Shown one piece after another: positions 1 through 64,000 of a stretch of DNA of 64,000 bases. Numbering within the stretch: position 1 is the first letter of the stretch; each line of letters begins with the position of its first letter. Where the stretch lies: positions 62,001-126,000 of the forward strand of contig LAPX01000003.1 of assembly GCA_001858525.1 (NCBI GenBank), read 5' to 3'. Source of the DNA: Vampirovibrio chlorellavorus. GTDB lineage: Bacteria > Cyanobacteriota > Vampirovibrionia > Vampirovibrionales > Vampirovibrionaceae. A program made the position numbers and the translations under genes. The notes beneath the pieces were generated by a model, which was given only the letters and a program-made list of their open reading frames with translations, made no database searches and was not told the DNA's origin.

Positions 1-1
1 T

Positions 2-151
2 TTGATTTCCCTGCCCGAAAAGTTTTTATCGGAGATCGATTTGCTGGCCGATGAAGAGCAACGCTCTCGGAGTGAATTGATCCGTGAAGCCTTACGGAAC
101 TATATTCGACAGCATGAAGCGGATTCCTACAAGTCCCAGATCATTGAATAG
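2..151 (+). CDS. Ribbon-helix-helix (CopG-type) DNA-binding protein, 5' end cut by window edge
   Basis: The last 49 codons of a small regulator are visible; the start lies outside the window. The translated core has LISLPEKFLSEIDLLADEE followed by RSRSELIREALRNYIR, which is the beta-strand, helix and helix pattern of MetJ/Arc/CopG ribbon-helix-helix proteins that bind DNA as dimers. A second copy with nearly the same core (QRSRSELIREALR-YIR) is at 31719-31898. No toxin-like gene follows: the next gene downstream is on the opposite strand. It may be a stand-alone regulator or an orphan antitoxin. The fold call is firm; the target is unknown. Confidence 0.75.
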   Translation: MISLPEKFLSEIDLLADEEQRSRSELIREALRNYIRQHEADSYKSQIIE

Positions 152-310
152 CGTGCTTTTTTTGGGTTGGCTTTCAATGCCTCTGTGTGAGGGAAGGATA
201 AGGGGTGGCGCCTGACAGGTTGCCCCGCCCATGTCTTGTAGTTTGTTGATTTCCTGAAGTGTTGACCGTGTTTGAATATTAGATTTCCCCTTCCAGGGGC
301 CTTGAGTCAC

Positions 311-1417
311 CTAGTTTTGCCTGCGCAAAATTCGTTGAATGGCTTCCTGATTTTCAGCATTGATTGGGGCGTTGCCCTGGTTCTTTGCTGAAAAATGGGA
401 CAGTTGACCTGATCTGGCGCCCGGCGCTAATTTTCCCATGACGGCCAAATCGTATTCGGGGTGCATGTAAGCGGTTTTTGGGGTGAGGAGCAGTATTTCC
501 CGGCTCATCTGGCGAGACAGTCCGGCGAAGGCCTGTTGACTGTCACTGTCGTTGTAGACCGAGGGCGTTACATTCATAAAACGGTCGGTCTTGATGGAGC
601 GCACCCAGGAGCCGCCCCACACCATGGGGAATTCCGGGGATTCCGCATCGAAGATCTGCATGCGGCTGCGCACAAAGTAGCGCATTTGCTTGGGGGTGCC
701 ATCCGTGGCCCATTGCTTCACCCAGTCACTCACGCTGGTGGACTGGGTGGGGTGGGTGTAGTCAAGGTCAGCCTCTACAAAAATAACCCGAGAGATAGCT
801 TTGTTGTTGCTGCTGAGCTGCTTTAGCAGGTAGTCCATGGCCAAGGGCTCGGGTCGTCCGGCTTTCACATAGTATTTCATAATCTGATCGTAAACGTGCC
901 CCAGCCCCTGCACCCGGATTTCATCCACGGTGTAAATAGGGTGATAGATTCTCGTTTCAGGAACCTTGAGTTCCAGTCGCTGGGCGTACTCACGAGCGAA
1001 AATGAGTGGCAAGTCACCAAAGGCTTTTTCATTGCCATGTTTTATGACTGGAAAGACCACAATGCCCGGAAGCGGCGTGTAGGCAATGGGCTTGATGCTG
1101 CTTTCCAGAGGGATTAATTTGCTGATAGCGGTTTTAAATCCCAGCGGTTTGTTTGCTGGTGTGCTTGCGGGCATCGACGTTTGCAATGAAACGGGTTGCA
1201 ATGTTGGCTCTGGGACTTGCGCCGAATTGAGGTCGGGCAAGGGTTGTGCCGGGGTCAGGCTGGAGCTGGTTTGGGCGGGCGAGTGATCCAGTGAGGGCAG
1301 GGTTCCCTGGCTCCAGCCTGGGGTCGAGCTCAATAAGCTCCCTAAAAGGGCCAGTGTTACCAATGCTTTCCATTGGACTGGCTGGCATTTAGACGGATGA
1401 AAATGCGAAAAAATCAT
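311..1417 (-). CDS. Exported protein of unknown function
   Basis: A 368-residue protein I do not recognise. The start was set at the ATG whose codon covers 1415-1417 because AGAGGGG lies six bases upstream; the open frame continues 18 codons further but without a better site. The N-terminus has a signal peptide: a basic stretch, hydrophobic VTLALLGSLLSSTPGWSQ, then a Ser/Thr/Pro/Gln-rich linker of about 80 residues. The rest is a folded domain with alternating charged and hydrophobic stretches and no obvious catalytic motif. It is probably periplasmic or outer-surface. It is divergent from purB, with about 140 bases between for both promoters. Confidence 0.7.
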   Translation of the reverse strand: MIFSHFHPSKCQPVQWKALVTLALLGSLLSSTPGWSQGTLPSLDHSPAQTSSSLTPAQPLPDLNSAQVPEPTLQPVSLQTSMPASTPANKPLGFKTAISKLIPLESSIKPIAYTPLPGIVVFPVIKHGNEKAFGDLPLIFAREYAQRLELKVPETRIYHPIYTVDEIRVQGLGHVYDQIMKYYVKAGRPEPLAMDYLLKQLSSNNKAISRVIFVEADLDYTHPTQSTSVSDWVKQWATDGTPKQMRYFVRSRMQIFDAESPEFPMVWGGSWVRSIKTDRFMNVTPSVYNDSDSQQAFAGLSRQMSREILLLTPKTAYMHPEYDLAVMGKLAPGARSGQLSHFSAKNQGNAPINAENQEAIQRILRRQN

Positions 1418-1558
1418 CGAAACCCCTCTTTCAGGCTGGTGGACTTTCGGGGGCAAAGCAACCACAGGCACGGTAATCTTCCTTGATTATGCGCTGTGTC
1501 TGGCCCAAAATAATCGGGAAAATAGTTGATTTTCCTCTAGAAAGTCGGACCCGCCACC

Positions 1559-2854
1559 ATGATTGAACGTTATACCCTGCCTGAAATGTCGGCCTTATGG
1601 ACCCGTGAGGCCATTTTTAAAACCTGGCTGACGGTGGAGTTGGCCGTTTTACAAGTTCAGGAGGAAATGGGGCTGGTGCCCGCGGGGGTTTGTGCCGACG
1701 TGCGCTCTAAAGCCCGCTTTGATATTGCCCGCATCGATGAGATTGAGGCCGAAGTGCGGCACGATGTGATTGCCTTCCTGACCAATGTGGGCGAATCCGT
1801 GGGAGAAAACTCCCGCTTTGTGCACATGGGGCTGACCAGTTCCGATTTGCTGGATACGGCCTTGTCCCTGCAAATTCAGTCGGCTGGTGTCTTAGTGCAG
1901 GATAAACTGACTCAAGTTATTGAAACCGTCAAGCAAAAGGCCTTGGCCCACCGGGACACGGTGATGGTAGGACGTTCCCACGGCATTCACGGGGAGCCCA
2001 TTACCTTTGGCCTCAAGTTGCTGAACTGGCTGGATGAATTGCAACGCCAGCAACAGCGTTTAACCGATGCTTTGGAAGAAAACCGGGTGGGTCAAATGAG
2101 TGGGGCCATGGGCTCATACTCCAATATTGATCCTGCTGTGGAGGAACGGGTTTGCGCCTTGCTGGCCTTAAAACCCGCTCGCACTTCCACCCAGGTCATT
2201 TCCAGAGACTTACACGCGCAGCTCTTTATGGTGCTGGCCAATTTGGCCACTTCCATCGAAAAATTCTCGGTGGAAATTCGAGGCCTTCAGAAAACGGACA
2301 TTCTGGAAGTGGAAGAGGGCTTTGCTAAGGGCCAAAAAGGATCTTCGGCCATGCCCCACAAACGGAACCCGGTCAGCTCGGAGAATTTAACGGGTCTGGC
2401 CCGACTGGTGCGCTCTTACGTCACTCCGGCACTGGAAAACGCCGTGCTATGGCATGAGCGGGACATTAGTCACAGTTCCGTGGAACGGGTGGTTTTCCCC
2501 GATGTCTTTATCCTGATGCACTACATGCTGAACCGGTTTAACGGGGTTATGCGGGACTTGGTGGTGCATGCCGATAACATGCGGGCCAATATGAACCGCT
2601 TTGGGGGGATTATTTTCTCTCAGCGGGTGCTGCTTAAGCTGGTGGACACCGGCATGAGCCGTGAGGACGCTTACCGGCTGACCCAGAAAAACGCCCACGC
2701 TGCCTGGAATGTCTCTGGCGGGGATTTCCGGGCCAACTTGCTGGCCGATCCAGAAGTCAGTGGGGTGCTCAGCGCTGCGGAGATCGAATCCTGCTTTGAT
2801 GTGGCCGATTACCTGCGGAATGTACCAGCCATCTATGAGCGCTTTGGGCTATAA
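1559..2854 (+). CDS. purB: Adenylosuccinate lyase
   Basis: A 431-residue enzyme of the fumarase/aspartase superfamily. It acts twice in purine synthesis, splitting SAICAR to AICAR and adenylosuccinate to AMP, releasing fumarate each time. Evidence is the full-length fit, the N-terminal MIERYTLPEMSALWT typical of PurB, the TSSDLLDTALSLQ segment near residue 94, the general-base region GRSHGIHGEPITFG near 140, and the superfamily signature GSSAMPHKRNP at about 261-271. It is a single gene, not next to the other pur genes of the window (purF-purL at 47.5-51.3 kb). Confidence 0.95.
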   Translation: MIERYTLPEMSALWTREAIFKTWLTVELAVLQVQEEMGLVPAGVCADVRSKARFDIARIDEIEAEVRHDVIAFLTNVGESVGENSRFVHMGLTSSDLLDTALSLQIQSAGVLVQDKLTQVIETVKQKALAHRDTVMVGRSHGIHGEPITFGLKLLNWLDELQRQQQRLTDALEENRVGQMSGAMGSYSNIDPAVEERVCALLALKPARTSTQVISRDLHAQLFMVLANLATSIEKFSVEIRGLQKTDILEVEEGFAKGQKGSSAMPHKRNPVSSENLTGLARLVRSYVTPALENAVLWHERDISHSSVERVVFPDVFILMHYMLNRFNGVMRDLVVHADNMRANMNRFGGIIFSQRVLLKLVDTGMSREDAYRLTQKNAHAAWNVSGGDFRANLLADPEVSGVLSAAEIESCFDVADYLRNVPAIYERFGL

Positions 2855-2933
2855 GCTCAGCCAATCGAGTAATGGCCAAGTTGGTTTGGGTTTGCGTTAA
2901 TCAAGGCAATGCTTTCCCGGTATTGCTGGAACG

Positions 2934-4112
2934 ATGAAGCGATGGAGCTATCTGAGAATGCGACTATACATTCCCAATGAAATACAGCGTCTGGTGAGCC
3001 GGGTACTGCCCCTACTGGATTGGACCTTGTGGCTGTGGCCATTGTTTTACGTTGCCGTGGGTACCATGCTGGGCTTTTTGGTAGAACGGGCCATGCGCAG
3101 CGCCACCCATCGTTTGCTGAGCCGGATTTCCCCTGCTATGAATGGCTCGCTGGAGCGCATGTTGAGCGGATTACTGCCCTGGATTTTCGGGTTATGGGGC
3201 AGTTATGGCGCCACTTACCAAATGCACTTTCTCTCGGTGGAAAGTTTGGAATTCCTTCGCAAGGCCTTGTTTATTGTGGCCATGTTGGTTGCCATTCGTT
3301 TCTTTGGGCGCTTGTCGGTGGCCTTGACCCGTTTTTATCTCGATCATACCCAGGCGCTGAAGGCCCTGCCCAACACCTCCATTTTTGAAAATATTATTCG
3401 CCTGCTGGTATTTTTGTGCGGTTCCATCGTGTTGTTACAGAATCTGGGTATTTCCGTGTTGCCCTTGATCACCGCCTTGGGCGTGGGTGGTTTGGCCATT
3501 TCTCTGGCCCTGCAGGATACCTTGGCCAATATGTTTGCTGGGATTCAAATGATTCTGGCCCGGCAAATCAAGGTGGGCGATTTTGTGCGCCTAGAAAGTG
3601 GACAGGAAGGTTTTATTCAGGATATTGGCTGGCGCAACACGGTTATTCGCCAACTGAGCAGCAATTTGGTACTGGTGCCCAACGCGAAAATGTCCTCTAC
3701 TATTATTACCAACTACGCCTTGCCCTTACCGGAAATGTCCACTTTGGTCGAGGTCAGCGTCGCCTATGCCAGTGATTTGGCGCTGGTTGAAGCGGTCATT
3801 AAGTCTGTGGCTAAAGAGGTTTTACAGGAAACAGAAGGGGGAATCGACACGTTTGAGCCGTTTATTCGATATCACACCTTTGGAGAGTCTGGCATTGGAC
3901 TGACCGTCATCTTGCGGATTGGTGGCTTTGAGGACCAATATTTGATCAAGCATGAATTTATCAAGTCGCTTCACGCTCGTTTTCAAACGGAAGGGATTGA
4001 AATACCGTTCCCGCAGCGGGTGGTACACTTGGAGCCGCAACTCCGTTCAGTGGTGATGACTCCCAGTGGGTCAGAAGCAGCGAGCCCCATGCAGCGGCCT
4101 TCTATCAACTAG
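2934..4112 (+). CDS. MscS-family small-conductance mechanosensitive channel
   Basis: A membrane protein of up to 392 residues that should open under membrane tension to release solutes after hypo-osmotic shock. About four hydrophobic segments lie in the first 210 residues. The pore-lining TM3 signature (GVGGLAISLALQDTLANMFAG, about 183-203) is followed by a beta domain (KVGDFVRLESGQEGFIQDIGWRNTVIR) and an alpha/beta vestibule domain, all in MscS order. Three in-frame ATGs lie near the start; the third (2958) has GGAG nine bases upstream, so the first eight residues may not be translated. It follows purB by about 80 bases and could be co-transcribed. Confidence 0.88.
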   Translation: MKRWSYLRMRLYIPNEIQRLVSRVLPLLDWTLWLWPLFYVAVGTMLGFLVERAMRSATHRLLSRISPAMNGSLERMLSGLLPWIFGLWGSYGATYQMHFLSVESLEFLRKALFIVAMLVAIRFFGRLSVALTRFYLDHTQALKALPNTSIFENIIRLLVFLCGSIVLLQNLGISVLPLITALGVGGLAISLALQDTLANMFAGIQMILARQIKVGDFVRLESGQEGFIQDIGWRNTVIRQLSSNLVLVPNAKMSSTIITNYALPLPEMSTLVEVSVAYASDLALVEAVIKSVAKEVLQETEGGIDTFEPFIRYHTFGESGIGLTVILRIGGFEDQYLIKHEFIKSLHARFQTEGIEIPFPQRVVHLEPQLRSVVMTPSGSEAASPMQRPSIN

Positions 4113-4202
4113 CGGGGGCATTTTAAGAGAAGAGAGTTGCTGCAATTTTCCGGTTAGCGTTTATGATAATCAGTACCAGCTGTCTGTTTGAGGAGAACGG
4201 GG

Positions 4203-6398
4203 ATGATGACACCGCCACTGAGCAAGGTTGATTTGCGGGTCTATCCGGGGAATTCATACCCTTTGGGGGCCACCTGGGATGGCATGGGGGTCAATTTTGC
4301 CCTGTTTTCCGAGCATGCTGAAGCCGTGGAGCTGTGCCTGTTTGATTCGGCAGATGATACCGTAGAGTCCAAGCGCATTTTGCTGCTGGAATATTCGGAT
4401 CACGTCTGGCACGGCTACTTTCCGGATTTAAGACCGGGGCAACTCTATGGCTACCGGGTGTACGGCCCCTGGAATCCATTGGACGGACATCGATTCAACC
4501 CCAACAAGCTTTTGTTAGACCCTTACGCCAAGTCTGTGGTGCGCCAGGAGCGCTGGAATGATGCCCTGTTTGGTTACCAAATCCCCGATCCGTTGCGTAG
4601 CAGTACCTTTGCCGATACCGATCTGTTGATGGACACCCGCGACAGTGCCCCTTATGCGCCATTGGCTGCCGTGGTGGATGATTCCTTTGCCTGGGGGAAC
4701 GATAAACCCTTGCGCACCCCCTGGCACAAGACCATTATTTATGAGGCCCACGTCAAGGGCCTGACCATGCGTCATCCCAAGGTGCCGGAGCACTTGCGGG
4801 GAACCTATGCCGCTCTGGGCAGTGAACCCATCATCGAGCATTTGCTGGACTTGGGAGTGACCGCGGTGGAATTGCTGCCAGTTCACTACCATCTGGATGA
4901 TCACTTCCTGAAAACACGGGGCTTGAGCAATTATTGGGGCTACAATACGCTGGGCTACTTTGCCCCGGAGTTGCGCTACAGCTCCCAGAGGCACAGTCCG
5001 GAAGACCCGATTCGGGAGTTCAAGAGCATGGTGCGCTCCCTGCATTCGGCGGGGATTGAGGTCATTCTGGATGTGGTCTACAACCACACCTGCGAGGGCA
5101 ACCATTTGGGGCCCACCCTGAGTTTCAAAGGCATTGATAACCGCAGTTATTACAAGCAGGTGGAGGAAGAACCCCGCTTTTACATGGATTATACCGGCTG
5201 TGGCAACACGCTCAACGTCAGTCATCCCCGGGTGATTCAGCTGATTATGGATAGCTTGCGCTACTGGGTGCTGGAAATGCATGTGGATGGCTTCCGCTTT
5301 GATTTGGCCTCCACGCTGGGCCGGGATGTGCACTATGTGGACAAGCTGGGCTCCTTTTTTGACGTGATTCATCAGGATCCGGTACTGTGCCAGACCAAGC
5401 TGATTGCCGAACCCTGGGATCTGGGAGAAGGCGGCTATCAGGTGGGAAATTTCCCGGTGCTGTGGACGGAATGGAATGGCAAGTACCGGGATGCGGCTCG
5501 TTCATTCTGGAAGGGTGATGCCGGCACCCTCAGCGAGATGGCCACCCGCATTGCCGGTAGCAGCGATTTGTACTCGGAGAAAGATCCGCACGCCAGCATC
5601 AACTTTTTGACCTCGCACGACGGGTTTACCCTGCAAGACCTGGTCAGTTACAACCAGAAGCACAACGAGGCCAATGGGGAAGGCAACCGGGACGGTGATA
5701 ATCATAACCACAGCTGGAACTGTGGGGCGGAAGGGGAGACTGAGGAGTCGCAGATCAACGCGCTGCGGTTTCAGCAGAAGCGCAACCTGATGGCCACGCT
5801 GTTGTTGTCTCTGGGCGTGCCCATGATTGCCGCAGGTGATGAACTGAGCCGAACCCAGCAGGGCAATAACAACGCCTACTGTCAGGATAATGCCATCAGT
5901 TGGCTCAACTGGGATCTGACTGAGCGGGAAAAGTCCTTTTATGAATTCGTGAAGCAACTCATTCGTATTCGCAAGGACAATCCCGTCTTTCAGCGACGCA
6001 AGTTTTTTATCGGCCTGACCTCCAAAGCCTACAACATCAAGGATGTCATCTGGTACAACGCCCAGGGCATGGAAATGTCCGAAGCGGACTGGCATGAACC
6101 GGACGGACTTTGGATGGGAGCCTTGTTGAACGGGTCGGCCATCAACGAATTGGACGAGAAGGGCAGTCCTGTGGTCGGAAATACCTTTTTGCTGGTGCTG
6201 AACGCCGCGCACAAGCCGGTTGCTTACCACTTGCCAAGGTTAAACCGGGGGGATGCCTGGATTCAGGTGTTTGACACCACCGTGGAGAAAATGCCCGATA
6301 GCAGCAATAATCATCATGAGGATGACTTCCTGTACTGTGGGGAGGCTGTATACAGGCTTCAGGCCCGAAGTTTGGTCTTGTTTCAGCTAAAGCGCTGA
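4203..6398 (+). CDS. glgX: Glycogen debranching enzyme, isoamylase type (GlgX/TreX)
   Basis: A GH13 enzyme of about 731 residues that cleaves alpha-1,6 branches of glycogen or limit dextrins. An N-terminal CBM48-like domain (GATWDGMGVNFALFSEHAE) precedes the TIM barrel. All four GH13 regions are present: DVVYNH near 290, DGFRFDLA near 362 with nucleophile Asp about 366, IAEPWD with acid Glu about 403, and FLTSHDGF with Asp about 473. NYWGYNTLGYFAPE is typical of the isoamylase subfamily. The ATG at 4203 was chosen because AGGAG lies seven bases upstream; the open frame begins at a TTG (4188) inside that site. Together with the phosphohexomutase at 27.4 kb it suggests glycogen storage. Confidence 0.92.
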   Translation: MMTPPLSKVDLRVYPGNSYPLGATWDGMGVNFALFSEHAEAVELCLFDSADDTVESKRILLLEYSDHVWHGYFPDLRPGQLYGYRVYGPWNPLDGHRFNPNKLLLDPYAKSVVRQERWNDALFGYQIPDPLRSSTFADTDLLMDTRDSAPYAPLAAVVDDSFAWGNDKPLRTPWHKTIIYEAHVKGLTMRHPKVPEHLRGTYAALGSEPIIEHLLDLGVTAVELLPVHYHLDDHFLKTRGLSNYWGYNTLGYFAPELRYSSQRHSPEDPIREFKSMVRSLHSAGIEVILDVVYNHTCEGNHLGPTLSFKGIDNRSYYKQVEEEPRFYMDYTGCGNTLNVSHPRVIQLIMDSLRYWVLEMHVDGFRFDLASTLGRDVHYVDKLGSFFDVIHQDPVLCQTKLIAEPWDLGEGGYQVGNFPVLWTEWNGKYRDAARSFWKGDAGTLSEMATRIAGSSDLYSEKDPHASINFLTSHDGFTLQDLVSYNQKHNEANGEGNRDGDNHNHSWNCGAEGETEESQINALRFQQKRNLMATLLLSLGVPMIAAGDELSRTQQGNNNAYCQDNAISWLNWDLTEREKSFYEFVKQLIRIRKDNPVFQRRKFFIGLTSKAYNIKDVIWYNAQGMEMSEADWHEPDGLWMGALLNGSAINELDEKGSPVVGNTFLLVLNAAHKPVAYHLPRLNRGDAWIQVFDTTVEKMPDSSNNHHEDDFLYCGEAVYRLQARSLVLFQLKR

Positions 6399-6485
6399 GT
6401 TCAAGATACCTGAAATTTTTTTAAAGAAGCGCTTAGGGTCTGCCGATAGTTGAGGCAGAACCAAAAATTTCTGGAGCTTTTCGAT

Positions 6486-7748
6486 ATGCATTTAAAGGCG
6501 TTTGGGTATGGCCGCTTTTTGGTGGTGGCTGCCGTCATTTTCATTGGGTTGGTCGTGACCCTAATCTGTGTGGGGTTCGATGAGCCAGCGTATGATGATC
6601 GAGCGCTTTTGCCCGTTTCAACGCGTGCGGTTGCCTTGGCTCCTCATAAAAATGCCTTTTACTTTTACCAGCAAGCTCAGGGTAAAATCCAGGCTTTGGG
6701 GGATAACACACGACAACGTTTGAAGGATATGGTGGCTGGAAAGGTGGCATGGGACGCTCAGTTTGCGGCTCAGTTACTGAAACAAAACCACTCGGCTTTG
6801 GCCTTGTTTGAGCAAGGCCAGCACTTGCCTCATTTTCAACTGCCTAAGGCAAAAGCACGGCAGGGAGCGGGGGAGGCACCTTATCCCATGTCTCTCTACA
6901 AATTTCAGATATTGATAGACTTAAAGCGCCTGCAGATAGAACTCTTGAAGCGTCAAGGTAAAGAACAACAGTCTCTGCAGGAGATTTTTGGACTGATGAA
7001 AATCGCTCAGCAATTGCGGGAAAATGATTTTGGAAATGATTTATTGACCTTGGCAGTGCGTAAACGCGTTCAAGATCAGGCTCTGGATGAGTTGGTGAGT
7101 CTGCTGCAATCTTCAAAGCTTCCTTCTGCTGTTTTGAAAGACACGATCTCCCGTCTGGAAGGGGCTCGAGATAATACCGCCCACTTGGTTGAAACTCTTA
7201 AATTGGACTATCAGCAGTCTGTGCCCAATCAAGCGGTAGATTCGGCCATGCAAGGTTTGAGAGAAAGCAGTGGCAATTCTAAAGCTGCGGGGGTGTTTTA
7301 CTTTTTTTTACCCAATCAGACCAAGCGGATAGTAGCCCAATATTATGAACAGCTGATTATCAATCTGGAAGCGCCCTATTGGCGACCTAGTCAGGCCACT
7401 ATTCAACCGGTTGCCTGGTGGAATGTCTGGATGCCCAATCTGTTAGGGCGAGTAACTCTGGATGTCAGTCTGCCACGCTATGGGGATTTGCCCCGGAGTA
7501 CGCTGCACGTTCCCAACACCCGTATATCGTTGATCCAAACCTGGATTGCCTTAAAGTGTTACAAGGCTGAGCATGGACAATGGCCCAACGCGCTGAGTGC
7601 CTTAACGCCTCGCTATTTGCCGACGGTACCCATTGACACACTGACAGGTGAGCCCATTCAGTATGATCTACAAGGCGGAACTATTTATTCAGCCGCTAAG
7701 CAAGCGCATGAAAGCCAATTGACAATGCGCTTTAAGCCCGGGCATTAG
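6486..7748 (+). CDS. Membrane-anchored protein of unknown function
   Basis: About 420 residues. The ATG at 6486 has GGAG nine bases upstream; the longer frame from a TTG at 6450 has no clear site. One strong membrane helix near the N-terminus (FLVVAAVIFIGLVVTLICVG) suggests an N-in anchor with the bulk outside the cytoplasm. The middle is helical and charged. The last 70 residues (IQTWIALKCYKAEHGQWP, then DTLTGEPIQYDLQGGTIYS) resemble the tail region seen in some pseudopilin-like or planctomycete-type exported proteins, but I cannot name a family. The last four bases overlap the convergent MerR-like gene. Confidence 0.65.
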   Translation: MHLKAFGYGRFLVVAAVIFIGLVVTLICVGFDEPAYDDRALLPVSTRAVALAPHKNAFYFYQQAQGKIQALGDNTRQRLKDMVAGKVAWDAQFAAQLLKQNHSALALFEQGQHLPHFQLPKAKARQGAGEAPYPMSLYKFQILIDLKRLQIELLKRQGKEQQSLQEIFGLMKIAQQLRENDFGNDLLTLAVRKRVQDQALDELVSLLQSSKLPSAVLKDTISRLEGARDNTAHLVETLKLDYQQSVPNQAVDSAMQGLRESSGNSKAAGVFYFFLPNQTKRIVAQYYEQLIINLEAPYWRPSQATIQPVAWWNVWMPNLLGRVTLDVSLPRYGDLPRSTLHVPNTRISLIQTWIALKCYKAEHGQWPNALSALTPRYLPTVPIDTLTGEPIQYDLQGGTIYSAAKQAHESQLTMRFKPGH

Positions 7749-8359
7749 GTCTTGCGATAGAAACCGAACTGCACTGGCTTGAACCGGGATAGTTCGTATT
7801 CCAGTGTTTCTTTGGCTCGCACGGCATCATCCAGTTTCTTTTTCAGGGTGTCATTCTCGCTTTTGCAGCGAATGAGCTCCACCACCACTTCATCCAGACC
7901 GGACAGCTTGTCATCCAGCAGGCGGGACAAATCCTTGAGGATGCCCTCCTTGACCTGGCTGACCGCTTCCACCATAACAGTGATGTTATCTTTCCCGCCA
8001 GCGGCATTGCGCATGGACTGATTGCCCGAACTCATGGGAGACATATAGCCGCTTTTGCTGGTTAATCCACCGGCTTCTTCGTCTGTTTTGGGGTTGGTGC
8101 TCTGTCCTGGCGTTACTTTATTAATGCTGATGGGTTGGGATAACCCTTCGGTGAGTTCACCGGATTTTTTGAGATCTTTGGCTTTTTTGATAGCCTCAAT
8201 ATCACGGTGGGTGAAGATGACCCGGCCCGTTTTTTCGTCTTTTCTGGGGCTCAGGCCGAGAGTTTGAACGTAACTCATCAGTTCCCGTTCCTCCAGCCCC
8301 AATAGTTCCATGACATAGCTAAGGGTGTAAGGAAAGTCGTCGGTCGTCAGGGGCGTCAT
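7745..8359 (-). CDS. MerR-like helix-turn-helix protein with C-terminal coiled coil
   Basis: A 204-residue protein. Residues 10-65 fit the MerR-type winged helix: YTLSYVMELLGLEERELMSYVQ, then LGLSPRKDEKTGRVIFTHRDIEAI. A Gly/Ser/Asn-rich linker follows, then residues 125-190 form a heptad-rich coiled coil (KLSGLDEVVVELIRCKSENDTLKKKL), probably for dimerisation. There are no effector-domain cysteines of the metal-sensing type. GAGAG lies just upstream of the ATG. It is divergent from ftsH, so it could act on the shared upstream region, but this is only positional inference. Confidence 0.75.
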   Translation of the reverse strand: MTPLTTDDFPYTLSYVMELLGLEERELMSYVQTLGLSPRKDEKTGRVIFTHRDIEAIKKAKDLKKSGELTEGLSQPISINKVTPGQSTNPKTDEEAGGLTSKSGYMSPMSSGNQSMRNAAGGKDNITVMVEAVSQVKEGILKDLSRLLDDKLSGLDEVVVELIRCKSENDTLKKKLDDAVRAKETLEYELSRFKPVQFGFYRKT

Positions 8360-8502
8360 GGTCTCTCTAACCTGTATTTAAAGCTCAACACGCTTAATAG
8401 TAACACAATGCCGACGACCGACCAATATCAAAAATGCCGGTCAGGGAAATTGAAAACGGAGGGATGCTCAGGCGGGCCCTGCACTTTTTTGGATACCTAC
8501 TA

Positions 8503-8511
8503 TGATATAAT
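8503..8511 (+). promoter_or_regulatory. Extended -10 promoter upstream of ftsH
   Basis: TGATATAAT contains a perfect TATAAT (8506-8511) preceded by TG one base earlier, an extended -10 element; no good -35 hexamer is visible at 16-18 bases. It implies a leader of roughly 185 bases before ftsH. The rest of the 344-base space between the MerR-like gene and ftsH (8360-8703) holds no gene I can support. Confidence 0.55.
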
Positions 8512-8703
8512 GTCATTATGTTTATGGTGCGCTCCGCCCCTATTAACAGCGGGAGCATGGAGAGGAAATGGTTTTCCAGGCACTTGCCTGCAATGATTTT
8601 ACGTTTTGAAACAAGTCCTTTCTCCCATGTTGTCAGTCTTTGATTTCCGGCTCAGGCCAAACAGTTTTAGTTCAAATTGTCAGGGAGCAGCTTTAGTGGC
8701 TTT

Positions 8704-10893
8704 ATGAAAAAGAAAGATCAAACTATCGGCATTGGCATCATGGTTATCCTGCTTTTGCTGGCGCTTTTTATAACGCCAATGCTCAAGGGGGAAGTCCTGA
8801 TTCCGTCCCAGGTGACCTTTAACGATTTTATTGACCTGGTCAAATCCCACGAAATCGTGCGGGTGGAAATCCGGGACAACGGGGCCACGGGCTATAACGC
8901 CCCAGCCGTTAAGGCGCTGGAGTCAAAAATAGAGTCTCAGTCGGTCAATTGGCGCACAGGTCCTGCTGGCATCGGCGGAGAAACCCCGCTGGAAAAGCCT
9001 TCGCTGAAGGCGCCTGTTGAAAACAAGACTGCCACTGTCGAGCCTGCAACAGAGCTTGTAAAACCGCAAGCTAGCCCTTCGCCAGTCAATGCGGCCCCGA
9101 AAAGCCTGCCCAAGCTGGAAACTCCTTCTGCTCCTGCTGCGCTGGAAAAATCAGCGGCGACCCCTCTGACTGCAGTGGGTTCCAAGAATCGACCGATTCA
9201 ATATCAGGTCATTTTACCGGAAAGTGGTGCCGGGGTAAGTTTACTGGTGCCTGCCTTACAGCAGTACAACGTGCCTTTTTCTTTCGCCAAGCGGGAGAAC
9301 GATAGTTTCTGGCTGACCACCCTGACCACGGTGTTTGTGCCCATTATTTTTCTGGGTATTCTCCTGATGATCCTGCGCAATGCCCAGGGTGGTGGCTCTC
9401 AAGCGCTGTCCTTCGGGAAAAGCCGGGCCAAAATGTCCATGGATAGCAAGGTCAAGGTGACTTTCAACGATGTGGCTGGTATTGATGAAGCCAAGGCCGA
9501 GTTGGAAGAGGTGGTCGATTTCCTGAAAAACGGGGAGCGCTACCAAAAGCTGGGCGCCAAGATCCCCAAGGGAGTGCTGCTGGTTGGTTCACCCGGTACT
9601 GGTAAAACCTTGCTGGCCAAAGCGGTGGCGGGGGAAGCCGGGGTTCCCTTCTTCAGTATTTCCGGTTCCGATTTTGTGGAAATGTTTGTGGGCGTAGGTG
9701 CCAGCCGGGTTCGGGATTTGTTCGAGCAGGCCAAAAAGCACGCGCCTTGCATTATTTTTATGGATGAAATCGATGCCGTAGGCCGTCAACGGGGCGCTGG
9801 TATGGGCGGTGGTCACGATGAGCGTGAGCAAACCCTGAACCAGTTGCTGGTGGAGATGGACGGTTTCGATCCACATTCCGGCATTATTGTGCTGGCTGCC
9901 ACCAACCGCCCGGATATTCTGGACAACGCTTTGCTGCGACCGGGTCGTTTTGACCGCCAGGTCATGATCGATCGCCCGGATGTACAGGGCCGTGAGCAGA
10001 TTTTGAAAGTGCATGCCAAAGGCAAGCCCTTAGCCAGTGATGTGGATCTCAAGCTATTGGCCAAGCGCACACCGGGGTTCACCGGGGCTGATTTGGCGAA
10101 CCTGCTGAACGAAGGCGCTTTGCTGGCCGCTCGTTACAACAAAGAGGTCATTCACCAGAGCGATATTGAGAACTCCATCGACAAGGTGCTGGCCGGTGCC
10201 GAGAAGAAAAACAAGATTATGTCCGAGAAGGACAAGGAGCTGACCGCTTATCATGAAGTGGGTCACGCCTTGGTAGCCGTGTTAACACCGGATAGCGATC
10301 CGTTGCGTAAGGTGACCATTATCCCGCGGGGTATGGCCTTGGGTCTGACCTGGACCATGCCAGATGATGATAAGGTCCACATGTCCAAAAAACAGATTCT
10401 GGCGCGCATTGCGGTGGCCTTGGGCGGACGGGTGGCCGAAGAGGTGGTGTATCAGGATGTGACCACCGGGGCCAGCAACGATCTGGAGAAAGTCAGCTCT
10501 ATGGCCCGTCGCATTGTGACGGTTTACGGGATGAACGAAAAACTGGGCCCCATTACCTACGGCAAGCAGAACGAGCATATGTTCATGGGTCGTGATTTTG
10601 GCAGCGAGCGGAACTACGGTGAAGAAGTGGCTGCCTTGATTGACCGGGAAGTGAAAACCCTGGTAGAAGAGCTGTATGATCAAGTGCGTGCCTTGCTGAT
10701 CGAGAACCGGGATGTTATGGACGCCATCGTGAAAGTGCTTTTGGAAAAAGAAACGCTCGATGATGTTGAATTCAACGCCATTATGGATGATGTGGTGCAC
10801 GCCCGTGGCAATGGCAGCGGCCAAAAAGGCCAGCCTAAGCTAGACCCGGTGGATCGTGAGCATGAGATTCCATTGGTGGTTCAACCCGATTAA
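8704..10893 (+). CDS. ftsH: ATP-dependent membrane zinc protease FtsH
   Basis: About 729 residues. It unfolds and degrades misfolded membrane proteins and short-lived regulators as an inner-membrane hexamer. Order of parts: TM1 ([14 protein letters not shown]), periplasmic domain, TM2 ([15 protein letters not shown]), AAA+ module with Walker A GSPGTGKT (about 295-302), Walker [10 protein letters not shown] and the second region of homology, then the zinc site HEVGH at about 517-521. The periplasmic part holds an unusual Pro/Ala/Lys-rich low-complexity stretch of about 70 residues, which explains why it is longer than the usual 610-660. The ATG at 8704 is preferred to the TTG at 8677, although the AGGGAG site is rather far from it. 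Confidence 0.95.
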
Positions 10894-10914
10894 CGTAAAT
10901 TTTTAAAATTGCAG

Positions 10915-10942
10915 TGGGGCGTTTCTAACCGGGAGCGCCCCA
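10915..10942 (+). terminator. Hairpin after ftsH
   Basis: A seven-base-pair stem (TGGGGCG / CGCCCCA) with a 14-base loop lies 21 bases after the ftsH stop. The T-rich tail is weak (TTTGCTTT), so it may be leaky. Confidence 0.5.
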
Positions 10943-10948
10943 TTTGCT

Positions 10949-10976
10949 TTGCAAGCGGCCGCCTTTCCACTATGAT
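10949..10976 (+). promoter_or_regulatory. Sigma-70-type promoter for proS
   Basis: TTGCAA and TATGAT are separated by 16 bases, placed directly after the ftsH terminator and about 38 bases before the proS start codon. Confidence 0.55.
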
Positions 10977-11014
10977 GGAAGGCACTATAGCGGTTATGAA
11001 AAGAGATCCCAGCC

Positions 11015-12805
11015 ATGCGAATGACCCAGTTGTTAGCCCCCACCCTGCGTGAAAACCCGGCCGATGCCGAGGTGGTCAGTCACCAGCTATTGGTGCGGGC
11101 CGGTTATATCCGGCGTTTGGCCAACGGGGTTTACAACTATCTGCCCTTAATGTGGCGGGTGCTGCGCAAAGTGGAGCAGATCGTCCGTGAGGAAATGGAC
11201 CGGGCCGGGGCTCAGGAATTGCTGATGCCCATTCTGCAACCGGCCGAAGTGTGGCAGGCCTCCGGGCGCTGGGATGTTTACGGGGAGCTGATGATGCGGG
11301 TGAAGGATCGTCACGGTCGTGAATACGGCTTGGCCCCCACCGCTGAGGAAGTGATTACTGACATTGCCACCAAGGAAGTGCGCTCTTATCGCCAGTTGCC
11401 GGTCAATCTGTACCAGATTCAGACCAAGTACCGGGATGAAATTCGTCCCCGGTTTGGCTTGCTGCGTGGCCGTGAGTTCATTATGAAAGACGCCTACAGC
11501 TTCCACAGCAATCAGGAGTGTATGGATCGGGAATACCAGAACATGGCCGAGACCTACACCCGCATTTTTGAGCGCTGCGGTTTGGAAACCCGTCAGGTGC
11601 GCAGCGACAGTGGAGCCATTGGCGGCAGTGTCAGCCACGAATACATGGTGCTGACCCGCATCGCCCCAGGCGAGCAGGAAAGCGGCGAGAATGACGTGTT
11701 CTTCTGCGACAATTGCGATTACGCCGCCAACGCCGAGCGGGCAGAATCGATTCTGCCAGAAGCCAACACCACGGGCGATCATGCTGAGTCAACCGTGTTG
11801 GATACCCCGAACGCTAGCACCATTGATGCCTTGGAGCGCAAATTTCAGTTGCGTCCTGAAACAATTTTGAAAACGTTGATCTATGTGATCGACGAAAAAA
11901 TGCCGGTCATGGCGCTTATTCGCGGTGATTTGGCCGTTGAGGAAATTAAATTGCTCAACGCCTTTGCGGGCAATGAAATTCGCATGGCTACCGAGGAAGA
12001 AATTATTGAGTTAATCGGCGATGTTAAAGGCTATGTGGGGCCATACAATTTGCGCCCCGAGACTTTGCAAAAGCTGAAAATCATTGCCGATCGTTCGGTG
12101 TCTGGCTTGAAGAACTTCGTGATGGCAATCAACGAGCGTGGAAAGCACTTGGTTGGGGCCAATTGGGGCGATGCCCATCTGCATGAGCCGCAGATAAAAG
12201 ATGCCGACCTGCGATTGGCTAAAATCGGCGATGCCTGCGCTGAGTGCAAAACCGGCAAGCTGGATATGACCCGGGGCATTGAAGTGGGAAATATTTTCCA
12301 GTTGGGCACCAAGTACTCCGGTTCCATGAACGCCACTTACACCGATGAAGACGGCAGCGAAAAACCCTTCATTATGGGTTGCTATGGTATCGGGGTTTCT
12401 CGTACTGCTGCGGCGGCTATTGAACGGTTTCACGATAAATTCGGTATTATCTGGCCCATGGCCATCGCCCCTTATCAGGCCATTGTGGTGCCGGTCAACG
12501 TCACCGATGAGACCCAGATGAGTCTTGCCCAGCGCTTGTACGATCAACTCCGCAGTGCCAATGTGGAAGTGGTCATGGACGATCGGGATGAACGGGCTGG
12601 CGTGAAGTTTAAAGACGCCGATTTAATAGGCTTCCCCATTCGCATTACCGCTGGCAAAAAAGCCGCTGAAGGCTTGCTGGAAGTGAAGCTGCGGGATCAG
12701 GATCAGGCCATCGATATGCCCGAAGCGGACGTTTTGAACTACGTCTTGCAGCAGATTCAGGAGTGGCGTCCCACATTGAAAAGCGCTCAACCTGCTGCGG
12801 TTTAG
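11015..12805 (+). CDS. proS: Prolyl-tRNA synthetase
   Basis: A 596-residue class II synthetase that charges tRNA-Pro. It is the bacterial type with an inserted editing domain between class II motifs 2 and 3 (about residues 230-400). Motif 1 region ([23 protein letters not shown]), motif 2 ([24 protein letters not shown]) and motif 3 ([13 protein letters not shown]) are all present, followed by the anticodon-binding domain ([27 protein letters not shown]). AAGAGA precedes the ATG. lepA follows 47 bases later and is probably in the same transcript. Confidence 0.96.
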
Positions 12806-12852
12806 GTCATCAATTTTTACCCCTCACACCTATAAAAAGAGATCTCCCATTC

Positions 12853-14655
12853 ATGTCAAACATCAACCCCTCCAAGCTTCGTAACTTCTGTATCATTGCC
12901 CACATCGATCACGGTAAATCCACCATTGCCGACCGCCTGCTGGAATTTACCGGCACCATCGACAAGCGCAACATGAAGGATCAGGTGCTGGATAGTCTGG
13001 AACTGGAGCGGGAACGGGGCATTACCATCAAGCTGCAAGCGGCCCGTATGGATTACAAATACAAGGGCGAAGATTATGTGCTGAACCTGATCGACACGCC
13101 CGGGCACGTGGACTTCAGCTATGAAGTCTCTCGCTCGCTGCAAGCCTGTGAAGGGGCCTTGTTGGTGGTGGATGCTTCTCAAGGGGTGGAAGCGCAAACG
13201 CTTGCCAACGTGTATCTGGCCATTGAAGCCAATCTGGAAATCATTCCGGTACTGAACAAAATCGACTTACCCGGTGCCGATCCGGATCGGGTGCTTAAAG
13301 AAATTGAAGAAGTGGTGGGTATTGATACCTCCAACGCCATTATGTGCAGCGCCAAAGAAGGCATCGGTATTGAGGAAATTCTGCAAGCGGTGGTCGAGTT
13401 TGTACCGCCCCCAAAAATTGAAATGGAAAAACCACTCAGAGCACTGGTATTTGACAGCTACTTTGATGCCTACATGGGCATCATCACCTATGTTCGAATT
13501 ATCGACGGGGAAGTGAAGCAGGGCGATCGCATCCGCTTTATGGAAAACCAAAAAGTGTATGACGTGACGGAAGTGGGCGTGATGAAGCCGGTGCGTCATC
13601 CGCGGGCCAATCTGGTGTCCGGCGAGGTGGGCTATATTTCTGCTTCCATTAAGGAAATGGGCGCCTTTGTGGGTGATACCGTGACACTGCATGTTAACGG
13701 GGCCAAAGAACCCTTGCCGGGTTATCAGAAAGCCATGCCCATGGTCTTCTGTGGACTGTATCCGGTGAATAACGATGATTACACCGTCTTGAAAGATTCT
13801 CTGGAAAAGCTGAAACTAAATGATTCCAGTATTACCTTTGAGCCGGAAAGTTCCGAGGCCTTGGGCTTTGGCTACCGTTGCGGCTTCTTGGGCTTGCTTC
13901 ACATGGAAGTTATTCAGGAACGTCTGGAGCGGGAGTATAACCTGGATCTGATCACCACGGCTCCCAGCGTGGTCTACAAAGTGCACATGACCAACGGCGA
14001 TGTGATTGAGGTGGATAACCCCTCCAAGCTGCCCGATCCGGTTAAGCGGGAGTACATGGAAGAGCCCTTTGTGAAAATCAGCATCATTACCCCCAACGAG
14101 TTTGTGGGCGCGCTGATGGATCTGTCTCAAACCCGGCGCGGTATCTTTATCGGCATGGATTACCTGGATAAAGTTCGGGTGAATCTGCAATATGAATTGC
14201 CCTTGAACGAGATGGTGACTGATTATTACGACAAACTGAAATCCTGCTCTAAAGGCTATGCCTCCATGGATTACAGTTTTTCCGAATACAAGCGCAGTAA
14301 TCTGGTGAAGTTGGATATCTTGCTGGCGGGCGATATTGTGGATGCCCTCAGCGTGATTGTCCACCGGGACAAAGCGCATAGCGTGGGTCAGGTTTTGACT
14401 GAAAAACTGAAAGAAATTATTCCCCGGCAAATGTTTGAAGTGCCTATTCAGGCGGCTATCGGGGGCAAAATTGTGGCCCGTAGCACCGTAAAAGCCATGC
14501 GTAAAAACGTATTGGACAAGTGCTATGGTGGGGATATTTCCCGGAAGCGCAAATTGCTGGAAAAGCAGAAAAAAGGGAAAAAGCGCATGAAATCCATCGG
14601 CAGCGTGGAAGTCCCTCAAGAAGCGTTCATGGCTGTTTTGAAACTCAGCGACTAA
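12853..14655 (+). CDS. lepA: Elongation factor 4 (LepA)
   Basis: A 600-residue translational GTPase that acts on ribosomes during initiation or stalled elongation. G1 [10 protein letters not shown]3 DTPGHVDF and G4 NKID are in place. Domain II ([17 protein letters not shown]), the LepA-type PSVVYKV and the lysine-rich C-terminus ([20 protein letters not shown]) distinguish it from EF-G. The ATG at 12853 starts the conserved N-terminus ([20 protein letters not shown]); the longer frame begins inside proS. Length matches the family. Confidence 0.96.
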
Positions 14656-14663
14656 GATTTCCA

Positions 14664-14728
14664 AGGGGGCTTTGCCCCTGTAACCCCCACTGGAAGGGGG
14701 ACAGAGTCCAGCGCTTGCGCTGTCCCCC
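14664..14728. repeat. GC-rich palindromic intergenic repeat
   Basis: Just after lepA lie two hairpins in tandem: AGGGGGC / GCCCCT around TTT (14664-14679), and a larger one with outer arms GGGGGACAG (14696-14704) and CTGTCCCCC (14720-14728) enclosing AGCGC/GCGCT. The run-on of C and G blocks resembles REP or MITE-type palindromic units. It may also act as a terminator for lepA. Only one copy is seen in this window. Confidence 0.6.
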
Positions 14729-14847
14729 CTCCAGACCTCCCCGAGTAACTTGATGTTTTGCTGGTAAAGTTTTAGATTGCTATTCCTTTAATGTATCTAT
14801 CATCTCTGTTATTTTGTATGAATATAGTCGTTTAGGTTAGACATAGA

Positions 14848-15141
14848 ATGCCTACTAAGGAAGAAATTTCTCACGAAATTCATCAAGCAGCTCTCCGTTA
14901 TCAACAAGACAAACTTCGTATTGCCAGAGAAGAGTTGGAAAGTGCAAGTGCAGAAGGTCGTGAAGTAAATCCAATGCTTACTTTTGGCATAGTTCCTCAT
15001 AATCTCGGGGTAGAGAATCACGAAGTCCTTAATCAGTTTTTTAAAACAACGATTCGACCTGAAATATCACTTTTGAGGGAAGCTATTTCGGATGCAGTTG
15101 CCGAAATTGTTATTAAATATAGTATTAATGAGCGTGACTAG
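14848..15141 (+). CDS. Small AT-rich gene of unknown function
   Basis: A 97-residue, mostly helical, soluble protein (KEEISHEIHQAALRYQQDKLRIAREELE). I do not recognise it. It is visibly AT-richer in both codons and flanks (14.75-15.3 kb) than the surrounding genes, which suggests recent acquisition. It sits at the edge of the phage structural block but points the other way. No strong Shine-Dalgarno sequence is evident upstream of the ATG. Confidence 0.5.
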   Translation: MPTKEEISHEIHQAALRYQQDKLRIAREELESASAEGREVNPMLTFGIVPHNLGVENHEVLNQFFKTTIRPEISLLREAISDAVAEIVIKYSINERD

Positions 15142-15291
15142 AGTATCGAATTCTTCATCTACGTGTTGGCTTTTTACTTCACTCATAATTTCTTACTAGT
15201 AACCTCTATTCTTAATACTTATTCTCATTTTGGCCTTTGGAGTGTGCTTATAGTCCTTAAACTCAGATCAAACAATTATGGATTTTCAAAT

Positions 15292-15331
15292 AAAAAAGCC
15301 CACCTGTGCCGAGAGAAACGACACAGATGGG
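15292..15331 (-). terminator. Rho-independent terminator of the phage block
   Basis: On the minus strand a stem of 9 matches in 10 (CCCATCTGTG / CACAGGTGGG) is followed by six T. It sits 12 bases beyond the last gene of the phage block and should end its transcript. Confidence 0.75.
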
Positions 15332-15342
15332 AGGGTGGGGAT

Positions 15343-15597
15343 TTAATGGGTGGTCAGTGCTCTAACTTTTCCCAGAAACAATTGCCCGGCTTGGATGGCG
15401 TCTAAAAACTCATCTTCAGTGGCCGGACCATCGGGAAATTTCCAGGGGGCGGGCAGTTGGGCATAGACCCTCCGGGCCACCTCCAAGCCACTTAGGCGCC
15501 CCGCCAAGGGCGCCAATAAATGGAGTATTTTTAAAGCCAATGCCAGCTCCTTGCCCAAGCTGAGATTGGCCAGTAGGTGCAATGCTTTTTTCAGCAT
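15343..15597 (-). CDS. Small helical phage-block protein
   Basis: 84 residues, last gene of the phage structural block. The ATG at 15597 has AAAGGA seven bases upstream; an upstream in-frame start would run into the endolysin gene. The first 40 residues are hydrophobic and amphipathic (LKKALHLLANLSLGKELALALKILHLLAPLAG), which could touch the membrane; the rest is soluble. A role in lysis is possible from its position beside the endolysin, but no family is recognised. Confidence 0.55.
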   Translation of the reverse strand: MLKKALHLLANLSLGKELALALKILHLLAPLAGRLSGLEVARRVYAQLPAPWKFPDGPATEDEFLDAIQAGQLFLGKVRALTTH

Positions 15598-15626
15598 GAT
15601 GAATCCTTTCTGAAATGAATTTGGGA

Positions 15627-16001
15627 TCACGACCAGCGAGCCTGTGCGGGGCGAATGTCCAGATGTGTGTAGTGCTGATAACAGCCCATGCCGCCAGACC
15701 AGTGTTTTAAAAACGCCTGCACCGCAGGGGCGGGCATGCCACTGACCACAATGTCCGCGGCCATGCCATTGAGGTGCTGACTTTGGGATGCCCCGCCCAC
15801 GGCCTGATTGTGGGCCTTGCTGCGATAACCGGAATTGATAATGATCGGCTTGCCCAGCAAATCACGAAGGACTTGCAAGCGATTGGCCAGTCGGTAAATA
15901 TTGTCCAGAATCCATGGGGCGGGAATGGGATCATCGCCGTGCAAAAATTCGGACAATTTGAAGTTTGAGGTGAGCTGAATAGCCCGTGGATCTTGACTCA
16001 T
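15627..16001 (-). CDS. M15-type peptidase, probable endolysin
   Basis: A 124-residue single-domain peptidase of the zinc D-Ala-D-Ala/L-Ala-D-Glu family. The family pattern is clear: IIINSGYRSKAHNQAVGGA, then SQSQHLNGMAADIVV with the first zinc His and Asp, and HYTHLDIRPAQARW near the end with the last zinc His. It has no signal peptide, so it would need a holin to reach the wall. Size and position, after the tail fibre and holin-like genes, fit a phage endolysin. AGGA precedes the ATG. Confidence 0.82.
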   Translation of the reverse strand: MSQDPRAIQLTSNFKLSEFLHGDDPIPAPWILDNIYRLANRLQVLRDLLGKPIIINSGYRSKAHNQAVGGASQSQHLNGMAADIVVSGMPAPAVQAFLKHWSGGMGCYQHYTHLDIRPAQARWS

Positions 16002-16054
16002 GGCAGTCCTGCTTTCATGGTGTGCTGGTTTTATTTTTTGCTTTATTCCCCGTT

Positions 16055-16315
16055 TTATTCTTCGGGAGTGCGTTGATGATTGAGGCGATCGTTGATTTTG
16101 TTCAACTGCAAATCCAGCTTGTTCAGCAGGAGCTTGATGTCCTCCACATCCTGACGGGTGGCATATTCGGCCCGAATGGAGTTTTCCAGTTGCCGCAGCG
16201 ATTGCTCCAATTCCACCGGGGTGACAAAAATGCCCAGCTTCAACAAGCTCACCGTCACAAAAGAAATCAGCGCCGGAACCACATACTGCCGGGCTTGTGC
16301 GAACAGTTCCATCAC
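16055..16315 (-). CDS. Holin- or spanin-like single-pass membrane protein
   Basis: 86 residues: one membrane helix (about 11-32, VVPALISFVTVSLLKLGIFV) followed by a long charged coiled coil (VELEQSLRQLENSI, EDIKLLLNKLDLQLNKINDRL). The frame opens at GTG with ATG as second codon, and it overlaps the stop of the preceding gene by four bases, implying translational coupling. Position beside the endolysin suggests a holin or spanin component. There is no sequence signature to prove it. Confidence 0.6.
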   Translation of the reverse strand: MMELFAQARQYVVPALISFVTVSLLKLGIFVTPVELEQSLRQLENSIRAEYATRQDVEDIKLLLNKLDLQLNKINDRLNHQRTPEE

Positions 16316-16668
16316 TCCCCCGGGGGTGGTGGGGCGGATTCCGGTAACAGGCTGAGCAAGGCTTGGCGCAGATCTTCCAACGTTTCCGGGATTGTGGCCC
16401 GTTGAATGATCAGGCGGGCTATGTGCGGCCGGTTTTGCTCCAGCTCCATTTTGACGGCCGCTTTTAATGGGGCCAAATCGGCCTGCACCTCAGCGGGAAG
16501 TTCTCCCTCAAAGGCTTGTCTTAAGCGCTCGGTGATGGGCTGGATCTCAACGCTGTTTGCGGGTGGCATCCCGGGTTGCCAAGTGCCCTCTTCCCGTGCT
16601 CCCGGCTGTTGAGGATAATCACCGGCATCGCTGATGGTGCCGTCGTGTCGCAGTAAATAAAAGTTCAT
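16312..16668 (-). CDS. Phage-block protein downstream of the fibre
   Basis: 118 residues, acidic, with a short N-terminal beta region (MNFYLLRHDGTISDAGDYP) and helical remainder, ending in a Pro-rich tail. It lies two bases after the fibre gene and overlaps the holin-like gene by four bases. The N-terminus resembles small proteins encoded after tail fibres, some of which assist fibre assembly. That role is inferred from position only. Confidence 0.6.
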   Translation of the reverse strand: MNFYLLRHDGTISDAGDYPQQPGAREEGTWQPGMPPANSVEIQPITERLRQAFEGELPAEVQADLAPLKAAVKMELEQNRPHIARLIIQRATIPETLEDLRQALLSLLPESAPPPPGE

Positions 16669-16670
16669 GC

Positions 16671-17828
16671 TTAGGTCACCTCGGTTACAATGTAGCCCGC
16701 CACGTTGATGTCCATCCCGCTGGTGGTGTCGGTCATGCGGTACTGAATAATCTGGCTGGCATCGGTTTCTACAATTTCGGCTTCGTATTCGGTGCTGGTT
16801 CGACCGGTCAGGTTTTGCACCACAAACTCATCGATGCTGCTGCCTTTTTTCCGAATATAGCCGAACTTGCCACTGGCGGAAATTTGATAGACACCGCCGC
16901 GCAAAATGGCCTGTGTGGAAATGGGCGGTACAAAATTCGCCAGGGACACATCGGTGTAAGTGCTGGCGGTGCCGCCATCCAGCACAATGGGCTGCCCGGT
17001 GGCCGGGGTCTGGTTGATGGGCAAAATGCTGACCCGATACTTAATAGAAGGGCGATAGGGCCAACCGGTGGAAATATAAAACGGCACGATATTGCTACTG
17101 GCATCGGTGCGAATGGCCAATGGCAGTTGTCTTTTTGTATCGTATCCGGTGGGGATGGTAATACTGCCCCCACTGACTTCATTGGCCGTGGAAAACACAG
17201 CGCCGGTGGTGCCGTCTACACTGCGTTTTACCAGATACACGTAGTACCAGGTACTGGCCGCTTTGGTGCCGGTATCCAAGCCATTCAGGCCGCTACTGTC
17301 TAGGCTTAAAGTGATATCGGCGGCCAATTCAATGTCGGTTTGATTGGTAGAGTTACGGGCCCGCAATCCGCTTTTCAGCTTGATGGCGCTGCTGGTATCG
17401 TAGAGCGGCGCTACCCCGGTAATGCCGTGTTTGTACAACACCGGGTTGCCCTCATGAACGAGGTACTTTGATGCGCTATTCACTCTTAATCGATATATGT
17501 GATTGGTGGAATCGTAGCCGATTTCCCCGTTGGTGCTGCATAAAAATCCGGGCGTTTGGGCCAACCGAACCGATCCGTCTTTGAGCAAGACTGTTTCGAT
17601 ACTCACCCCGGCATCGGTGGTGCGTTCTTCCAGGGTGTCCGCTTTGATGGCGGCGGAAAAACTCTTGGTGCCGGTAATAGTCATAGTGCCCGATTCCAGG
17701 CTGGTTAGCCGGGTGTCCTGACTGTTGGATTCGGTGACCAGCTGATTGAATTCGCTATCCAGATCATCGGCGTTGATTAAGTTTCCGTTGGCGATTTCCG
17801 CTTGTTTGAGCCGTGAGATTTGAGTCAT
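16671..17828 (-). CDS. Probable phage tail fibre / receptor-binding protein
   Basis: 385 residues. The N-terminus is helical (ISRLKQAEIANGNLINADDLDSEFNQLV, then SQDTRLTSLESG), as in the virion-attachment end of many fibres. The rest is rich in Ser, Thr, Gly and Asn with beta-strand character and no enzymatic motif. It sits between the tail protein and the lysis genes, the usual place for a fibre in podovirus-like genomes. AAGGAG lies well placed before the ATG. The fibre call is structural and positional. Confidence 0.65.
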   Translation of the reverse strand: MTQISRLKQAEIANGNLINADDLDSEFNQLVTESNSQDTRLTSLESGTMTITGTKSFSAAIKADTLEERTTDAGVSIETVLLKDGSVRLAQTPGFLCSTNGEIGYDSTNHIYRLRVNSASKYLVHEGNPVLYKHGITGVAPLYDTSSAIKLKSGLRARNSTNQTDIELAADITLSLDSSGLNGLDTGTKAASTWYYVYLVKRSVDGTTGAVFSTANEVSGGSITIPTGYDTKRQLPLAIRTDASSNIVPFYISTGWPYRPSIKYRVSILPINQTPATGQPIVLDGGTASTYTDVSLANFVPPISTQAILRGGVYQISASGKFGYIRKKGSSIDEFVVQNLTGRTSTEYEAEIVETDASQIIQYRMTDTTSGMDINVAGYIVTEVT

Positions 17829-17860
17829 GGCATTTACTCCTTGGTACTTATCTGGGTTAC

Positions 17861-19399
17861 TTATCGGGTGCCGCCGTCTACGATGGTTATGGTCCAGCCT
17901 TCAATTTCCACCGGGCGATCCGCTTCGTTTCCAGTGAGCTCCATTTGGAAGTATTGCCCGGAACCTGCCGGTATTAGGCTGAAGCAAGCGCTGCCCGCCC
18001 GGTTGTAATAGTCGGCCCCGTAGGTGGCCTGATTGTAAGTGGTGCTGGCACTATCGGGGATTAGGGATACTGTCCGGGACTGCTGATTCTGAGAGCCTCT
18101 TCGAAGGTTCCAGTACATTTTCACCGTGACATTGACTTCCGAAATTTGCTTGAGATAGAGCTGAATATCCTTGATCCGTTTGCGGAGACGAGGCGTTTCA
18201 AAATCCAGAAATCCGGTACGGTAAATCCAGGGAATGGGCTGCCCGTTGTAGCTGTTGCCTTTGAGTTGTTGCTGTACAATGCCTTGGTAATTCCCGGTAA
18301 ACAGTTTGCCGTTGAACGTGCAGCCGCAGGCGGCGATAACGCCTTGCCGCTTGCTCCAGATCCGGTTGATGCCGTAGTTGTATACCAGTACGGTTTGATT
18401 TTGAATGGCGCTGCCATCGGCCACAAACCACCACACTTCCTGTCTGTTTCGCAGATGAACGGCAAAACTTTGGCTGAGCTGTGCCCGGTTGAGATTTTCA
18501 ATCTGGGCCTTGATGGCATTGGATAGAAACAGGGTCGTGACGTTGCCTTGGGCCGTGGCCGTGGATAAAGCGGTCACACCTTCCTGCGATAGAAACATCA
18601 ATTCATTACCCACCAGCACTATGCTACGATGGCTAACGGCCCCAAATTCATCCGACATTTTTTGAACGGCAAAGGTGTCTACATCGGTGCCGGATAGAAC
18701 ATAGGTGGAGCGCTCCTTGAAGATCACCAGCACCTCTTCATTGAGGAGGGGCAAGAACAGGGTTTTCAGACCGGTAATTTTTTCACCGTCACCAGGAGAA
18801 ATTTGCACTGCACCCGGAGAGTCTGACCAGTAATCGGGATCAAAATTTTCGGCGTTTTCCAGTTCCGAAATGTAGACCATAGAGGGGTTATCCGAGTCTC
18901 CGGAGAAGATCAGCCGGTTGGCATAAATTTCCGAAAAAGCAGGTTTGCCGGGATCAATGCCATACACAGCCGGTGGCCAATTTTCCAGAAGTTCAACGGC
19001 ACCAATGCCGTCCCATTTAATGGGGCTGTCCGCACCATTGCAACCAATTAGCAACCCCTGAAAGGTCACAAAATTCATGGTTCGGTTGGGGGTTAAACTG
19101 CTGTACAGGAGTGTGGCTGCACCGGTGCTTTCATTGAATTGGTAGAGTTTATCTCCGGATACGGCAATTAAAAACGTTTGTCCCAATAGATTTTTATAGG
19201 GGTATAAACTGGTGACTGTTGCCCCGGATGCCAGCGGCGTGCTGTTGATATTGACATAACCGGCGTTATTGCTGGACCAGCTGCCGTGGGTGGTGGCGTG
19301 TAAATTAACGATTTCTTCGGCCTCGCCATTTTTTAAGGTTAGGTCGTTGGCTCGTAAATTCATGCCCCCGGCGTTATCGAAAAATTGAAATGTACGCAT
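17861..19399 (-). CDS. Phage tail nozzle / DNA-stabilisation protein, P22 gp10-like
   Basis: 512 residues with repeated beta-propeller-like blades: YKNLLGQTFLIAVSGDKLYQF, FQGLLIGCNGADSPIKWDG, EVLVIFKERSTYVLSGTD and VLVYNYGINRIWSKRQGV. Size, blade pattern and place directly after the head-tail adaptor match the P22 gp10 / T7 gp12 class of tail proteins that close the portal channel. AAGGAAG precedes the ATG. The class is likely, the exact family less certain. Confidence 0.65.
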   Translation of the reverse strand: MRTFQFFDNAGGMNLRANDLTLKNGEAEEIVNLHATTHGSWSSNNAGYVNINSTPLASGATVTSLYPYKNLLGQTFLIAVSGDKLYQFNESTGAATLLYSSLTPNRTMNFVTFQGLLIGCNGADSPIKWDGIGAVELLENWPPAVYGIDPGKPAFSEIYANRLIFSGDSDNPSMVYISELENAENFDPDYWSDSPGAVQISPGDGEKITGLKTLFLPLLNEEVLVIFKERSTYVLSGTDVDTFAVQKMSDEFGAVSHRSIVLVGNELMFLSQEGVTALSTATAQGNVTTLFLSNAIKAQIENLNRAQLSQSFAVHLRNRQEVWWFVADGSAIQNQTVLVYNYGINRIWSKRQGVIAACGCTFNGKLFTGNYQGIVQQQLKGNSYNGQPIPWIYRTGFLDFETPRLRKRIKDIQLYLKQISEVNVTVKMYWNLRRGSQNQQSRTVSLIPDSASTTYNQATYGADYYNRAGSACFSLIPAGSGQYFQMELTGNEADRPVEIEGWTITIVDGGTR

Positions 19400-19463
19400 T
19401 CGTTAATGCTTCCTTTGAGCCGTTTTAAGCAGGCGCTTTTGAGTGTTTGCTGTCAGCACACTT

Positions 19464-20108
19464 TCAAATCGTTCGTCCACCCCGATAAAACCCTTTCATA
19501 CGGTATTCGGGCTTCCGGGGGGCCAGGCTTTTTAGCTGGGCCAAGCCGTCCCGATAGAGTAAGAAGGTGTCGCTGCCCCCTTCGCCTAGAAATTTTTCAA
19601 GACGCGCCTGAGTGCCGAGTATCAGAACTTTTTCCCAGCTTTCGGGCAAGGCCGTGGTGTCGCTATTCAGGCTGAGTTTTTGCGGACTGCGCTGGTAATC
19701 GTAGCGAATGGTGTAGATAGCATTGGGCACCGGATAGAGAAACAACTGGCTTCCTTTGCGATAAAAATACTGTGGCTTGCCACTGAGCGTTTCTCCATGG
19801 GCAATCGGGTAGGTGTAATCCACTTCTTCAAGACGTAATTGGCTGCCTGTTTCCTGCACGGAATCGGCGATTAAATCCTGCACCTCACATTGGGTGGTCA
19901 GGCTATAAGCCGCCGTTCCTGAGCTGGTGTTAAAGGTGGCCGATTGTTGCAGCCGATTGACCTGTAAACGCTGCAGCATTTCCGTGTAGGTTTCATTGAG
20001 AAAATCCACGGTCTGAATAATTGGGGTTTGGGCCTCGTTTAGGGTGCTGGCTTCCACTTGGCCGGTGCGCCTGAGGATCTCATTCACCAGTTGCAGGAGT
20101 GTGCTCAT
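19464..20108 (-). CDS. Phage head-tail adaptor protein
   Basis: 214 residues. N-terminal helices (LLQLVNEILRRTGQVE; QTVDFLNETYTEMLQRLQVNRL) are followed by a beta region (SSGTAAYSLTTQCEVQDLIADSV; FYRKGSQLFLYPVPNAIYTIRYDYQ) and a C-terminal helix. This helix-beta-helix order is that of the podovirus adaptor (T7 gp11 / P22 gp4 / gp6-like). It overlaps the preceding small gene by 29 bases and has AAAGGAG before its ATG. It would sit between the portal and the tail nozzle. Confidence 0.7.
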   Translation of the reverse strand: MSTLLQLVNEILRRTGQVEASTLNEAQTPIIQTVDFLNETYTEMLQRLQVNRLQQSATFNTSSGTAAYSLTTQCEVQDLIADSVQETGSQLRLEEVDYTYPIAHGETLSGKPQYFYRKGSQLFLYPVPNAIYTIRYDYQRSPQKLSLNSDTTALPESWEKVLILGTQARLEKFLGEGGSDTFLLYRDGLAQLKSLAPRKPEYRMKGFYRGGRTI

Positions 20109-20301
20109 CCGACGCTCCTTTCAGTTTAAGCAGTTTCAGCCGATAGTCGGCAGGGTATTGTTTTAGAATCTGGGCCAAAGTCCCCTGAATACGAGTTTTG
20201 AACTTGGTGTTTCTGTTTTCACAAAGCCAGATGGCTTGCTCTGAATAAATATCGGGAGGCGTTGAAGTGTCTTGGACTTCATCGTCAAACGGTAAATCCA
20301 T
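20080..20301 (-). CDS. Small phage-block protein
   Basis: 73 residues, acidic N-terminus (MDLPFDDEVQD), basic middle (ENRNTKFKTRIQGTLAQILKQYPADYRLKLLKLKG). The ATG at 20301 has AAGGAG six bases upstream. It lies between the coat protein terminator and the adaptor gene, overlapping the latter by 29 bases, and is probably translated with it. No family is recognised. Confidence 0.6.
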   Translation of the reverse strand: MDLPFDDEVQDTSTPPDIYSEQAIWLCENRNTKFKTRIQGTLAQILKQYPADYRLKLLKLKGASDEHTPATGE

Positions 20302-20338
20302 CACGATCTCCTTTGAATGTGGCACATAGGATTTGGGT

Positions 20339-20377
20339 AAAAAAAGGAGCGATGACCATCATGACGGCCATCGCTCC
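20339..20377 (-). terminator. Terminator downstream of the coat protein gene
   Basis: On the minus strand a perfect nine-base-pair stem (GGAGCGATG / CATCGCTCC) is followed by seven T. It lies about 54 bases after the coat protein stop. Confidence 0.8.
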
Positions 20378-20430
20378 GGTGGAGTTGCGTTAGAGAGACA
20401 GTGGGAGAGAAAAGGAAAGGGAGATACTGC

Positions 20431-21264
20431 TTAAGCCGAGGCTTTCAGCACAGCGCCCGCATTGGGCATCATGACCTTGGAGCCATACAGGTACAGCCCT
20501 TTAACCGCATCGGCAAACATGTTGTACGGACGAACCGTTTCAATTTTGTTGACCTGGCTGGCAAAGCTGATGAAATCCTGGGTGAAGGCCAGCAAATTAA
20601 CCACGCTGCCAACCGCAGGATTGTTGGTGGTGACGTGTACTCCAAAGCCTGCCACGTTGCCGATGTAGCCGTTTTGGATGACGTTGTCTCCCAGACTGGT
20701 GGCCCGGGTAAATTCGGTGGATTGCAAGAGCAGGGTTTTGAATTTGGGGGTGATGACCAGGTTGCGGCCTTCCTGGGGCGCATTGCTGTTGTCCAGTTTT
20801 TCGGCCAACTGGGTGATATAGCCGTAAATGTTGGCACTGGTCAGGGTGATGGGTGCGCCATCCGTGCCGATGACGTTGCCCGCATCCACATCGGTATAGT
20901 GGCCAATCAGGCGGGAGTCTACCACGTCCCGAATGGCGATGGCTGCCCGGCCCGCGTAGCCTTCCAGAATGTCCACGTTGGCTTGGGCTTTATCCAGGTC
21001 ATCGACTTTGAAGGCAAAGTATTTTTGCTGATCGATCAATAAATCCACCATGGGATCGGTGAGACTTTGGAAGGAAATGGTCATATCGCGGGTGTAGTTG
21101 TTGACGGTGACATCGCCAAAGGTGCGCACGTGAACTACGTCACCGGCACTGGTGATTTCACCTTCAAAATCACGGTTGACCAGATTGGCCATGACCACGG
21201 TTTTGTTAAAAATTTTGAGTAATTTTTTGCTCCAGATTTCTGGAATGAAGTTTGCGGTTGCCAT
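20431..21264 (-). CDS. Phage major capsid (coat) protein
   Basis: 277 residues. The N-terminus (FIPEIWSKKLLKIFNKTVV; NRDFEGEITSAGDVVHVRTFGDVTVNNY) and the later ITPKFKTLLLQSTEFTRA and GFGVHVTTNN are typical of HK97-fold coat proteins of the P22 gp5-like group. It follows the scaffold gene, as expected for podovirus-like assembly. AAAGGA lies before the ATG. The gene is bracketed by two terminators (20339-20377 and 21303-21332), which would set its expression apart from its neighbours. Confidence 0.82.
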   Translation of the reverse strand: MATANFIPEIWSKKLLKIFNKTVVMANLVNRDFEGEITSAGDVVHVRTFGDVTVNNYTRDMTISFQSLTDPMVDLLIDQQKYFAFKVDDLDKAQANVDILEGYAGRAAIAIRDVVDSRLIGHYTDVDAGNVIGTDGAPITLTSANIYGYITQLAEKLDNSNAPQEGRNLVITPKFKTLLLQSTEFTRATSLGDNVIQNGYIGNVAGFGVHVTTNNPAVGSVVNLLAFTQDFISFASQVNKIETVRPYNMFADAVKGLYLYGSKVMMPNAGAVLKASA

Positions 21265-21302
21265 TGTATCGGGTCCTTTCTGGTTGATAAAAACGGGGCA
21301 TT

Positions 21303-21332
21303 AAAAAAGCCGCAGGATTAAATGATTGCGGC
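21303..21332 (-). terminator. Terminator between scaffold and coat protein genes
   Basis: On the minus strand GCCGCA / TGCGGC form a six-base-pair stem with a 12-base loop followed by six T. It lies only 38 bases before the coat protein start, so any promoter specific to the coat gene would have to overlap it; otherwise it works as a partial terminator. Confidence 0.6.
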
Positions 21333-21363
21333 ATTCGGGACTGTTTTTAGCGGGGGTTTGTCA

Positions 21364-22011
21364 TTACTGCACTCGGTTATTTTTGAGTGCGTCATTGATG
21401 GCCGCTTCGTTTTTGAGGAATTCAGGCAGGCTCATTTGGGCAATTTGCTGCCGAGAGAAACGAGGCGGTTCCGTGGGTGTTTGGCGCTTGGTGGCCGTTT
21501 CCATGTAAGGGTTTTTGTCGGGGCTGATCGTGCTTTTTTCTGAATCGGAGGCATTCAGTTTTTCTTTGAGGGTGTCCTGAAATTTTTGAGAGAAGATGGC
21601 CAAGCCCTTTTCTAACAGGGTTTCCCATTGATCGATTCCGCCATCTGGATCTTCGCGCAACAGGGTCACCACTTCTTGCAGAATGAACGGTTCAAAACGG
21701 GCAAATTCCGGTGACTTTTTTCGGAAACTGTTTAGCGCACTTTTCAATTCAGCTTCTTCTTTCAGGTCGGCCAGATGGGTTTTTGCGGCATCTTCCACAA
21801 TCTGTTGAACGAAAGAAAACGGATCGCTGACAAACAGCTCCAATGCTTGATTGGGCGGAAGCGATTCAATAGAGGGAGGAGTTAGATTGGCTGAAATGGA
21901 TGGGTTTTGAGGGGCAGTTGCTGGCCGGTTCATTGGCTTTGGCGAGTCCAGAGCTTCCTGGGATGAGGCTTGGGGTGTCGCTTGTGAACCCGACGATGAT
22001 GATTGAGACAT
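21364..22011 (-). CDS. Probable phage scaffolding protein
   Basis: 215 residues, placed between portal and coat protein genes, the usual site for a scaffold. The first 55 residues are a Ser/Pro/Gln/Ala-rich disordered region; then a helical acidic core (FVQQIVEDAAKTHLADLKEEAELKSALNSFRKK) and a charged C-terminus. Low complexity, helicity and position are what identify podovirus scaffolds, which rarely share sequence. AAGGAG lies upstream of the ATG. Confidence 0.65.
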   Translation of the reverse strand: MSQSSSSGSQATPQASSQEALDSPKPMNRPATAPQNPSISANLTPPSIESLPPNQALELFVSDPFSFVQQIVEDAAKTHLADLKEEAELKSALNSFRKKSPEFARFEPFILQEVVTLLREDPDGGIDQWETLLEKGLAIFSQKFQDTLKEKLNASDSEKSTISPDKNPYMETATKRQTPTEPPRFSRQQIAQMSLPEFLKNEAAINDALKNNRVQ

Positions 22012-22053
22012 GACTTCTCCTTGTATGAATGGATTGAGGGTGCGTGGGAGGGG

Positions 22054-22311
22054 TTAGTCCGTATCCGGTTGTTTTCGAGACCACTCCCGCTCGGCCTGTT
22101 GAATAATCAACAGCGGTGTGGAAAAAATTTCCTGAATCACTTGGGCGCGGATGGCCTCATACAGAAAGGCCTCTTTGGCATCGGTGTCCGTAACGCGGGT
22201 GCGCAGTTCCGGCCGAAAACTACTTTGCAGCAGATCCCAACCGGGTTCCCGAATCAGATCCGTGAACAGGGTGGCTTTTTCACGCAGGCTGAGCTGCTTG
22301 TAGAGGGTCAT
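22054..22311 (-). CDS. Small phage-block protein after the portal
   Basis: 85 residues, helical and charged (LREKATLFTDLIREPGWDLLQSSF; AFLYEAIRAQVIQEIFSTP). Its ATG overlaps the portal stop by four bases (ATGA), so it is translationally coupled to the portal. GGAG lies inside the end of the portal gene. No family is recognised; a virion or assembly role is implied only by the location. Confidence 0.65.
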   Translation of the reverse strand: MTLYKQLSLREKATLFTDLIREPGWDLLQSSFRPELRTRVTDTDAKEAFLYEAIRAQVIQEIFSTPLLIIQQAEREWSRKQPDTD

Positions 22312-24059
22312 GCGGAGGCTCCGTTTTCTACTTCAGGGGTGCTGATGAAAATATCGGCTTCGTCGGTAAAACCCAGACGCCGATACACTTTTTTGTACAG
22401 ACTGAGCCAGTCCACTCGATTGCGCAGAGCGGGGCTGTTTTCCACCAGTCGTAGAAACGAGGTGATAGCGTTCAGCTCTTGTGCTTTGTTCCATGAGCCT
22501 CGTGAACCATCAATGCGGAACTGACAGTGACAGGTTTGCACTACTTCCGGTCGCAGGGTTTTAAACAGGATTTGACCGCCGGGCTGACACACTCGCAGCT
22601 GCTCTGGCTGGTTGAGAAACTGTCGGGCATTTTCCAGCACCATTCTCAGGAACGGCTCCAAAGAGGTGTGCTCCAGGTGGGCCAGGCAGGAGGAGAATTT
22701 TTGGGTTCCGCCTTGCACCAAAGCGCTCACTTCGGTTGCAGTCCGGGATTGTCCCTGCTCATTGCCGGTGAAGTATTTCAGGGCGCCCGTGGCTTCCTGA
22801 GCCTCTGCTTTGAGATCGGCGATTTCGGTAAAGGCCACCGTGAAATTATTCAGGTACTGAATGGGCCTGAGCGTGTCGTGGCTTTTCACTGGAATGAGCG
22901 CACCGGGCCGGGTCACCACCGCCTCGGGATCAAACACGTCATCGTTGATGAGATAGGTAAAGGGGTTGTTGATGGACAGGTTGATTACGTCCAGTTTTTG
23001 ATTGGTCAGGGTGTTGATGGCGTGTTGCAGACCCAAAGATTTTTCAATGGCCCCAATGCCGTAAATTTCGTTGGGTACGGGAATGAAGTTGGTAAAAATA
23101 AACGGCTTCATACCCGAATCATAGGGGTTGGGCTCAAAGCGAATGACCGTATCGCCATTGGCCACCACGCAAACATAGTTTTGGTAAAGTGTGTCGCCCA
23201 CTGTAAAATCGCCCCACGCTTCCAGCAGGGTGATTTTTGGGGACGTCTGTTCATCCGGTGTTTGCGGATTATCGGCGAGTCCGAAGGCTCGGCGTTTGCT
23301 TTGCTTGTTGCTGTCTTCACTAGAAAGACGATGGGGGTTTTTCGGGTTGAGTGTTTCCAGATTGCAGTAAGCCGGATTATTTTTCAGGCTCAGCCAATCT
23401 CGATCCACTTTGCGGATGACGTTGGCTCGCTCAAAATCCGGGGCATCGGGATCGATGAAGAATTCGAACATGTCCAGCGTTTCAAAGTCCGGGCCATGGT
23501 AGGTCACTTCTTCCCGGCTGACTTTTTGACTGCCCACCGTCACCCCAAACAAGGTGACCGGTTGCTGCACTTGTCGGCTTTGGATGGATTTTCGCCAGGG
23601 AACGGCCGCCACCGTGTTACCGGTGATAATGGCCTGTTTCAGGAAGAGGGCGTACTTTTCAATGAAGCTGGCATCTTCCAGTTTATTACGCAAAAATTCC
23701 TCAATCAGGCTGGCCTGACTGTGGTTTTCTTCCGTTTTGCCAATGACCGAAAAAAATCGTTCGTTGGCTGGAAACAAGGCATTCAGCAGATTCGAGTGAA
23801 TGGCTTCCACCGCTTCGTATAAAACTGGACGAACCACTTGGCTGCGATCGTGTGGGTGGTTTTCCGCTTCCGCATAAAGAGAAGGCGTGTCGCACAGGTA
23901 GGCCTCCCAACATTCTCGCCATTTTCGCTCTAGGCCGCTTCTGGATTGTTTCCAGTGTAGGTATTGGTTGTAAACCGTGCGGGCCAGCGCTTGCTGGTTT
24001 TCTTCCGTTAATAGGTGCAGTGCTGGTGTTGTGGCCGATGTGGCCATTGGATCAGACAT
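22308..24059 (-). CDS. Phage portal (head-tail connector) protein
   Basis: 583 residues, the size of podovirus portals. It would form the dodecameric DNA channel at one capsid vertex. Supporting segments: RSQVVRPVLYEAVEAIHSNLL near the N-terminus, FEFFIDPDAPDFERANVIRK, the YGIGAIEKSLGLQHAINTLT helix region, and EATGALKYFTGNEQGQSRTA near 430-450. These match the order seen in head-tail connector proteins of podoviruses. GGAGGG precedes the ATG. It leads the recognisable virion genes of the block; no terminase gene lies on either side. Confidence 0.85.
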   Translation of the reverse strand: MSDPMATSATTPALHLLTEENQQALARTVYNQYLHWKQSRSGLERKWRECWEAYLCDTPSLYAEAENHPHDRSQVVRPVLYEAVEAIHSNLLNALFPANERFFSVIGKTEENHSQASLIEEFLRNKLEDASFIEKYALFLKQAIITGNTVAAVPWRKSIQSRQVQQPVTLFGVTVGSQKVSREEVTYHGPDFETLDMFEFFIDPDAPDFERANVIRKVDRDWLSLKNNPAYCNLETLNPKNPHRLSSEDSNKQSKRRAFGLADNPQTPDEQTSPKITLLEAWGDFTVGDTLYQNYVCVVANGDTVIRFEPNPYDSGMKPFIFTNFIPVPNEIYGIGAIEKSLGLQHAINTLTNQKLDVINLSINNPFTYLINDDVFDPEAVVTRPGALIPVKSHDTLRPIQYLNNFTVAFTEIADLKAEAQEATGALKYFTGNEQGQSRTATEVSALVQGGTQKFSSCLAHLEHTSLEPFLRMVLENARQFLNQPEQLRVCQPGGQILFKTLRPEVVQTCHCQFRIDGSRGSWNKAQELNAITSFLRLVENSPALRNRVDWLSLYKKVYRRLGFTDEADIFISTPEVENGASA

Positions 24060-24422
24060 AAGTTCCCTCCGTATTTGATGAATCAGGATTTATTAATCTG
24101 GGCGCTACAAAACGCACCCGTAAAAGCTTGCTTGGCGAGTGAAAATATTGGGTCAGAGAAAACAAAAGAGGGAGGCGCGAAACTACGAACGGGGAATGAA
24201 TCGATCCGCCAGAGGAGCGAACGAATAAGCGCTATACATAGCGTCGCTTCACACGGTTGGCATTCCTGTTTCAGGGGCGAAAGAACGCCTGAAAACAGAA
24301 AGCCACCAACCCCGTGAGCACCCAGTCAATACAGCCCGTGCAAGGTGGTTGATGATCATTATTATGCGCTGCGGTTTGGCATTGTCCCAGCGAAGGAGAT
24401 TTACGATTTTTTGAGCGCCGAC
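24060..24422. other. Structured intergenic region within the phage block
   Basis: 363 bases without a credible gene. It holds a short palindrome CGCTA-TACA-TAGCG (24230-24243) and a nested structure: outer arms CACGG/CCGTG with TTGG/CCAA (24252-24316) around an inner imperfect hairpin, CTGTTTCAGGGGC (24266-24278) with GCCTGAAAACAG (24287-24298). It could be a leader, a small RNA or a packaging-type site upstream of the portal. Its function is not known. Confidence 0.45.
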
Positions 24423-25142
24423 TTATAAGTCCAGTTTATCCAGCTTGATTTTCATATCCCGATTACCCAGTGCCACGGTTTCATCTTTTTTCGGGGGCGG
24501 TTTGGATTCATTTCCAGATTCGGATTCGACTGCAGGGGATTTTGCTTTTTCTGCTTCTCCAAGGCTTTGCCGCCAAGTGGCCAATTCTTCGGCGTACGCC
24601 TTGGCCTTGCTTTGATTGAGCTGGTTACGGATGGCCTGCATGGTTGGCCCATTAGGCAAGGTCATGGAAGGGTAAAAGGTACTTAAGTGGGCGACGGTGT
24701 TTTTAAAATTGCCAGCCACAAAACTATCGGTTATGCCCTGCATAATGGCGTTATCGACGGGTTGGTTGGTGTGTTGGCAAATGGCAAAATATTCCATTAA
24801 ATGATCCACCACTGTGATCACGTGTGTGGCGATCAGGGTGCGTTGCGTTTCAGGCAACACGTACAAGCAGTTCATAGCGTGGTGCAGGCTTTCGACTTTG
24901 TCATAGCTGCGGGCCTTGCTTTTGGCTTTGAACAAACTGAGTACTTTTTCTGGTGGCAAGGTTCTGGGATTTTTTAAAAACTGGCTCACCTGGCAATGTT
25001 TTTCGGCCAACCTTGACAGGGTCTCTCCGATCAGGGGTTCGTGGCTTAATGGAAAACTTTCCATTAAATTGACACTGAGGGCCACATTTTCTTCTTTTTC
25101 ATACCAACGCGTTTTCGATGGATTGCCTTTATTTGTTTCCAT
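24423..25142 (-). CDS. First gene of the phage block, function unknown
   Basis: 239 residues, soluble and helical. There are two short Cys/His-containing stretches (EKHCQVSQFL; HHAMNCLYVLPETQRTLIATHVITVVDHLMEYFAICQHTN) and a disordered Lys/Pro/Glu-rich tail. It lacks the ATPase or nuclease motifs of a large terminase and I see no clear helix-turn-helix of a small one. It precedes the portal in the same direction across the structured 363-base gap. Whether it belongs to the phage block or to the host is open. Confidence 0.55.
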   Translation of the reverse strand: METNKGNPSKTRWYEKEENVALSVNLMESFPLSHEPLIGETLSRLAEKHCQVSQFLKNPRTLPPEKVLSLFKAKSKARSYDKVESLHHAMNCLYVLPETQRTLIATHVITVVDHLMEYFAICQHTNQPVDNAIMQGITDSFVAGNFKNTVAHLSTFYPSMTLPNGPTMQAIRNQLNQSKAKAYAEELATWRQSLGEAEKAKSPAVESESGNESKPPPKKDETVALGNRDMKIKLDKLDL

Positions 25143-25248
25143 TTAGAACTTATGCCTAAAGCTAGTACATGATGTCTATAGTACCTAATTTCCGCATTTT
25201 TAATTTTATAATCAATTCTGGTAACTATATTAACAAATTTTAAGGAAT

Positions 25249-27141
25249 CTATTTTTCGAGGTGGTAGCGAACCGTGGTTACTACCTTGTTACTGCGGTAA
25301 CGCAACAGCGCTTTGATCATGATGGAGGTTTGGTTGTGTAGTAAATTGTGCCACCAGCTTTTGGTCACAAACTCTGGCACAATAATGGTCACCAAATCAT
25401 GCTCATAGCGCTCTTCAACCTCGTCAATATATTCCAACAGCGGTTCGCTGATGGAACGATACGGAGATTTTAGAATAGTCAGCGGAATGCCACAACCCCA
25501 GGCTTCCCAAGCTTTTTTCAGGCGCTCTGTGGCGGCGGGGTTTAACTCCACATGCACGGCTTCAACCCGGTCGGAGATTGTTTTTGCGTATTCCAGCGCC
25601 GGGATGGTCCCCCGGTGCAGGGAAGATACCAGAACCAGTACGGTGTGCTCAATGGCCGTTGGACAATAGCCGCTGTCGGGTAAGGCCAGTTGCTTGCCAA
25701 TGGACTCATAATGGTGCAGCACTTTGCGGAAAATGAAGATGACAACCGGCATGGCCACCAACACAATCCATGCCCCTTCGCTGAATTTCTCAAAGGCCAG
25801 GATAATGGTCACAACGCCTGTGGCCACAGCACCGATGGTATTCACCAGTGCTTTTCGCTGCCAACCGGGCCGCTGCTCTGCTTTGTGATGGCCAATCATG
25901 CCCCACTGGGCTAGTGTGAAGGACAGGAATACCCCAATGGCGTAGAGTGGCATCATTTTGTTGTAGTCGGCATCATAGGCAATAATCAGCAGAATGGCCA
26001 AAACGCTTAAAATGACAATGCCGTTGCTGTAGACCAGCCGATCTCCCAGGTTCATCAGCTGTCTGGGCAAATAGCCGTCCTGGGCCAGAATCATACCCAG
26101 CCGGGGAAAGCCATTAAAGCTGGTGTTGGCGGCCAAAATCAGGATAAGGGCTGTAATAAACTGCACGATGAGATAAAACAGGCTGCCGTGAGTGAATACG
26201 CTGGCCGCAATCTGGGAAATGAGCGTTTCGTGATGGGGGTCCAGCTCCGGTGGAACAATACCCGGCAAGGCATAGGCCAAATAGGTCACCCCTAAGAAGA
26301 TGGTGGCCAGCACCAAGCCCATGTAAACCATGGTGCGGCTGGCATTCAGCTCAGCGGGTTCCTTGAATGCCTGTACGCCGTTGGAAACGGCTTCAATCCC
26401 GGTTAAGGCGGCACAACCGTGAGAAAAAGCCTGCAGCAGTGCGGCGATTAAGACCAGTGGCGCTACGGTGCTAATTTGTTGACCCACCACGCCGATTTCC
26501 GGGACGGACTCAATCTGTCCGGTCATAACTTTGTAGATACCGGTTCCGATCAGGGCCACCATGGAGAAGATAAAAAAGAAGGCCGGAATGGCGAAGGCCT
26601 TACCGGATTCCTTCACCCCGCGCAGGTTGAGCAACATGATGATGGCAATCATGATGATGCTGAGCGCGATATTGTGGCCTTTGGGCAGCCATCCGGTGGA
26701 GACAATGTTGGCCACCCCGGAGGAGATACTAACGGACACCGTCAGCACGTAATCAATCAGCAAGGCAGCCCCGGCGATTTGACTGGCGGTTCTCCCCAGT
26801 CGGCTTTTGGCAACTTCGTAGCTGCCGCCACCCATGGGATAGGCGTAAATGACTTCTCGATAGGACATCACCACAATAAACATCAGCAAAATGATGATGG
26901 CGGCAATGGGGATGGCCAGTAGGCCGTTGAATGCGGATTGCTGGATCAGGCTTAAGCCCATTTGGACGGTGAGTCCTGCCGCAAACAGCGCGATGACAAT
27001 TTCCTCGGTGGCATATGCGGTTGATGACAAGGCATCAGAGGCAAAAACAGCCAACCCAATGGGAATGGACAAACGCTCATGGCGTTCACGGTGGGAAGCC
27101 AGAGGGTCTCCCACAACAAATCGTTTTAACCTGCTCCACAT
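25249..27141 (-). CDS. KimA/YdaO-like APC-superfamily potassium transporter
   Basis: 630 residues with about 12 membrane helices followed by a soluble C-terminal domain of about 150 residues. The N-terminal motif FASDALSSTAYATEEI and MGGGSYEVAKSRLG are typical of the KimA group, high-affinity K+/H+ symporters in the amino-acid/polyamine/organocation superfamily. The C-terminal part (EHTVLVLVSSLHRGTIPALEYAKTISDRVEAVHVEL) resembles the universal-stress-like domain of KimA, which in Firmicutes is linked to c-di-AMP control. No c-di-AMP riboswitch is recognisable upstream. An amino-acid permease role cannot be excluded. Confidence 0.8.
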   Translation of the reverse strand: MWSRLKRFVVGDPLASHRERHERLSIPIGLAVFASDALSSTAYATEEIVIALFAAGLTVQMGLSLIQQSAFNGLLAIPIAAIIILLMFIVVMSYREVIYAYPMGGGSYEVAKSRLGRTASQIAGAALLIDYVLTVSVSISSGVANIVSTGWLPKGHNIALSIIMIAIIMLLNLRGVKESGKAFAIPAFFFIFSMVALIGTGIYKVMTGQIESVPEIGVVGQQISTVAPLVLIAALLQAFSHGCAALTGIEAVSNGVQAFKEPAELNASRTMVYMGLVLATIFLGVTYLAYALPGIVPPELDPHHETLISQIAASVFTHGSLFYLIVQFITALILILAANTSFNGFPRLGMILAQDGYLPRQLMNLGDRLVYSNGIVILSVLAILLIIAYDADYNKMMPLYAIGVFLSFTLAQWGMIGHHKAEQRPGWQRKALVNTIGAVATGVVTIILAFEKFSEGAWIVLVAMPVVIFIFRKVLHHYESIGKQLALPDSGYCPTAIEHTVLVLVSSLHRGTIPALEYAKTISDRVEAVHVELNPAATERLKKAWEAWGCGIPLTILKSPYRSISEPLLEYIDEVEERYEHDLVTIIVPEFVTKSWWHNLLHNQTSIMIKALLRYRSNKVVTTVRYHLEK

Positions 27142-27355
27142 AATAATGCTTTACCTACTGTTCAAGACAGACCGAATATACAAGTTTTTTCAGGGCTGGG
27201 CAATGCTTGATGACGGGAATGCAATAAATCGATATAAAAAACTTGCGGAATACCGGGCGGAATGGCTTAATGGAACTAAATATTGGTGTTTGTCATTATT
27301 TATCATCATAGATAGAGTGACGACGCTGTTTTTGTTGTTTTGGGGAGTTTTGAAT

Positions 27356-28954
27356 ATGCCGTCAGCGCCGGTTCAAAAAGTGTATCGTTTTGGTACGTCC
27401 GGTTATCGTAACGATCAGGATGGGGAGTTTAATGAGTCGGTTATCCGGCAGATTACCGATGCCATCAGTGATTATCTGATTGGCGAGATTCACCGCCGAG
27501 GGAAGTTGCTGCCCATTCTGATCGGTGGAGATACCCGGGAAAAGACCCGTCTCTTTATCCCCGTGATTGCCGAAATTCTGAAGGGTAAGGGTCTGGACGT
27601 GTTTCGGGCCACCACGGATTTGCCTTCGCCTGTTTTGGCTTATGCCGCCAAGTATTTTTCCCATTTGAATCTGGGTTACGATGAGACCCTGGGCGCTATT
27701 TTGATGACGGCCAGCCACAACCCCTGGCCCTATGGTGGCTACAACTTCTTAACCCCCGATGCCGCCGTGATGCCCACGCCGGTTTCCAAGAAGTTTGAGC
27801 TGTACCAAAGCGAACCCCTGAACCTGACCCTGGATCGGGCTGCTTACGGTGCGGAAACACCGGCCAAAATCACGGAATTTGATCCTTACGAGCTTTACCG
27901 GCAGCACTTGAAGCAGGGGATCAGGATTGACTATAAAAAGATCAAGGACAGCGGTCTGAAGATTTTCTACGATCCTTTATATGCCACGGGTCGACGTTAC
28001 CTGCCCCGCCTGTTGAAGGATGAAGGCATTGAGACCGTGGTGATTCATGATACCGATCAGCTTCCGGCCGGTTATACCGGTATGCCGGAACCCACTGGCA
28101 GTAACCTGACCGAGTTGAGCGCAATCGTGAAAGACGATTCGGCTTCCTTGAAAATTGGATTGGCCAATGATGGCGATGCGGATCGCTTTGGGGTACTGGA
28201 TGAAACCGGTCACTACCTGAATTCCAACGAAGTGTTGACCCTCATTGTCTATCACTTGCTGAAAAACCGGGGCGAAAAAGGGGTGATTGTTCGCTCTCAG
28301 GCCACCACTCACTTGCTGGATGCCTTGGCGGCCAAGGCTGGCTTGTCGGTGGTGCAAACCCCGGTAGGTTACAAGTACATCGCCGAAGAGTTTATCGAGC
28401 ACGAGGAACAGGGCGATCAGCAGGTGCTCATTGGCGGCGAGAGCTCCGGTGGTATCAGCGTCATTGGGCATATTCCAGAAAAAGATGGTATTCTGGCCAA
28501 TCTGCTGGCGGCGGAAATTGTGGCCACAGAAGGCAAGCCCCTTAGCCAAATTCTGGCCCAGGTGCAGGCCTCGGTGGATCGGCAGTTCGTGTTTCGGGAA
28601 CTGGGTATCAAGACCGAGCATGGTCAGCAGATCATGAAACATTTCCAGCAGTTGCTGTCCGAGGAAGGGCAATTTGCCGGGCTGCAGATAGATGTCGCTC
28701 AGTCCGTGGCCTCGGTGACCGCGCTGGAACAGAAATATGGCACCAAGGATGGAGCCAAGCTCTTCTTTAACGAGGGAAGCTGGCTGTTGATTCGGGCCAG
28801 TGGCACGGAGCCCATCGTTCGGGTTTACGTGGAAGGGGTTTCTCCTTCTCGCAATGAGGCCTTTGCCAAAACCGAGACACTGATTGATGCGGTCACTCAG
28901 CTTTTAGTGGCATCTTTTTCTGTGCCTGCCGCCAATATTAAGGAAAAACGCTAG
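27356..28954 (+). CDS. Phosphoglucomutase/phosphomannomutase (alpha-D-phosphohexomutase)
   Basis: 532 residues. It interconverts hexose 1- and 6-phosphates for glycogen and cell-surface sugars. All four superfamily sites are visible: the phosphoserine loop TASHNP at about 118-123, metal loop DGDADR near 271, sugar loop GGESSGG near 360 and phosphate loop RASGTEP near 480. The N-terminal FGTSGYRND is typical of the PgmA-like bacterial group. The ATG at 27356 has GGGAG nine bases upstream; the open frame extends much further upstream but overlaps the divergent transporter gene. Confidence 0.9.
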   Translation: MPSAPVQKVYRFGTSGYRNDQDGEFNESVIRQITDAISDYLIGEIHRRGKLLPILIGGDTREKTRLFIPVIAEILKGKGLDVFRATTDLPSPVLAYAAKYFSHLNLGYDETLGAILMTASHNPWPYGGYNFLTPDAAVMPTPVSKKFELYQSEPLNLTLDRAAYGAETPAKITEFDPYELYRQHLKQGIRIDYKKIKDSGLKIFYDPLYATGRRYLPRLLKDEGIETVVIHDTDQLPAGYTGMPEPTGSNLTELSAIVKDDSASLKIGLANDGDADRFGVLDETGHYLNSNEVLTLIVYHLLKNRGEKGVIVRSQATTHLLDALAAKAGLSVVQTPVGYKYIAEEFIEHEEQGDQQVLIGGESSGGISVIGHIPEKDGILANLLAAEIVATEGKPLSQILAQVQASVDRQFVFRELGIKTEHGQQIMKHFQQLLSEEGQFAGLQIDVAQSVASVTALEQKYGTKDGAKLFFNEGSWLLIRASGTEPIVRVYVEGVSPSRNEAFAKTETLIDAVTQLLVASFSVPAANIKEKR

Positions 28955-28967
28955 TCATTCCAGTCCT

Positions 28968-29008
28968 GTGCATCCGGTCTTCTTCTCAGGCAGAGGCGCC
29001 GGATGCAC
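28968..29008 (+). terminator. Hairpin after the phosphohexomutase gene
   Basis: A perfect ten-base-pair stem (GTGCATCCGG / CCGGATGCAC) with a 21-base loop lies 13 bases after the stop codon. No T run follows, so termination would have to be Rho-assisted or the hairpin stabilises the mRNA end. Confidence 0.5.
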
Positions 29009-29051
29009 GCTGGACTTGATTGATACTTGATGGTAATTTAAATGTCTGCAT

Positions 29052-29125
29052 GTGCCCGTAGCTCAGTTGGATAGAGTGACGGTCTCCGAAGCCGTAGGTC
29101 GCGCGTTCGAGTCGCGCCGGGCACA
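29052..29125 (+). tRNA. tRNA-Arg (anticodon CCG)
   Basis: A complete cloverleaf folds by eye: acceptor GTGCCCG / CGGGCAC, D stem GCTC / GAGT, anticodon stem ACGGT / GCCGT with loop CTCCGAA, T stem GCGCG / CGCGC with loop TTCGAGT, discriminator A. The anticodon CCG reads CGG arginine codons. The CCA end is not encoded. Confidence 0.95.
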
Positions 29126-29425
29126 GTTTTAACCCCTCATTGCGGTGAAAAATGTCTTTGTGGTAGGACGGACCCCCAACTGAGTTTGCATCATCCCCAA
29201 AAACAAGATGGCTTTTGAGTCGGGGATTTTCAAACCAAAATTGTTTGAACAGTGTAAAAATCAGTTTACGTTCGGGGTCAGGTCTAGGAATCTCTGATTG
29301 TTTTCAGTACCCTACTGCATACATTTCCCCTTTTTGCTTGCATCATTCCGGATGCCAAAATCAAGCCTTATCAATCAGTTTTATTTATAACCACTCACTG
29401 AATCGAAGGGAGAACAGCACATCTC
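29126..29425. other. Leader region before hppA
   Basis: 300 bases between the tRNA and hppA. A weak promoter-like pair (TTGTTT at 29298, TACATT at 29320, 16 bases apart) lies about 100 bases before the start codon. I see no gene or strong structure. AGGGAGA precedes the hppA ATG. Confidence 0.35.
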
Positions 29426-31555
29426 ATGCAACCCATTTTATTCCCCATTATCTGCGGGGTGCTGGCCATCATTTTCGGGCTTGTAACCCGTCAATGGATT
29501 CTTGGTCTTAGCGCCGGTACGCAAAAAATGCAGGATATCGCCAACGCTATTAAGGAAGGCGCCAGCGCTTACATGAACCGGCAATATAAAACTATTGCCA
29601 TCACTGCTGTCATCCTGACCATCATTTTGTATGCTTTGTTTGCTTCTCTCAAAGGAACTCAATACGCCATTTACGTGTCCGGTGCTTTCTTGCTGGGCGC
29701 GTTTTTGAGTGGTTTGGCCGGTTATGTGGGCATGTTCGTTTCCGTAAACGCCAACGTCAGAACCGCAGAAGCCGCTCAAAACGGCATGAATGCCGCCATG
29801 GATGTTGCATTTAAAGGTGGCGCCGTGACCGGGTTGCTGGTGGTTGGTCTGGCTTTGCTGGGCGTGGCTGGTTTTTACTACATTGCCCCCTCCCCTGAAT
29901 TGTTCCCTTCCATTGTTGGCTTGGCGTTCGGCTCTAGCTTGATCAGCGTATTTGCCCGTCTGGGTGGCGGTATTTTCACCAAGGCCGCTGACGTAGGCGC
30001 TGACCTGGTGGGTAAGGTTGAAGCCGGGATTCCGGAAGATGACCCCAGAAACCCTGCGGTTATCGCCGATAACGTTGGTGACAACGTGGGCGACTGCGCT
30101 GGTATGGCCGCCGACTTGTTCGAGACCTATGCCGTGACCACCATTGCCGCCATGTTCCTGGGCAACTTGCTCTTCAACCACGATACCAACGCCATTATGT
30201 ACCCCCTTATTTTGGGTGGTTTGTCCATTCTGGCTTCTATCGTCGGTACCTTCTTCGTGAAGGTGGGCGCGGACAACAACCCCATGAAAGCCTTGTACAA
30301 AGGGCTGTATGCCACTATTTTCCTGGTGGCCGTTATGGTTGTGGGTATGACCTACCAGTTCTTCCCCACCGGTTTCTCCTTCACCAACGCGGAAGGCGTG
30401 GTCACTGCCATCACCCAGACCGGCCTGATTGGCTCCGCCTTGACGGGTATCGTCGTCACCATGGCGATGGTTTGGATTACCGACTACTATACCTCCACGG
30501 AATTCAGCCCGGTTCGTAAAGTGGCTGCCGCTTCCGAATCCGGTCATGCCACCAACATCATCGCCGGTATCGCTGTGGGTATGAAGTCCACTGCTGCCCC
30601 GGTTGTGGTTATTTCTATCGGTATGCTGGCCGCTTACTTCCTGGGTGGTCTCTACGGTATCTCCATTGCCGCCGTTTCCATGTTGTCCATGGCCGGTATC
30701 GTGGTTGCCCTGGACGCCTTTGGTCCTATCACCGACAACGCCGGTGGTATTGCTGAAATGGCCCATATGGATGAAAAAGTTCGTGCCGTCACCGACCCGT
30801 TGGATGCCGTGGGTAACACCACCAAGGCCATTACCAAGGGCTATGCCATCGGTTCCGCCGGTTTGGCCGCCATCGTTCTGTTCTCTTCCTACATTCAGGA
30901 TTTGAGCGCTGCGGCTGCTGAAAGTGGCAACACCTTCCTGGCCAACATGAGCAACCTGAACGCTCTGTTCTCTCTCGGCGATCCTTACATCATCGTGGGC
31001 TTGTTTATCGGCGGTTTGATCCCCTACATTTTCGGGGCCATGGCAATGGAAGCCGTGGGTACTGCTGCCGGTGAAGTGGTTCATGAAGTTCGTCGTCAGT
31101 TCAAAGAAAATAAAGGCATTATGGACGGTACTTCCAAGCCCGACTATGCTGCCTGCGTGGACATTGTTACCCGTAGCGCCTTGCGCCAGATGATGGTCCC
31201 TGCCCTGTTGCCCGTCTTGATCCCGGTGGTCATGTGGGCGATTGGAACCTACCTGATTCCGGATGCTTCCTCTAACTATGCGGCCATTAAAATGATTGGT
31301 GGCGTGTTGGTGGGCAGTATCGTAACCGGCTTGTTCGTGGGTATCTCCATGACCTCCGGTGGTGGTGCCTGGGATAACGCTAAAAAGTACATTGAAGATG
31401 GTCACTTTGGCGGCAAAGGCTCACCAGCTCACCAGGCTGCCGTTACTGGCGATACCGTCGGCGATCCTTACAAGGATACCGCGGGTCCTGCCATCAACCC
31501 GGTGATCAAGATCCTGAACATCGTTGCCTTGTTGCTGGTACCTCTGCTGGTTTAG
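29426..31555 (+). CDS. hppA: Membrane-bound proton-translocating pyrophosphatase, K+-independent type
   Basis: 709 residues, about 16 membrane helices. It couples hydrolysis of pyrophosphate to proton export across the membrane. The catalytic loop [21 protein letters not shown] is present, followed by [19 protein letters not shown]. In the loop that decides potassium dependence the sequence is [10 protein letters not shown]: Lys at the position that is Ala in K+-dependent enzymes, so this should be a K+-independent H+ pump. The C-terminal [18 protein letters not shown] is intact. It is transcribed alone and ends at a strong terminator. Confidence 0.95.
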
Positions 31556-31594
31556 AGAGATCTCAATACAGGCGAGGCGACATAAACGCTTAAG

Positions 31595-31630
31595 AAAAAG
31601 CCTTCCGGTTGATGACTGGAAGGCTTTTTT
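31595..31630 (+). terminator. Rho-independent terminator of hppA
   Basis: The stem AAAAAGCCTTCC / GGAAGGCTTTTT with an 11-base loop runs straight into a T tract, 40 bases after hppA. Confidence 0.92.
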
Positions 31631-31718
31631 ACTTGAAAAATCGATCGGCTTGTAATAATATAAATTATCTAAACAATCATGCTTTTTTATATACTTTTAA
31701 AAGAGAGGTTGGAATCGA

Positions 31719-31898
31719 ATGGCGAGAGTCTTGATTTCAATGAAAGATGAATTTTTAAGACGTATTGACGAAGTGGCGGAAAAAGAACAGCGTTCTCGCA
31801 GCGAATTAATTCGAGAGGCGCTACGGACTTACATTCGCAAAAATGCCACGACCAGTCAAAATGTCCAGACTGCCGGGGTTTCCTCTACTGAATCATAG
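31719..31898 (+). CDS. Ribbon-helix-helix (CopG-type) DNA-binding protein
   Basis: A complete 59-residue gene. MARVLISMKDEFLRRIDEVA gives the DNA-contacting beta strand and first helix; RSRSELIREALRTYIR gives the second helix. AGAGAGG lies about nine bases before the ATG. The core is almost identical to the partial gene at 2-151, while the C-terminal tails differ (TTSQNVQTAGVSSTES here). The upstream region is very AT-rich. No toxin gene accompanies it: the PilZ gene follows 137 bases later. It is most likely a small stand-alone repressor. Confidence 0.82.
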   Translation: MARVLISMKDEFLRRIDEVAEKEQRSRSELIREALRTYIRKNATTSQNVQTAGVSSTES

Positions 31899-32035
31899 TT
31901 TGCGTTCTTGCATCCTGATTTCTAAATAGTGCGTATTGATCGGGTTATCCATTCATTGCGATTGAGCCTTATAATAATACTGATGACCAAAGGGTTGTTT
32001 GGGTTGTTGAGCGGCGAGATTTAAAAATAAATTGA

Positions 32036-32710
32036 ATGTTGTCTGATCTGCAAAAAGCACTGGTTTTGAACCAAAAGGTACAAGTGACCGTTTGGGATCC
32101 TAATAATGACAGTGTGGAGTACTCGTTTCAAAGTTTTGTCATGGAAGCGGGTGGTACGCTGTTCCAACTGGCACCCCCTACCACGCAAGCGGCCACTATT
32201 CTGCCCTTGTTACAGCCCGGCATTGTCACAGGGGCTGTTGTCGAGACGTATCCCAACCCGTATATTTTTTATCCCATCATTCATTCAGCACCTCTTTCCG
32301 CTCAAAGCGGATTTTGGCTGAAAATTCCGGAAAACCCGCAGGTAGAGGTCATGCAGCGTCGGCGGCATGTTCGAATTCCCATGGTCATTCCCTTTAACCT
32401 GGAATATTCCATTTCCGGTCGGAGCATGGCCATGCAGGCTCGCACTGAGGATGTGAGTGGCGGGGGGATGCGGTTTACTTCTATACGGCAGTTTCCCAAA
32501 GGGCAGGACTTGTTGATTTTACTGGCCTTTAATCCTTCCGAACCACCTTTGAAATTGAAGGCTAAAGTGGTTTTTTCGGTGCAAAATCGGCTCAAGAAAC
32601 AACCGGATGATTTGTATTCCACAGCGTGTCAATTTGCTGATTTGACGGATGCCGAAGAGATGATTCTGGTTCGGGAGTGCTTTAAGCGGGAGTTGGGCAT
32701 CAAAGGGTAA
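32036..32710 (+). CDS. PilZ-domain protein, YcgR-like c-di-GMP receptor
   Basis: 224 residues in two parts. An N-terminal beta domain (about 1-105) resembles the YcgR/flagellar-brake N-terminal domain. The PilZ domain follows with both c-di-GMP binding motifs: RRRHVR near 110-115 and DVSGGGMRF near 141-149 (family pattern RxxxR and D/NxSxxG). It should change partner binding on taking up c-di-GMP, affecting motility or surface behaviour. No flagellar gene is in the window. The Shine-Dalgarno site is weak. The sigma-factor gene follows 60 bases later. Confidence 0.88.
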   Translation: MLSDLQKALVLNQKVQVTVWDPNNDSVEYSFQSFVMEAGGTLFQLAPPTTQAATILPLLQPGIVTGAVVETYPNPYIFYPIIHSAPLSAQSGFWLKIPENPQVEVMQRRRHVRIPMVIPFNLEYSISGRSMAMQARTEDVSGGGMRFTSIRQFPKGQDLLILLAFNPSEPPLKLKAKVVFSVQNRLKKQPDDLYSTACQFADLTDAEEMILVRECFKRELGIKG

Positions 32711-32770
32711 TTGTCCTTGTGCTAGAATAAGTCCTGTATTATCCCATCGAACCACGAAAGTTCTACGCCA

Positions 32771-33391
32771 ATGGCCTCTAAAAGCCAAACGAAAGAGGAT
32801 TTACGGGCTCTTTCCACCGAAGAGCTTGTTTTATTGGCGCAGGCTGATCATATGCGTGCCCTAGAACAGCTGGTCTCCCGTTACCAAAAGCTGGTTTACG
32901 TGACCCTGTATCAACTGGCCCCAGAGCGTAATGACATTACCGACCTGACCCAGGAAGTGTTGTTGCGGATGTGTCGTTCCATTAAGTCTTTGCGGAATCC
33001 CAAGACGTTCAAGTATTGGTTGAACCGCATTATCACCAATCTTTTTTATGATGAATTGCGAAAAGCGCCTCGGCAACTGAGAACAATCTCTCTGGATGAA
33101 CCGGTATTTGAGTCTGATGATGACCAAAGTCCGGCGCGTGATATTCCGGACGTCACCGAGATGCCGGATAAGCTGGCTTTAAATTCGGAGCTGGATCGTA
33201 AAATTCAGCAGGCCATTCAAAATCTTCCGGAACAGTTTCGGACCATCATCGTCCTCAGAGAAATACAGGGGCTAAGCTATGAAGAAATAGCCAGCCTCAC
33301 CGAGACGAATATTGGCACGGTCAAATCCAGATTGGCTCGTGCCCGCCTAAAACTTCAAGAGGTATTGGAACCCTACCTGAAAGAAGTTTAA
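32771..33391 (+). CDS. ECF-type RNA polymerase sigma factor
   Basis: 206 residues. Region 2 (ALEQLVSRYQKLVYVTLYQLAPERNDITDLTQEVLLRMCRSI) and region 4 (LPEQFRTIIVLREIQGLSYEEIASLTETNIGTVKSRLARARLKL) are both complete, joined by an acidic linker; region 3 is absent, as in group IV sigma factors. The anti-sigma-like gene starts 47 bases downstream and a periplasmic Spy-like gene follows, so it most likely directs an envelope-stress response and its own operon. Confidence 0.93.
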   Translation: MASKSQTKEDLRALSTEELVLLAQADHMRALEQLVSRYQKLVYVTLYQLAPERNDITDLTQEVLLRMCRSIKSLRNPKTFKYWLNRIITNLFYDELRKAPRQLRTISLDEPVFESDDDQSPARDIPDVTEMPDKLALNSELDRKIQQAIQNLPEQFRTIIVLREIQGLSYEEIASLTETNIGTVKSRLARARLKLQEVLEPYLKEV

Positions 33392-33438
33392 CTGGCTTGA
33401 GGCCCTGGTAATTATCAGTGTGATAGGAAGTTACCTAC

Positions 33439-34764
33439 ATGCAGGAAACTCCCCCGCATACCCCTATGGAAATCAAATTACTGCTGTCCCAATACCTGGA
33501 CGGCGCCCTTGATCTGGCGCAAGTGGATCAGGTTGAGACCTTGTTGTCCACATTTCCCCAATACGCTGAAGTTTTGAATAAACTGCAAGCCACCCGGGAT
33601 GCGGTTCGGGCCTCATTGGGAAATCAGGAGCAGGCACTGACCGGCGATGCCGATTCGCTTTGGGCTTCCATCGCCAATCGGTTAGAGGCCGATCAGGATA
33701 CGCCCACTCAAGCGTTTGATTTCGACTTTGTGTCTGCCTATTATGATGGGGAAATCCCCACTTCCGATGCCCAGTTGCTGACCTTTGAGAGTCAGTTATA
33801 CAAAAACGATGAGGCCAATACGCAGTTGGCCCAGGTGGGCGAAGTTTCTGAAGCGGTGCGGCACTGGGCTGCTCGTCTGGAAACCCATTGCACGGTGGAT
33901 GTGACTGAATCGGTGATGAAACAGTTGCAATCCGAGATGACTTCAGCGTCAGTGGACGCTGGTGAAGCCCTCCCCGCTGCGGACTTGGGTTCGCTGGAAA
34001 TCCTGTCCGCCTATGTGGATCAGGCTTTGAGTCCTCGTGAAGTGATTGAGGCCAACCGCCTGATTGAATCCGATGCCGCCGCCAAGTTGACCTTGACCCG
34101 ATTCAACCAGATTTCTGCCGGGCTGGAGTCCATTTCTACCCAAATTCAGGCCCAGGCCCCCGATTTAACCCCGACCATTATGGAAATTCTCTCTCAGGCA
34201 TCCGCAGAACAGGCTTCTGTGGCATCCCTGGATGCTGCTCGTCAATCTCGTGCCAAGGTCTACCAATGGGCCAAATGGGGCGGTCTTACCGCGGCTTCGG
34301 TGCTGCTGGTGACTTTCCTGAGCTCGGTTAATTGGCAGGATAATACCCCAGAGGCCACGCTGGCTTTAAAGTCGGCACCCCTGGTGGCATCGACCGCCCC
34401 AGAGCGCCAGGCTGCTGTGGTTCCAGCGGTTTCCGGGAAGCTGGACAAGCCGAAGGTCACGGAACTGGCTTCGGTTCCTGTCAGCAGTCGTTTAGAGCGT
34501 CCCAACAGTGGGTTTGCCTTGCAGGCCGAGTCAAATGACACCTCGACAGTGGCTTCCATGCGTCCGGTGAAAGCGTCTCCCCGTCGGGTTGATCGTATTC
34601 TGGATGGTTTCCGGGGCAACCGGGTGGCTGCCCGCTCTTTCCCTCGTCCGGACATCGCGCAGGAGGAGTCGCATGCAGCCGCTCCCTCTTCGGAAGATTA
34701 TTTGTTTAACGCCTTGAACGAGCAGATGCCCGGCGAAGATGTATCTTCAATCTTAGGAAAGTAG
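33439..34764 (+). CDS. Membrane anti-sigma factor with three zinc-less repeats
   Basis: 441 residues. Three tandem repeats of 70-90 residues precede one membrane helix (about 278-296). Each begins with a [L/F/I]-[L/V]-S-x-Y-x-D motif (LLSQYLDG at 15, FVSAYYDG at 97, ILSAYVDQ at 188) and ends with a related helix (SLWASIANRL, DVTESVMKQL, DLTPTIMEIL). This matches the anti-sigma domain fold but there is only one cysteine in this part, so the usual HxxxCxxC zinc motif is missing. The outer 145 residues are Ser/Pro/Ala-rich. The cytoplasmic part should hold the preceding sigma factor at the membrane. Confidence 0.8.
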   Translation: MQETPPHTPMEIKLLLSQYLDGALDLAQVDQVETLLSTFPQYAEVLNKLQATRDAVRASLGNQEQALTGDADSLWASIANRLEADQDTPTQAFDFDFVSAYYDGEIPTSDAQLLTFESQLYKNDEANTQLAQVGEVSEAVRHWAARLETHCTVDVTESVMKQLQSEMTSASVDAGEALPAADLGSLEILSAYVDQALSPREVIEANRLIESDAAAKLTLTRFNQISAGLESISTQIQAQAPDLTPTIMEILSQASAEQASVASLDAARQSRAKVYQWAKWGGLTAASVLLVTFLSSVNWQDNTPEATLALKSAPLVASTAPERQAAVVPAVSGKLDKPKVTELASVPVSSRLERPNSGFALQAESNDTSTVASMRPVKASPRRVDRILDGFRGNRVAARSFPRPDIAQEESHAAAPSSEDYLFNALNEQMPGEDVSSILGK

Positions 34765-34798
34765 GCGATTAGTAAGCTATGCAAAAGGGTGTGAAATT

Positions 34799-35359
34799 GT
34801 GAAGTCGCTGGAATTTTTTAAATCTCCTGCCCAAAAGCGAAATCAGGCCGGTATGGTTTTGCGAGCAACGCTGTTGGCTGGCTTTCTGTTTTCTATCGCT
34901 CATGCGGGCGAAATTAAATGGCAAACCCTTAACCTGACTCCTCAGCAGTCCACACAGATGCAATCGCTGGAAGAGGGCTGGCACAAAATTCACCAGAATC
35001 TGAGTGTCCAAATTCAGCGGGATATGGCCGAATTGAAGACCATTCTGCCCACAGGCGATTCCCAGAAGATTCGGGAACTGCAAACCCGCATTATGACCAA
35101 CAAGACCTACCTGATGAATGAGTCCATGGACACTTTCCTCAAAAAGCGGGAAATGCTTTCCCCAGAGCAACGCAGCCAACTGCAAAAAATGCTGCCCTGT
35201 GCCAATACGGCAGGAGCCGCGCCAGCCGCCGCGCAATCCGGCACTCAGGCAAAGACCACCCCGGCCCTTCCCGTTTCACAACCGGCAGCCGCAGTGCCGT
35301 TGGTCGCCCCGGCTGCTGCGCCAATCTCCGATCAGCAGCAGGCCCAAGAACAAGAATAA
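34799..35359 (+). CDS. Periplasmic Spy/CpxP-like (LTXXQ) protein
   Basis: 186 residues from a GTG start. A signal peptide (VLRATLLAGFLFSIAHA) lies after a basic N-terminus. The mature part is all-helical with two LTxxQ-type motifs: LTPQQSTQM near 43 and LSPEQRSQLQKM near 120, as in Spy and CpxP, small chaperones or stress sensors of the periplasm. An Ala/Pro/Gln-rich tail ends the protein. Third gene of the sigma / anti-sigma cluster, 34 bases after the anti-sigma gene; a likely target or co-regulator of that system. Confidence 0.8.
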   Translation: MKSLEFFKSPAQKRNQAGMVLRATLLAGFLFSIAHAGEIKWQTLNLTPQQSTQMQSLEEGWHKIHQNLSVQIQRDMAELKTILPTGDSQKIRELQTRIMTNKTYLMNESMDTFLKKREMLSPEQRSQLQKMLPCANTAGAAPAAAQSGTQAKTTPALPVSQPAAAVPLVAPAAAPISDQQQAQEQE

Positions 35360-35431
35360 GACTCGTTAAGCCGGATTCCAGTTGGTTCTGGAATTAGAGC
35401 CTTCGGTTTATTTTCAGTTTATCTTCAATTG

Positions 35432-35466
35432 AAAATCCCCTTGAACTTTGTATTCAAGGGGATTTT
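35432..35466. terminator. Bidirectional terminator between spy-like gene and aspS
   Basis: A 14-base-pair stem (AAAATCCCCTTGAA / TTCAAGGGGATTTT, seven-base loop) has A and T runs on its two sides and lies between convergent genes. Confidence 0.9.
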
Positions 35467-35493
35467 AATCGTTTGCGCTGTGTGAGCCGCTAC

Positions 35494-37323
35494 CTATTGG
35501 CCTTTTTTGGCCTCGGGGGCTTTGATGTCCCACTTCATGTGCAGTTCTTTCAACTGGCTTTCATCCACCAGAGCAGGGGCTTCGGTCATGGGGCAAATGG
35601 CCTGGTTGGTTTTGGGGAAGGCAATCACATCACGGATGCTTTCGCTGCCGGTCAGCAAGGCCACAATGCGATCCATACCCAGGGCCAATCCACCGTGAGG
35701 CGGTGTTCCGTACTGGAAGGCATCCAGTAGGAAGCCGAATTTCTCGTGAGCCTGTTCATCCGTTAAGCCTAGCAGGTTGAAGATTTTAGCCTGCAGATCC
35801 GCCTGGTGAATACGAATAGAGCCGCCGCCGATTTCGGTGCCGTTGTAGGCCACATCGTAACCCAGAGAACGGGCTTTTTCCGGTTGGGTATCCAGGTAAA
35901 TCAGGTCATCCGGGTGGGGAGACGTGAACGGGTGGTGATTGGAGCTGAAGCTGCCGTCCTCGTTCTTTTCAAACAGCGGGAAGTCAGTCACCCACAGGAT
36001 TTCGTGGCGGTTGGGGTCAATCAGGTTATGCTTTTCAGCGAAGAATAAGCGGAAACGACCCAATACGGTGCAAGCCTGATTGAACTGGTCGGCCATAAAG
36101 AAGACCACATCGCCGGTTTTGGCTTCGGTTTTGGCTTGAATGGCCTGTTGCTCGGTTTCGCTCAGGTACTTCAGAATGGGGGATTTGGGTCCTTCTTCCG
36201 CGTAAATGATGTAAGCCAAGCCTTTGGCGCCAAAGCGCTTGGCCTCAACTTGCAGGTCATCCAGCTCTTTACGGCTGTAGGAGGCTGCCCCTTCCACTTT
36301 CAGGGCCTTCACCACGCCGCCATCATCAACAGGTTTGCGGAAAGCGCTGAATTCGCTGTTGGTGAATACGTCGGTCAAATCCACGAATTCCATGCCAAAG
36401 CGCAGGTCGGGCTTGTCGGAACCATAGGTGTTCATGGCTTCCAGCCAGGTCATGCGGCGAAATGGGGCCTGAATGGTCACATCGGCAACTTTAAACATTT
36501 CTACCAGCAGGCCTTCCATCAGGTTCAGGACGTCTTCCTGCTCAATGAAGGACATCTCAATATCCAACTGGGTGAACTCGGGCTGACGATCAGCTCTCAA
36601 GTCCTCATCCCGGAAGCAGCGGGCCACTTGGTAGTAGCGCTCAAAGCCGCCTACCATCAGCAGTTGCTTAAAAATTTGGGGGGATTGCGGCAGGGCAAAG
36701 CACTTACCGGCATGCACCCGGCTGGGTACCAGATAATCCCGTGCCCCTTCCGGGGTGGTTTTGATCAAGATGGGAGTTTCCACTTCCAAAAAGCGGCGAT
36801 CGTTCAGGTAGCTGCGCACGGTTTGGGTGATTTTATGGCGCAACTCCAGATTCCGGGCCATGGTGGGGCGACGCAAATCCAGGTAGCGGTATTTCAGACG
36901 GGTAAACTCGTCCACTTTGTCCGAGTCGTCATCAATGGGGAAGGGTGGGGTTTTGGAGCGGTTCAGGATTTCCACCACCACCGGGTAAATTTCAATATCG
37001 CCTGTAGACAGTTTGGCGTTGCGGGTTTCTTCCGGACGCAAGCTGACCGGGCCACTGACGGAAACGACATCTTCATTCTTCAGGCCGGATAAGGCGGCGT
37101 GTGCTTCCGGGTTTTTGGAGGGGTCGGCCACCAGCTGCATAATGCCGGTGCGATCTCGCACTTCAACGAAGACAATGCCTCCCAAGTCCCGATTTGCCGA
37201 CACCCAGCCATTGACGGTCACGTTTTGGCCGTTATGATTGGCGGTTAAATCGCCGCAGAAATGGGTACGCTTGGTAAAAAAACCGGTCTGCTTGGACGGT
37301 TCCTGAATGGTGGAGTGTGGCAT
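35494..37323 (-). CDS. aspS: Aspartyl-tRNA synthetase
   Basis: 609 residues, class II synthetase of the bacterial type with the inserted GAD domain (about 300-420). The N-terminal OB fold ([26 protein letters not shown]) reads the anticodon; motif 2 ([23 protein letters not shown]) and motif 3 ([16 protein letters not shown]) form the active site. The start was set at the ATG at 37323, which lies downstream of a promoter at 37389-37416 and behind GAAGAGA. In organisms with GatCAB (gatA is at 43.7 kb) it may be non-discriminating and also charge tRNA-Asn; the sequence alone does not decide this. Confidence 0.95.
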
Positions 37324-37388
37324 TGTAATCTCTTCTCGCTGAAGGGTTGACGACTGAGTAAACGGGCCGAAGCCCATGGGGAACTACT

Positions 37389-37416
37389 ATCATAGCGCTA
37401 ATAAAAAAATCATCAA
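37389..37416 (-). promoter_or_regulatory. Sigma-70-type promoter for aspS
   Basis: On the minus strand TTGATG (37416-37411) and TATGAT (37394-37389) are 16 bases apart, about 65 bases before the chosen aspS start. Confidence 0.5.
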
Positions 37417-37422
37417 GAACGC

Positions 37423-39567
37423 TTATTTGCGTGGATGGCTGGGTATTTCCACGAAAAAGCTGGTGCCTTCGTTCACCACGCTGTGCAGGTAAATTCGGCC
37501 CTGATGCTTTTCAACAATGCGGTAACACAGAGCCAGGCCCAGTCCGGTGCCGACCCCGGCTCCTTTGGTGGTAAAACCGGGATCAAAAACTTTGGTTAAA
37601 TTGTCTTTGGGAATGCCTTTGCCGGTATCGCGTACGGCCACGGTGACCAATTGGCTGCTTTCATCGTAACTGGTTTCAATGACAATTTTGTTCAGAGTGA
37701 GGTCTCCGGCGCTGTTTTCGGCTTTGTCCTGAATGGCGTGGGAGGCGTTGACGATTAAATTCATAAACACCTGATTGAGCAGACCGGGATAACACTGCAC
37801 TTCCGGCACATTGGGGCCATACAGGCGAACCAATTCTATATTGGAAGGCAACGAGCTTTGCACCAGCAAAATGGTGCTTTCAATGCCATCCCGCAGATCC
37901 ACGGTTTTCAGTTCGGATTCATCCAGTCGGGCAAAATTTCGCAGATTCTTCACAATATCCTGAATGCGAGAGGCGGCCAGTTTATTGAGGGAAAGCAGAC
38001 TGTCCATGCTCTCAAACAGTTGCGTTTGTCCCGGCTGGTTGCCAGCCGTCTCCATTTGGCGCAGTTTATCCAGACAGACGATTAGAGTAGCGTTGTTGCT
38101 CATCATGGTGCCCAGTGGGGTGTTTACTTCATGGGCAATGCCAGCCACAAACTGTCCCAGTACGGCCATTTTCTCCGACTGTACCAGGTAAAGCTGGGCC
38201 TGCTGCAACTCTTCCAGCGTTTGCTCCAGCGCCTTGGTCCGCTGATCCAGCGCCAAAAAGAGCTGGGCCTGATGCAGGGCCACGCCCAAATGCTCGGCCA
38301 GGGCCTTGAGTAGTTCGATGTCTTCCATGACCCAGGAGCGATAGGCATCACACTGGTGCAAGGTGATGGTGCCCACCAGTTCATCGCGAATGAGAATGGG
38401 GACAATGGCGATGGATTTGATGCCAGAAGCTTCAAAATAGTCGCTGGAGGCAATTTGCGGGGGGCAGTCCCGCACATCGTTCAGGATGAAGGGGTTGTAG
38501 GGCTGATCTTTCCGCAGGTTAAAGACGGTTCGCTCCGAAAATTTGGACTCGCTGGCCATGCCGGGGGTTCCGGGCAGTTGGTATTGAAAGGCTTTTTCCT
38601 GTTCTTCCGGTGAAAAATAGCGGATAAAACACCGGCTGATGCCCATGACCTTGCCCAGCTCAGTCACCGCCGTCCCCAGAATGATATCGGTATCCAGCGA
38701 TTGCCGAATGGAACGGGTGAGCTGGTTGATTAAAAACTCCCGGCTGGCCTGAGCCTGGGTTTGCCAGTAGAATTTGGCGTTTTCCACGGCCACGGCCAAT
38801 TGGGCGGACACTTCGGTCAGCAACTCTTCCTGGGCCTGGTTGAATCCATGCTCCTGAATGGCCGACAGGGCGATGAGCCCAATAACCACCCCTTTGTTAA
38901 TCAGGGGAACCACCAGCGCGCTGGCCGCGTTGTCCGCCAGCAGGAAGGACTGAGGCAGATCGCTTTTTTGGTAGAGCTGGGAAGCGGGTTGCCTGAGGAT
39001 GTGGTGCACCAACGGCTCGTAACCGGCAAAAGCATTGTGTTCGCCGCTGATTTCCAGATCCCCGTCCTCAAAAATGCGGACCAGCGTTTTAATGCCGTTC
39101 TGGCTGTCGTCCAGGATGACGATGACCGCTTCCTGATAGGGAATGTGGTTTTGCAACACCAGCCCCAGGGCGTCAAAAATATCTTCCATAATCAGGGAGG
39201 AGTTGACGGCTTGACTCACCTCCTGCAGGATTTTCAGTTTTTCCTGCCCGGTATCGCCTTGGTTGGCTGGTAGCCATTCGATCAGGACCCCATCGGCGCT
39301 TGGATTCGTCGGGTTCAGGGGAGTCAGTTGGGTGGGTTGACCGGCGGTAGCAATACAAGTCGGCAGGCTGAGGGCCAGACTGCTGGTAATAATCTCGTTG
39401 AGGCTGAGCGTGCCTTTGTTCTGAAGACTGTCTGCGGTAATTTGAAGCTGGGCCAGTTGCTGGCGTCCGCTCTGGCTGCCCTGTGTGCAATTTCCACCGG
39501 CGTCCGCGATGACCACCGCAGAAGTGATATGATCGAAAAAAGAGTCTTGGTAAAGATATGGAGTCAT
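37423..39567 (-). CDS. Soluble sensor histidine kinase with two GAF domains
   Basis: About 714 residues without membrane helices. Order: a degenerate PAS-like N-terminus, GAF domain (about 110-270, ending in EELLTEVSAQLAVAVENAKFY), a second GAF (about 290-430), a short coiled coil, the dimerisation/phospho-acceptor domain with H-box VAGIAHEVNTPLG (His about 478), and the ATPase domain with N-box NLIVNASHAIQD, G1 DTGKGIPKDN and G2 GVGTGLGLAL. The kinase is complete. No response regulator gene is adjacent, so it is an orphan whose partner is elsewhere. The start at 39567 is the best ATG before the conserved region. Confidence 0.9.
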   Translation of the reverse strand: MTPYLYQDSFFDHITSAVVIADAGGNCTQGSQSGRQQLAQLQITADSLQNKGTLSLNEIITSSLALSLPTCIATAGQPTQLTPLNPTNPSADGVLIEWLPANQGDTGQEKLKILQEVSQAVNSSLIMEDIFDALGLVLQNHIPYQEAVIVILDDSQNGIKTLVRIFEDGDLEISGEHNAFAGYEPLVHHILRQPASQLYQKSDLPQSFLLADNAASALVVPLINKGVVIGLIALSAIQEHGFNQAQEELLTEVSAQLAVAVENAKFYWQTQAQASREFLINQLTRSIRQSLDTDIILGTAVTELGKVMGISRCFIRYFSPEEQEKAFQYQLPGTPGMASESKFSERTVFNLRKDQPYNPFILNDVRDCPPQIASSDYFEASGIKSIAIVPILIRDELVGTITLHQCDAYRSWVMEDIELLKALAEHLGVALHQAQLFLALDQRTKALEQTLEELQQAQLYLVQSEKMAVLGQFVAGIAHEVNTPLGTMMSNNATLIVCLDKLRQMETAGNQPGQTQLFESMDSLLSLNKLAASRIQDIVKNLRNFARLDESELKTVDLRDGIESTILLVQSSLPSNIELVRLYGPNVPEVQCYPGLLNQVFMNLIVNASHAIQDKAENSAGDLTLNKIVIETSYDESSQLVTVAVRDTGKGIPKDNLTKVFDPGFTTKGAGVGTGLGLALCYRIVEKHQGRIYLHSVVNEGTSFFVEIPSHPRK

Positions 39568-39737
39568 GTATCTTTCAAGGGTTCTTTCGCAGCATTTGTG
39601 TTTAGTCTCTTGGGCCGGGCCTACTGTGGGGTTTGCCACACCGCAATCAGGATTTCTTAATGCAGGATTTCCCAGGCACAACCTGTGGCATAACACCATT
39701 GTACGTGATTTGGTTGACTGGAAACAGGAATGACTGG

Positions 39738-40370
39738 ATGACCACCCCTCGCAAAACCAGCTTTAAAATAGGCATCACCGGCAATATTTGTACTGGTAAA
39801 ACCTTGGTCAGAGCCACCTTACAGCGCTTTGGGGTGCATACCCTGGATGCCGAGGAAGCCGCCATGAACTTGCTGCTGGATAACCCACAGCGCCTGTCCA
39901 TTCGCCTGACTGATCATTTTGGCGGCGAGGTGCTGGACAATCGGGGGCGTTTATCCCGAAAAGCCCTGAACCGGGTGTTGTATGCCAACCCGGAGAAAAA
40001 GACGTTTTTTGATCAAAAGCTCAGTCCCGTCTTGCGGGAGGAGATGAAGCGATTCTTGTACGGGTCATTGGGCAGTTATATCCGAGCGGTTGAATCTCCG
40101 AGTTTACTTGAGGAGGATACCCGGCATTTGTTCGATGAAATCTGGATGGTGACCGCGGATGTGGGGGTGCAGGTGGAACGTTTGGTGGCTCGAAATGCCC
40201 TGACCCACCCGGAGGCCCGACATTTGGTGGATTCCCAGTGGTCACAGGACCGCAAAGTGGCTTTAAGTGACCGCATTATTGACAATTCCCAGGATATTCA
40301 CCAAACTGAAATTCAGGTCAGGGAGATTCTGGATGAGATTAAGCATAAGCTGCTGCGGGCCAACTGGTAA
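39738..40370 (+). CDS. coaE: Divergent dephospho-CoA kinase
   Basis: 210 residues, the usual CoaE length; the last step of CoA synthesis. P-loop GITGNICTGKT (about 10-20), then LDAEEAAMNLL at the place of the DAD motif, FGGEVLDNRGRLSRKALNRVLYANPEKK as in CoaE, and a C-terminal LSDRIIDNSQD matching AD-x-VIDN. Differences from the family: the His-Pro of the lid helix is replaced (KLSPVLREEM), and DAD is DAE. It may be a fast-evolving true CoaE or a relative with another substrate. AGGA precedes the ATG; the next gene overlaps by 38 bases. Confidence 0.75.
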   Translation: MTTPRKTSFKIGITGNICTGKTLVRATLQRFGVHTLDAEEAAMNLLLDNPQRLSIRLTDHFGGEVLDNRGRLSRKALNRVLYANPEKKTFFDQKLSPVLREEMKRFLYGSLGSYIRAVESPSLLEEDTRHLFDEIWMVTADVGVQVERLVARNALTHPEARHLVDSQWSQDRKVALSDRIIDNSQDIHQTEIQVREILDEIKHKLLRANW

Positions 40371-41619
40371 GACACTGTGTTTGAGTTTGACATGGTGCCT
40401 TTTCGCCTCTCCAGCTTTGGCCATTTTGGGGTTTAAGCCCAAAAATCCCGCGCAGCCCTTGCCGCCAAGTTCAACTGCGGCCCCGGTCATCCCCTCACCC
40501 CAAGGAAAGCAGAATAGCACGCCGGGTGCCAGCAATGGTAGCCGTCAAACCACCCGCCCGGAAGCATCGCCCTCTGCTCAGGCGCTGGTACCCTCTACGG
40601 AACCGCCGCCTGTGGAAGATCCCCTGCAAACGCTGGCCGGAAAGAACATTATTTCCCAGGCGCTTTTGATTCAAACCACCCCGGTCACACGGGCTCAACT
40701 GGCGGAAGTGATGGTCAAGGCGCTGGACCATGGTACGGACTTGACCAGCGAATTTCCGGTGTATCGGGATGTGCCGTTGTCTCACCCGGCCTACGCCTTT
40801 ATAGAGGTGGCCCGGGCCAAAAAGTTGATGGATTATTCTGAGGATCACGGGTTTTATCACCCGGAGCAATTGATTCGCTTTGATGAGCTGTATCAGACCA
40901 TTTCGCACGCCATTACCGGCGCGCCGCCTCAGCCCCAGCGGGCCGAATACTTGTTGCGAACTATTACGGGGCATGACACCTTTTCTCCAGAACTGCGGGA
41001 TGCGGTGGCCAAAATGGCCCAGTCCCGCTTTTTTACCCGCACCCGGCGGTATCAAACCGTGTTTAGCCCCCCAGAGGAATGGGTGACGCCCCAAACGCTG
41101 GCGCCCCTGATTCACTATATGATGTTTCTAAACCAACGGCGAGCCCCCCTGCTGGGCATCTCCGAGGTTTTGCCACAATTGCCCCCGGGCTTGAAGCTGG
41201 TCATTTCCCCGGCCACCGGTATTCTGGAAGACAAGCTGAAGGCTGGCGGACGTCTGCGGTTTCAGTTGGTGAACAGCGTGGAGAGCATCCCCCGGACCAG
41301 CACTCTGTTTGGCTCCGTAGAAGCGGCTTTACCCGATCGCACCTACCGCATCCTTATCAATAATATCCGAACCCCGGAAGGACAGGTTTTTGAGACACGG
41401 GCCCAATTGAGTGTCTCTTTCTCCGCTCGGGATAAATTGGGCTTTATTGTCCCCGGGGAAACCTTTGATGTGGTGACTCAGGCTGTACCCCCTCCGGTGA
41501 CCGGGTTGCCCACTTCCACGGGAGCAACGGGCCCTTCTGTTGTGCCGACCACCCCGACCGTGCCTGCCAACCCCGGCGGTTTGCGTCAGCCACTTAAACG
41601 ACTGCCAAGGCAGCCCTGA
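40333..41619 (+). CDS. Exported protein with SLH-like domain
   Basis: 428 residues. The ATG at 40333 has GGGAG upstream within coaE and opens a signal peptide (LCLSLTWCLFASPALA). A Pro/Ser/Thr-rich linker follows. Residues about 95-195 look like S-layer-homology repeats: VTRAQLAEVMVKALDHG, YRDVPLSHPAYAFIEVARAKKLMDY, GFYHPEQLIRFDELYQTISHAI. The C-terminal half is a beta-rich domain ending in a Pro/Thr/Gly-rich tail. SLH domains hold proteins to secondary cell-wall polymers or outer-membrane anchors. Translationally coupled to coaE. Confidence 0.75.
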   Translation: MRLSISCCGPTGKTLCLSLTWCLFASPALAILGFKPKNPAQPLPPSSTAAPVIPSPQGKQNSTPGASNGSRQTTRPEASPSAQALVPSTEPPPVEDPLQTLAGKNIISQALLIQTTPVTRAQLAEVMVKALDHGTDLTSEFPVYRDVPLSHPAYAFIEVARAKKLMDYSEDHGFYHPEQLIRFDELYQTISHAITGAPPQPQRAEYLLRTITGHDTFSPELRDAVAKMAQSRFFTRTRRYQTVFSPPEEWVTPQTLAPLIHYMMFLNQRRAPLLGISEVLPQLPPGLKLVISPATGILEDKLKAGGRLRFQLVNSVESIPRTSTLFGSVEAALPDRTYRILINNIRTPEGQVFETRAQLSVSFSARDKLGFIVPGETFDVVTQAVPPPVTGLPTSTGATGPSVVPTTPTVPANPGGLRQPLKRLPRQP

Positions 41620-41706
41620 CCGGGTCAGTGGCTTGTTGAGTCTGGATAGCTCTGTATGCTTGCTCTCACGCTGCTCTTAAAGTGCGGACTCCAGTGCTTG
41701 GTGTGG

Positions 41707-42693
41707 CTACAACTCCGCCGTGGTTTTAAAGTGCAACTTGGCCACTTGCGATAACGCTTCTCGTCCGTGGCGGCCAATTAGGGCCCGGGCTCGTTGCTTG
41801 ACCACCGGGTTGGCCCCAAAGGGGAGATCCATATCAAACTGCTCGGAGAGTTGCTGCATATGCTGCGTAAACCGGTACCGGGCCACGATACTGGCTGCGG
41901 CCACCCCGATATTGGCTTCCGCCCGGGGTGTTTGGTACAGTTCAATGCCTTTTCCCTTTTCCTGAAGCTGGGACAAAATGTAGCGCTCATCCCCGAACTT
42001 GTCGGCAATGGCCTGGGTGCAATCCGGGAAGCGCTCCAGCAGTTTTTCAATGGCCATGGCGTGTCCCCAGGCCAGCAGATGATTCAGGTTTTTGCCTTTG
42101 CTTTTCAGGCGATCATAAAGTTCGTTGTACTTGGCCGGCCCCAGATCAATGACGGCGATGGCCGCTTCCCCCACAATGTCCACCAGCCCCTGATACATTT
42201 TGGCAATCAGGGCATCGGTCAGTTTTTTGCTATCGGTCACCCCCAGTTTTAAAAGGGGCGCTTTGGCGGCATCGTTCACAAGAACCCCGGCAATCACCAG
42301 GGGGCCAAAGTAATCGCCCTTGCCGGATTCATCCGTGCCGATGTAGGTGCCTTGAATGTCAATGAGCCCGGAGGCTTTGGCCACCAGCTTATTGGCAGCA
42401 GACGGACTGGCGGGTTTTTGGGTAGACGCTTGACCTGTGGTACTCGCTGCGGGGCTGACCCCCAGCAGGCCGGTCATTTGTTCCAGCAAGGCTTCCGAGC
42501 TGGCTTCCAGATACAGGGTGCCATTGGTGAACTGTTTGGCCCGCAACCAGCCTTCACCGCCTCTGCCATCCAGACGATAATCGCAGTATTGCTCGGTTTT
42601 TGGGCTCCATGTGGTGCCAGGCAAACTTTGCAGGGCCTTTTTAAACTGATTTCGCTGTACGGTGGACTTCAGGCTGTATTTGGCGGTGGGCAC
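41707..42693 (-). CDS. rnhC: Ribonuclease HIII
   Basis: 328 residues. It removes RNA from RNA-DNA hybrids. The N-terminal 100 residues are the TBP-like substrate-binding domain specific to HIII (VQRNQFKKALQSLPGTTW). The catalytic domain carries GTDESGKGDYFGPLVIAG (Asp and Glu of the active site), VTDSKKLTD and the later IADKFGDE. A Thr/Ala/Ser-rich linker joins the two. Start codon is GTG with GAGAG upstream. Presence of HIII is common in Firmicutes and some deep lineages, less so in Proteobacteria. Confidence 0.93.
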   Translation of the reverse strand: MPTAKYSLKSTVQRNQFKKALQSLPGTTWSPKTEQYCDYRLDGRGGEGWLRAKQFTNGTLYLEASSEALLEQMTGLLGVSPAASTTGQASTQKPASPSAANKLVAKASGLIDIQGTYIGTDESGKGDYFGPLVIAGVLVNDAAKAPLLKLGVTDSKKLTDALIAKMYQGLVDIVGEAAIAVIDLGPAKYNELYDRLKSKGKNLNHLLAWGHAMAIEKLLERFPDCTQAIADKFGDERYILSQLQEKGKGIELYQTPRAEANIGVAAASIVARYRFTQHMQQLSEQFDMDLPFGANPVVKQRARALIGRHGREALSQVAKLHFKTTAEL

Positions 42694-42801
42694 GATGAAC
42701 TCTCATACTCAAAAACAACAATAGTTCCCCACTGCCGTCAGCAAGGGAACCCTGTTTATCCTAGCGGAAACCACCCGTTTACAGAATGGCTGGGGCTTTT
42801 T

Positions 42802-43134
42802 TTATTTGCCCATGGCCCCGAAGCTGGACTTGATGTTTTCGCTAATCAGCTTATCCAGACTTTCTTTTTCTTTCACCACCGCTTCGCGTTGGGAGCTGAT
42901 GCGCTTGAGGTGCATGTCTAAAATCTTGTCGGCCTGTTGGAGCTGCTTGATGCGCCCTTCCAGAATTTTGGCGGCAGGCGAATTGGGATCCAGCTTGGCG
43001 GACAGGTTGAAGAAGCCGCTGGTCATGTTGGCATAGAACATCTTTTGCTGTTCGATGAACTGTGCTTCAAGTTCCAGATCCGACTGCCGTGAGATCAGGC
43101 CCATGAGTCTTGCTTGGTTGGCCGCAAAGCCCAT
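42802..43134 (-). CDS. Small coiled-coil protein of unknown function
   Basis: 110 residues, predicted almost fully helical. The N-terminus GFAANQARLMGLISRQSDLELEAQFIEQQKM and the long C-terminal heptad region (KQLQQADKILDMHLKRISSQREAVVKEKESLDKLI) suggest a filament- or secretion-associated adaptor, but I know no matching characterised family. It is the second gene of a likely two-gene unit with 43252-43494 and precedes rnhC in the same direction. The N-terminal AxQARL...RQxDLE pattern is a useful search handle. Confidence 0.65.
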   Translation of the reverse strand: MGFAANQARLMGLISRQSDLELEAQFIEQQKMFYANMTSGFFNLSAKLDPNSPAAKILEGRIKQLQQADKILDMHLKRISSQREAVVKEKESLDKLISENIKSSFGAMGK

Positions 43135-43251
43135 ATCTGGCTTGTCCTATCCTCTAAGTGCCGCGTTTACAAATTCCGTGTCACCAGGAAATCTGTCCTA
43201 AATGCTTAAAAACATAATTGGTGGAAAGTGTGCTACTGGATTTGATAGTAA

Positions 43252-43494
43252 TTAAAAGGTGCGGTGCATTTTGGCCCCGCGGTTCTCGTAAGGGTTAAAT
43301 TCATTCAGGGTTTTTTCAATCCGCTCCAGTTTCTGGGTTTCCAGCATGTAGCGGTACTTCAGCAGTTTCATGCGGCTTTTTAGGGTCACCAGGTTGTAAA
43401 TGCCCTGAACCGTTCCCATGACCAAGGTTTCAACGGGGTTGTTGCGTTGAAAGAAACTTTTGGCAAGTGTCAGGTATAACTGTGGACTGGCCAT
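43252..43494 (-). CDS. Small helical protein of unknown function
   Basis: 80 residues: LYLTLAKSFFQRNNPVETLVMGTVQGIYNLVTLKSRMKLLKYRYMLETQKLERIEKTL split over two or three helices, basic overall. No membrane segment and no known motif. About 120 bases upstream of the coiled-coil gene at 42802-43134 and in the same direction; the pair may act together. GTAAGGGGG lies upstream of the ATG. Confidence 0.6.
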   Translation of the reverse strand: MASPQLYLTLAKSFFQRNNPVETLVMGTVQGIYNLVTLKSRMKLLKYRYMLETQKLERIEKTLNEFNPYENRGAKMHRTF

Positions 43495-43673
43495 GGATTA
43501 CCCCCTTACGTTGCCTCGGCTCAAACTCACCTGTGACTAATAATAAAAAAAACAATCCAAAGGGCTGATTTGATCGTTTTATGACGAACTGTTACATTTC
43601 TTCTATTTTATAGGGGTGTTCAGGATATCTTTTTGGCGTGGCGGGTTCCTGTCAAAAACGTGGTAGGAGAAGT

Positions 43674-43703
43674 TTGGGCTTGGTCTTTCCTTTGGGGTAC
43701 AAT
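43674..43703 (+). promoter_or_regulatory. Sigma-70-type promoter for gatA
   Basis: TTGGGC and TACAAT are 18 bases apart, about 30 bases before the gatA start. The rest of the 238-base gap to the divergent small gene shows nothing else. Confidence 0.5.
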
Positions 43704-43732
43704 CCTGTCATATCCGCCCCTAAAGGAAAGAA

Positions 43733-45214
43733 TTGGACCCAACCGCCATGACCGAGAAATTAAGCGCCCTTTCACTTCATCAGCAAATTCAAAGCGGCCA
43801 GAAAAGTGCCGTTTCCGTCCTGGAAGAGACCTTTAAGCGTATTGACGCAGTGGACGGGGAAGTGGGTGCGTTCAACGCCTTAACCCGTGAGTTGGCTGCC
43901 GAGACGGCCGCCGAGGTGGATCGCAAGGTGAAGGCTGGAGAAACCCTGCCTTTGCTGGCCGGTGTGCCCCTGACGGTCAAAGACAACATCAATGTCAAAG
44001 GGTATCCCACCACTTGCAGCAGCCAAATGCTGTCAGGCTATGTTTCTCCCTACGATGCCACGGTGACCTTGAAGGTGAAGGCCAATCTGCTACCCATTGT
44101 GGGCAAGGCCAACATGGATGAGTTTGCCATGGGTAGCTCCACCGAAAATAGCGCCACCAAGCTGACCCGCAACCCCTGGGATCTGGAGCGGGTTCCCGGA
44201 GGCAGTTCCGGTGGTTCCGCCGCTGCGGTGGCTTCCGAGCAAACGCTTATTTCGCTTGGCTCCGATACTGGCGGCTCCGTCCGTCAACCAGCCGCCTTGT
44301 GCGGATTGGTGGGCTTGAAGCCTACCTATGGGCTGGTTTCTCGCTACGGATTGGTGGCCTTTGCCAGCAGTTTGGATCAGGTGAGCCCCTTTGCCCGTAA
44401 CGTGAAGGATACGGCGGCCATCCTGCAAGTGATTGGCGGCTTTGATAACCGAGATTCCACATCGCTCAATCTACCCCTGCCCAACTACCTGGAAAGCATC
44501 GAGCAACCGGTCGAACGCCTGAAGGTGGGTGTGATTACCGAATTGAACGGCGAAGGCATGCAGCCGGAAGTGGCCGAGTCCCTGAAGCGGGCCATTGAAA
44601 CGTTCCAAAGCCTGGGTGCTGAAATTCACACTTTATCCATTCCCAGTATTCAGTATGCGGTGGCCTCCTATTACATCATCGCCACCGCTGAGGCCAGCTC
44701 CAACCTGGCCCGCTTTGACGGGGTGCGCTACGGCCTGCGCAATGAAGGCGACACCATTTACGATACCTACTGCAAGACCCGTGCCCAGGGCTTTGGCCCC
44801 GAGGTCAAACGGCGCATCATGCTGGGGACCTTCTCTCTCAGTTCCGGCTATTACGATGCCTACTACGGCAAGGCCCAAAAGGTTCGCAAGTTGCTGAAGC
44901 ACGAGTTCGACAAGGCCTGGCAGCAAGTAGACGTGCTGATTTGCCCCACCTCTCCTACCACCGCCTTTAAAATCGGGGAAAAAGCCAACGATCCGGTTAG
45001 CATGTACCTCTCTGACATCGCTACCATCCCGGTGAACCTGGTGGGCATTCCCGCTTTAAGCGTTCCCTGTGGCTTTGACAACAGTCACCTGCCCATCGGC
45101 TTGCAAATTATGGGTCCGCACCTGTCGGAAGAGAAGCTGTTCCGCATCGCCCAGATGTTTGAAACGGCCACCGGTCTGGCCAATCTCTCCCCTCAGTCCA
45201 TGCTGGCGGTTTAA
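43733..45214 (+). CDS. gatA: Glutamyl-tRNA(Gln)/aspartyl-tRNA(Asn) amidotransferase subunit A
   Basis: 493 residues, amidase-signature enzyme. In the GatCAB complex it frees ammonia from glutamine to convert Glu-tRNA(Gln) or Asp-tRNA(Asn). The Ser-cisSer-Lys triad is visible: TVKDNI (Lys about 83), GGSSGGSAAAV (Ser about 158) and SDTGGSVRQPA (Ser about 182). GSSTENSATKLTRNPWD is characteristic of GatA. AAAGGA sits five bases before a TTG at 43733, so that start is preferred to the ATG at 43748. gatB and gatC are not in the window. Confidence 0.94.
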   Translation: MDPTAMTEKLSALSLHQQIQSGQKSAVSVLEETFKRIDAVDGEVGAFNALTRELAAETAAEVDRKVKAGETLPLLAGVPLTVKDNINVKGYPTTCSSQMLSGYVSPYDATVTLKVKANLLPIVGKANMDEFAMGSSTENSATKLTRNPWDLERVPGGSSGGSAAAVASEQTLISLGSDTGGSVRQPAALCGLVGLKPTYGLVSRYGLVAFASSLDQVSPFARNVKDTAAILQVIGGFDNRDSTSLNLPLPNYLESIEQPVERLKVGVITELNGEGMQPEVAESLKRAIETFQSLGAEIHTLSIPSIQYAVASYYIIATAEASSNLARFDGVRYGLRNEGDTIYDTYCKTRAQGFGPEVKRRIMLGTFSLSSGYYDAYYGKAQKVRKLLKHEFDKAWQQVDVLICPTSPTTAFKIGEKANDPVSMYLSDIATIPVNLVGIPALSVPCGFDNSHLPIGLQIMGPHLSEEKLFRIAQMFETATGLANLSPQSMLAV

Positions 45215-45233
45215 AACACCACTATTACGATTA

Positions 45234-45275
45234 CAGGCTTCCGCTCAGGTTTTCCAAGCGGAAGCCTGTTGCTTT
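45234..45275 (+). terminator. Rho-independent terminator of gatA
   Basis: A perfect 12-base-pair stem (CAGGCTTCCGCT / AGCGGAAGCCTG, 11-base loop) is followed by TTGCTTTT. Confidence 0.88.
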
Positions 45276-45420
45276 TGATAGAATAAGCACAGTTTTCTGA
45301 ATGTTCTGGCTGGCTCGGTGCGTTGCATTCATTTTACAGGGTTGGCACAAAGGGCACTTTCGGAGAGCGCAAAAAGGATTGCGTATCAGGCAGTTTGCAG
45401 GGTAGAAGGAGCGATTGGCA

Positions 45421-46329
45421 TTGTCGCTGAGGGATAAGTTGGCATCCGGGCAGCCGGTGATCACCGTGGAGTTGTCTCCCCCCAAAGGGACGGACGTCAG
45501 CCGTTTGCTGGAACATGCCCTAGCCTTAAAAGGTAAGGTGGATGCCATTAATGTGCCGGACTGTCAGCTTTCCATGCTGAAAATGAGTTCCATGGCCGCC
45601 TCCAAGCTCATTCAGGATCACACTGGCATTGAGGCCGTGTGGCAATTGACTTGCCGGGATCGTAATCTGATTGCCTTGCAAGCGGATTTGCTGGGCGGAT
45701 ACGCGTTGGGCTTGCACAATATTTTGGCGCTCACCGGCGATCCGGTGCAGATTGGGGATCAAAAAGAGCATGCCAAGCAGGTTTTCCACCTGGAATCGGT
45801 GCGTTTGCTGGATTTGATCAAAACCTTAAACGTGGGAAAAGACGCCTGCGGTCAGGAACTCAAGGGCGCTGGCACCGATTTTACCCTGGGTGCGGCCATT
45901 AACCCGTTTAAATTGGGCAATCGGGCCCAGCAATTGCGGCTCAAGCAAAAAATGGAGCGGGAACTGCACTTCTTCCAGACCCAGCCTGTTTACCACCGGG
46001 AGCCGGTGGAAGAAATCCTGGCTTTGCTCAAGGATCTGGGCGACTCGTTGGGCTGCGTGCCCCCCAAGTTGTTACTGGGCATCATTCCGCCCCGCTCTGC
46101 CCAAGCCGCCCGCCGCATGAACCGGGAGATTGTGGGAGTGAATATCCCGGAAAGCTTTATTTCCCTGCTGGAGCGATCCAGTCAGCCGGTGCTGGAGAGT
46201 ATTCGTTACTGCGCCGATGTGGTTCATGAACTCAAGCCTCTTGCCGATGGTTTTCACTTTATGCCGGTGGGCATGCCCTCAAAAGTGGGGCTGCTTTTGG
46301 ATGAGTGTTTCGCCCTCTCCTCCAATTGA
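45421..46329 (+). CDS. metF: Methylenetetrahydrofolate reductase family protein
   Basis: About 302 residues, TIM-barrel flavoprotein. It reduces 5,10-methylene-THF to 5-methyl-THF for methionine synthesis. The N-terminal VITVELSPPKGTD carries the Glu of the active site, followed by VDAINVPDCQLSMLKMSS, the ALTGDP motif that binds FAD, and FFQTQPVYH with the folate-contacting Gln. Two in-frame TTG codons compete as start; the second (45421) lies nine bases after AAGGAG and is preferred over 45415, which is only three bases from it. It starts about 145 bases after the gatA terminator. Confidence 0.9.
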   Translation: MSLRDKLASGQPVITVELSPPKGTDVSRLLEHALALKGKVDAINVPDCQLSMLKMSSMAASKLIQDHTGIEAVWQLTCRDRNLIALQADLLGGYALGLHNILALTGDPVQIGDQKEHAKQVFHLESVRLLDLIKTLNVGKDACGQELKGAGTDFTLGAAINPFKLGNRAQQLRLKQKMERELHFFQTQPVYHREPVEEILALLKDLGDSLGCVPPKLLLGIIPPRSAQAARRMNREIVGVNIPESFISLLERSSQPVLESIRYCADVVHELKPLADGFHFMPVGMPSKVGLLLDECFALSSN

Positions 46330-46502
46330 ATGATCCCCTGCCCCACAAATACCCCTAGAATGGCAAGAGATTGCCGCCTCAGGTGTGTATTGCGCCAACG
46401 AGGCCATATGGACTTTATCCGCAAGGGACGCATTGATCCCGCTGTCAGAGGGTAAAGACTGTTCGGCAGGGTAGTTGAGAGTTTGAGGTCATTGAAATTT
46501 CC

Positions 46503-47030
46503 ATGAAAAAACGGCAAACGATTTTCTCGCTAACGGCACTGCTGGCTTTACCCTTGTTGGCTGCTTCCCTGCTTCCGGTGGTCGCTCAGGCCCAGGATGA
46601 TGAGGATCTGTACTCCAAGCCTGCCGTGGTGACGACCTCCGCTGGGCGTAAAATGTTGTACCTGTTTTCCACGGACTTTCCACCCAATGGGGTGGCCCAG
46701 TATCCCACCCCGCCTTCCAAGGAAACCCGTTTCTGGCAGTTGCTGGACCGGGAAATAAGCAGAACTGCGGATTTGACCTTGACCGATGACGTATCCGATG
46801 CCGATTATCGTGTTGAGTTGCGTTGCGGCGGCGTGTTTAATTGCTCCAAGCTACTGGTGGATGTGAAAACGCCAGATCGCATTGTACTGACATCTTTTAA
46901 GCTTAAAAACTTTGCCGCGTTCTGGGGGGTGGGCGTTCCCCGTCTGGAGCAAGTGGCGCATGAACTCTCTGTAACGCTGGATCAGCGCATTAAATTGCTG
47001 GAGCAGGGCGGCTACGGCCACACCGATTAG
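46503..47030 (+). CDS. Exported protein of unknown function
   Basis: 175 residues with a clear signal peptide (MKKRQTIFSLTALLALPLLAASLLPVVAQA). The mature part is a single small domain with two cysteines seven residues apart (RCGGVFNCSK) that could form a disulfide in the periplasm. The pattern of a short alpha/beta domain (FWQLLDREISRTADLTLTDDVSDADYRVEL) recalls small lipoprotein-like or TolB-N-like folds, but I cannot assign a family. It stands alone between metF and the convergent DUF5522 gene. Confidence 0.7.
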   Translation: MKKRQTIFSLTALLALPLLAASLLPVVAQAQDDEDLYSKPAVVTTSAGRKMLYLFSTDFPPNGVAQYPTPPSKETRFWQLLDREISRTADLTLTDDVSDADYRVELRCGGVFNCSKLLVDVKTPDRIVLTSFKLKNFAAFWGVGVPRLEQVAHELSVTLDQRIKLLEQGGYGHTD

Positions 47031-47083
47031 TCCAAAGTATCAGCGGCCCCAGAGATTAAGCGATGACTGAGTGCTGACGCTGT

Positions 47084-47314
47084 TTAAGGCGTGTCGTTTG
47101 ATTGTTCTGGTGATGTTTCTGGCGAGGGTGCGGAAAACCCCTTGAAGCCATACGGGCAATGGCGGCAAACATTTTGGCAGCACAGGCCCCGGGCCAGATG
47201 GTAGAGCTCTGTAAATACCAAAAAGCCGGTTCGAGCATCCGTGTAATAATGCTCGCCCCTGGCGACGGCGTTTGCATGTTGTTGTTGATAGGTGGGGGAG
47301 TCGGGTAAGTTCAT
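47084..47314 (-). CDS. DUF5522-family small cysteine-rich protein
   Basis: 76 residues. The conserved core HYYTDARTGFLVFTELYHLARG followed by CCQNVCRHCPYGF matches the DUF5522 pattern (VFTxxYHLxRGxCC...CxHCPY). The four clustered cysteines could bind a metal. The function of the family is not known to me. Two longer open frames on the same strand overlap it but lack any family match. The tail (PETSPEQSNDT) is disordered. It lies downstream of the SRP RNA gene. Confidence 0.75.
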   Translation of the reverse strand: MNLPDSPTYQQQHANAVARGEHYYTDARTGFLVFTELYHLARGLCCQNVCRHCPYGFKGFSAPSPETSPEQSNDTP

Positions 47315-47364
47315 CAGTGATTTGCCAGTGGTTTGCTGTTTTTTGCAGATTGGACCTGAATATG

Positions 47365-47515
47365 AAAAAACCGCACCCCGTCATCTGTTGCCAAATGCCG
47401 GTTCCGGATGAAGGACTTGCAGCACCCGCAGGGGTAGACTTATTGCTGCTACGTTCCCGTCCTGACAAGGTTCATCGTCCATGCGCCGCGCAAGGATCAT
47501 ACCGGAGGTGCGGTA
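47365..47515 (-). ncRNA. ffs: Signal recognition particle RNA, small bacterial type
   Basis: On the minus strand the domain IV hallmark is present: TTGTCAGGACGGGAACGTAG followed by CAGC, giving the symmetric loop (CAGG opposite AGCA), a short ACG/CGT stem and the GGAA tetraloop that binds Ffh. The outer ends pair (CCGCACC at 47513-47507 with GGTGCGG at 47377-47371) and a run of six T follows (47370-47365), so the RNA of about 150 nt ends at its own terminator. An extended -10 promoter sits just upstream at the right distance. It lacks the extra domain of the long Bacillus-type RNA. Confidence 0.85.
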
Positions 47516-47521
47516 GTCGAT

Positions 47522-47530
47522 ACTATAGCA
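47522..47530 (-). promoter_or_regulatory. Extended -10 promoter of the SRP RNA gene
   Basis: Minus strand TGCTATAGT: TG one base before TATAGT. Start of transcription would fall near 47515, directly before the first paired base of the RNA. No clear -35. Confidence 0.6.
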
Positions 47531-47545
47531 CACCCGGTCTCTGGT

Positions 47546-49048
47546 TCATACCGATGCGCTGGTCAGGCTCAGGGGGACAAAATCGACCGGCTTTCCTGCC
47601 GGGTAGTTGCCACTGAAGCAGGCCGTACAAGGGGCTTCGTAACCGGCCACATCCGCCATGTCCTGTACCGACAGGTAAGTCAGCGAATCCACGCCCAGAA
47701 ACTCCCGAATTTTCTCGGTATTTTCCATCTGATTGGCGATGAGCTCTTTTTGCTCCGACATATCAATGCCATAGAAGCACGGGTGAGTCACCTTGGCCGA
47801 GGAAATGCGCAGGTGGAGTTCCTTGACCCCACAGTCTTTCAACATTTTGACCAGATTGCGACTGGTATTGCCTCGAACAATGGAATCATCCACCACAATG
47901 ACCCGTTTGCCTGCCAATACATCTTTCAGCGGGTTAAGCTTCAGTTGAATCCCCTTTTCCCGCAGTTCATGGGTGGGGCTGATGAAGGTACGTCCCACAT
48001 AGCGGTTTTTAATCAGGCCTTCCACGTAAGGAATGCCCGATTCCCGGCTGTATCCAACGGCGGCCACATTGCCGGAATCCGGCACGGGGATGACAATATC
48101 CGCTTCCACCGGCGGGGAAATCTGGGCCAGCCGACGTCCCAGGTTCATGCGGTAGTTGTACACGGATTGCCCGTGGATAATGCTATCGGGGCGGGCAAAG
48201 TACACCAGCTCAAACACGCATAGGTGTTCCTTCTTGGGGCCATCCAGAAAAATCGACTCCGTGCGACCCACACCCTCGGTTTCCAAACCGGCGTAATAGT
48301 CATCCAGCGTGGCGATCAGAATTTCGCCGGGCTCAATGTCCCGTTCGTACGTGGCCCCTACAATGTCCAGGGCGCATGTTTCAGAGGCCACCACTAACGC
48401 TCCCGTTTTGGTGCGTCCCATGCAGAAGGGGCGGAGTCCGTGGCGATCGCGGGCTGCTATCAGCGTATCCCCGGTGGCGATGACGATGGAAAAAGCGCCG
48501 TCACAAGCGTTAATGGCTTCCTTTACCGCCTCTTTCAGCGGTTTCCCCTGATTTAGCAAATAGTTAATGTAAATCAGGATCAGGTGGCTATCACTGCTGC
48601 CCTGGCTGAGGTATTGATGCTGTTTTAAAAAGTCTCGCAGTTGCTCGGTATTAATTAGGTTGCCGTTGTGGGCCAGCGTAATGCCGCCAAAAGGACTGCG
48701 GGCCACCACAGGCTGTGCGTTGTCCAGGTTACTGGCCCCGGTGGTAGAGTAGCGGGTGTGCCCTATGCCGATTTGGCCGGTCAGGCTTTCCAGTAAATTT
48801 TCGTTGAAGACCTGATTGACCAGACCCATTTCCTTGTGGATGCGCAGTTGGTGGTTATCAAAGACGGCCATGCCGCAACTTTCCTGGCCCCGGTGTTGCA
48901 GGGCGTACAGGCCAAAGTACAGGGTATGCCCCAAGCCTGCGGAGTTTTTATCCAGAATGCCAAACACGCCGCATTCTTCGTGAATGGATTTGTAAGGCAC
49001 CGGCTGCGGTTCAAACTGGGGCTGAACGCTCAAATCAGAGGTTGGCAA
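47546..49048 (-). CDS. purF: Amidophosphoribosyltransferase (glutamine PRPP amidotransferase)
   Basis: 500 residues; first committed step of purine synthesis. The N-terminal nucleophile Cys26 (EECGVFGI) follows a 25-residue propeptide that must be removed. The Ntn glutaminase domain includes YALQHRGQESCGMAV and GHTRYSTTG; the PRPP site is VVDDSIVRGNTS. Cysteines in HPCFYG and APCTACFSGNYP match the [4Fe-4S] ligands of the Bacillus-type enzyme, which implies oxygen-sensitive regulation. The start lies 14 bases inside the end of purL, so the two are coupled. Confidence 0.95.
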   Translation of the reverse strand: MPTSDLSVQPQFEPQPVPYKSIHEECGVFGILDKNSAGLGHTLYFGLYALQHRGQESCGMAVFDNHQLRIHKEMGLVNQVFNENLLESLTGQIGIGHTRYSTTGASNLDNAQPVVARSPFGGITLAHNGNLINTEQLRDFLKQHQYLSQGSSDSHLILIYINYLLNQGKPLKEAVKEAINACDGAFSIVIATGDTLIAARDRHGLRPFCMGRTKTGALVVASETCALDIVGATYERDIEPGEILIATLDDYYAGLETEGVGRTESIFLDGPKKEHLCVFELVYFARPDSIIHGQSVYNYRMNLGRRLAQISPPVEADIVIPVPDSGNVAAVGYSRESGIPYVEGLIKNRYVGRTFISPTHELREKGIQLKLNPLKDVLAGKRVIVVDDSIVRGNTSRNLVKMLKDCGVKELHLRISSAKVTHPCFYGIDMSEQKELIANQMENTEKIREFLGVDSLTYLSVQDMADVAGYEAPCTACFSGNYPAGKPVDFVPLSLTSASV

Positions 49049-51308
49049 GGGTCTGGCTCCATAACGTTTTCAAGGGGGCAAGGGCAATGGGGGGCTGATC
49101 GTCGACCACCAGATTAAACCCGTCCGTGGTGCGACCAATGGGAATCCAATCCATTTTTTCGCCACACAGGGCCTGGAATGCTTCTTCCTGATCGGGATGG
49201 TAAGCCACGATATATGTTCCCCCGGTTTCCCCAAACAGGCACTCATCCAGACGGCACTGACCCGCTAGCGCACTGCGGTTGAAGGCAATGCCCAATTCGT
49301 TCTGGAATGCCATTTCCACCAGGGTGGGCAGTAGCCCGCCAATGGAAATATCCTGCACGGCCTCTACCAGTTGCCGATCAATCAGGGACAAAACCAGCTT
49401 CATGGCCCGATCTTCCTGTTTTAAATCCACTTCCGGGGGAGGCCCTTCAATCAGGCCAGCCCGAAGTTTCTGGTATTCGCTGCCGCCCAGTTGCGGTTTG
49501 AAACGTCCCAGCAGGGCCAAGCGTAAGCCGGGTTGACGCAGGGCTGGGGCCATCACTTTTTTCTCATCTTCAATCAGCCCAATCATGGCGATGGTGGGGG
49601 TGGGGAAGATGGCCTCGCCGGAATGCTCGTTATAAAGGCTGACGTTTCCGCTGATGACGGGTGTTTCAAACACTTCGCAGGCGTCTTTGATGCCTTGTAC
49701 CGCGTAATACAGCTGATAGTATATTTCAGGTTTTTCCGGATTCCCGAAGTTCAGGTTGTCACTGACGGCCAGTGGAAGGGCGCCGGTGCAAACCATATTG
49801 CGGCAAGCCTGAGCCACGGCAAACTGGCTGCCCCGATAAGGCTCCAGATACACGTAGCGGGCGTTGCAATCTACGGTCATGGCCAGGGCCTTGCCGGAGA
49901 AGTCCCCGTTTTTGCGCCGCAGGCGAATGACCCCGGAACCCAGATTTTCGGAAGCCAGCAGGGTGTTGTTTTGCACATGGCGGTCGTATTGCCGAATGAC
50001 ACCGGTGGGATGGGCAATGTTCGGGGAGGCGAACAGTCGCTCTAACCATTGCGGAAAGTCCTGGGGCTGAATATCGGCAAAGCGATCCTTGGGGTTGGCC
50101 AGACGACGGGCTTTGGCCGGTTCCGGCTCTGGCGGCTTCAATCCCCGATCGTAAGAAGGGGCCAAGTCGGTCAGCAATTTGGCCGGCAAATCCACTACTT
50201 GTTGGCCTTTGTGGAAAATTCGGATGTTTTCATCCGCCGTCACTTCGCCCACAATGACCGCTGGAATACGCCATTTGGCGAACACGTCCAGGACAGGCTG
50301 CTCCTTGCCCTTTTCCAGCACCATCAGCATGCGTTCCTGAGACTCTGAGAGCAGGTATTCATGCGGTTGCATGTCAGGTTCCCGTGCGGGCACCTTGTCC
50401 AAGTCCATAATCATGCCCACATGCCCTTTGGCGGCCATCTCACAACTGGAGCTGGTTAATCCAGCGGCGCCCATATCCTGGGCGGCCACGATGCAGCCGG
50501 TGGCAAAGGCTTCCAGACAGGCTTCAATCAATACTTTTTCAGCAAAGGGGTCGCCCACTTGCACGGCAGGCCGATCGGCGGTGCTGTTCTCATCCAGCTC
50601 CTTGCTGGCAAAGGCGGCCCCGCCCATGCCATCTTTCCCGGTGGCTGAGCCTACATACAGGACCGGGTTTCCAACGCCTTTGGCGGCGGAAGGCATTTCA
50701 TCGCCTTCATACAGAATCCCCACGGCCATGGCGTTGACCAATGGGTTGCCGTTGTAGCATTCATCAAAAAATACTTCGCCGCCCACGGTGGGAACGCCCA
50801 CGCAATTGCCGTAATGTCCAATGCCATGTACGGCGTTGGCAAACAGGTAGCGGTTATGGGTTTGGGTGGCGTCGTTCTCGCCTCGCTCCGGAAAGGACAT
50901 GGGCCCAAAGCGCAGGGAGTTCAGGTTGGCGATGGGCCGGGCGTTCATGGTGAAAATATCCCGCAGAATACCGCCGACACCTGTAGCGGCGCCTTGAAAG
51001 GGTTCTACTGCGGTGGGGTGATTGTGGCTTTCAATTTTAAAGGCAATCTGGATGCCTTCCCCGATGTCGATGATCCCGGCGTTTTCCCCCGGTCCGGCCA
51101 CCACCCGTGGCCCTTTGTTGGGCAGCAGTTTCAGCAAATGGCGGGAGTTTTTATAGCAACAATGCTCACTCCACAACACGCTGAACATGGCGATTTCGTT
51201 GAAATTCGGCTCCCGGTGAAGATGATTACAGATCTTCTGGTATTCCCCCGTGGTGAGATTGAGCGATTTCAGTAACGATTCGGTTTCCGACGAAAGGGTG
51301 GCAAGCAT
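49035..51308 (-). CDS. purL: Phosphoribosylformylglycinamidine synthase, PurL subunit (small form)
   Basis: 757 residues; converts FGAR to FGAM using ATP and ammonia. The length marks the small PurL that needs separate PurQ and PurS, which are not in the window. Typical segments: FSVLWSEHCCYKNSRHLLKLLP, FKIESHNHPTAVEPFQGAATGVGGILRDIF, and AVSDNLNFGNPEKPE. The start was set at the ATG at 51308 because a promoter lies at 51369-51397; the longer frame to 51386 would begin upstream of the transcript. First gene of the purL-purF unit. Confidence 0.95.
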   Translation of the reverse strand: MLATLSSETESLLKSLNLTTGEYQKICNHLHREPNFNEIAMFSVLWSEHCCYKNSRHLLKLLPNKGPRVVAGPGENAGIIDIGEGIQIAFKIESHNHPTAVEPFQGAATGVGGILRDIFTMNARPIANLNSLRFGPMSFPERGENDATQTHNRYLFANAVHGIGHYGNCVGVPTVGGEVFFDECYNGNPLVNAMAVGILYEGDEMPSAAKGVGNPVLYVGSATGKDGMGGAAFASKELDENSTADRPAVQVGDPFAEKVLIEACLEAFATGCIVAAQDMGAAGLTSSSCEMAAKGHVGMIMDLDKVPAREPDMQPHEYLLSESQERMLMVLEKGKEQPVLDVFAKWRIPAVIVGEVTADENIRIFHKGQQVVDLPAKLLTDLAPSYDRGLKPPEPEPAKARRLANPKDRFADIQPQDFPQWLERLFASPNIAHPTGVIRQYDRHVQNNTLLASENLGSGVIRLRRKNGDFSGKALAMTVDCNARYVYLEPYRGSQFAVAQACRNMVCTGALPLAVSDNLNFGNPEKPEIYYQLYYAVQGIKDACEVFETPVISGNVSLYNEHSGEAIFPTPTIAMIGLIEDEKKVMAPALRQPGLRLALLGRFKPQLGGSEYQKLRAGLIEGPPPEVDLKQEDRAMKLVLSLIDRQLVEAVQDISIGGLLPTLVEMAFQNELGIAFNRSALAGQCRLDECLFGETGGTYIVAYHPDQEEAFQALCGEKMDWIPIGRTTDGFNLVVDDQPPIALAPLKTLWSQTLANL

Positions 51309-51368
51309 GGTGGCAAATTCCCCTGCAACTGGCCCCTGAAAAACAGAGCAACCTGATACGACCCCTGA

Positions 51369-51397
51369 ATTATGGCTCAAAAGCACCCAGATTCCAA
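51369..51397 (-). promoter_or_regulatory. Sigma-70-type promoter for purL-purF
   Basis: Minus strand TTGGAA and CATAAT with exactly 17 bases between; transcription should start near 51362, about 54 bases before the purL ATG. Confidence 0.6.
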
Positions 51398-51515
51398 GGA
51401 CAGCACTGGATGAAGAACGTTTTGTTTCAAGTTGTAAAATTCATTCAGTTTTTATCGGTACTTTGCCGATAGGCAATGCAAAGGTAAGGACCATTGCAAT
51501 GGAAAGGGACGTTTT

Positions 51516-52217
51516 ATGCCGTTTCTTCAAAATTTAATAGCGTCCAATATTGCCGAAGAGCAAGCTCGATTTATGGCCCGAGTGTACTTGTGGATGTGTT
51601 CGGGCTTAACCGTAACCGGTTTTACCGCATATGCTACTTTTTTATCGCCGCTCTTGTTAGCCATCATTTTCAAAAGTGGCTTCGTGTTTTTGGGCCTTAT
51701 TATTTTGCAATTTGTCTTGGTGGCCACACTTTCGGGCCTAATTGAAAAAGTCAGTGATGTGATGGCCAAGCTGATTTTTTTTGCATACTGCATGCTGAAC
51801 GGATTCACCTTTTCGGTGATTTTTTTAGCCTATAATATGCAATCCATCATCACTGTTTTTGGCTTGACCGCTGGTATGTTTGCCGGGCTTTCTGCTTATG
51901 GTTATTTGACCAAACGAGATTTATCGCCCTGGGGGAGTTTTTTGGTGGCTGGCTTATGGGGTTTGATTTTGTTAGGAGTGTTTAACCTGTTTTTCTACAA
52001 TGGAGCACGCGATTTAATCATTTCTTGTATGGGTTTGTTTATTTTTGCCGGATTAACCGCTTACGACACTCAAAAGATTAAAGCCCTCAATGTGATTGGG
52101 AATGAGGGTACCGAAGAAGACACCAAAGAGGCCATTTACGGGGCGCTCATCTTGTATCTGGATTTTATCAACCTGTTTTTAAAGCTGTTGCGGCTAACGG
52201 GGCGTCGTCGTTCTTAA
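51516..52217 (+). CDS. Bax inhibitor-1 / YccA family membrane protein
   Basis: 233 residues with seven hydrophobic segments. The N-terminal helix (ARFMARVYLWMCSGLTVTGFTAYA) and the C-terminal LTAYDTQKIK and GALILYLDFINLFLKLLRL are the family signatures; the Asp pair in these helices forms the pH-sensing latch seen in the bacterial homologue YetJ, a calcium leak channel. In bacteria the family is tied to membrane stress and FtsH substrates; ftsH is at 8.7 kb in this window, though not linked. AAAGGGA precedes the ATG. Confidence 0.9.
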   Translation: MPFLQNLIASNIAEEQARFMARVYLWMCSGLTVTGFTAYATFLSPLLLAIIFKSGFVFLGLIILQFVLVATLSGLIEKVSDVMAKLIFFAYCMLNGFTFSVIFLAYNMQSIITVFGLTAGMFAGLSAYGYLTKRDLSPWGSFLVAGLWGLILLGVFNLFFYNGARDLIISCMGLFIFAGLTAYDTQKIKALNVIGNEGTEEDTKEAIYGALILYLDFINLFLKLLRLTGRRRS

Positions 52218-52274
52218 AAATTGCCTGTCTGTAATGATTGAAAATGAGTCGGGTTTTGGCTTTAATCAAACATT

Positions 52275-52895
52275 ATGAGCAAGCCTACCGATAAACCCCG
52301 CAATCAAAACCCCAGCAATCAAAATGAAGCGTTCAAGGCCCGCATTTTTGATCTGATCATTCAGCAAGGCGTGGAGGCGTTCAACGATTACCGTCGCTCT
52401 GAGGGCTTCAGTCCCATTGATTTGTCCGGGCTGGATTTTACTTCCAAAGACCTGACCGGCATTAACTTCAGTGTGGCCGACCTGACCGGTTGCATCTTCG
52501 ATTATGCCTATATGACCGATGCCGTGCTGATTATGGCGGACTTATCCCGCGCCTCTTGCCGGGAGACAGATTTTTACATGGCCAATCTGGAAGAGGCCGA
52601 CCTGTTGCATTGTAATCTGCAGGAAGCCAAGCTGGCTGGCGCCTCGCTGATGGAAGCGGTATTGACCGGCTCTCAAGCCAAGCAGGCCGATTTTAAAGAC
52701 GCGGATCTCACTCGGGCCAACCTTCAGAAGTGCCAGTTGCAGGATGCCGATTTTTCGGGCGCAATTTTAAACAGCGCCGATTTCCGGGACGCGGAAATAG
52801 AATGGGCCAACTTCGAGGGGGCTCAATACGACGCTTCGACCCGTTGGGGTGTCAAGCCACCGGCCTTTTTGCAGTCTCCCCCACTGCCTGAATGA
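52275..52895 (+). CDS. Pentapeptide-repeat protein
   Basis: 206 residues. Residues about 50-185 are made of A(D/N)LxX pentapeptides: LSGLDFTSKDLTGINFSVADL, MADLSRASCRETDFYMANL, EADLLHCNLQEAKLAGASL, ADLTRANLQKCQLQDADF. These fold as a right-handed quadrilateral beta helix. The first 45 residues are a polar helix (FKARIFDLIIQQGVEAFNDYRRSEG) outside the repeats. Such proteins may bind other proteins or mimic DNA; nothing here indicates a partner. It lies 57 bases after the Bax-inhibitor gene and is probably co-transcribed. Confidence 0.88.
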   Translation: MSKPTDKPRNQNPSNQNEAFKARIFDLIIQQGVEAFNDYRRSEGFSPIDLSGLDFTSKDLTGINFSVADLTGCIFDYAYMTDAVLIMADLSRASCRETDFYMANLEEADLLHCNLQEAKLAGASLMEAVLTGSQAKQADFKDADLTRANLQKCQLQDADFSGAILNSADFRDAEIEWANFEGAQYDASTRWGVKPPAFLQSPPLPE

Positions 52896-53075
52896 ACTCA
52901 AAAACTGGCCTGATTAAAAAATCAGGGGACCGGGTATTGAAACCTTGTGTCTATGACAGTGTCGGTTCTCCACAGGTGATTTAATTCAGACGATGCGGTC
53001 GTACCGTGTCTGTTTCTGGGTCTATTTTTGGCGTGATCCTCACGTCTATTCCAGCTTATGCGGGAGATCAGCTTC

Positions 53076-53339
53076 ATGCGGGATGAAAAAAACATCTCCA
53101 GTCAATTTCAATGGTCCCAAGCCTACTTTTTAAGTATGGCCGAAGTCGTTTTGGCTTTGCTGGACTCTGAGGAGGACAGCCTGCGTCGAACGCCGCCCCC
53201 GTCTTGGACTTGCGGGTCCGAGTGTGCTTTTCTGACTCTGGAGGAGTTGGGGGCCTATCATCGGCAATTGTTTTTGTGGGGCTGGCGATTCTGGCTACCC
53301 ACGAATGTGTTACTGGAAGGCCCGGAAGGGTCCTTCTGA
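53076..53339 (+). CDS. Small protein of unknown function
   Basis: 87 residues. The second in-frame ATG (53076) has GGGAG nine bases upstream and is chosen over the first (53058). The sequence is helical and rich in Trp and Leu near the end (AYHRQLFLWGWRFWLPTNVLLEG), with two cysteines (WTCGSECAF). No family is recognised. The open frame on the opposite strand lacks a ribosome binding site. A real but uncharacterised gene is likely, not certain. Confidence 0.5.
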   Translation: MRDEKNISSQFQWSQAYFLSMAEVVLALLDSEEDSLRRTPPPSWTCGSECAFLTLEELGAYHRQLFLWGWRFWLPTNVLLEGPEGSF

Positions 53340-53455
53340 AGCGTTTATGAGCAAGCAACTATTGAATTTGGAGCGAGCAGCGCGTTTGAGTACCCCGGCA
53401 CGGATAGGCTGGGGTTTTTTATTGCCACTGGCGTGATTAGGGCGTTTTCAACATT

Positions 53456-53485
53456 AAAAAGCCCCGGAATTGACTCGGGGCTTTT
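53456..53485. terminator. Bidirectional terminator before speB
   Basis: AAAAAGCCCCG / CGGGGCTTTT form a stem of ten pairs with A and T runs on the two sides, between convergent genes (the small gene and speB). Confidence 0.88.
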
Positions 53486-53639
53486 CTGTTTTCTTTTGAG
53501 TGGCAACAAAAAAGAAAAGGGATGATGGGTTGAAGGAGACAGTATTGACAAGACTGTTTTGCCACACCGTTACGTTTCTTAAACCTTCTTAATTGTTTTA
53601 AGCTTAATCGTTTTCAATTTTGTTATCAGTTTTTAACGC

Positions 53640-54506
53640 TTAAATGCGGGATTCCGGCGTGCCCAGAAGCAATACTTCCCGGACCACTTTGGCCGCCACC
53701 ACATTGGACACACCCGAGGCATCATAGTGGGGAGAGAGTTCCACCACATCGGCGCCCACAAAATTCAGTCCGGCAAAGGGGAGTAGCCAATCCATAAAGG
53801 TGCTGAAGCTCATTCCGCCGGGTTCCGGGGTGCCCGTGCCGCACAAAATGGAGGGGTCCAGAACGTCCAGATCGATGGTTAAAAAGACCGGGCGCCCTTG
53901 CAGGCGTTGCAGACCCCGGGCGATATCTTCCGGTTTTTCCAGCAGCGTTCCGTTTTGGCGCATCCACTCAAACTCTTCCTTGGGGCCAGAGCGAATACCA
54001 ATCTGCACCAGCCGTTCCGGGCCAATCAGCTCGGTGACCCGGCGCAATACCGTGGCGTGCGATAGCTTCTCACCCAGATAGTCATCCCGCAGGTCGGCAT
54101 GGGCATCAAAGTGCAGCACGGCCAGATCCGGATACTTTTCAATGTAGGCCTCGATGGCCGGGAAGGTCACCAGATGCTCCCCGCCAAGACCCATCCAGCG
54201 TTTGCCAGCGGCCAAGGTTTGTTGGGCGTTTTGGCGAATGATGGCCAGAATTTCATCCCGGTTGCCCTGGGGAAATTCCAGTTCTCCGGCATCGAAGTAG
54301 CGAACCTGGCTTAATTCAGCGTGTTGAATGGGAGAGTAGGTTTCCAGTCCCCAGCTGGCGTTGCGAATGGCCTCTGGGCCGAAACGGGTGCCGGGACGAA
54401 AGGACGTGGTGCCATCGTAGGGCAGGCCCACCAGCACCCAGTCGGCTTCCTCAAAGGTGTCGCAAGCGCCCATCCAGCTGCGAGGGATAAACGGTCCGCT
54501 GAGCAT
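53640..54506 (-). CDS. speB: Agmatinase (ureohydrolase family)
   Basis: 288 residues. It hydrolyses agmatine to putrescine and urea with two manganese ions. Metal ligands are visible in order: GGEHLVTFP (His), HFDAHADLRDDY (Asp, His, Asp) and TIDLDVLDPS (Asp, Asp). The GTGTPEPGGMS loop is typical of agmatinase-like members rather than arginase. Its ATG overlaps the speE stop by one base (TGATG), so the two are coupled. The substrate would have to come from an arginine decarboxylase; see the SpeD paralogue at 55493. Confidence 0.9.
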   Translation of the reverse strand: MLSGPFIPRSWMGACDTFEEADWVLVGLPYDGTTSFRPGTRFGPEAIRNASWGLETYSPIQHAELSQVRYFDAGELEFPQGNRDEILAIIRQNAQQTLAAGKRWMGLGGEHLVTFPAIEAYIEKYPDLAVLHFDAHADLRDDYLGEKLSHATVLRRVTELIGPERLVQIGIRSGPKEEFEWMRQNGTLLEKPEDIARGLQRLQGRPVFLTIDLDVLDPSILCGTGTPEPGGMSFSTFMDWLLPFAGLNFVGADVVELSPHYDASGVSNVVAAKVVREVLLLGTPESRI

Positions 54507-55366
54507 CAGGCCGACACTCCAGCCGGTTCACCGGCAAAGACCGCTTTGACGTAGTTGGGCAGGACGAATACGGTTTTGTGAATCTCCCGGTTGTAGAAGC
54601 GGCAATGCGTTTCCAGCTCGGTAGCCACGGATTCGTTGATTTGCGCCAGCGGTTTCAGCCCTTTGGAGCAGAAGCTCCAGGTCCACTGTCCGCCGGGATA
54701 AGAGGGGATACAGGCCGTGTAAGGTTGCACGTAAGGGAATACGGACTTCAGCAATCGGTTAATCCGCACGCACTCATCGGGCACCGCCACCGGGGATTCA
54801 CTCTGGCATGCCATAATACCGTTCTCGGTCAGGGCGGCCAGCACGTGGGTGTAAAACTCTTTGGTGAACAGTTTTTCGCCGGGGCCAATGGGGTCAGTGG
54901 AGTCGATCAGAATGACGTCGAAGGTGTTGGGATGCTCGGCGATGTAGGCTGCCCCGTCCCGCACTTCAATTTCCACCTTGGGATCATCCAGTTTGCCAGC
55001 GATGGAGGGCAGGTACTTCTTGCAGACTTCAATCACTTCGCCGTCAATTTCGCACAGCACGGCTCGCGCCACGGAGGGGTGTTTCAGTACTTCCCGAATG
55101 GTGCCGCCATCGCCGCCGCCAATGACCAAAACGGTCTTGGGGTTTGGGTGGGCCAGCATAGGAATGTGGGCAATCATTTCGTGGTAAATAAATTCATCCC
55201 GTTCAGAGGTCATCACCATGCCGTCCAGAAACAGCATCCGGCCCAATGCCACCGTCTCCACCACATCTACTTCCTGAAAATCGGACACGGAGTGATGTAA
55301 CACGCTGGAGACCTTGTAGCCCAGCTCGGTGCGATCCTGAAAACGTTCCCGGACCCATAAATCCAT
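54506..55366 (-). CDS. speE: Spermidine synthase (polyamine aminopropyltransferase)
   Basis: 286 residues. It moves the aminopropyl group of decarboxylated AdoMet to putrescine. The Rossmann-type core shows VLVIGGGDGGTIREVLKH, VEIEVRDGAAYI and VILIDSTDPIGP with the catalytic Asp; LDGMVMTSERDEFIYHEM is also diagnostic. The ATG at 55366 lies eight bases after GGAGG; the frame itself opens at a TTG inside that site. It is coupled to speB downstream and separated from the speD genes by a hairpin terminator. Confidence 0.95.
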   Translation of the reverse strand: MDLWVRERFQDRTELGYKVSSVLHHSVSDFQEVDVVETVALGRMLFLDGMVMTSERDEFIYHEMIAHIPMLAHPNPKTVLVIGGGDGGTIREVLKHPSVARAVLCEIDGEVIEVCKKYLPSIAGKLDDPKVEIEVRDGAAYIAEHPNTFDVILIDSTDPIGPGEKLFTKEFYTHVLAALTENGIMACQSESPVAVPDECVRINRLLKSVFPYVQPYTACIPSYPGGQWTWSFCSKGLKPLAQINESVATELETHCRFYNREIHKTVFVLPNYVKAVFAGEPAGVSA

Positions 55367-55450
55367 CGGTGATTCCTCCAATTCAATAAGGCATAAGCGC
55401 GGCAGGCGTGTCCATCAGGGGCAGCGACCCGGCAGCAAGAGAGTTGAGAC

Positions 55451-55487
55451 AAACAAAATGGGAGATGGCTTCTGGCTCATCTCCCAT
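55451..55487 (-). terminator. Terminator or attenuator between the speD pair and speE
   Basis: On the minus strand a perfect ten-base-pair stem (ATGGGAGATG / CATCTCCCAT, ten-base loop) is followed by TTTTGTTT, six bases after the stop of the second speD. It would separate most speD transcripts from speE-speB. Confidence 0.78.
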
Positions 55488-55492
55488 CTGGT

Positions 55493-55915
55493 TTAAACGG
55501 TTGCGCCGACCAGGGGAACTCTTTCTTCAAGACTGCGGGGGAAGTCCAGTCCACGGGTGGCCTCATGGCGTTCCACGTGTTGAACTTCAAAGGTCTCAGT
55601 GACGATTTTGGCCACAGCGTCCACGTCAAAGTGCTTGCAGCTAAAGACGTCAAAGAAGAAGTAGTCCTTGTCGATAAAGGAGTGGAAGGTGATGTGTGAT
55701 TCGGCGATGATGACCGTGCCGGTGATGCCCTTGTCTTCCGGAATCAGACCTTCGTAAGGGAACACGTAGGGCTGGGTGATTTTGGTCATGCCGATGCGAT
55801 CTGGCAGTTCGTTCAGGAACTTGAAGACGAACTCCAGGTTACTGATTTTTTCCAGGTTACAACCACGACAATCCAGCATCAGGTGAGGGCCGAATTCAGA
55901 ACGTACCATAGTCAT
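55493..55915 (-). CDS. Second AdoMet-decarboxylase-fold proenzyme, substrate possibly changed
   Basis: 140 residues, SpeD fold. Self-processing residues are kept: cleavage Ser73 in AESHITFH, His78 and Cys93 (FSC), so a pyruvoyl group should form. In the substrate site the HTWPE of true SpeD is HSFID: the adenine-stacking Trp is Phe and the Glu two residues on is Asp; the Ser aligned with Thermotoga Ser55 is Thr. AGGAGG lies inside the end of the upstream speD, five bases away, so the genes are co-translated. It may be a second AdoMet decarboxylase, but the residue changes and the agmatinase nearby make an amino-acid (arginine) decarboxylase plausible. Confidence 0.8.
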   Translation of the reverse strand: MTMVRSEFGPHLMLDCRGCNLEKISNLEFVFKFLNELPDRIGMTKITQPYVFPYEGLIPEDKGITGTVIIAESHITFHSFIDKDYFFFDVFSCKHFDVDAVAKIVTETFEVQHVERHEATRGLDFPRSLEERVPLVGATV

Positions 55916-55920
55916 TTCTC

Positions 55921-56409
55921 TTAAACCTCCTGAGGCTGTGCTATTTGCTGGGAACCGACAACGTGGGGCGCCGCAGTGGTGGTAGAACTTTGCGCCTCTA
56001 ATTGGAAAGGGGATTCAATCATTTTTTGGGTGCTTAGGTTAATGAGGCCCCGTTTCAGCTCGGAGCAATAAGCGGAGCCGGACTTGAACTTCTCCTGAAG
56101 GTGCTCGTAAGCCATTCTTGGGTCACAGGCAGTCCCGCAAGTGAACAAGTCAACCGCCGCATACCCATACTCTGGCCAGGTATGAATGGCCAGGTGCGAT
56201 TCGGAGATGATGACCGCGCCACTAACGCCATACGGGCTAAAGTGATGGAACTTGGAGTCGACCACGGTGGCGCCACAAGCAATAGCGGCACTCAACATGG
56301 CTTCTTGTACGAGTTGCAGGTTATTCAGGATGTTGGGGTTGCAGTCATAAAACTCTGCCAAAAGGTGTCGTCCCAGGTTGACGACCGTGGAATCATCTTT
56401 CACGTCCAA
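55921..56409 (-). CDS. speD: S-adenosylmethionine decarboxylase proenzyme (class 1b)
   Basis: 162 residues. After self-cleavage before Ser71 (SESHLAIHTWPEYGYAA) it uses a pyruvoyl group to decarboxylate AdoMet for spermidine synthesis. His76, Trp78, Glu80 and Cys91 (LFTCG) match the catalytic and substrate residues of the Thermotoga/Bacillus enzyme, with an offset of eight. It carries a Gln/Thr/Ala-rich tail of about 35 residues not usual in the family. The start is a TTG with AAAGGGA about ten bases upstream. Confidence 0.93.
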   Translation of the reverse strand: MDVKDDSTVVNLGRHLLAEFYDCNPNILNNLQLVQEAMLSAAIACGATVVDSKFHHFSPYGVSGAVIISESHLAIHTWPEYGYAAVDLFTCGTACDPRMAYEHLQEKFKSGSAYCSELKRGLINLSTQKMIESPFQLEAQSSTTTAAPHVVGSQQIAQPQEV

Positions 56410-56485
56410 TTTGGTTGAGTCCCTTTCTGGTTTAGGGTGGGTAACGACGGTGATTTGTCTGGTACGAATAAGGTACAGGATGTAA

Positions 56486-56513
56486 ATTTTACAGGGTCAC
56501 CTTCAGTTTTCAA
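56486..56513 (-). promoter_or_regulatory. Sigma-70-type promoter for the speD genes
   Basis: Minus strand TTGAAA (56513-56508) and TAAAAT (56491-56486), 16 bases apart, about 75 bases before the speD start. Confidence 0.55.
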
Positions 56514-56924
56514 GAAAAACTTTCTGGCCACCGGGTGAAATTCTGGAACGATGCCCATATTAAGTCGGCATCCAACATTTTATTGCCTTCGAAAACTAAA
56601 GCCATAAATCCCCGTATAGTCCGGCTTTGTCCGGCAAGGTTCCGGCGGGAACCTGATTCGGGATGTAAAGAAATTTAAACACAGTCAGGCTTCGCTGGGA
56701 TGACTGCTTTTTACGCCAGCCTTGTGGTATGCTTCTGGTCCCAAGAGTGGTTAGGTACAGCGGTCAATTCAAAAAGTACCGTGTCAATCTCGTCATTTGG
56801 CCAGCTTTCTTCGATGAAATGTTAATGCTGAAGCGTTATTTGACTGCGCCTAAGCGCCGAATTTCTTTTTTCGTCGGCTTACAGCAAACCGTTCATACTG
56901 TGTTTTCGGATATTGAGAAGATTC
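56514..56924. other. Intergenic region between speD promoter and glycosyltransferase
   Basis: About 410 bases. An 80-codon open frame on the plus strand (from 56729) overlaps the glycosyltransferase start and has no protein-like character, so I see no gene here. It should hold the promoter of the glycosyltransferase genes; no convincing pair of hexamers stands out. Confidence 0.4.
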
Positions 56925-57638
56925 ATGAGCAAAGCGAATCAAAAAATCAGCCTGTTAATCCCGGTTTATAACGAGGTGGACTCCCTGGAAACCTTGCTGG
57001 ATCGGGTGGAGTCCGTGGATTTTTGCGGGCTGGAGAAAGAGCTGGTCATCGTGGATGATGGTTCAGAAGACGGCACCCGGGATATTTTAAGAGGCCTGGA
57101 AACCAGTAAGCCTGATTATCGCATTATCTATCACACCCAGAACATGGGCAAAGGCGCCGCCCTGCGCACGGCCATTGATGTGGCTTCTGGTGATATCGTG
57201 GCCATTCAGGATGCCGATTTGGAATACAATCCCAGCGATTATCCCCCGTTAGTTCGCATGATTGTTGATGATGAGGCCGATGTGGTTTACGGCAGCCGTC
57301 TGAGCAATGGGGATTCTCGGGAGTCCTTTGCCGGATTGCACTATTTGGGCAACAAAATGCTGACCCTGGTAACCAATTTGCTCTATCAGACCCACATCAC
57401 CGATATGGAAACCTGCTACAAGGTTTTCCGGGCGGATGTGATCAAGAACATCAAGATACGCTCCAACCGATTCGACTTTGAGCCCGAAATTACGGCCAAA
57501 GTGCTGAAGAGAAAATGCCGTATCGCCGAGGCCCCCATTTCCTATCAGGGCCGGGACTTCCACGAGGGCAAGAAAATTACCTGGGTGGATGGCCTGTGGG
57601 CGCTGAAGGCTTTGATCAAGTTTCGCTTTACAGACTAG
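56925..57638 (+). CDS. GT2 glycosyltransferase, polyprenyl-phosphate sugar synthase type
   Basis: 237 residues. GT-A fold: SLLIPVYNEVDSLETLL, VIVDDGSEDGTRDIL and the DXD-type metal site QDADLEYNPSDYP. The later NKMLTLVTNLLYQTHITDMETCYKVFR and FEPEITAKVLKRKCRIAEAPISY match the DPM1/Ppm-like group that transfers mannose or glucose to a polyprenyl phosphate. There are no C-terminal membrane helices. The ATG at 56925 follows GAGAAG; the frame opens at a TTG four codons earlier. It is followed by a membrane glycosyltransferase that could use its product. Confidence 0.88.
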   Translation: MSKANQKISLLIPVYNEVDSLETLLDRVESVDFCGLEKELVIVDDGSEDGTRDILRGLETSKPDYRIIYHTQNMGKGAALRTAIDVASGDIVAIQDADLEYNPSDYPPLVRMIVDDEADVVYGSRLSNGDSRESFAGLHYLGNKMLTLVTNLLYQTHITDMETCYKVFRADVIKNIKIRSNRFDFEPEITAKVLKRKCRIAEAPISYQGRDFHEGKKITWVDGLWALKALIKFRFTD

Positions 57639-57662
57639 CTAGCGGTATTGGTAGGGTTAACG

Positions 57663-59369
57663 ATGAAGGCTTTTTTACAGCGTTTTTCCAAAGAGCAATG
57701 GGGTTTGGCTGGTATATTGGCGCTAGTGGCCCTCTTGCTGGGGCTCATGCTGAACCCGTTTCTCACCGTGGTCAACCACGATAGCGCTATTTTCTGCATC
57801 CTGGCCCAGTCCTTGCTGAAAGGGCACTACTTACTGGTCTCTGAGCCCAATCCGCAGCCGTATTTCACCTTTCCGCCGTTTTTGGCTGTGCAATTGGCCG
57901 CCTTGATGCTGCTCTTCCAGAATTTCGACCCGCAAGGCATGCAGTCGATTTTCAAGGGCTACATCAGCCTGTTGTTCTTACTCAGCCTGCCCGTGTTCTT
58001 CGTGTGGGTTAAAGGCCTGCTGGGCAGTCGCACCGCTCTCATTCTGACCCTGCTGGTGGGCCTGAATCCCATTATATTCAAGTACACCAGCGATATTTTG
58101 TCGGACACGCCCTTCTGGGCGTTGGCCATGGGGGCCATTTACACCGTGTGGCGCTTTCAACAGGCCTCAGCTCAAAAACAGACTTTGCCTTATCAACAAA
58201 TCTTGGCCATCCGATGGTTCGGGGCGGCACTGGTTCTGATCATCCTGTGCGCTTTGACCCGACAGATTGGCATGGCCCTGGTGCTGGCCTTTTTGATTGT
58301 CTTGGTCCAACGCAAGCAGTGGAAATGCCTTGTGGCGGCGATACTGGCCTTTGTGGTCACCGTCGGCGGCTGGCAGAGTTACGAGCATTTTTATCGTTCC
58401 GCCCATCGCAGCGATATCGGCTCTTTGAACCAGCAGGGGGTGCAGGAAGTTCTGGATCGCTCGCCCATCAAGCTGGAGTACGTGAAGCACTTCCTGATTG
58501 ATAAGCCGGTACATCTGGATGAGAACCGCAGTCAGGCCAATCCCTTTATTCTGGCCCAAAATGTGCTGCAGCGGGTGGACGCTTACACCGAGGTCACACT
58601 CAATCAACTGATGCCGGAACTCAAACTTCGGCTGGGCGGGCCCACCAGTCCCAAAATCAATGTGGCCCATTTATTGCCTTTCAAGTGCTTGGTTTGGGTG
58701 TTGTTTGGCCTGGGTCTGGTGGCGCTGTATCGGGCCTTTCCCTTTGCGGCTCTTTATCTGGGCCTATCCATGGGGGTGCTACTGGTTTACCCATACATCA
58801 GCCAGCGTTTTTTGTTGCCGCTATACCCCTTGATACTCCTTTGTCTGGCCTGGGGACTGCGGAGCAGCCTGACTGCCCTGAGTCAAAAGCGCCCATCCGT
58901 TAGTAAGGCGCAGCCAGTGCTGGTGGTGATTCTAACGGTGCTGGCGTTAACGGCCTCTCTGATAGAAACCTTGCACTGGGTCAGTGCCGGGTATCGTCTG
59001 AAGGTGGCCAATCAGGGGCCGTCCTTGCGCACCGGGAACCGGGCCTACTATCATACCCTGCTGTGGCTCAAGACCCACACCCCAGCCGATAGCCTGATTA
59101 TCAGCCGTAAGCCCCCCGTCACTTATTTTTACAGCGGACGCAAGTCCACGGCGTACCCGTTTACGGCCAACCACGCCCAGTTGTTTGCTTACATCCAGGA
59201 AAAAAAGGCCCGTTACGGACGACAGTTTCCGCATATTTATATTTTTGAGGACACCGCTTTTGTGGAGAGCCAACGGTTGTTGAAACCCACCGTTGAGGAA
59301 TACCAAAGCCGGTTACAATTGGTATATACCGAGCCCAAGAGTCAAAGTCGGGTGTGGTTGTTGAAGTAA
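57663..59369 (+). CDS. Multi-pass membrane glycosyltransferase (GT39/ArnT-like, GT-C fold)
   Basis: About 568 residues with 10-12 membrane helices and a C-terminal outside domain of about 130 residues. The first outer loop has NPFLTVVNHDSAIF with an Asp after the first helix, as in GT-C enzymes that use lipid-linked sugars. GLNPIIFKYTSDILSDTPFWALAMG is typical of ArnT/PMT-like proteins. The ATG at 57663 has TAGGG eight bases upstream. It lies 24 bases after the GT2 gene; together they look like a lipid-sugar donor synthase and the enzyme that spends it. Confidence 0.8.
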   Translation: MKAFLQRFSKEQWGLAGILALVALLLGLMLNPFLTVVNHDSAIFCILAQSLLKGHYLLVSEPNPQPYFTFPPFLAVQLAALMLLFQNFDPQGMQSIFKGYISLLFLLSLPVFFVWVKGLLGSRTALILTLLVGLNPIIFKYTSDILSDTPFWALAMGAIYTVWRFQQASAQKQTLPYQQILAIRWFGAALVLIILCALTRQIGMALVLAFLIVLVQRKQWKCLVAAILAFVVTVGGWQSYEHFYRSAHRSDIGSLNQQGVQEVLDRSPIKLEYVKHFLIDKPVHLDENRSQANPFILAQNVLQRVDAYTEVTLNQLMPELKLRLGGPTSPKINVAHLLPFKCLVWVLFGLGLVALYRAFPFAALYLGLSMGVLLVYPYISQRFLLPLYPLILLCLAWGLRSSLTALSQKRPSVSKAQPVLVVILTVLALTASLIETLHWVSAGYRLKVANQGPSLRTGNRAYYHTLLWLKTHTPADSLIISRKPPVTYFYSGRKSTAYPFTANHAQLFAYIQEKKARYGRQFPHIYIFEDTAFVESQRLLKPTVEEYQSRLQLVYTEPKSQSRVWLLK

Positions 59370-59457
59370 TTGTTCCTTTTGTGATACAACCCCCAGAGTT
59401 TTGCGTTCAAAGTCTTGCCTTGGCTTGCCGAAATCCTGAGTAAAGGATCTGATTTTT

Positions 59458-60792
59458 GTGACATCATCTGCACCCATTTCCAGTCAGCTTGTGTCTCGTG
59501 CCTATCGCGGGACGATTTTGCACGCTTTAAGCCGAAGTGAACTGGTTTACTTTGCGGATGGACTGCTACTGGTTGATTCTGAAGGGCTGATTGTGGCCTG
59601 TGGTCCCTGGGCAGACTTGAAAGATGCCCTGCAGGGGGTGGCGGTAAGGCAATGTAGGCCTGACCAGTTAATCGTGCCCGGCTTTGTGGATACCCACGTG
59701 CATTTGCCGCAGATGGCCGTGGCCGGTTGTCAGGCGCCCAGTTTGCTGGAATGGCTGGACACCCACATTTTTGCTGAGGAAGCCCGCTTTGAGGATGAGG
59801 ATTACGCCCGTACGGTCAGTGCGTGGTTTTTAAGCGAGTTACTGGCCAATGGAACCACCTTGGCCAACGTATTCCTGACCTCTCACCCCGGGGCCAGCCA
59901 AATTGCTTTTGAAACCGCCGCCAGCTTGGGCAATCGGGTGGTGATGGGGCAAACCTTGATGGACAAGCATGCTCCGGATTCACTGTTGCGCCCTGCCGCT
60001 CAACTGTTAGCGGAGACGGAAAGCCTCTGCAAAAGCTGGCATGGGGCCAATGACGGACGGATTCAGTACGCCTGGGTGCCCCGCTTTGCCCTGACTAGCT
60101 CAGAGGAGCTATTGAGTGGTTTGGGCGCATTGCGACGTCAGTATCCGGAAGTTTATCTGCACACGCATTTGTCGGAGCAGTTGGCAGAAATTGCGGCGGT
60201 CAAAGCGCAATTCCCTTGGGCTTCCGATTACACCCAGGTCTATGAGCACTTTGGCTTGTTGGGCGCTCGAACTATTTTGGCCCACGGGGTTCATCTGTCT
60301 GATGAGGAACTGCTTCGGTTGAAAACACTGGATGCCTCTTTGGCCCATTGTCCCAGTTCCAACTTTTTCCTCAAAAGTGGCCGCTTCCGCCTGATGGACG
60401 TTTTACAACGACAGTTGCGGGTGGGTTTGGGCTCCGATGTGGGGGCCGGGCCGGAGCTTTCCCTGTTCACGGTCATGAAGGATGCCCAGTACATGCAGTC
60501 CGATACCTTGGTGCCGCTGGCCACCCTGTTTTACCTGGCCACGTTGGGCGGGGCAGAGGCCTTGCATCTAGGGCATCGGGTGGGTAATTTTGAACCCGGC
60601 AAAGAGGCGGACTTTGTGGTGCTGGATTTGCCGCCGTCACCGGTTGCCCGGCAGAAACCAACAGCCAGCTCCCAGCAAGACTCAGAAGCGCTTTTATCCC
60701 GGTTGGTCTATCAAGGGCATCAACCCTGGGTGGCGGCAACCTATATTCGGGGTCATCAGGTTTACCAGCGAACAGCCATTGCTCAGAATTAG
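59458..60792 (+). CDS. guaD: Guanine deaminase (amidohydrolase)
   Basis: 444 residues, GTG start with AAAGGA upstream. It turns guanine into xanthine. Metal-site motifs are in order: GFVDTHVHLPQMAV (His-x-His), HTHLSEQ, LAHGVHLSDEE and GLGSDVGAGPELS (Asp). The GFVDTHVHLPQ and LLEWLDTHIFAEEARF segments are the usual signature of GuaD rather than of other cytosine or hydroxyatrazine deaminases. It stands alone but adds a purine-salvage step to the pur genes of the window. Confidence 0.9.
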   Translation: MTSSAPISSQLVSRAYRGTILHALSRSELVYFADGLLLVDSEGLIVACGPWADLKDALQGVAVRQCRPDQLIVPGFVDTHVHLPQMAVAGCQAPSLLEWLDTHIFAEEARFEDEDYARTVSAWFLSELLANGTTLANVFLTSHPGASQIAFETAASLGNRVVMGQTLMDKHAPDSLLRPAAQLLAETESLCKSWHGANDGRIQYAWVPRFALTSSEELLSGLGALRRQYPEVYLHTHLSEQLAEIAAVKAQFPWASDYTQVYEHFGLLGARTILAHGVHLSDEELLRLKTLDASLAHCPSSNFFLKSGRFRLMDVLQRQLRVGLGSDVGAGPELSLFTVMKDAQYMQSDTLVPLATLFYLATLGGAEALHLGHRVGNFEPGKEADFVVLDLPPSPVARQKPTASSQQDSEALLSRLVYQGHQPWVAATYIRGHQVYQRTAIAQN

Positions 60793-60799
60793 CCCATTG

Positions 60800-60830
60800 G
60801 CATGAGGGGCTTGGGTTTTCATGCTTTTCT
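60800..60830 (+). terminator. Hairpin after guaD
   Basis: GCATGA / TCATGC (six pairs, 13-base loop) followed by TTTTCT, eight bases after the stop. Weak but well placed. Confidence 0.45.
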
Positions 60831-61024
60831 CCTGTGCCTGGGGGATGGCCCCATTACAAAACTACATATAAAATAGAGAATGGTTCAGGCTATGTAGCCA
60901 TTTAGGAATTTCCAACGCAATTTTTTGATCCGATTTTACTTTTTAAACTAAAGACTCTTTAAGTTTCAAGATCCATTTTTTTGAGTGACATACGCTGCTT
61001 GGGCGAATTCAGCGGGAGCTGTAA

Positions 61025-62122
61025 ATGACGCTATTGTTTGATGATTCCCCCGAAAATGAACATGGCTTAACCTGGTCTGGCCTTGGCTCCGGAATTTCAG
61101 CGTTTTGTCGCGATCTCTGGCAAGTCCAGTCAAACTTTTGGGGCGGAACGGTTGTTTCAGTGGTTCGCATGCTTAGCCAAACCGTGGGTGTCCTCGCTCA
61201 GGAAGGGGTTAGCCGCTTAAGTACAAAATTGAGTGCCCTGCAACCCAAACGCAAGGGGGCTCGTGCGGGCTCTGCCAATGCTAAGGTTGCTGTCCTTCCG
61301 GTATTGTTCCGAACTTCAAATCGCATGTCGGTTTACAAAGTGCATGGCGCTTTGGGGGAAAGATGGACGAAACCTGCAGACAGCAGACCCATTCGGCTCA
61401 GCAGGGGGAAGCAAAATCCCTGGGTGGCCGCTGAAATTAAAAATACCGCTGTGGTCGCGCGTATCCCCAAGACGGAAGAGTCCGAGATTCGGGGGCTGGA
61501 TGATATTTTTACCGTTCCGGTGCAAGGCTCTTTTCTGGATGTGCTCCACCCTGCAGAGCGGCCGGAAGGACGGCGGAAACGGCACGGGGTAAAGCCTGCC
61601 ATTACCCCGATTCAGTCCGATTGGGATCTGAAAGAACCGCCGGAACCCACGGTGATTCAAGAAATTGACCGCATGACCACCTTGGCGGAAAAACAGCAGC
61701 GTTTAAAAGTAGAAACCCGCAAGCTGAGTAAACGGGTCAAGCGGGTCGCTGATTCGACTCAGGATTGGTTCTCCCGGCAGGAAGCTACTTTTGCGGATGT
61801 GGCTGCCCAGTTATCAGAGAAAGTCCCCGCACCTTACCAGTCCTATGTGACGGAAGGTGAGGTTATATTTGCCCCGGTACCCCCACCTCTACAAGTGGTT
61901 AAGACTGAGGAATCCGGTGTGGTGACCAGACCCAGTCCTGCCTGGCAGCAGGCGTCGGTTCAGGTGTCTTCTATTCCCCTGGAAATCCCAGCGGCCTTGC
62001 CCAAAGGGGAATTTAACGGCTTTGACTACATGGTGCAAAACAATCGTATTTTGGCCCGCAGTATTTCCAATCTGGTTGATCGTTACTTCGATCAGAATGC
62101 CCTTAGCGAGGATTCTGCCTAG
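61025..62122 (+). CDS. Protein of unknown function with central coiled coil
   Basis: 365 residues; GGGAG is well placed before the ATG. No known domain is recognised. The N-terminal 75 residues are moderately hydrophobic but without a clear membrane helix; 75-210 is basic and probably disordered; 210-265 is a charged coiled coil (EIDRMTTLAEKQQRLKVETRKLSKRVKRVAD); the end is Pro/Val-rich with a last helix (FDYMVQNNRILARSISNLVDRYF). It is transcribed alone between guaD and mgtC. It may be limited to this lineage. Confidence 0.65.
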   Translation: MTLLFDDSPENEHGLTWSGLGSGISAFCRDLWQVQSNFWGGTVVSVVRMLSQTVGVLAQEGVSRLSTKLSALQPKRKGARAGSANAKVAVLPVLFRTSNRMSVYKVHGALGERWTKPADSRPIRLSRGKQNPWVAAEIKNTAVVARIPKTEESEIRGLDDIFTVPVQGSFLDVLHPAERPEGRRKRHGVKPAITPIQSDWDLKEPPEPTVIQEIDRMTTLAEKQQRLKVETRKLSKRVKRVADSTQDWFSRQEATFADVAAQLSEKVPAPYQSYVTEGEVIFAPVPPPLQVVKTEESGVVTRPSPAWQQASVQVSSIPLEIPAALPKGEFNGFDYMVQNNRILARSISNLVDRYFDQNALSEDSA

Positions 62123-62319
62123 CTGGCGGGGCCAAGTCGGGTGGCCTATCCGGCAACTGGGCCTTTGCCCTCCACCCAAGACCTGATAGACTGGGGCTTA
62201 ATACAATGGAATCAGGGAGTCATCGTTGAATGCGCTGTGTTCGGGGATTTGATCTAGAGCGTAACGGTCAGTTGGACGCTTAATGGGTCCAGAGATTGGC
62301 GAGAGTTTAAATTGTTGAT

Positions 62320-63054
62320 ATGGAATTAAGTTTACAAGAATCTATTTTAAGGCTCTTTTTGGCCCTGCTGCTGGGTTCCGTGGTGGGCATGGAGCGGGAA
62401 TATACCCAGCAATCCGCCGGTTTACGCACCCATATTCTGGTTTGCCTGGGGGCCACCGTATTTACTCTGGTTTCAATTACCGATATGTCAGCCGGGCTGA
62501 GCTACGCAAACGCAGATCCCAATACAGCTTACCGTTTGGTTCGGGATCCGGCCCGGATTGCCGCCCAAATCGTACCGGGGATTGGTTTTATTGGCGGTGG
62601 CGCGGTGTTGCGACACGGGGCCAATATCCGGGGATTAACCACGGCGGCCAGTCTCTGGATGATGGCCAGTATCGGCATGTTATTGGGGGTGGGCTCCTAT
62701 CAGTTGGCCATTATCGCCACCCTGTTTTCGTTTCTGGTGCTGTTCATCATTGGCGGGCTGGAGCGCACCATGTTCAAAAAGTACCTCAAGAAGTACATCC
62801 TGCTGAAAATTCAGGTAACGGCCCGGGAAGAAAGTGTTGTTCCTATTGAACAATGGCTGGAGCAGACGTTCCCGGCCAAGACCATGGCCGTTAAAGTGCA
62901 ACGTCATCCAGAGTCCCAGACGATTAGCCTGACCTATAACATTGACTTACGGGGCATGCACGCTGATGTGAATACCTTGTCCCGCAACCTGAACGCCGTG
63001 GAAGGGGTCACTTCCGCTTCGGTTCGGGTGATGCAGGAAGACAAAGAGTTTTGA
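62320..63054 (+). CDS. MgtC/SapB family membrane protein
   Basis: 244 residues. Four or five membrane helices fill the first 150 residues, with the family motifs GSVVGMEREY (conserved Glu/Arg), GLRTHILVCLGATVFTLVS and GIGFIGGGAVLRHG. A C-terminal soluble ACT-like domain (residues about 160-244) follows. MgtC proteins are linked to magnesium limitation and control of ATP synthase or phosphate uptake in pathogens; here the role is open. No magnesium transporter is adjacent. Confidence 0.9.
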   Translation: MELSLQESILRLFLALLLGSVVGMEREYTQQSAGLRTHILVCLGATVFTLVSITDMSAGLSYANADPNTAYRLVRDPARIAAQIVPGIGFIGGGAVLRHGANIRGLTTAASLWMMASIGMLLGVGSYQLAIIATLFSFLVLFIIGGLERTMFKKYLKKYILLKIQVTAREESVVPIEQWLEQTFPAKTMAVKVQRHPESQTISLTYNIDLRGMHADVNTLSRNLNAVEGVTSASVRVMQEDKEF

Positions 63055-63058
63055 TAAC

Positions 63059-63077
63059 AGGTGAGGCAGCCTCACCT
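63059..63077. terminator. Palindrome between convergent mgtC-like and pabC-like genes
   Basis: AGGTGAGGC-A-GCCTCACCT, a near-perfect 19-base palindrome placed between two convergent stops. T runs are short, so termination is possible but not certain. Confidence 0.45.
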
Positions 63078-63096
63078 TAAGTTAACCAGCATCACC

Positions 63097-63933
63097 TCAG
63101 GTATTGACGGTGTGAGACAGGCTGTCCATCAAGCGTTGGGCCGCTGGGTGCCAAACAATGCCCTGCTCATCAATGCGCTCCACCTTGCGAATGCCGGAAA
63201 CGGCGTTACTGACAAAAACGCCCTGACAGCTCAACAGCTCGGTCAGGCTCAGCGGGGATGTGTCCACCGGCACCCGCATGGCCTGGGCCGCTTCCAAAAT
63301 ACGGTGGCGGGTAATGCCCGGCAAACAACCATCCCGAACCGGGTCAGAAGTTCGGAGTACGCCATCCCGAATGCCAAACACATTGGCCGTACTGGTTTCC
63401 AGAGCGATGGGGCTTTTCTCAGGGCTTTCGGTCACCAGCAATATATCATCAAACCCCGTCTGTCTGGCCTGTCGCTTGACCAGAATGGTTTCGGCCATGG
63501 CGCCATGCTTGACGGTGGGCAAGGGCCGCTGGTGGACCACGGATTTCAGGTTTAAGCCTGTGTTTGTTGCGGTGAGGGCTTTCCGGGCGGAAACCATCAG
63601 TCGGGTGGGCAAGGCTTGACCGGCGTGCTCATAGAAAGCGGCATAGCCGTCCACATCGGCCAGCACCGTCAGGCGAAACACGGGCATTTGGGGCTGAAAC
63701 AGCGTTTTCAGCTGCCCCAGAATCTGGTGATCGGTAAAGCGCCAGCTGAGCCCCAAGGCTTTGCAATCTTTCTTCAGGCGTTGCAGGTGTAAATCAATGA
63801 CCTGCTCCGATAAGGGCATTTTTAAGGTGGTGTAAACGCTGTAGCCGTAAAGAAGCCCCTCTGGCAGCGCACTCAGGGCGGTGGCGGATTCCGGTGCTTC
63901 GGCGGTGAGAGGGCTAAAGAGTTCCCAATGCAT
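63097..63933 (-). CDS. pabC: Class IV aminotransferase, probably 4-amino-4-deoxychorismate lyase
   Basis: 278 residues of the PLP fold-type IV family. The PLP lysine lies in PTVKHGAMAETILVKR; ETSTANVFGIRDGVL and GCLPGITRHRILEAA are family signatures, and SNAVSGIRKVERID fits the PabC group better than branched-chain aminotransferases. It would release pyruvate from aminodeoxychorismate to give p-aminobenzoate for folate. D-amino-acid or branched-chain transaminase activity cannot be excluded. The ATG at 63933 is chosen; the frame opens six codons earlier at a TTG. Confidence 0.75.
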   Translation of the reverse strand: MHWELFSPLTAEAPESATALSALPEGLLYGYSVYTTLKMPLSEQVIDLHLQRLKKDCKALGLSWRFTDHQILGQLKTLFQPQMPVFRLTVLADVDGYAAFYEHAGQALPTRLMVSARKALTATNTGLNLKSVVHQRPLPTVKHGAMAETILVKRQARQTGFDDILLVTESPEKSPIALETSTANVFGIRDGVLRTSDPVRDGCLPGITRHRILEAAQAMRVPVDTSPLSLTELLSCQGVFVSNAVSGIRKVERIDEQGIVWHPAAQRLMDSLSHTVNT

Positions 63934-64000
63934 GATGGCGACTCGATTCAAACTAGATATGAACAGTACGGATAGCCCGATGGCAAACGCAATGGGCTTA

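Follow-up and report, generated by a model that had tools for sequence, protein, structure and literature searches.

We propose that a block of phage-type virion genes in Vampirovibrio chlorellavorus belongs, as the structural locus, to a vertically inherited element of the Vampirovibrio lineage that is spread over several loci, is co-regulated, and resembles a gene transfer agent (GTA), that is, a viriform. Judging from the sequence comparisons below, we consider this reading likely. The original prediction had suggested, among other explanations, a GTA-like or domesticated particle that uses a terminase encoded elsewhere. Where this idea could be tested, it was supported: an ortholog of the large terminase (TerL) is encoded at a separate locus, the block has a conserved position, its genes have low dN/dS, and their trees are congruent with those of the host.

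In the window (the whole 64,000-nucleotide stretch of DNA that was analyzed), the open reading frames from 15343 to 24059 make up a virion operon of short-tailed-phage type with 12 genes, all on the minus strand. The podovirus order and the single strand that had been described for the block are both correct. The first gene encodes the portal protein (22308..24059; 583 amino acids; phrog_332, E = 7e-57; Pfam SU10_portal, E = 2.3e-35), and its homologs in all four other members of the genus lack internal stops. Overlapping the portal stop is a gene for a conserved 85-amino-acid protein (22054..22311), which is recognized as an open reading frame and from the relatives' loci and had no significant family match in a profile search. 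The putative scaffold (21364..22011; 215 amino acids) is named for its position, which is conserved in relatives, and the search of family profiles gave no significant match for it either. Then come the major coat (capsid) protein (20431..21264; 277 amino acids; phrog_267, E = 3.2e-58), a conserved 73-amino-acid protein (20080..20301; seen as an open reading frame and in the relatives' loci), and the head-tail adaptor (19464..20108; 214 amino acids; SU10_adaptor PF24175, E = 7.6e-20). The nozzle-like or virion structural protein (17861..19399; 512 amino acids) matches phrog_5107 (E = 5e-33), which is labeled “amidase” in PHROGs, and phrog_3287 (E = 2e-28), a virion structural protein. The tail fibre-like protein (16671..17828; 385 amino acids) has weak matches to phrog_17105 (E = 1.4e-8; no assigned function) and to phrog_19294 (E = 9e-4; tail fibre). 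After the fibre there is a 118-amino-acid protein (16312..16668), and a relative of it also follows the fibre in genome G008. The operon ends with a holin-like protein (16055..16315; 86 amino acids), identified by position and size, an M15 peptidase endolysin (15627..16001; 124 amino acids; PF08291, E = 8e-24; phrog_894, E = 9e-36), and a conserved 95-amino-acid protein (15343..15630; an open reading frame that is also found in the relatives' loci). Thus, among the names that had been given to the parts, those of the portal, coat, adaptor, and M15 endolysin are backed by profiles, while scaffold and holin go by position or size, and the fibre assignment is weak.

Host genes flank the block on both sides, as had been noted: lepA (12853..14655, plus strand) and a kimA-like transporter gene (25249..27141, minus strand), both recognized as open reading frames and from the relatives' loci. 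The block had originally been drawn as reaching to 25142. Its last part is a fast-evolving gene for a 239-amino-acid protein (24423..25142, minus strand) that is present in all five genus members and in the GenBank record MW495066 (discussed below). This gene probably lies outside the virion operon transcript, because it has no Shine-Dalgarno site, is 363 nt from the operon, and has the operon's promoter box downstream of it. Similarly, the tight spacing and strong Shine-Dalgarno sites that had been reported hold for the operon, where 10 of 12 genes have a Shine-Dalgarno match of at least 4 nt and the gaps between genes run from -29 to 129 nt, but not for the 239-amino-acid frame.

In PHROGs, none of the 12 operon proteins matches a family of terminases, integrases, repressors, or polymerases, which agrees with the original prediction, and the linked module for integration, replication, and packaging that a prophage would have is absent among them. 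(A scan of IMG/VR with the portal protein alone found nothing, but this says little because such a scan is limited to close relatives.) Virion genes without a linked terminase might suggest a satellite element of the PICI or P4 type that borrows the terminase of a helper phage. Such satellites have the reverse gene content, and here the coat, portal, adaptor, and fibre are present and the integrase, repressor, and replication genes are missing. Furthermore, the terminase appears to be a vertically inherited chromosomal ortholog and not a helper's. The satellite explanation, which had been offered earlier as an alternative, has no support and is highly improbable.

The search of the whole genome (G000) that had been recommended located TerL on a contig (C27, 179538-181037) other than that of the block (C22). 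There were also 10 integrase-domain matches in this genome, none of them on either contig. terL lies in a small operon of its own that also encodes a 103-amino-acid helical protein, a GNAT-like protein, a 246-amino-acid protein, and a small Cys-rich protein; a small gene lies between this operon's promoter box and the 103-amino-acid gene. TerL was found with the phrog_2 profile, which is a broad family with matches in 13 of 14 control genomes, so the case for TerL rests on orthology by blast. (Terminase_6N, PF03237, missed this protein, at 12.5 bits, which is below the cut-off.) A coat of the window's type (at least 74%) and TerL (at least 52%) are found together in eight of the 10 genomes of the family, and both are absent from the other two. 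As judged from this co-occurrence and from the shared promoter box, the tie between TerL and the block is a genetic one. The TerL alignment keeps a Walker A-like motif (EKSRDMGxSW), Walker B, and nuclease-type aspartates. We take these residues to have their usual roles in the motor and the nuclease, and their retention argues that heads are filled with DNA. The 103-amino-acid protein is a possible candidate for the small terminase; its AlphaFold model is all-helical (pLDDT 64, pTM 0.26).

Other proteins of the terL operon have counterparts in phage-like loci of the same family (G009:C4 and G006:C101), whose portals and nozzles are 32-33% and 30% identical, respectively, to the window's. In these loci, the nozzle gene is followed by a GNAT gene and by one whose product is related to the 246-amino-acid protein; in the window's genome, the pair precedes terL. 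By hhalign, the 246-amino-acid protein aligns moderately well with the virion-block protein of G006 (80%, E = 1.3e-5) and weakly with that of G009 (40%, E = 3e-4), and the GNAT-like protein aligns with the GNATs of the phage loci at 96%, although GNAT is a broad superfamily. In G009, TerL adjoins the portal, unlike in the window's block. The window's coat had no match in either locus.

The two operons share a promoter-like sequence. A perfect copy of an 18-bp box, TCRTAAATNTNNTTCGCT, lies in front of the virion operon (24389..24406, minus strand), and a -10-like hexamer, CATAAT (24361..24366, minus strand), lies 22 nt downstream of it. The 3.03-Mb genome contains only two perfect boxes, one at the virion operon and one at the terL operon; with the two in G004, all four perfect copies are at virion or terL loci. 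The box of the terL operon likewise has a -10-like hexamer 22 nt downstream (CATACT). Of 19 element promoters, which are not all independent, 17 have the hexamer at a spacing of exactly 22 nt. If up to two mismatches are allowed, then the counts are similar to those for a reversed control (13 versus 15 in G000, 7 versus 8 in G004, and 24 versus 27 in G007), so the signal lies solely in the perfect copies and in the spaced hexamer. Furthermore, the box may not be specific to the element, because this class of promoter also precedes genes without a virion role in G005 and G008, and because, at three of the eight near-match sites in these genomes and their relatives (G000, G004, G001, and G003), A and T again occupy the positions of the hexamer. 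A promoter box shared by the virion and terL loci goes beyond what had been predicted.

Some relatives have more loci. The element occupies two loci in the window's genome, on different contigs, at least three in G005 (51 kb and about 780 kb apart), and at least four in G008. In G008, which is outside the genus, the fibre and M15 genes have additional loci of their own, and so does the M15 gene in G005; a box lies upstream of each of them.

Between the box and the portal gene, the leader contains a conserved segment that could form a hairpin (24305..24353, minus strand). Across five sequences, the folding was not significantly better than that of shuffles (z from +0.20 to -1.77), so we do not claim a hairpin. 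By eye, the letters of the outer stem change in matched pairs from one species to another, and a covariation table of four sequences contains few double changes. An Rfam scan of 14600-25300 had no match.

Could the block be a truncated or decaying prophage, that is, a recent insertion whose terminase, integrase, and replication half happened to be lost? The block does lack integrase and replication genes. In addition, the original prediction had named a contiguous terminase or broken copies in relatives as signs of truncation, and decaying relatives do exist in the order. On contig C199 of G003, TerL is beside the portal and the coat is broken, and at 758 kb on contig C1 of G005, the TerL beside the portal is itself broken; but these are extra prophage-like copies, and both genomes keep an intact block as well. 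Eroded remnants are found in another family of the order: G011 has TerL and a portal without a coat or nozzle match, and G013 has a broken nozzle and a piece of the portal without a TerL or coat match. We conclude from these comparisons that some lineages there appear to have lost parts of the element.

Against truncation, the block is present in five of five members of the genus, and kimA adjoins it in all five and in MW495066. Both flanks (kimA and lepA) are visible in G000, G004, and MW495066, and in G005, from another genus, lepA adjoins the block. At the kimA-side slot, we found no internal stops in portal, coat, or nozzle wherever the genes are present. Between G000 and G004, dN/dS is 0.046 for the coat, 0.056 for the nozzle, 0.076 for the adaptor, 0.10 for the portal, and 0.11 for TerL, so the low values expected for the portal and coat were found, and the matching TerL is retained elsewhere under similar constraint. 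These values are as low as those of host genes (lepA 0.05, proS 0.05, kimA 0.04, and pgcA 0.10), with dS in the same range. dN/dS was computed on stop-to-stop open reading frames, which inflates the values for small or overlapping genes (86-amino-acid gene 0.73, 202-amino-acid gene 0.36, M15 0.26, 95-amino-acid gene 0.24, and scaffold 0.20), so we relied on the larger genes; at distances wider than G000-G004, dS is saturated.

The trees are also congruent with the host's. Since the deep nodes of the lepA tree are weak, we tested congruence on eight taxa (seven for the coat). The host (lepA) topology was not rejected for TerL (AU p = 0.144), portal (0.378), or nozzle (0.20), and the coat tree has the host topology; in contrast, eight of eight random topologies were rejected for each of these four proteins. 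Distances for the element and for lepA are correlated (Pearson 0.88-0.99, Spearman 0.80-0.95). Overall, these comparisons indicate that the element has been vertically inherited and has co-diversified with its host, and a plain recent truncation, which is not supported, is very unlikely.

Another explanation comes from PMC13157829, according to which Vampirovibrio genomes harbor PhiMa05-like prophages of 274 kb as a source of ribosomal proteins; the block would then be part of a jumbo prophage. The record for “Microcystis phage PhiMa05/MaAM05” (MW495066) does have the same block in the same place, with 81-98% identity per protein (91% for the portal and 95% for the coat), and the neighboring 239-amino-acid gene is 69% identical. 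But the record contains genes that are typical of bacterial chromosomes: in the annotation that we examined, which covers about 127 of 274 kb, it has tRNA-Trp-secE-nusG-rplK-rplA, rplU-rpmA, purL-purF, sufBCDS-iscU, lepA, proS, ftsH, aspS, purB, and others of this sort, and no TerL of the element's type was found in MW495066. The surroundings that we saw are thus core chromosome and not a single 274-kb mobile genome. The block and lepA occupy separate contigs in G007, so the block and its neighborhood are not one unit, and the dS of the block and of its flanking genes is in the same range. Also, profile searches found no match to tail-sheath or tape-measure families in the block, whereas the particles that were imaged for PhiMa05 had 127-nm tails, according to the available part of PMC8093824. 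From its gene content, MW495066 is best read as a contig of a Vampirovibrio-type bacterial chromosome and not as a phage genome, and we consider a jumbo prophage to be extremely unlikely.

Under the GTA-like reading, a short-tailed phage would have been captured in the family's ancestor or earlier and would have lost its replication and integration genes, and the remaining genes would have spread over the chromosome, with the virion and lysis operon here and the terL operon on the other contig. A host regulator acting at the shared 18-bp box would turn on both operons together. Portal, scaffold, and coat would form proheads, and TerL from the other locus would fill them with DNA, which we expect to be host DNA because of the long distance between the virion and terL loci. 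The short tail would be completed by adaptor, nozzle, and fibre; the M15 endolysin and the holin-like protein would release the particles by lysis; and the DNA would be delivered to kin. As for GTA particle proteins deriving from Caudoviricetes, we found homology in the profiles of the portal, coat, adaptor, nozzle-like protein, endolysin, and TerL, and the definition in the available part of PMC9662315 accepts sequence similarity for particle proteins. By that definition, a GTA is also inherited vertically along with its host, has a head that cannot hold the entire element, packs mainly random host DNA, and carries DNA into other cells.

The same data would be explained by a domesticated DNA-packaging particle whose main purpose is not gene transfer to kin but, for instance, attacking prey or competitors, delivering DNA to them, or causing lysis. 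PMC13157829 calls V. chlorellavorus an obligate predator of Chlorella, and the fibre is the least conserved operon gene of over 300 amino acids (83% for G000-G004 and 36% for G000-G001). However, the motor and nuclease motifs kept in TerL suggest heads filled with DNA, and no operon gene matched a toxin family, although several small genes have no match at all. We consider such a purpose unlikely.

Among the closest known systems is BhGTA (VSH-1) of Brachyspira (Brachygtaviriformidae), which the element resembles in organization; the BhGTA host belongs to a different phylum. In the available part of PMC9662315, BhGTA has a structural cluster without terL and a single conserved terL elsewhere, and it co-diversifies with its host, as the element does here; that text mentions no promoter box joining the two loci. 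RcGTA of Rhodobacter capsulatus (Rhodogtaviriformidae), whose hosts are also of another phylum, shares with the element known genes spread over several loci (five), vertical inheritance, and control of production by cellular regulators, which for the element is a prediction (PMC9662315, same part, for RcGTA). The genes here are of short-tailed-phage type, and the portal is about 30% identical to those of freshwater cyanopodoviruses. RcGTA has a siphovirus-like tail and TerL inside its main cluster. By portal, the cyanopodoviruses Pf-WMP3, PP, and A-4L are among the nearest named phages after MW495066 (28-31% identity over 95-96%); for the coat and TerL, other phages are closer. These three are free phages that carry a terminase and replication genes of their own.

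A broader combination of claims is tentative, and we would sooner expect some part of it to fail: that a short-tailed GTA was domesticated independently in the lineage; that its scattered loci are one regulon of a host regulator; that the “jumbo phage PhiMa05” DNA, bacterial chromosome obtained from a lysate after filtration, CsCl banding, and DNase treatment, had been inside these GTA particles, so that GTA-packaged DNA of a non-photosynthetic cyanobacterium may already have been sequenced unrecognized; and that a second, separately organized GTA-like cluster serves gut relatives (Gastranaerophilales).

As of 2022, the genetic basis of GTAs was established for three groups that had been exapted independently, of which two were from Alphaproteobacteria and the third from spirochetes (PMC9662315, available part). 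If our reading is true, then there was a further independent origin of a GTA, from a short-tailed phage, in the Cyanobacteriota/Melainabacteria, among partly predatory bacteria. It would provide a genomic signature to search for, namely terL away from the structural operon with a promoter box in common, and would show that structural cassettes “without terminase” can be complete. It also offers a simpler reading of the claim, made in 2026, that a cell receives essential ribosomal proteins from a virus.

The virion block is one operon of twelve open genes on the minus strand, running from 24059 down to 15343 in the order portal, 85-aa protein, putative scaffold, coat, 73-aa protein, adaptor, nozzle-like protein, fibre, 118-aa protein, holin-like protein, M15 endolysin, and 95-aa protein. 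The portal, coat, adaptor, and endolysin have strong profile support; support is good for the nozzle-like protein, its best PHROG carrying the label amidase, and weak for the fibre; the scaffold and the holin are named by position, with profile evidence absent for both. As the original prediction had stated, none of the 12 proteins matches a PHROGs family of terminases, integrases, repressors, or polymerases, and host genes lie on both sides: lepA with proS and ftsH on one, and kimA with pgcA, tRNA-Arg, and hppA on the other. The prediction had also put a 239-aa gene (24423-25142) inside the block, but no Shine-Dalgarno site precedes this gene, 363 nt separate it from the portal gene, and the operon's promoter is downstream of it. 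It evolves fast and has no significant family matches, and it is kept between kimA and the promoter in the five genus members and in MW495066 (a record deposited as a Microcystis jumbo phage, PhiMa05). It is possibly a regulator, or unrelated to the element.

A whole-genome search for the large terminase (TerL), which had been proposed as a check, found one on another contig: phrog_2 has a single match in the window's genome (G000), on contig C27. Orthologues away from the block are found in G004 (92% identity) and G001 (68%), which belong to the genus, and in G007 (58%), G014 (55%), G005 (54%), and G008 (52%), with pieces at contig ends in the genus members G002 (94%) and G003 (76%) and further orthologues at 47-50% in G011, G015, and G017. 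The aligned TerLs share a Walker A-like EKSRDMGxSW, a Walker B (DEF), and nuclease-type aspartates, which we take to be the motor and nuclease residues. In G000, G004, G005, G007, and G008, terL comes after genes for a helical protein of 103 aa, which may be the small terminase, a GNAT-like protein, and a protein of 246 aa; in G001, terL comes straight after the 103-aa gene, and in G003 we found no relative of the 246-aa protein. In five of seven genomes (G000, G004, G001, G003, and G007), the promoter box and the 103-aa gene are separated by a gene for a protein of 106-128 aa with paired CxxC motifs; in G000 this protein, of 106 aa (~6524-6841 of locus L092, on C27), opens the terL operon.

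A coat of the window's type (at least 74% identity) and the TerL (at least 52%) occur together in 8 of the 10 genomes of the window's family, and neither is found in the other two, G006 (78% complete) and G009 (93% complete). Both of these have phage-like loci in which the nozzle gene is followed by a GNAT gene (match probability 96%) and a relative of the 246-aa protein (80% and 40%). Given this arrangement, the terL operon seems to include virion genes from the same ancestral phage. In another family of the order (f3), G011 has the TerL and portal, with coat and nozzle unmatched, and in G013 the nozzle is split in two and a piece of the portal lies at a contig end, with TerL and coat unmatched; these eroded remnants (L038 in G011; contigs C78 and C212 in G013) belong to one genus. 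Two separate prophage-like relatives in which TerL adjoins the portal, L043 (G003:C199; coat in two pieces) and L044 (G005:C1:754-774 kb; TerL in two pieces), illustrate the form that decay takes in these genomes.

A portal homologue was found in 24 of the 58 genomes searched around G000, among them all five genus members, with the other four at 66-93% identity. Several of the genomes compared are fragmentary assemblies, and within the genus the locus keeps its slot beside kimA, a comparison that the original prediction had called for. All twelve genes sit between kimA and lepA in G004 and in MW495066. In G001, we located 10 of the 12 after kimA, along with additional ORFs that separate fibre from M15; lepA is ~1.4 kb past the last of these block genes. 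The contigs of G002 and G003 end within the block, on the side far from kimA. A shorter block without fibre and M15 adjoins lepA in G005, from another genus, and the block is located elsewhere in G007 and G008. Portal, coat, and nozzle have no internal stops at these loci.

The low dN/dS anticipated for portal and coat was also found (0.10 and 0.046 between G000 and G004), as were values of 0.056 for the nozzle, 0.076 for the adaptor, and 0.11 for both TerL and fibre. Host genes in the same comparison gave 0.05 (lepA, proS), 0.04 (kimA, hppA), and 0.10 (pgcA), and dS lay between 0.5 and 1.0 for the element genes listed and between 0.5 and 0.8 for flanking genes. Protein distances correlate with those of lepA (Pearson) at 0.93 for TerL (35 pairs), 0.99 for coat (36), 0.90 for portal (45), and 0.88 for nozzle (36). 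In tests based on 7-8 taxa, the coat tree has the lepA topology, and the AU test did not reject that topology for TerL (p = 0.144), portal (0.378), or nozzle (0.20); eight of eight random topologies were rejected for each of the four genes.

Comparison of leaders showed that the 18-bp box TCRTAAATNTNNTTCGCT precedes the virion operon as well as the terL operon. Its presence at these sites is expected because the pattern was derived from them, but its rarity elsewhere and the hexamer spacing are not. Perfect copies number two in the 3.03-Mb G000 and two in G004, all at these two loci (~0.01 expected per genome at equal base frequencies). In G001 and G007, the single perfect copy is at the block, and the copy at terL differs by 2 mismatches; in G003, the copies at the block and at terL each have 1 mismatch, and the one perfect copy is at a different site. 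When up to 2 mismatches were allowed, there was no excess over a reversed-pattern control in G000, G004, and G007, versus 32 against 13 in G005, 37 against 8 in G008, 15 against 9 in G001, and 21 against 14 in G003. A -10-like hexamer (CATAAT, CATACT, or similar) lies exactly 22 nt after the box in 17 of 19 element promoters, 6 of the 19 being from the close group of G000, G004, G002, and MW495066; at all other spacings between 8 and 35, the count is at most 7. Downstream of the window's promoter, the leader at 24305-24353 has a near-invariant core, GCAC...GTATTGAYTGGGTGCTC, in seven sequences; its outer arms vary in a complementary way by eye, and its folding energy is ordinary.

G005 and G008 have 11 and 5 perfect copies. 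We inspected 20 of the 36 sites in these two genomes with at most 1 mismatch, excluding the block and terL sites: 18 have A and T at hexamer positions 2 and 6 at the 22-nt spacing, and 13 match TATAAT at four or more places. Among these 20 sites, the box lies 87 nt before the G008 fibre gene, which is followed by a relative of the 118-aa gene, and 607 nt (G008, without a hexamer) and 620 nt (G005) before M15 genes that each have a holin-family relative. Element pieces away from the block thus retain the switch, though the hexamer is missing at the G008 M15 site and other ORFs may intervene. Other boxes in these genomes precede non-virion genes (Pfam: GNAT, glycosyltransferase, ParA/TadZ-like, S1, Colicin M), and box plus hexamer at 22 nt defines a class of promoters found upstream of numerous host genes in both genera. 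Further genes behind boxes there are hisG- and murC-like, named by eye, and the Colicin M domain gene is at L239:473-1039 in G005 (PF14859, E = 7e-18). Near-match sites in the window's genus share this A and T pattern of the hexamer in 3 of 8 cases. Given these sites, the regulator is probably a host protein whose regulon extends beyond the element; from the geometry, we infer an activator bound beside the -35 position.

Together, these genes suggest how a particle might be made. Both operons would be activated by a host regulator, and proheads formed from portal, scaffold, and coat would be filled by the TerL of the second locus. In G000 the loci lie on different contigs, and in G005, whose genome is a single contig, they are separated by 51 kb and ~780 kb; the cargo would therefore likely be host DNA. 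Adaptor, nozzle, and fibre would complete a short tail, and the endolysin and holin-like protein would release the particle. We found three of the six features that PMC9662315 lists for a gene transfer agent (GTA); the others concern head capacity, the packaged DNA, and its delivery, and we therefore call the element GTA-like rather than a proven GTA. Its closest precedent is BhGTA, in which terL is also a single conserved copy outside the structural cluster; the genes of RcGTA are spread over five loci (PMC9662315). After MW495066, the nearest phages are cyanopodoviruses such as Pf-WMP3, PP, and A-4L by portal (28-31%), phiSASD1, AP45, and D6E by coat (39-42%), and Acinetobacter phages such as Ab105-1phi by the N-terminal half of TerL (42% over 54%). 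In titles and abstract openings of mostly open literature on Melainabacteria, Gastranaerophilales, Vampirovibrio, and domesticated GTAs in cyanobacteria, we found no such element described as a GTA.

Gut relatives (family f6, Gastranaerophilales) have a different compact cluster in all eight genomes compared (L165-L172): amidase, nozzle, coat, scaffold-like, adaptor, small terminase (Terminase_2), portal, and TerL (Terminase_3), with a LuxR-type HTH in seven and a GNAT in seven. The proteins are ~40-92% identical to those of L165, no integrase or replication protein appeared among the L165 proteins scanned, and upstream neighbours are common to five genomes of one genus. This TerL matches 184 of 382 genomes of the class, mostly with one copy each, and the coat matches 117 of 191 in the family. 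This cluster may be a second GTA-like element. A term search of the main text of a paper on capsid-packaged gut DNA (PMC12946183) did not find Cyanobacteria, Melainabacteria, or Gastranaerophilales.

A 2026 paper (PMC13157829) reads the relationship to PhiMa05 in another way: it takes Vampirovibrio genomes to carry PhiMa05-like prophages with their only copies of uL1, uL11, bL21, and bL27, and the terms terminase and gene transfer agent do not appear in it. The PhiMa05 particles were imaged, with heads of 108 nm and tails of 127 nm, and the authors of the record likewise report no terminase or integrase (PMC8093824). In MW495066 (273,876 bp; ~127 of 274 kb of its annotation inspected) the operon lies amid chromosomal genes, including tRNA-Trp followed by secE-nusG-rplK-rplA, rplU-rpmA, purL-purF, sufBCDS-iscU, ispD/G/H, lepA, proS, ftsH, and tRNAs, and we found no TerL of the element's type. 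On a simpler reading, MW495066 looks like a contig of a Vampirovibrio-type chromosome that bears the element. Its DNA, from a filtered, CsCl-banded, DNase-treated preparation, may have come from small cells or may be packaged DNA. The published interpretation of PhiMa05 as a jumbo phage with ribosomal proteins merits re-examination.

Follow-up and report, generated by a model that had tools for sequence, protein, structure and literature searches.

The polyamine genes of the window, by which we mean the whole 64,000-nucleotide stretch of Vampirovibrio chlorellavorus DNA that was analysed, lie one behind the other on the reverse strand. The first gene, speD1 (56409-55921, 162 aa), encodes an AdoMet decarboxylase (AdoMetDC) of the class 1b SpeD type. 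It is followed by speD2 (speDA; 55915-55493, 140 aa), whose product is assigned as a SpeD-derived, pyruvoyl-dependent L-arginine decarboxylase. Only 5 bases (55916-55920) separate the two genes and an AGGAGG sequence is located within the end of speD1. Downstream are the genes for a spermidine synthase (speE, 55366-54506) and an agmatinase (speB, 54506-53640), the latter overlapping the speE stop codon by 1 base. The open reading frames and their coordinates agree with the earlier note on this DNA, which described tandem SpeD paralogues five bases apart with speB downstream. The mechanically called speE frame begins earlier, at TTG 55381, and the start codon is most likely the ATG at 55366, which lies behind a GGAGG.

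The speE gene product scored 342.9 bits against TIGR00417 (cut-off 249.55) and 364 against PRK00811 (cut-off 260). It was the single match to PF01564 in the genome and thus the sole spermidine synthase there. The speB gene product, which the earlier note had taken to be a user of agmatine, scored 296 bits against the agmatinase equivalog TIGR01230 (cut-off 174.3) and was the single genome match to PF00491, with no other arginase-family protein present. A hairpin with a U-rich tail is predicted between speD2 and speE on the reverse strand (55450-55495), beginning at the speD2 stop codon, and is a possible candidate for an attenuator or terminator. The hairpin stem was identical letter for letter in two relatives, with one change in the tail of one of them, and the rest of the speD2-speE gap diverged in both. 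The whole 141-nt stretch between speD2 and speE was no more stable than its shuffles (z -0.93), and the hairpin was absent from the list produced by a consensus terminator scan.

Sequence and predicted fold of SpeD1 and SpeD2

Both SpeD proteins matched the Pfam family AdoMet_dc (PF02675), SpeD1 with an E-value of 5e-41 and SpeD2 with 1e-24. The NCBIfam AdoMetDC equivalog TIGR03330 (cut-off 75.65 bits) separated the two, SpeD1 scoring above the cut-off (143.9 bits) and SpeD2 below it (66.1 bits). Alignment with the AdoMetDC of Thermotoga maritima confirmed that SpeD2 keeps the cleavage serine and its two catalytic partners, with Ser73, His78 and Cys93 falling on S63, H68 and C83, and that HSFID stands in place of HTWPE, as had been noticed from the sequence. 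SpeD1 retains HTWPE. Relative to AdoMetDC, the substrate segment of SpeD2 has Ser for Thr, Phe for Trp, Ile for Pro and Asp for Glu. In AdoMet decarboxylase the tryptophan of this segment stacks against adenine; the Phe that replaces it in SpeD2 is likewise aromatic. The catalytic Ser, His and Cys were invariant across all aligned SpeD2 relatives.

The AlphaFold2 model of SpeD2 (mean pLDDT 88.7) took the AdoMetDC fold, and its best matches in the PDB were T. maritima AdoMetDC structures, with TM scores of 0.83-0.85 normalised to the target. Sequence and fold matches in the PDB comprised the T. maritima and Aquifex aeolicus AdoMetDCs, which identifies SpeD2 as a class 1b AdoMetDC/SpeD homologue. 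No match to PF01862 (PvlArgDC) was found for SpeD2, and PF02675 was its only family. PvlArgDC of the Methanocaldococcus type is, like SpeD2, a pyruvoyl-dependent arginine decarboxylase, but its fold is different from and non-homologous to the SpeD fold (PMC9992855). The main difference of SpeD-derived arginine decarboxylases from AdoMetDC is described as the loss of a residue called gamma-Pro (PMC10407285), which we take to be the Pro of HTWPE and which is Ile in SpeD2. A 72-sequence tree split SpeD1-type from SpeD2-type proteins with full support; it took in T. maritima, phage and locus sequences only and so is not in itself a placement of SpeD2 relative to the SpeD-derived ornithine decarboxylases (SpeDC).

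Activity of SpeD2 and the proposed route to spermidine

The activity of both proteins has been described for V. chlorellavorus in a study of genomes that encode SpeD without SpeE or that encode two SpeDs (Li et al., 2023; PMC10407285). According to that report, an Escherichia coli strain deleted for speD regained spermidine with SpeD1 (WP_181385290) but not with SpeD2 (WP_181385235). The purified SpeD2 protein was active on L-arginine (Km 0.26 mM, kcat 0.20 s-1, kcat/Km 780 M-1 s-1) and its activity on L-ornithine or L-lysine was given as undetectable. Such SpeD-derived arginine decarboxylase genes were named speDA (PMC10407285). The published cluster is from the same species and has the same four genes, speD1, speD2, speE and speB, with one AdoMetDC and one arginine decarboxylase; no difference from the window was found in a comparison made with the published description rather than with the accession sequences. 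The genome contains two SpeD2-type genes (see below), so the assayed protein was assigned to the window locus through its speE and speB neighbours, together with the species name and the make-up of the cluster.

Almost certainly, then, the window cluster is the arginine-to-spermidine route of V. chlorellavorus and SpeD2 is its SpeDA arginine decarboxylase. The function of SpeD2 as an arginine decarboxylase in this species is already known, having been published in 2023 (PMC10407285). The substrate switch to a pyruvoyl-type arginine decarboxylase, guessed in the earlier note from raw sequence alone, is thus one already proven at the bench in the same species. The further proposal that the four genes make up a whole arginine-to-spermidine route on two versions of one fold is well supported, since SpeD1 behaved as an AdoMetDC and SpeD2 as an arginine decarboxylase in the published work.

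In the proposed pathway, the conserved Ser, His and Cys and the homology to AdoMetDC suggest that SpeD2 would cleave itself before Ser73 to generate a pyruvoyl group. This group would then decarboxylate L-arginine to agmatine, the reaction shown by the published assay. An agmatine-to-putrescine route is present because speB, an agmatinase by equivalog, lies inside the cluster, and its product would be expected to convert agmatine to putrescine. SpeD1 supplies decarboxylated AdoMet, as the published complementation showed, and SpeE, to judge from its equivalog match, would use it together with putrescine to form spermidine. The changes from HTWPE to HSFID mark the substrate switch and may also have caused it. 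V. chlorellavorus was previously described as being without polyamine synthesis genes, and its stated biosynthetic repertoire of 15 amino acids does not include arginine (Soo et al., 2015; PMC4451040). The polyamine statement can now be corrected: given arginine, V. chlorellavorus has a full route to spermidine.

The SpeDA enzymes of the third emergence, from Marinimicrobia, Capsulimonas, Woesearchaeota and Diapherotrites, are likewise described as class 1b SpeD folds turned arginine decarboxylase, and, as with the window gene, a way from agmatine to putrescine is encoded in their clusters or genomes (PMC10407285). Those listed in that paper adjoin speY, for homospermidine, whereas the window has speD1 and speE, for spermidine.

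Alternative explanations and other arginine decarboxylases

SpeD2 shares its fold, its Pfam family and its Ser, His and Cys with AdoMetDC and might on these grounds be a second, redundant AdoMet decarboxylase, but it has neither the AdoMetDC substrate segment nor gamma-Pro, the tree sets it apart from SpeD1 by a long branch with full support, and it failed in the E. coli strain lacking speD, in which SpeD1 succeeded. AdoMet decarboxylase activity of SpeD2, which the earlier note had named as the finding that would speak against its proposal, was thus absent in the complementation as published, a decisive outcome provided that the assayed protein is the one encoded in the window, and we regard a redundant role as very improbable. 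An ornithine decarboxylase of the SpeDC type, which would make putrescine directly, is suggested by gene order, as SpeDC enzymes of several other phyla are also encoded as a second SpeD next to speD1 and speE (PMC10407285). SpeDC enzymes differ in that they use ornithine and have no need of agmatinase, and their diagnostic residues are reported to be Gln, Thr, Phe and Tyr (PMC10407285). The V. chlorellavorus cluster includes an agmatinase and its SpeD2 was reported to be without detectable ornithine or lysine activity, which makes the SpeDC assignment no less improbable than redundancy. The tandem arrangement of the paralogues and their close stop-start coupling would also suit a catalytically dead activator of SpeD1 like the trypanosome prozyme; invariant catalytic residues in all aligned SpeD2 relatives and the activity of SpeD1 and SpeD2 each alone in the published work (PMC10407285) leave this explanation with hardly any probability.

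Arginine decarboxylation by SpeD2 also has to be set against other potential sources of agmatine. The absence of a SpeA-, AdiA- or PvlArgDC-like gene from the window was borne out by whole-genome family searches, which detected no other arginine decarboxylase family member inside it. PF01862 (PvlArgDC) had zero matches in the genome. AR-fold SpeA or SpeC was likewise absent from the genome, and none of the 18 Vampirovibrionales genomes searched contained an AR-fold SpeA above the cut-off. The only genome match to PF02784 was rejected as a SpeA, being the diaminopimelate decarboxylase LysA (468.7 bits, cut-off 297.9), and a weak PF01276 match on contig C23 was rejected as a BioF/Kbl-type acyltransferase. 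PF01276 had a single genuine member, an AAT-fold PLP decarboxylase homologue of 480 aa encoded on contig C24 (L014:1090-2532) with OKR_DC_1 and C-terminal domains and an intact PLP-lysine motif. The earlier statement that there is no usual arginine decarboxylase therefore holds across the genome for AR-fold SpeA and PvlArgDC but may not extend to the AAT-fold homologue, so SpeD2 may not be the sole agmatine source. The domains and PLP-lysine motif of the AAT-fold protein would allow it to supply most of the agmatine with SpeD2 as an ancillary enzyme. Its gene, however, directly follows a pnp-like (polyribonucleotide nucleotidyltransferase-like) gene rather than lying among polyamine genes. It is present in nearly all of the 18 Vampirovibrionales genomes, among them G017, which is 94% complete, belongs to the same family and yielded no speD1, speD2 or speE. 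Cyanobacterial homologues of the AAT-fold family were judged probably not polyamine-related (Li et al., 2021; PMC8503589), in a clade that may include the C24 protein. On this evidence a main role for the AAT-fold protein is unlikely.

Conservation, a second SpeD pair and phage relatives

The SpeD1-SpeD2 tandem pair was kept in 16 of the 18 Vampirovibrionales genomes, with speE and speB behind it in several, and the nearest named relatives of SpeD2 were from Vampirovibrio genomes. Of the codon changes between speD2 and its counterpart in a congener, 26 were synonymous and 2 non-synonymous (dN/dS about 0.02). Strong purifying selection acts on SpeD2, and this dN/dS and the retention of the pair show that it is not a chance open reading frame.

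A second complete pair, SpeD1'-SpeD2', with all catalytic residues kept, was found elsewhere in the same genome at L005:7146-8050 (G000:C8:34146-35049), with no speE or speB nearby. The genome therefore has four SpeD homologues compared with the two mentioned in the text of PMC10407285. The orphan pair was conserved within Vampirovibrio and also in two genera from a different family; in one genome (G003) its SpeD2' frame was shortened to 107 aa. SpeD1' grouped with the orphan-pair SpeD1' of the two other-family genera (support 99/92), unlike SpeD2', whose grouping was not resolved by the tree. The grouping of SpeD1' across families suggests an old duplication, and the orphan pair is probably an old duplicate. 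A small conserved open reading frame with the core EFL..VF...G..RFFKTF.LRF was located upstream of the orphan pair in all five genomes compared, which represent two families (for example, L005:about 6771-6986 and L064:9889-10200); the one copy scanned had no Pfam match above the cut-off.

SpeD2-like genes whose products are 48-58% identical to the SpeD2 of the window were detected on 24 IMG/VR contigs ranging in length from 17 to 508 kb (L080-L103) and on a 735-kb phage genome (LR756501; L032:12001-12378). No SpeE or SpeB relative was detected within 4 kb of these genes in the IMG/VR loci or within L032, a stretch of that 735-kb genome, and the phage genes are apparently solitary. Their products could be arginine or ornithine decarboxylases. 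We consider it a tentative and rather doubtful possibility that the orphan pair has a role of its own, either as a source of decarboxylated AdoMet and agmatine under regulation of its own or with a changed substrate, and that the phage proteins are further arginine decarboxylases. Beyond the papers cited, the literature search yielded no further work on Vampirovibrio polyamines or on SpeDA of huge phages.

A SpeD2 99% identical to that of the window is encoded by MW495066, a 273,876-bp record entitled 'Microcystis phage MaAM05, complete genome'. The stretch at MW495066.1 236180-260599 (L031) includes purF, purL, speD1-speD2-speE-speB and guaD among other genes. Throughout the 24 kb examined its gene order follows that of the window, the DNA being 81-87% identical. 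This collinearity makes the record look, over those 24 kb, like a misassigned Vampirovibrio chromosome, and the match was rejected as a phage-borne pathway. In two metagenome-assembled genomes not named Vampirovibrio, a SpeD2-like gene (57-58% identity) is followed by an arginase-family gene (L011:5001-6344 and L012:5001-6378). The corresponding motif in these two proteins is HTFP, with the Pro kept, and the two loci may be SpeDA-SpeB clusters.
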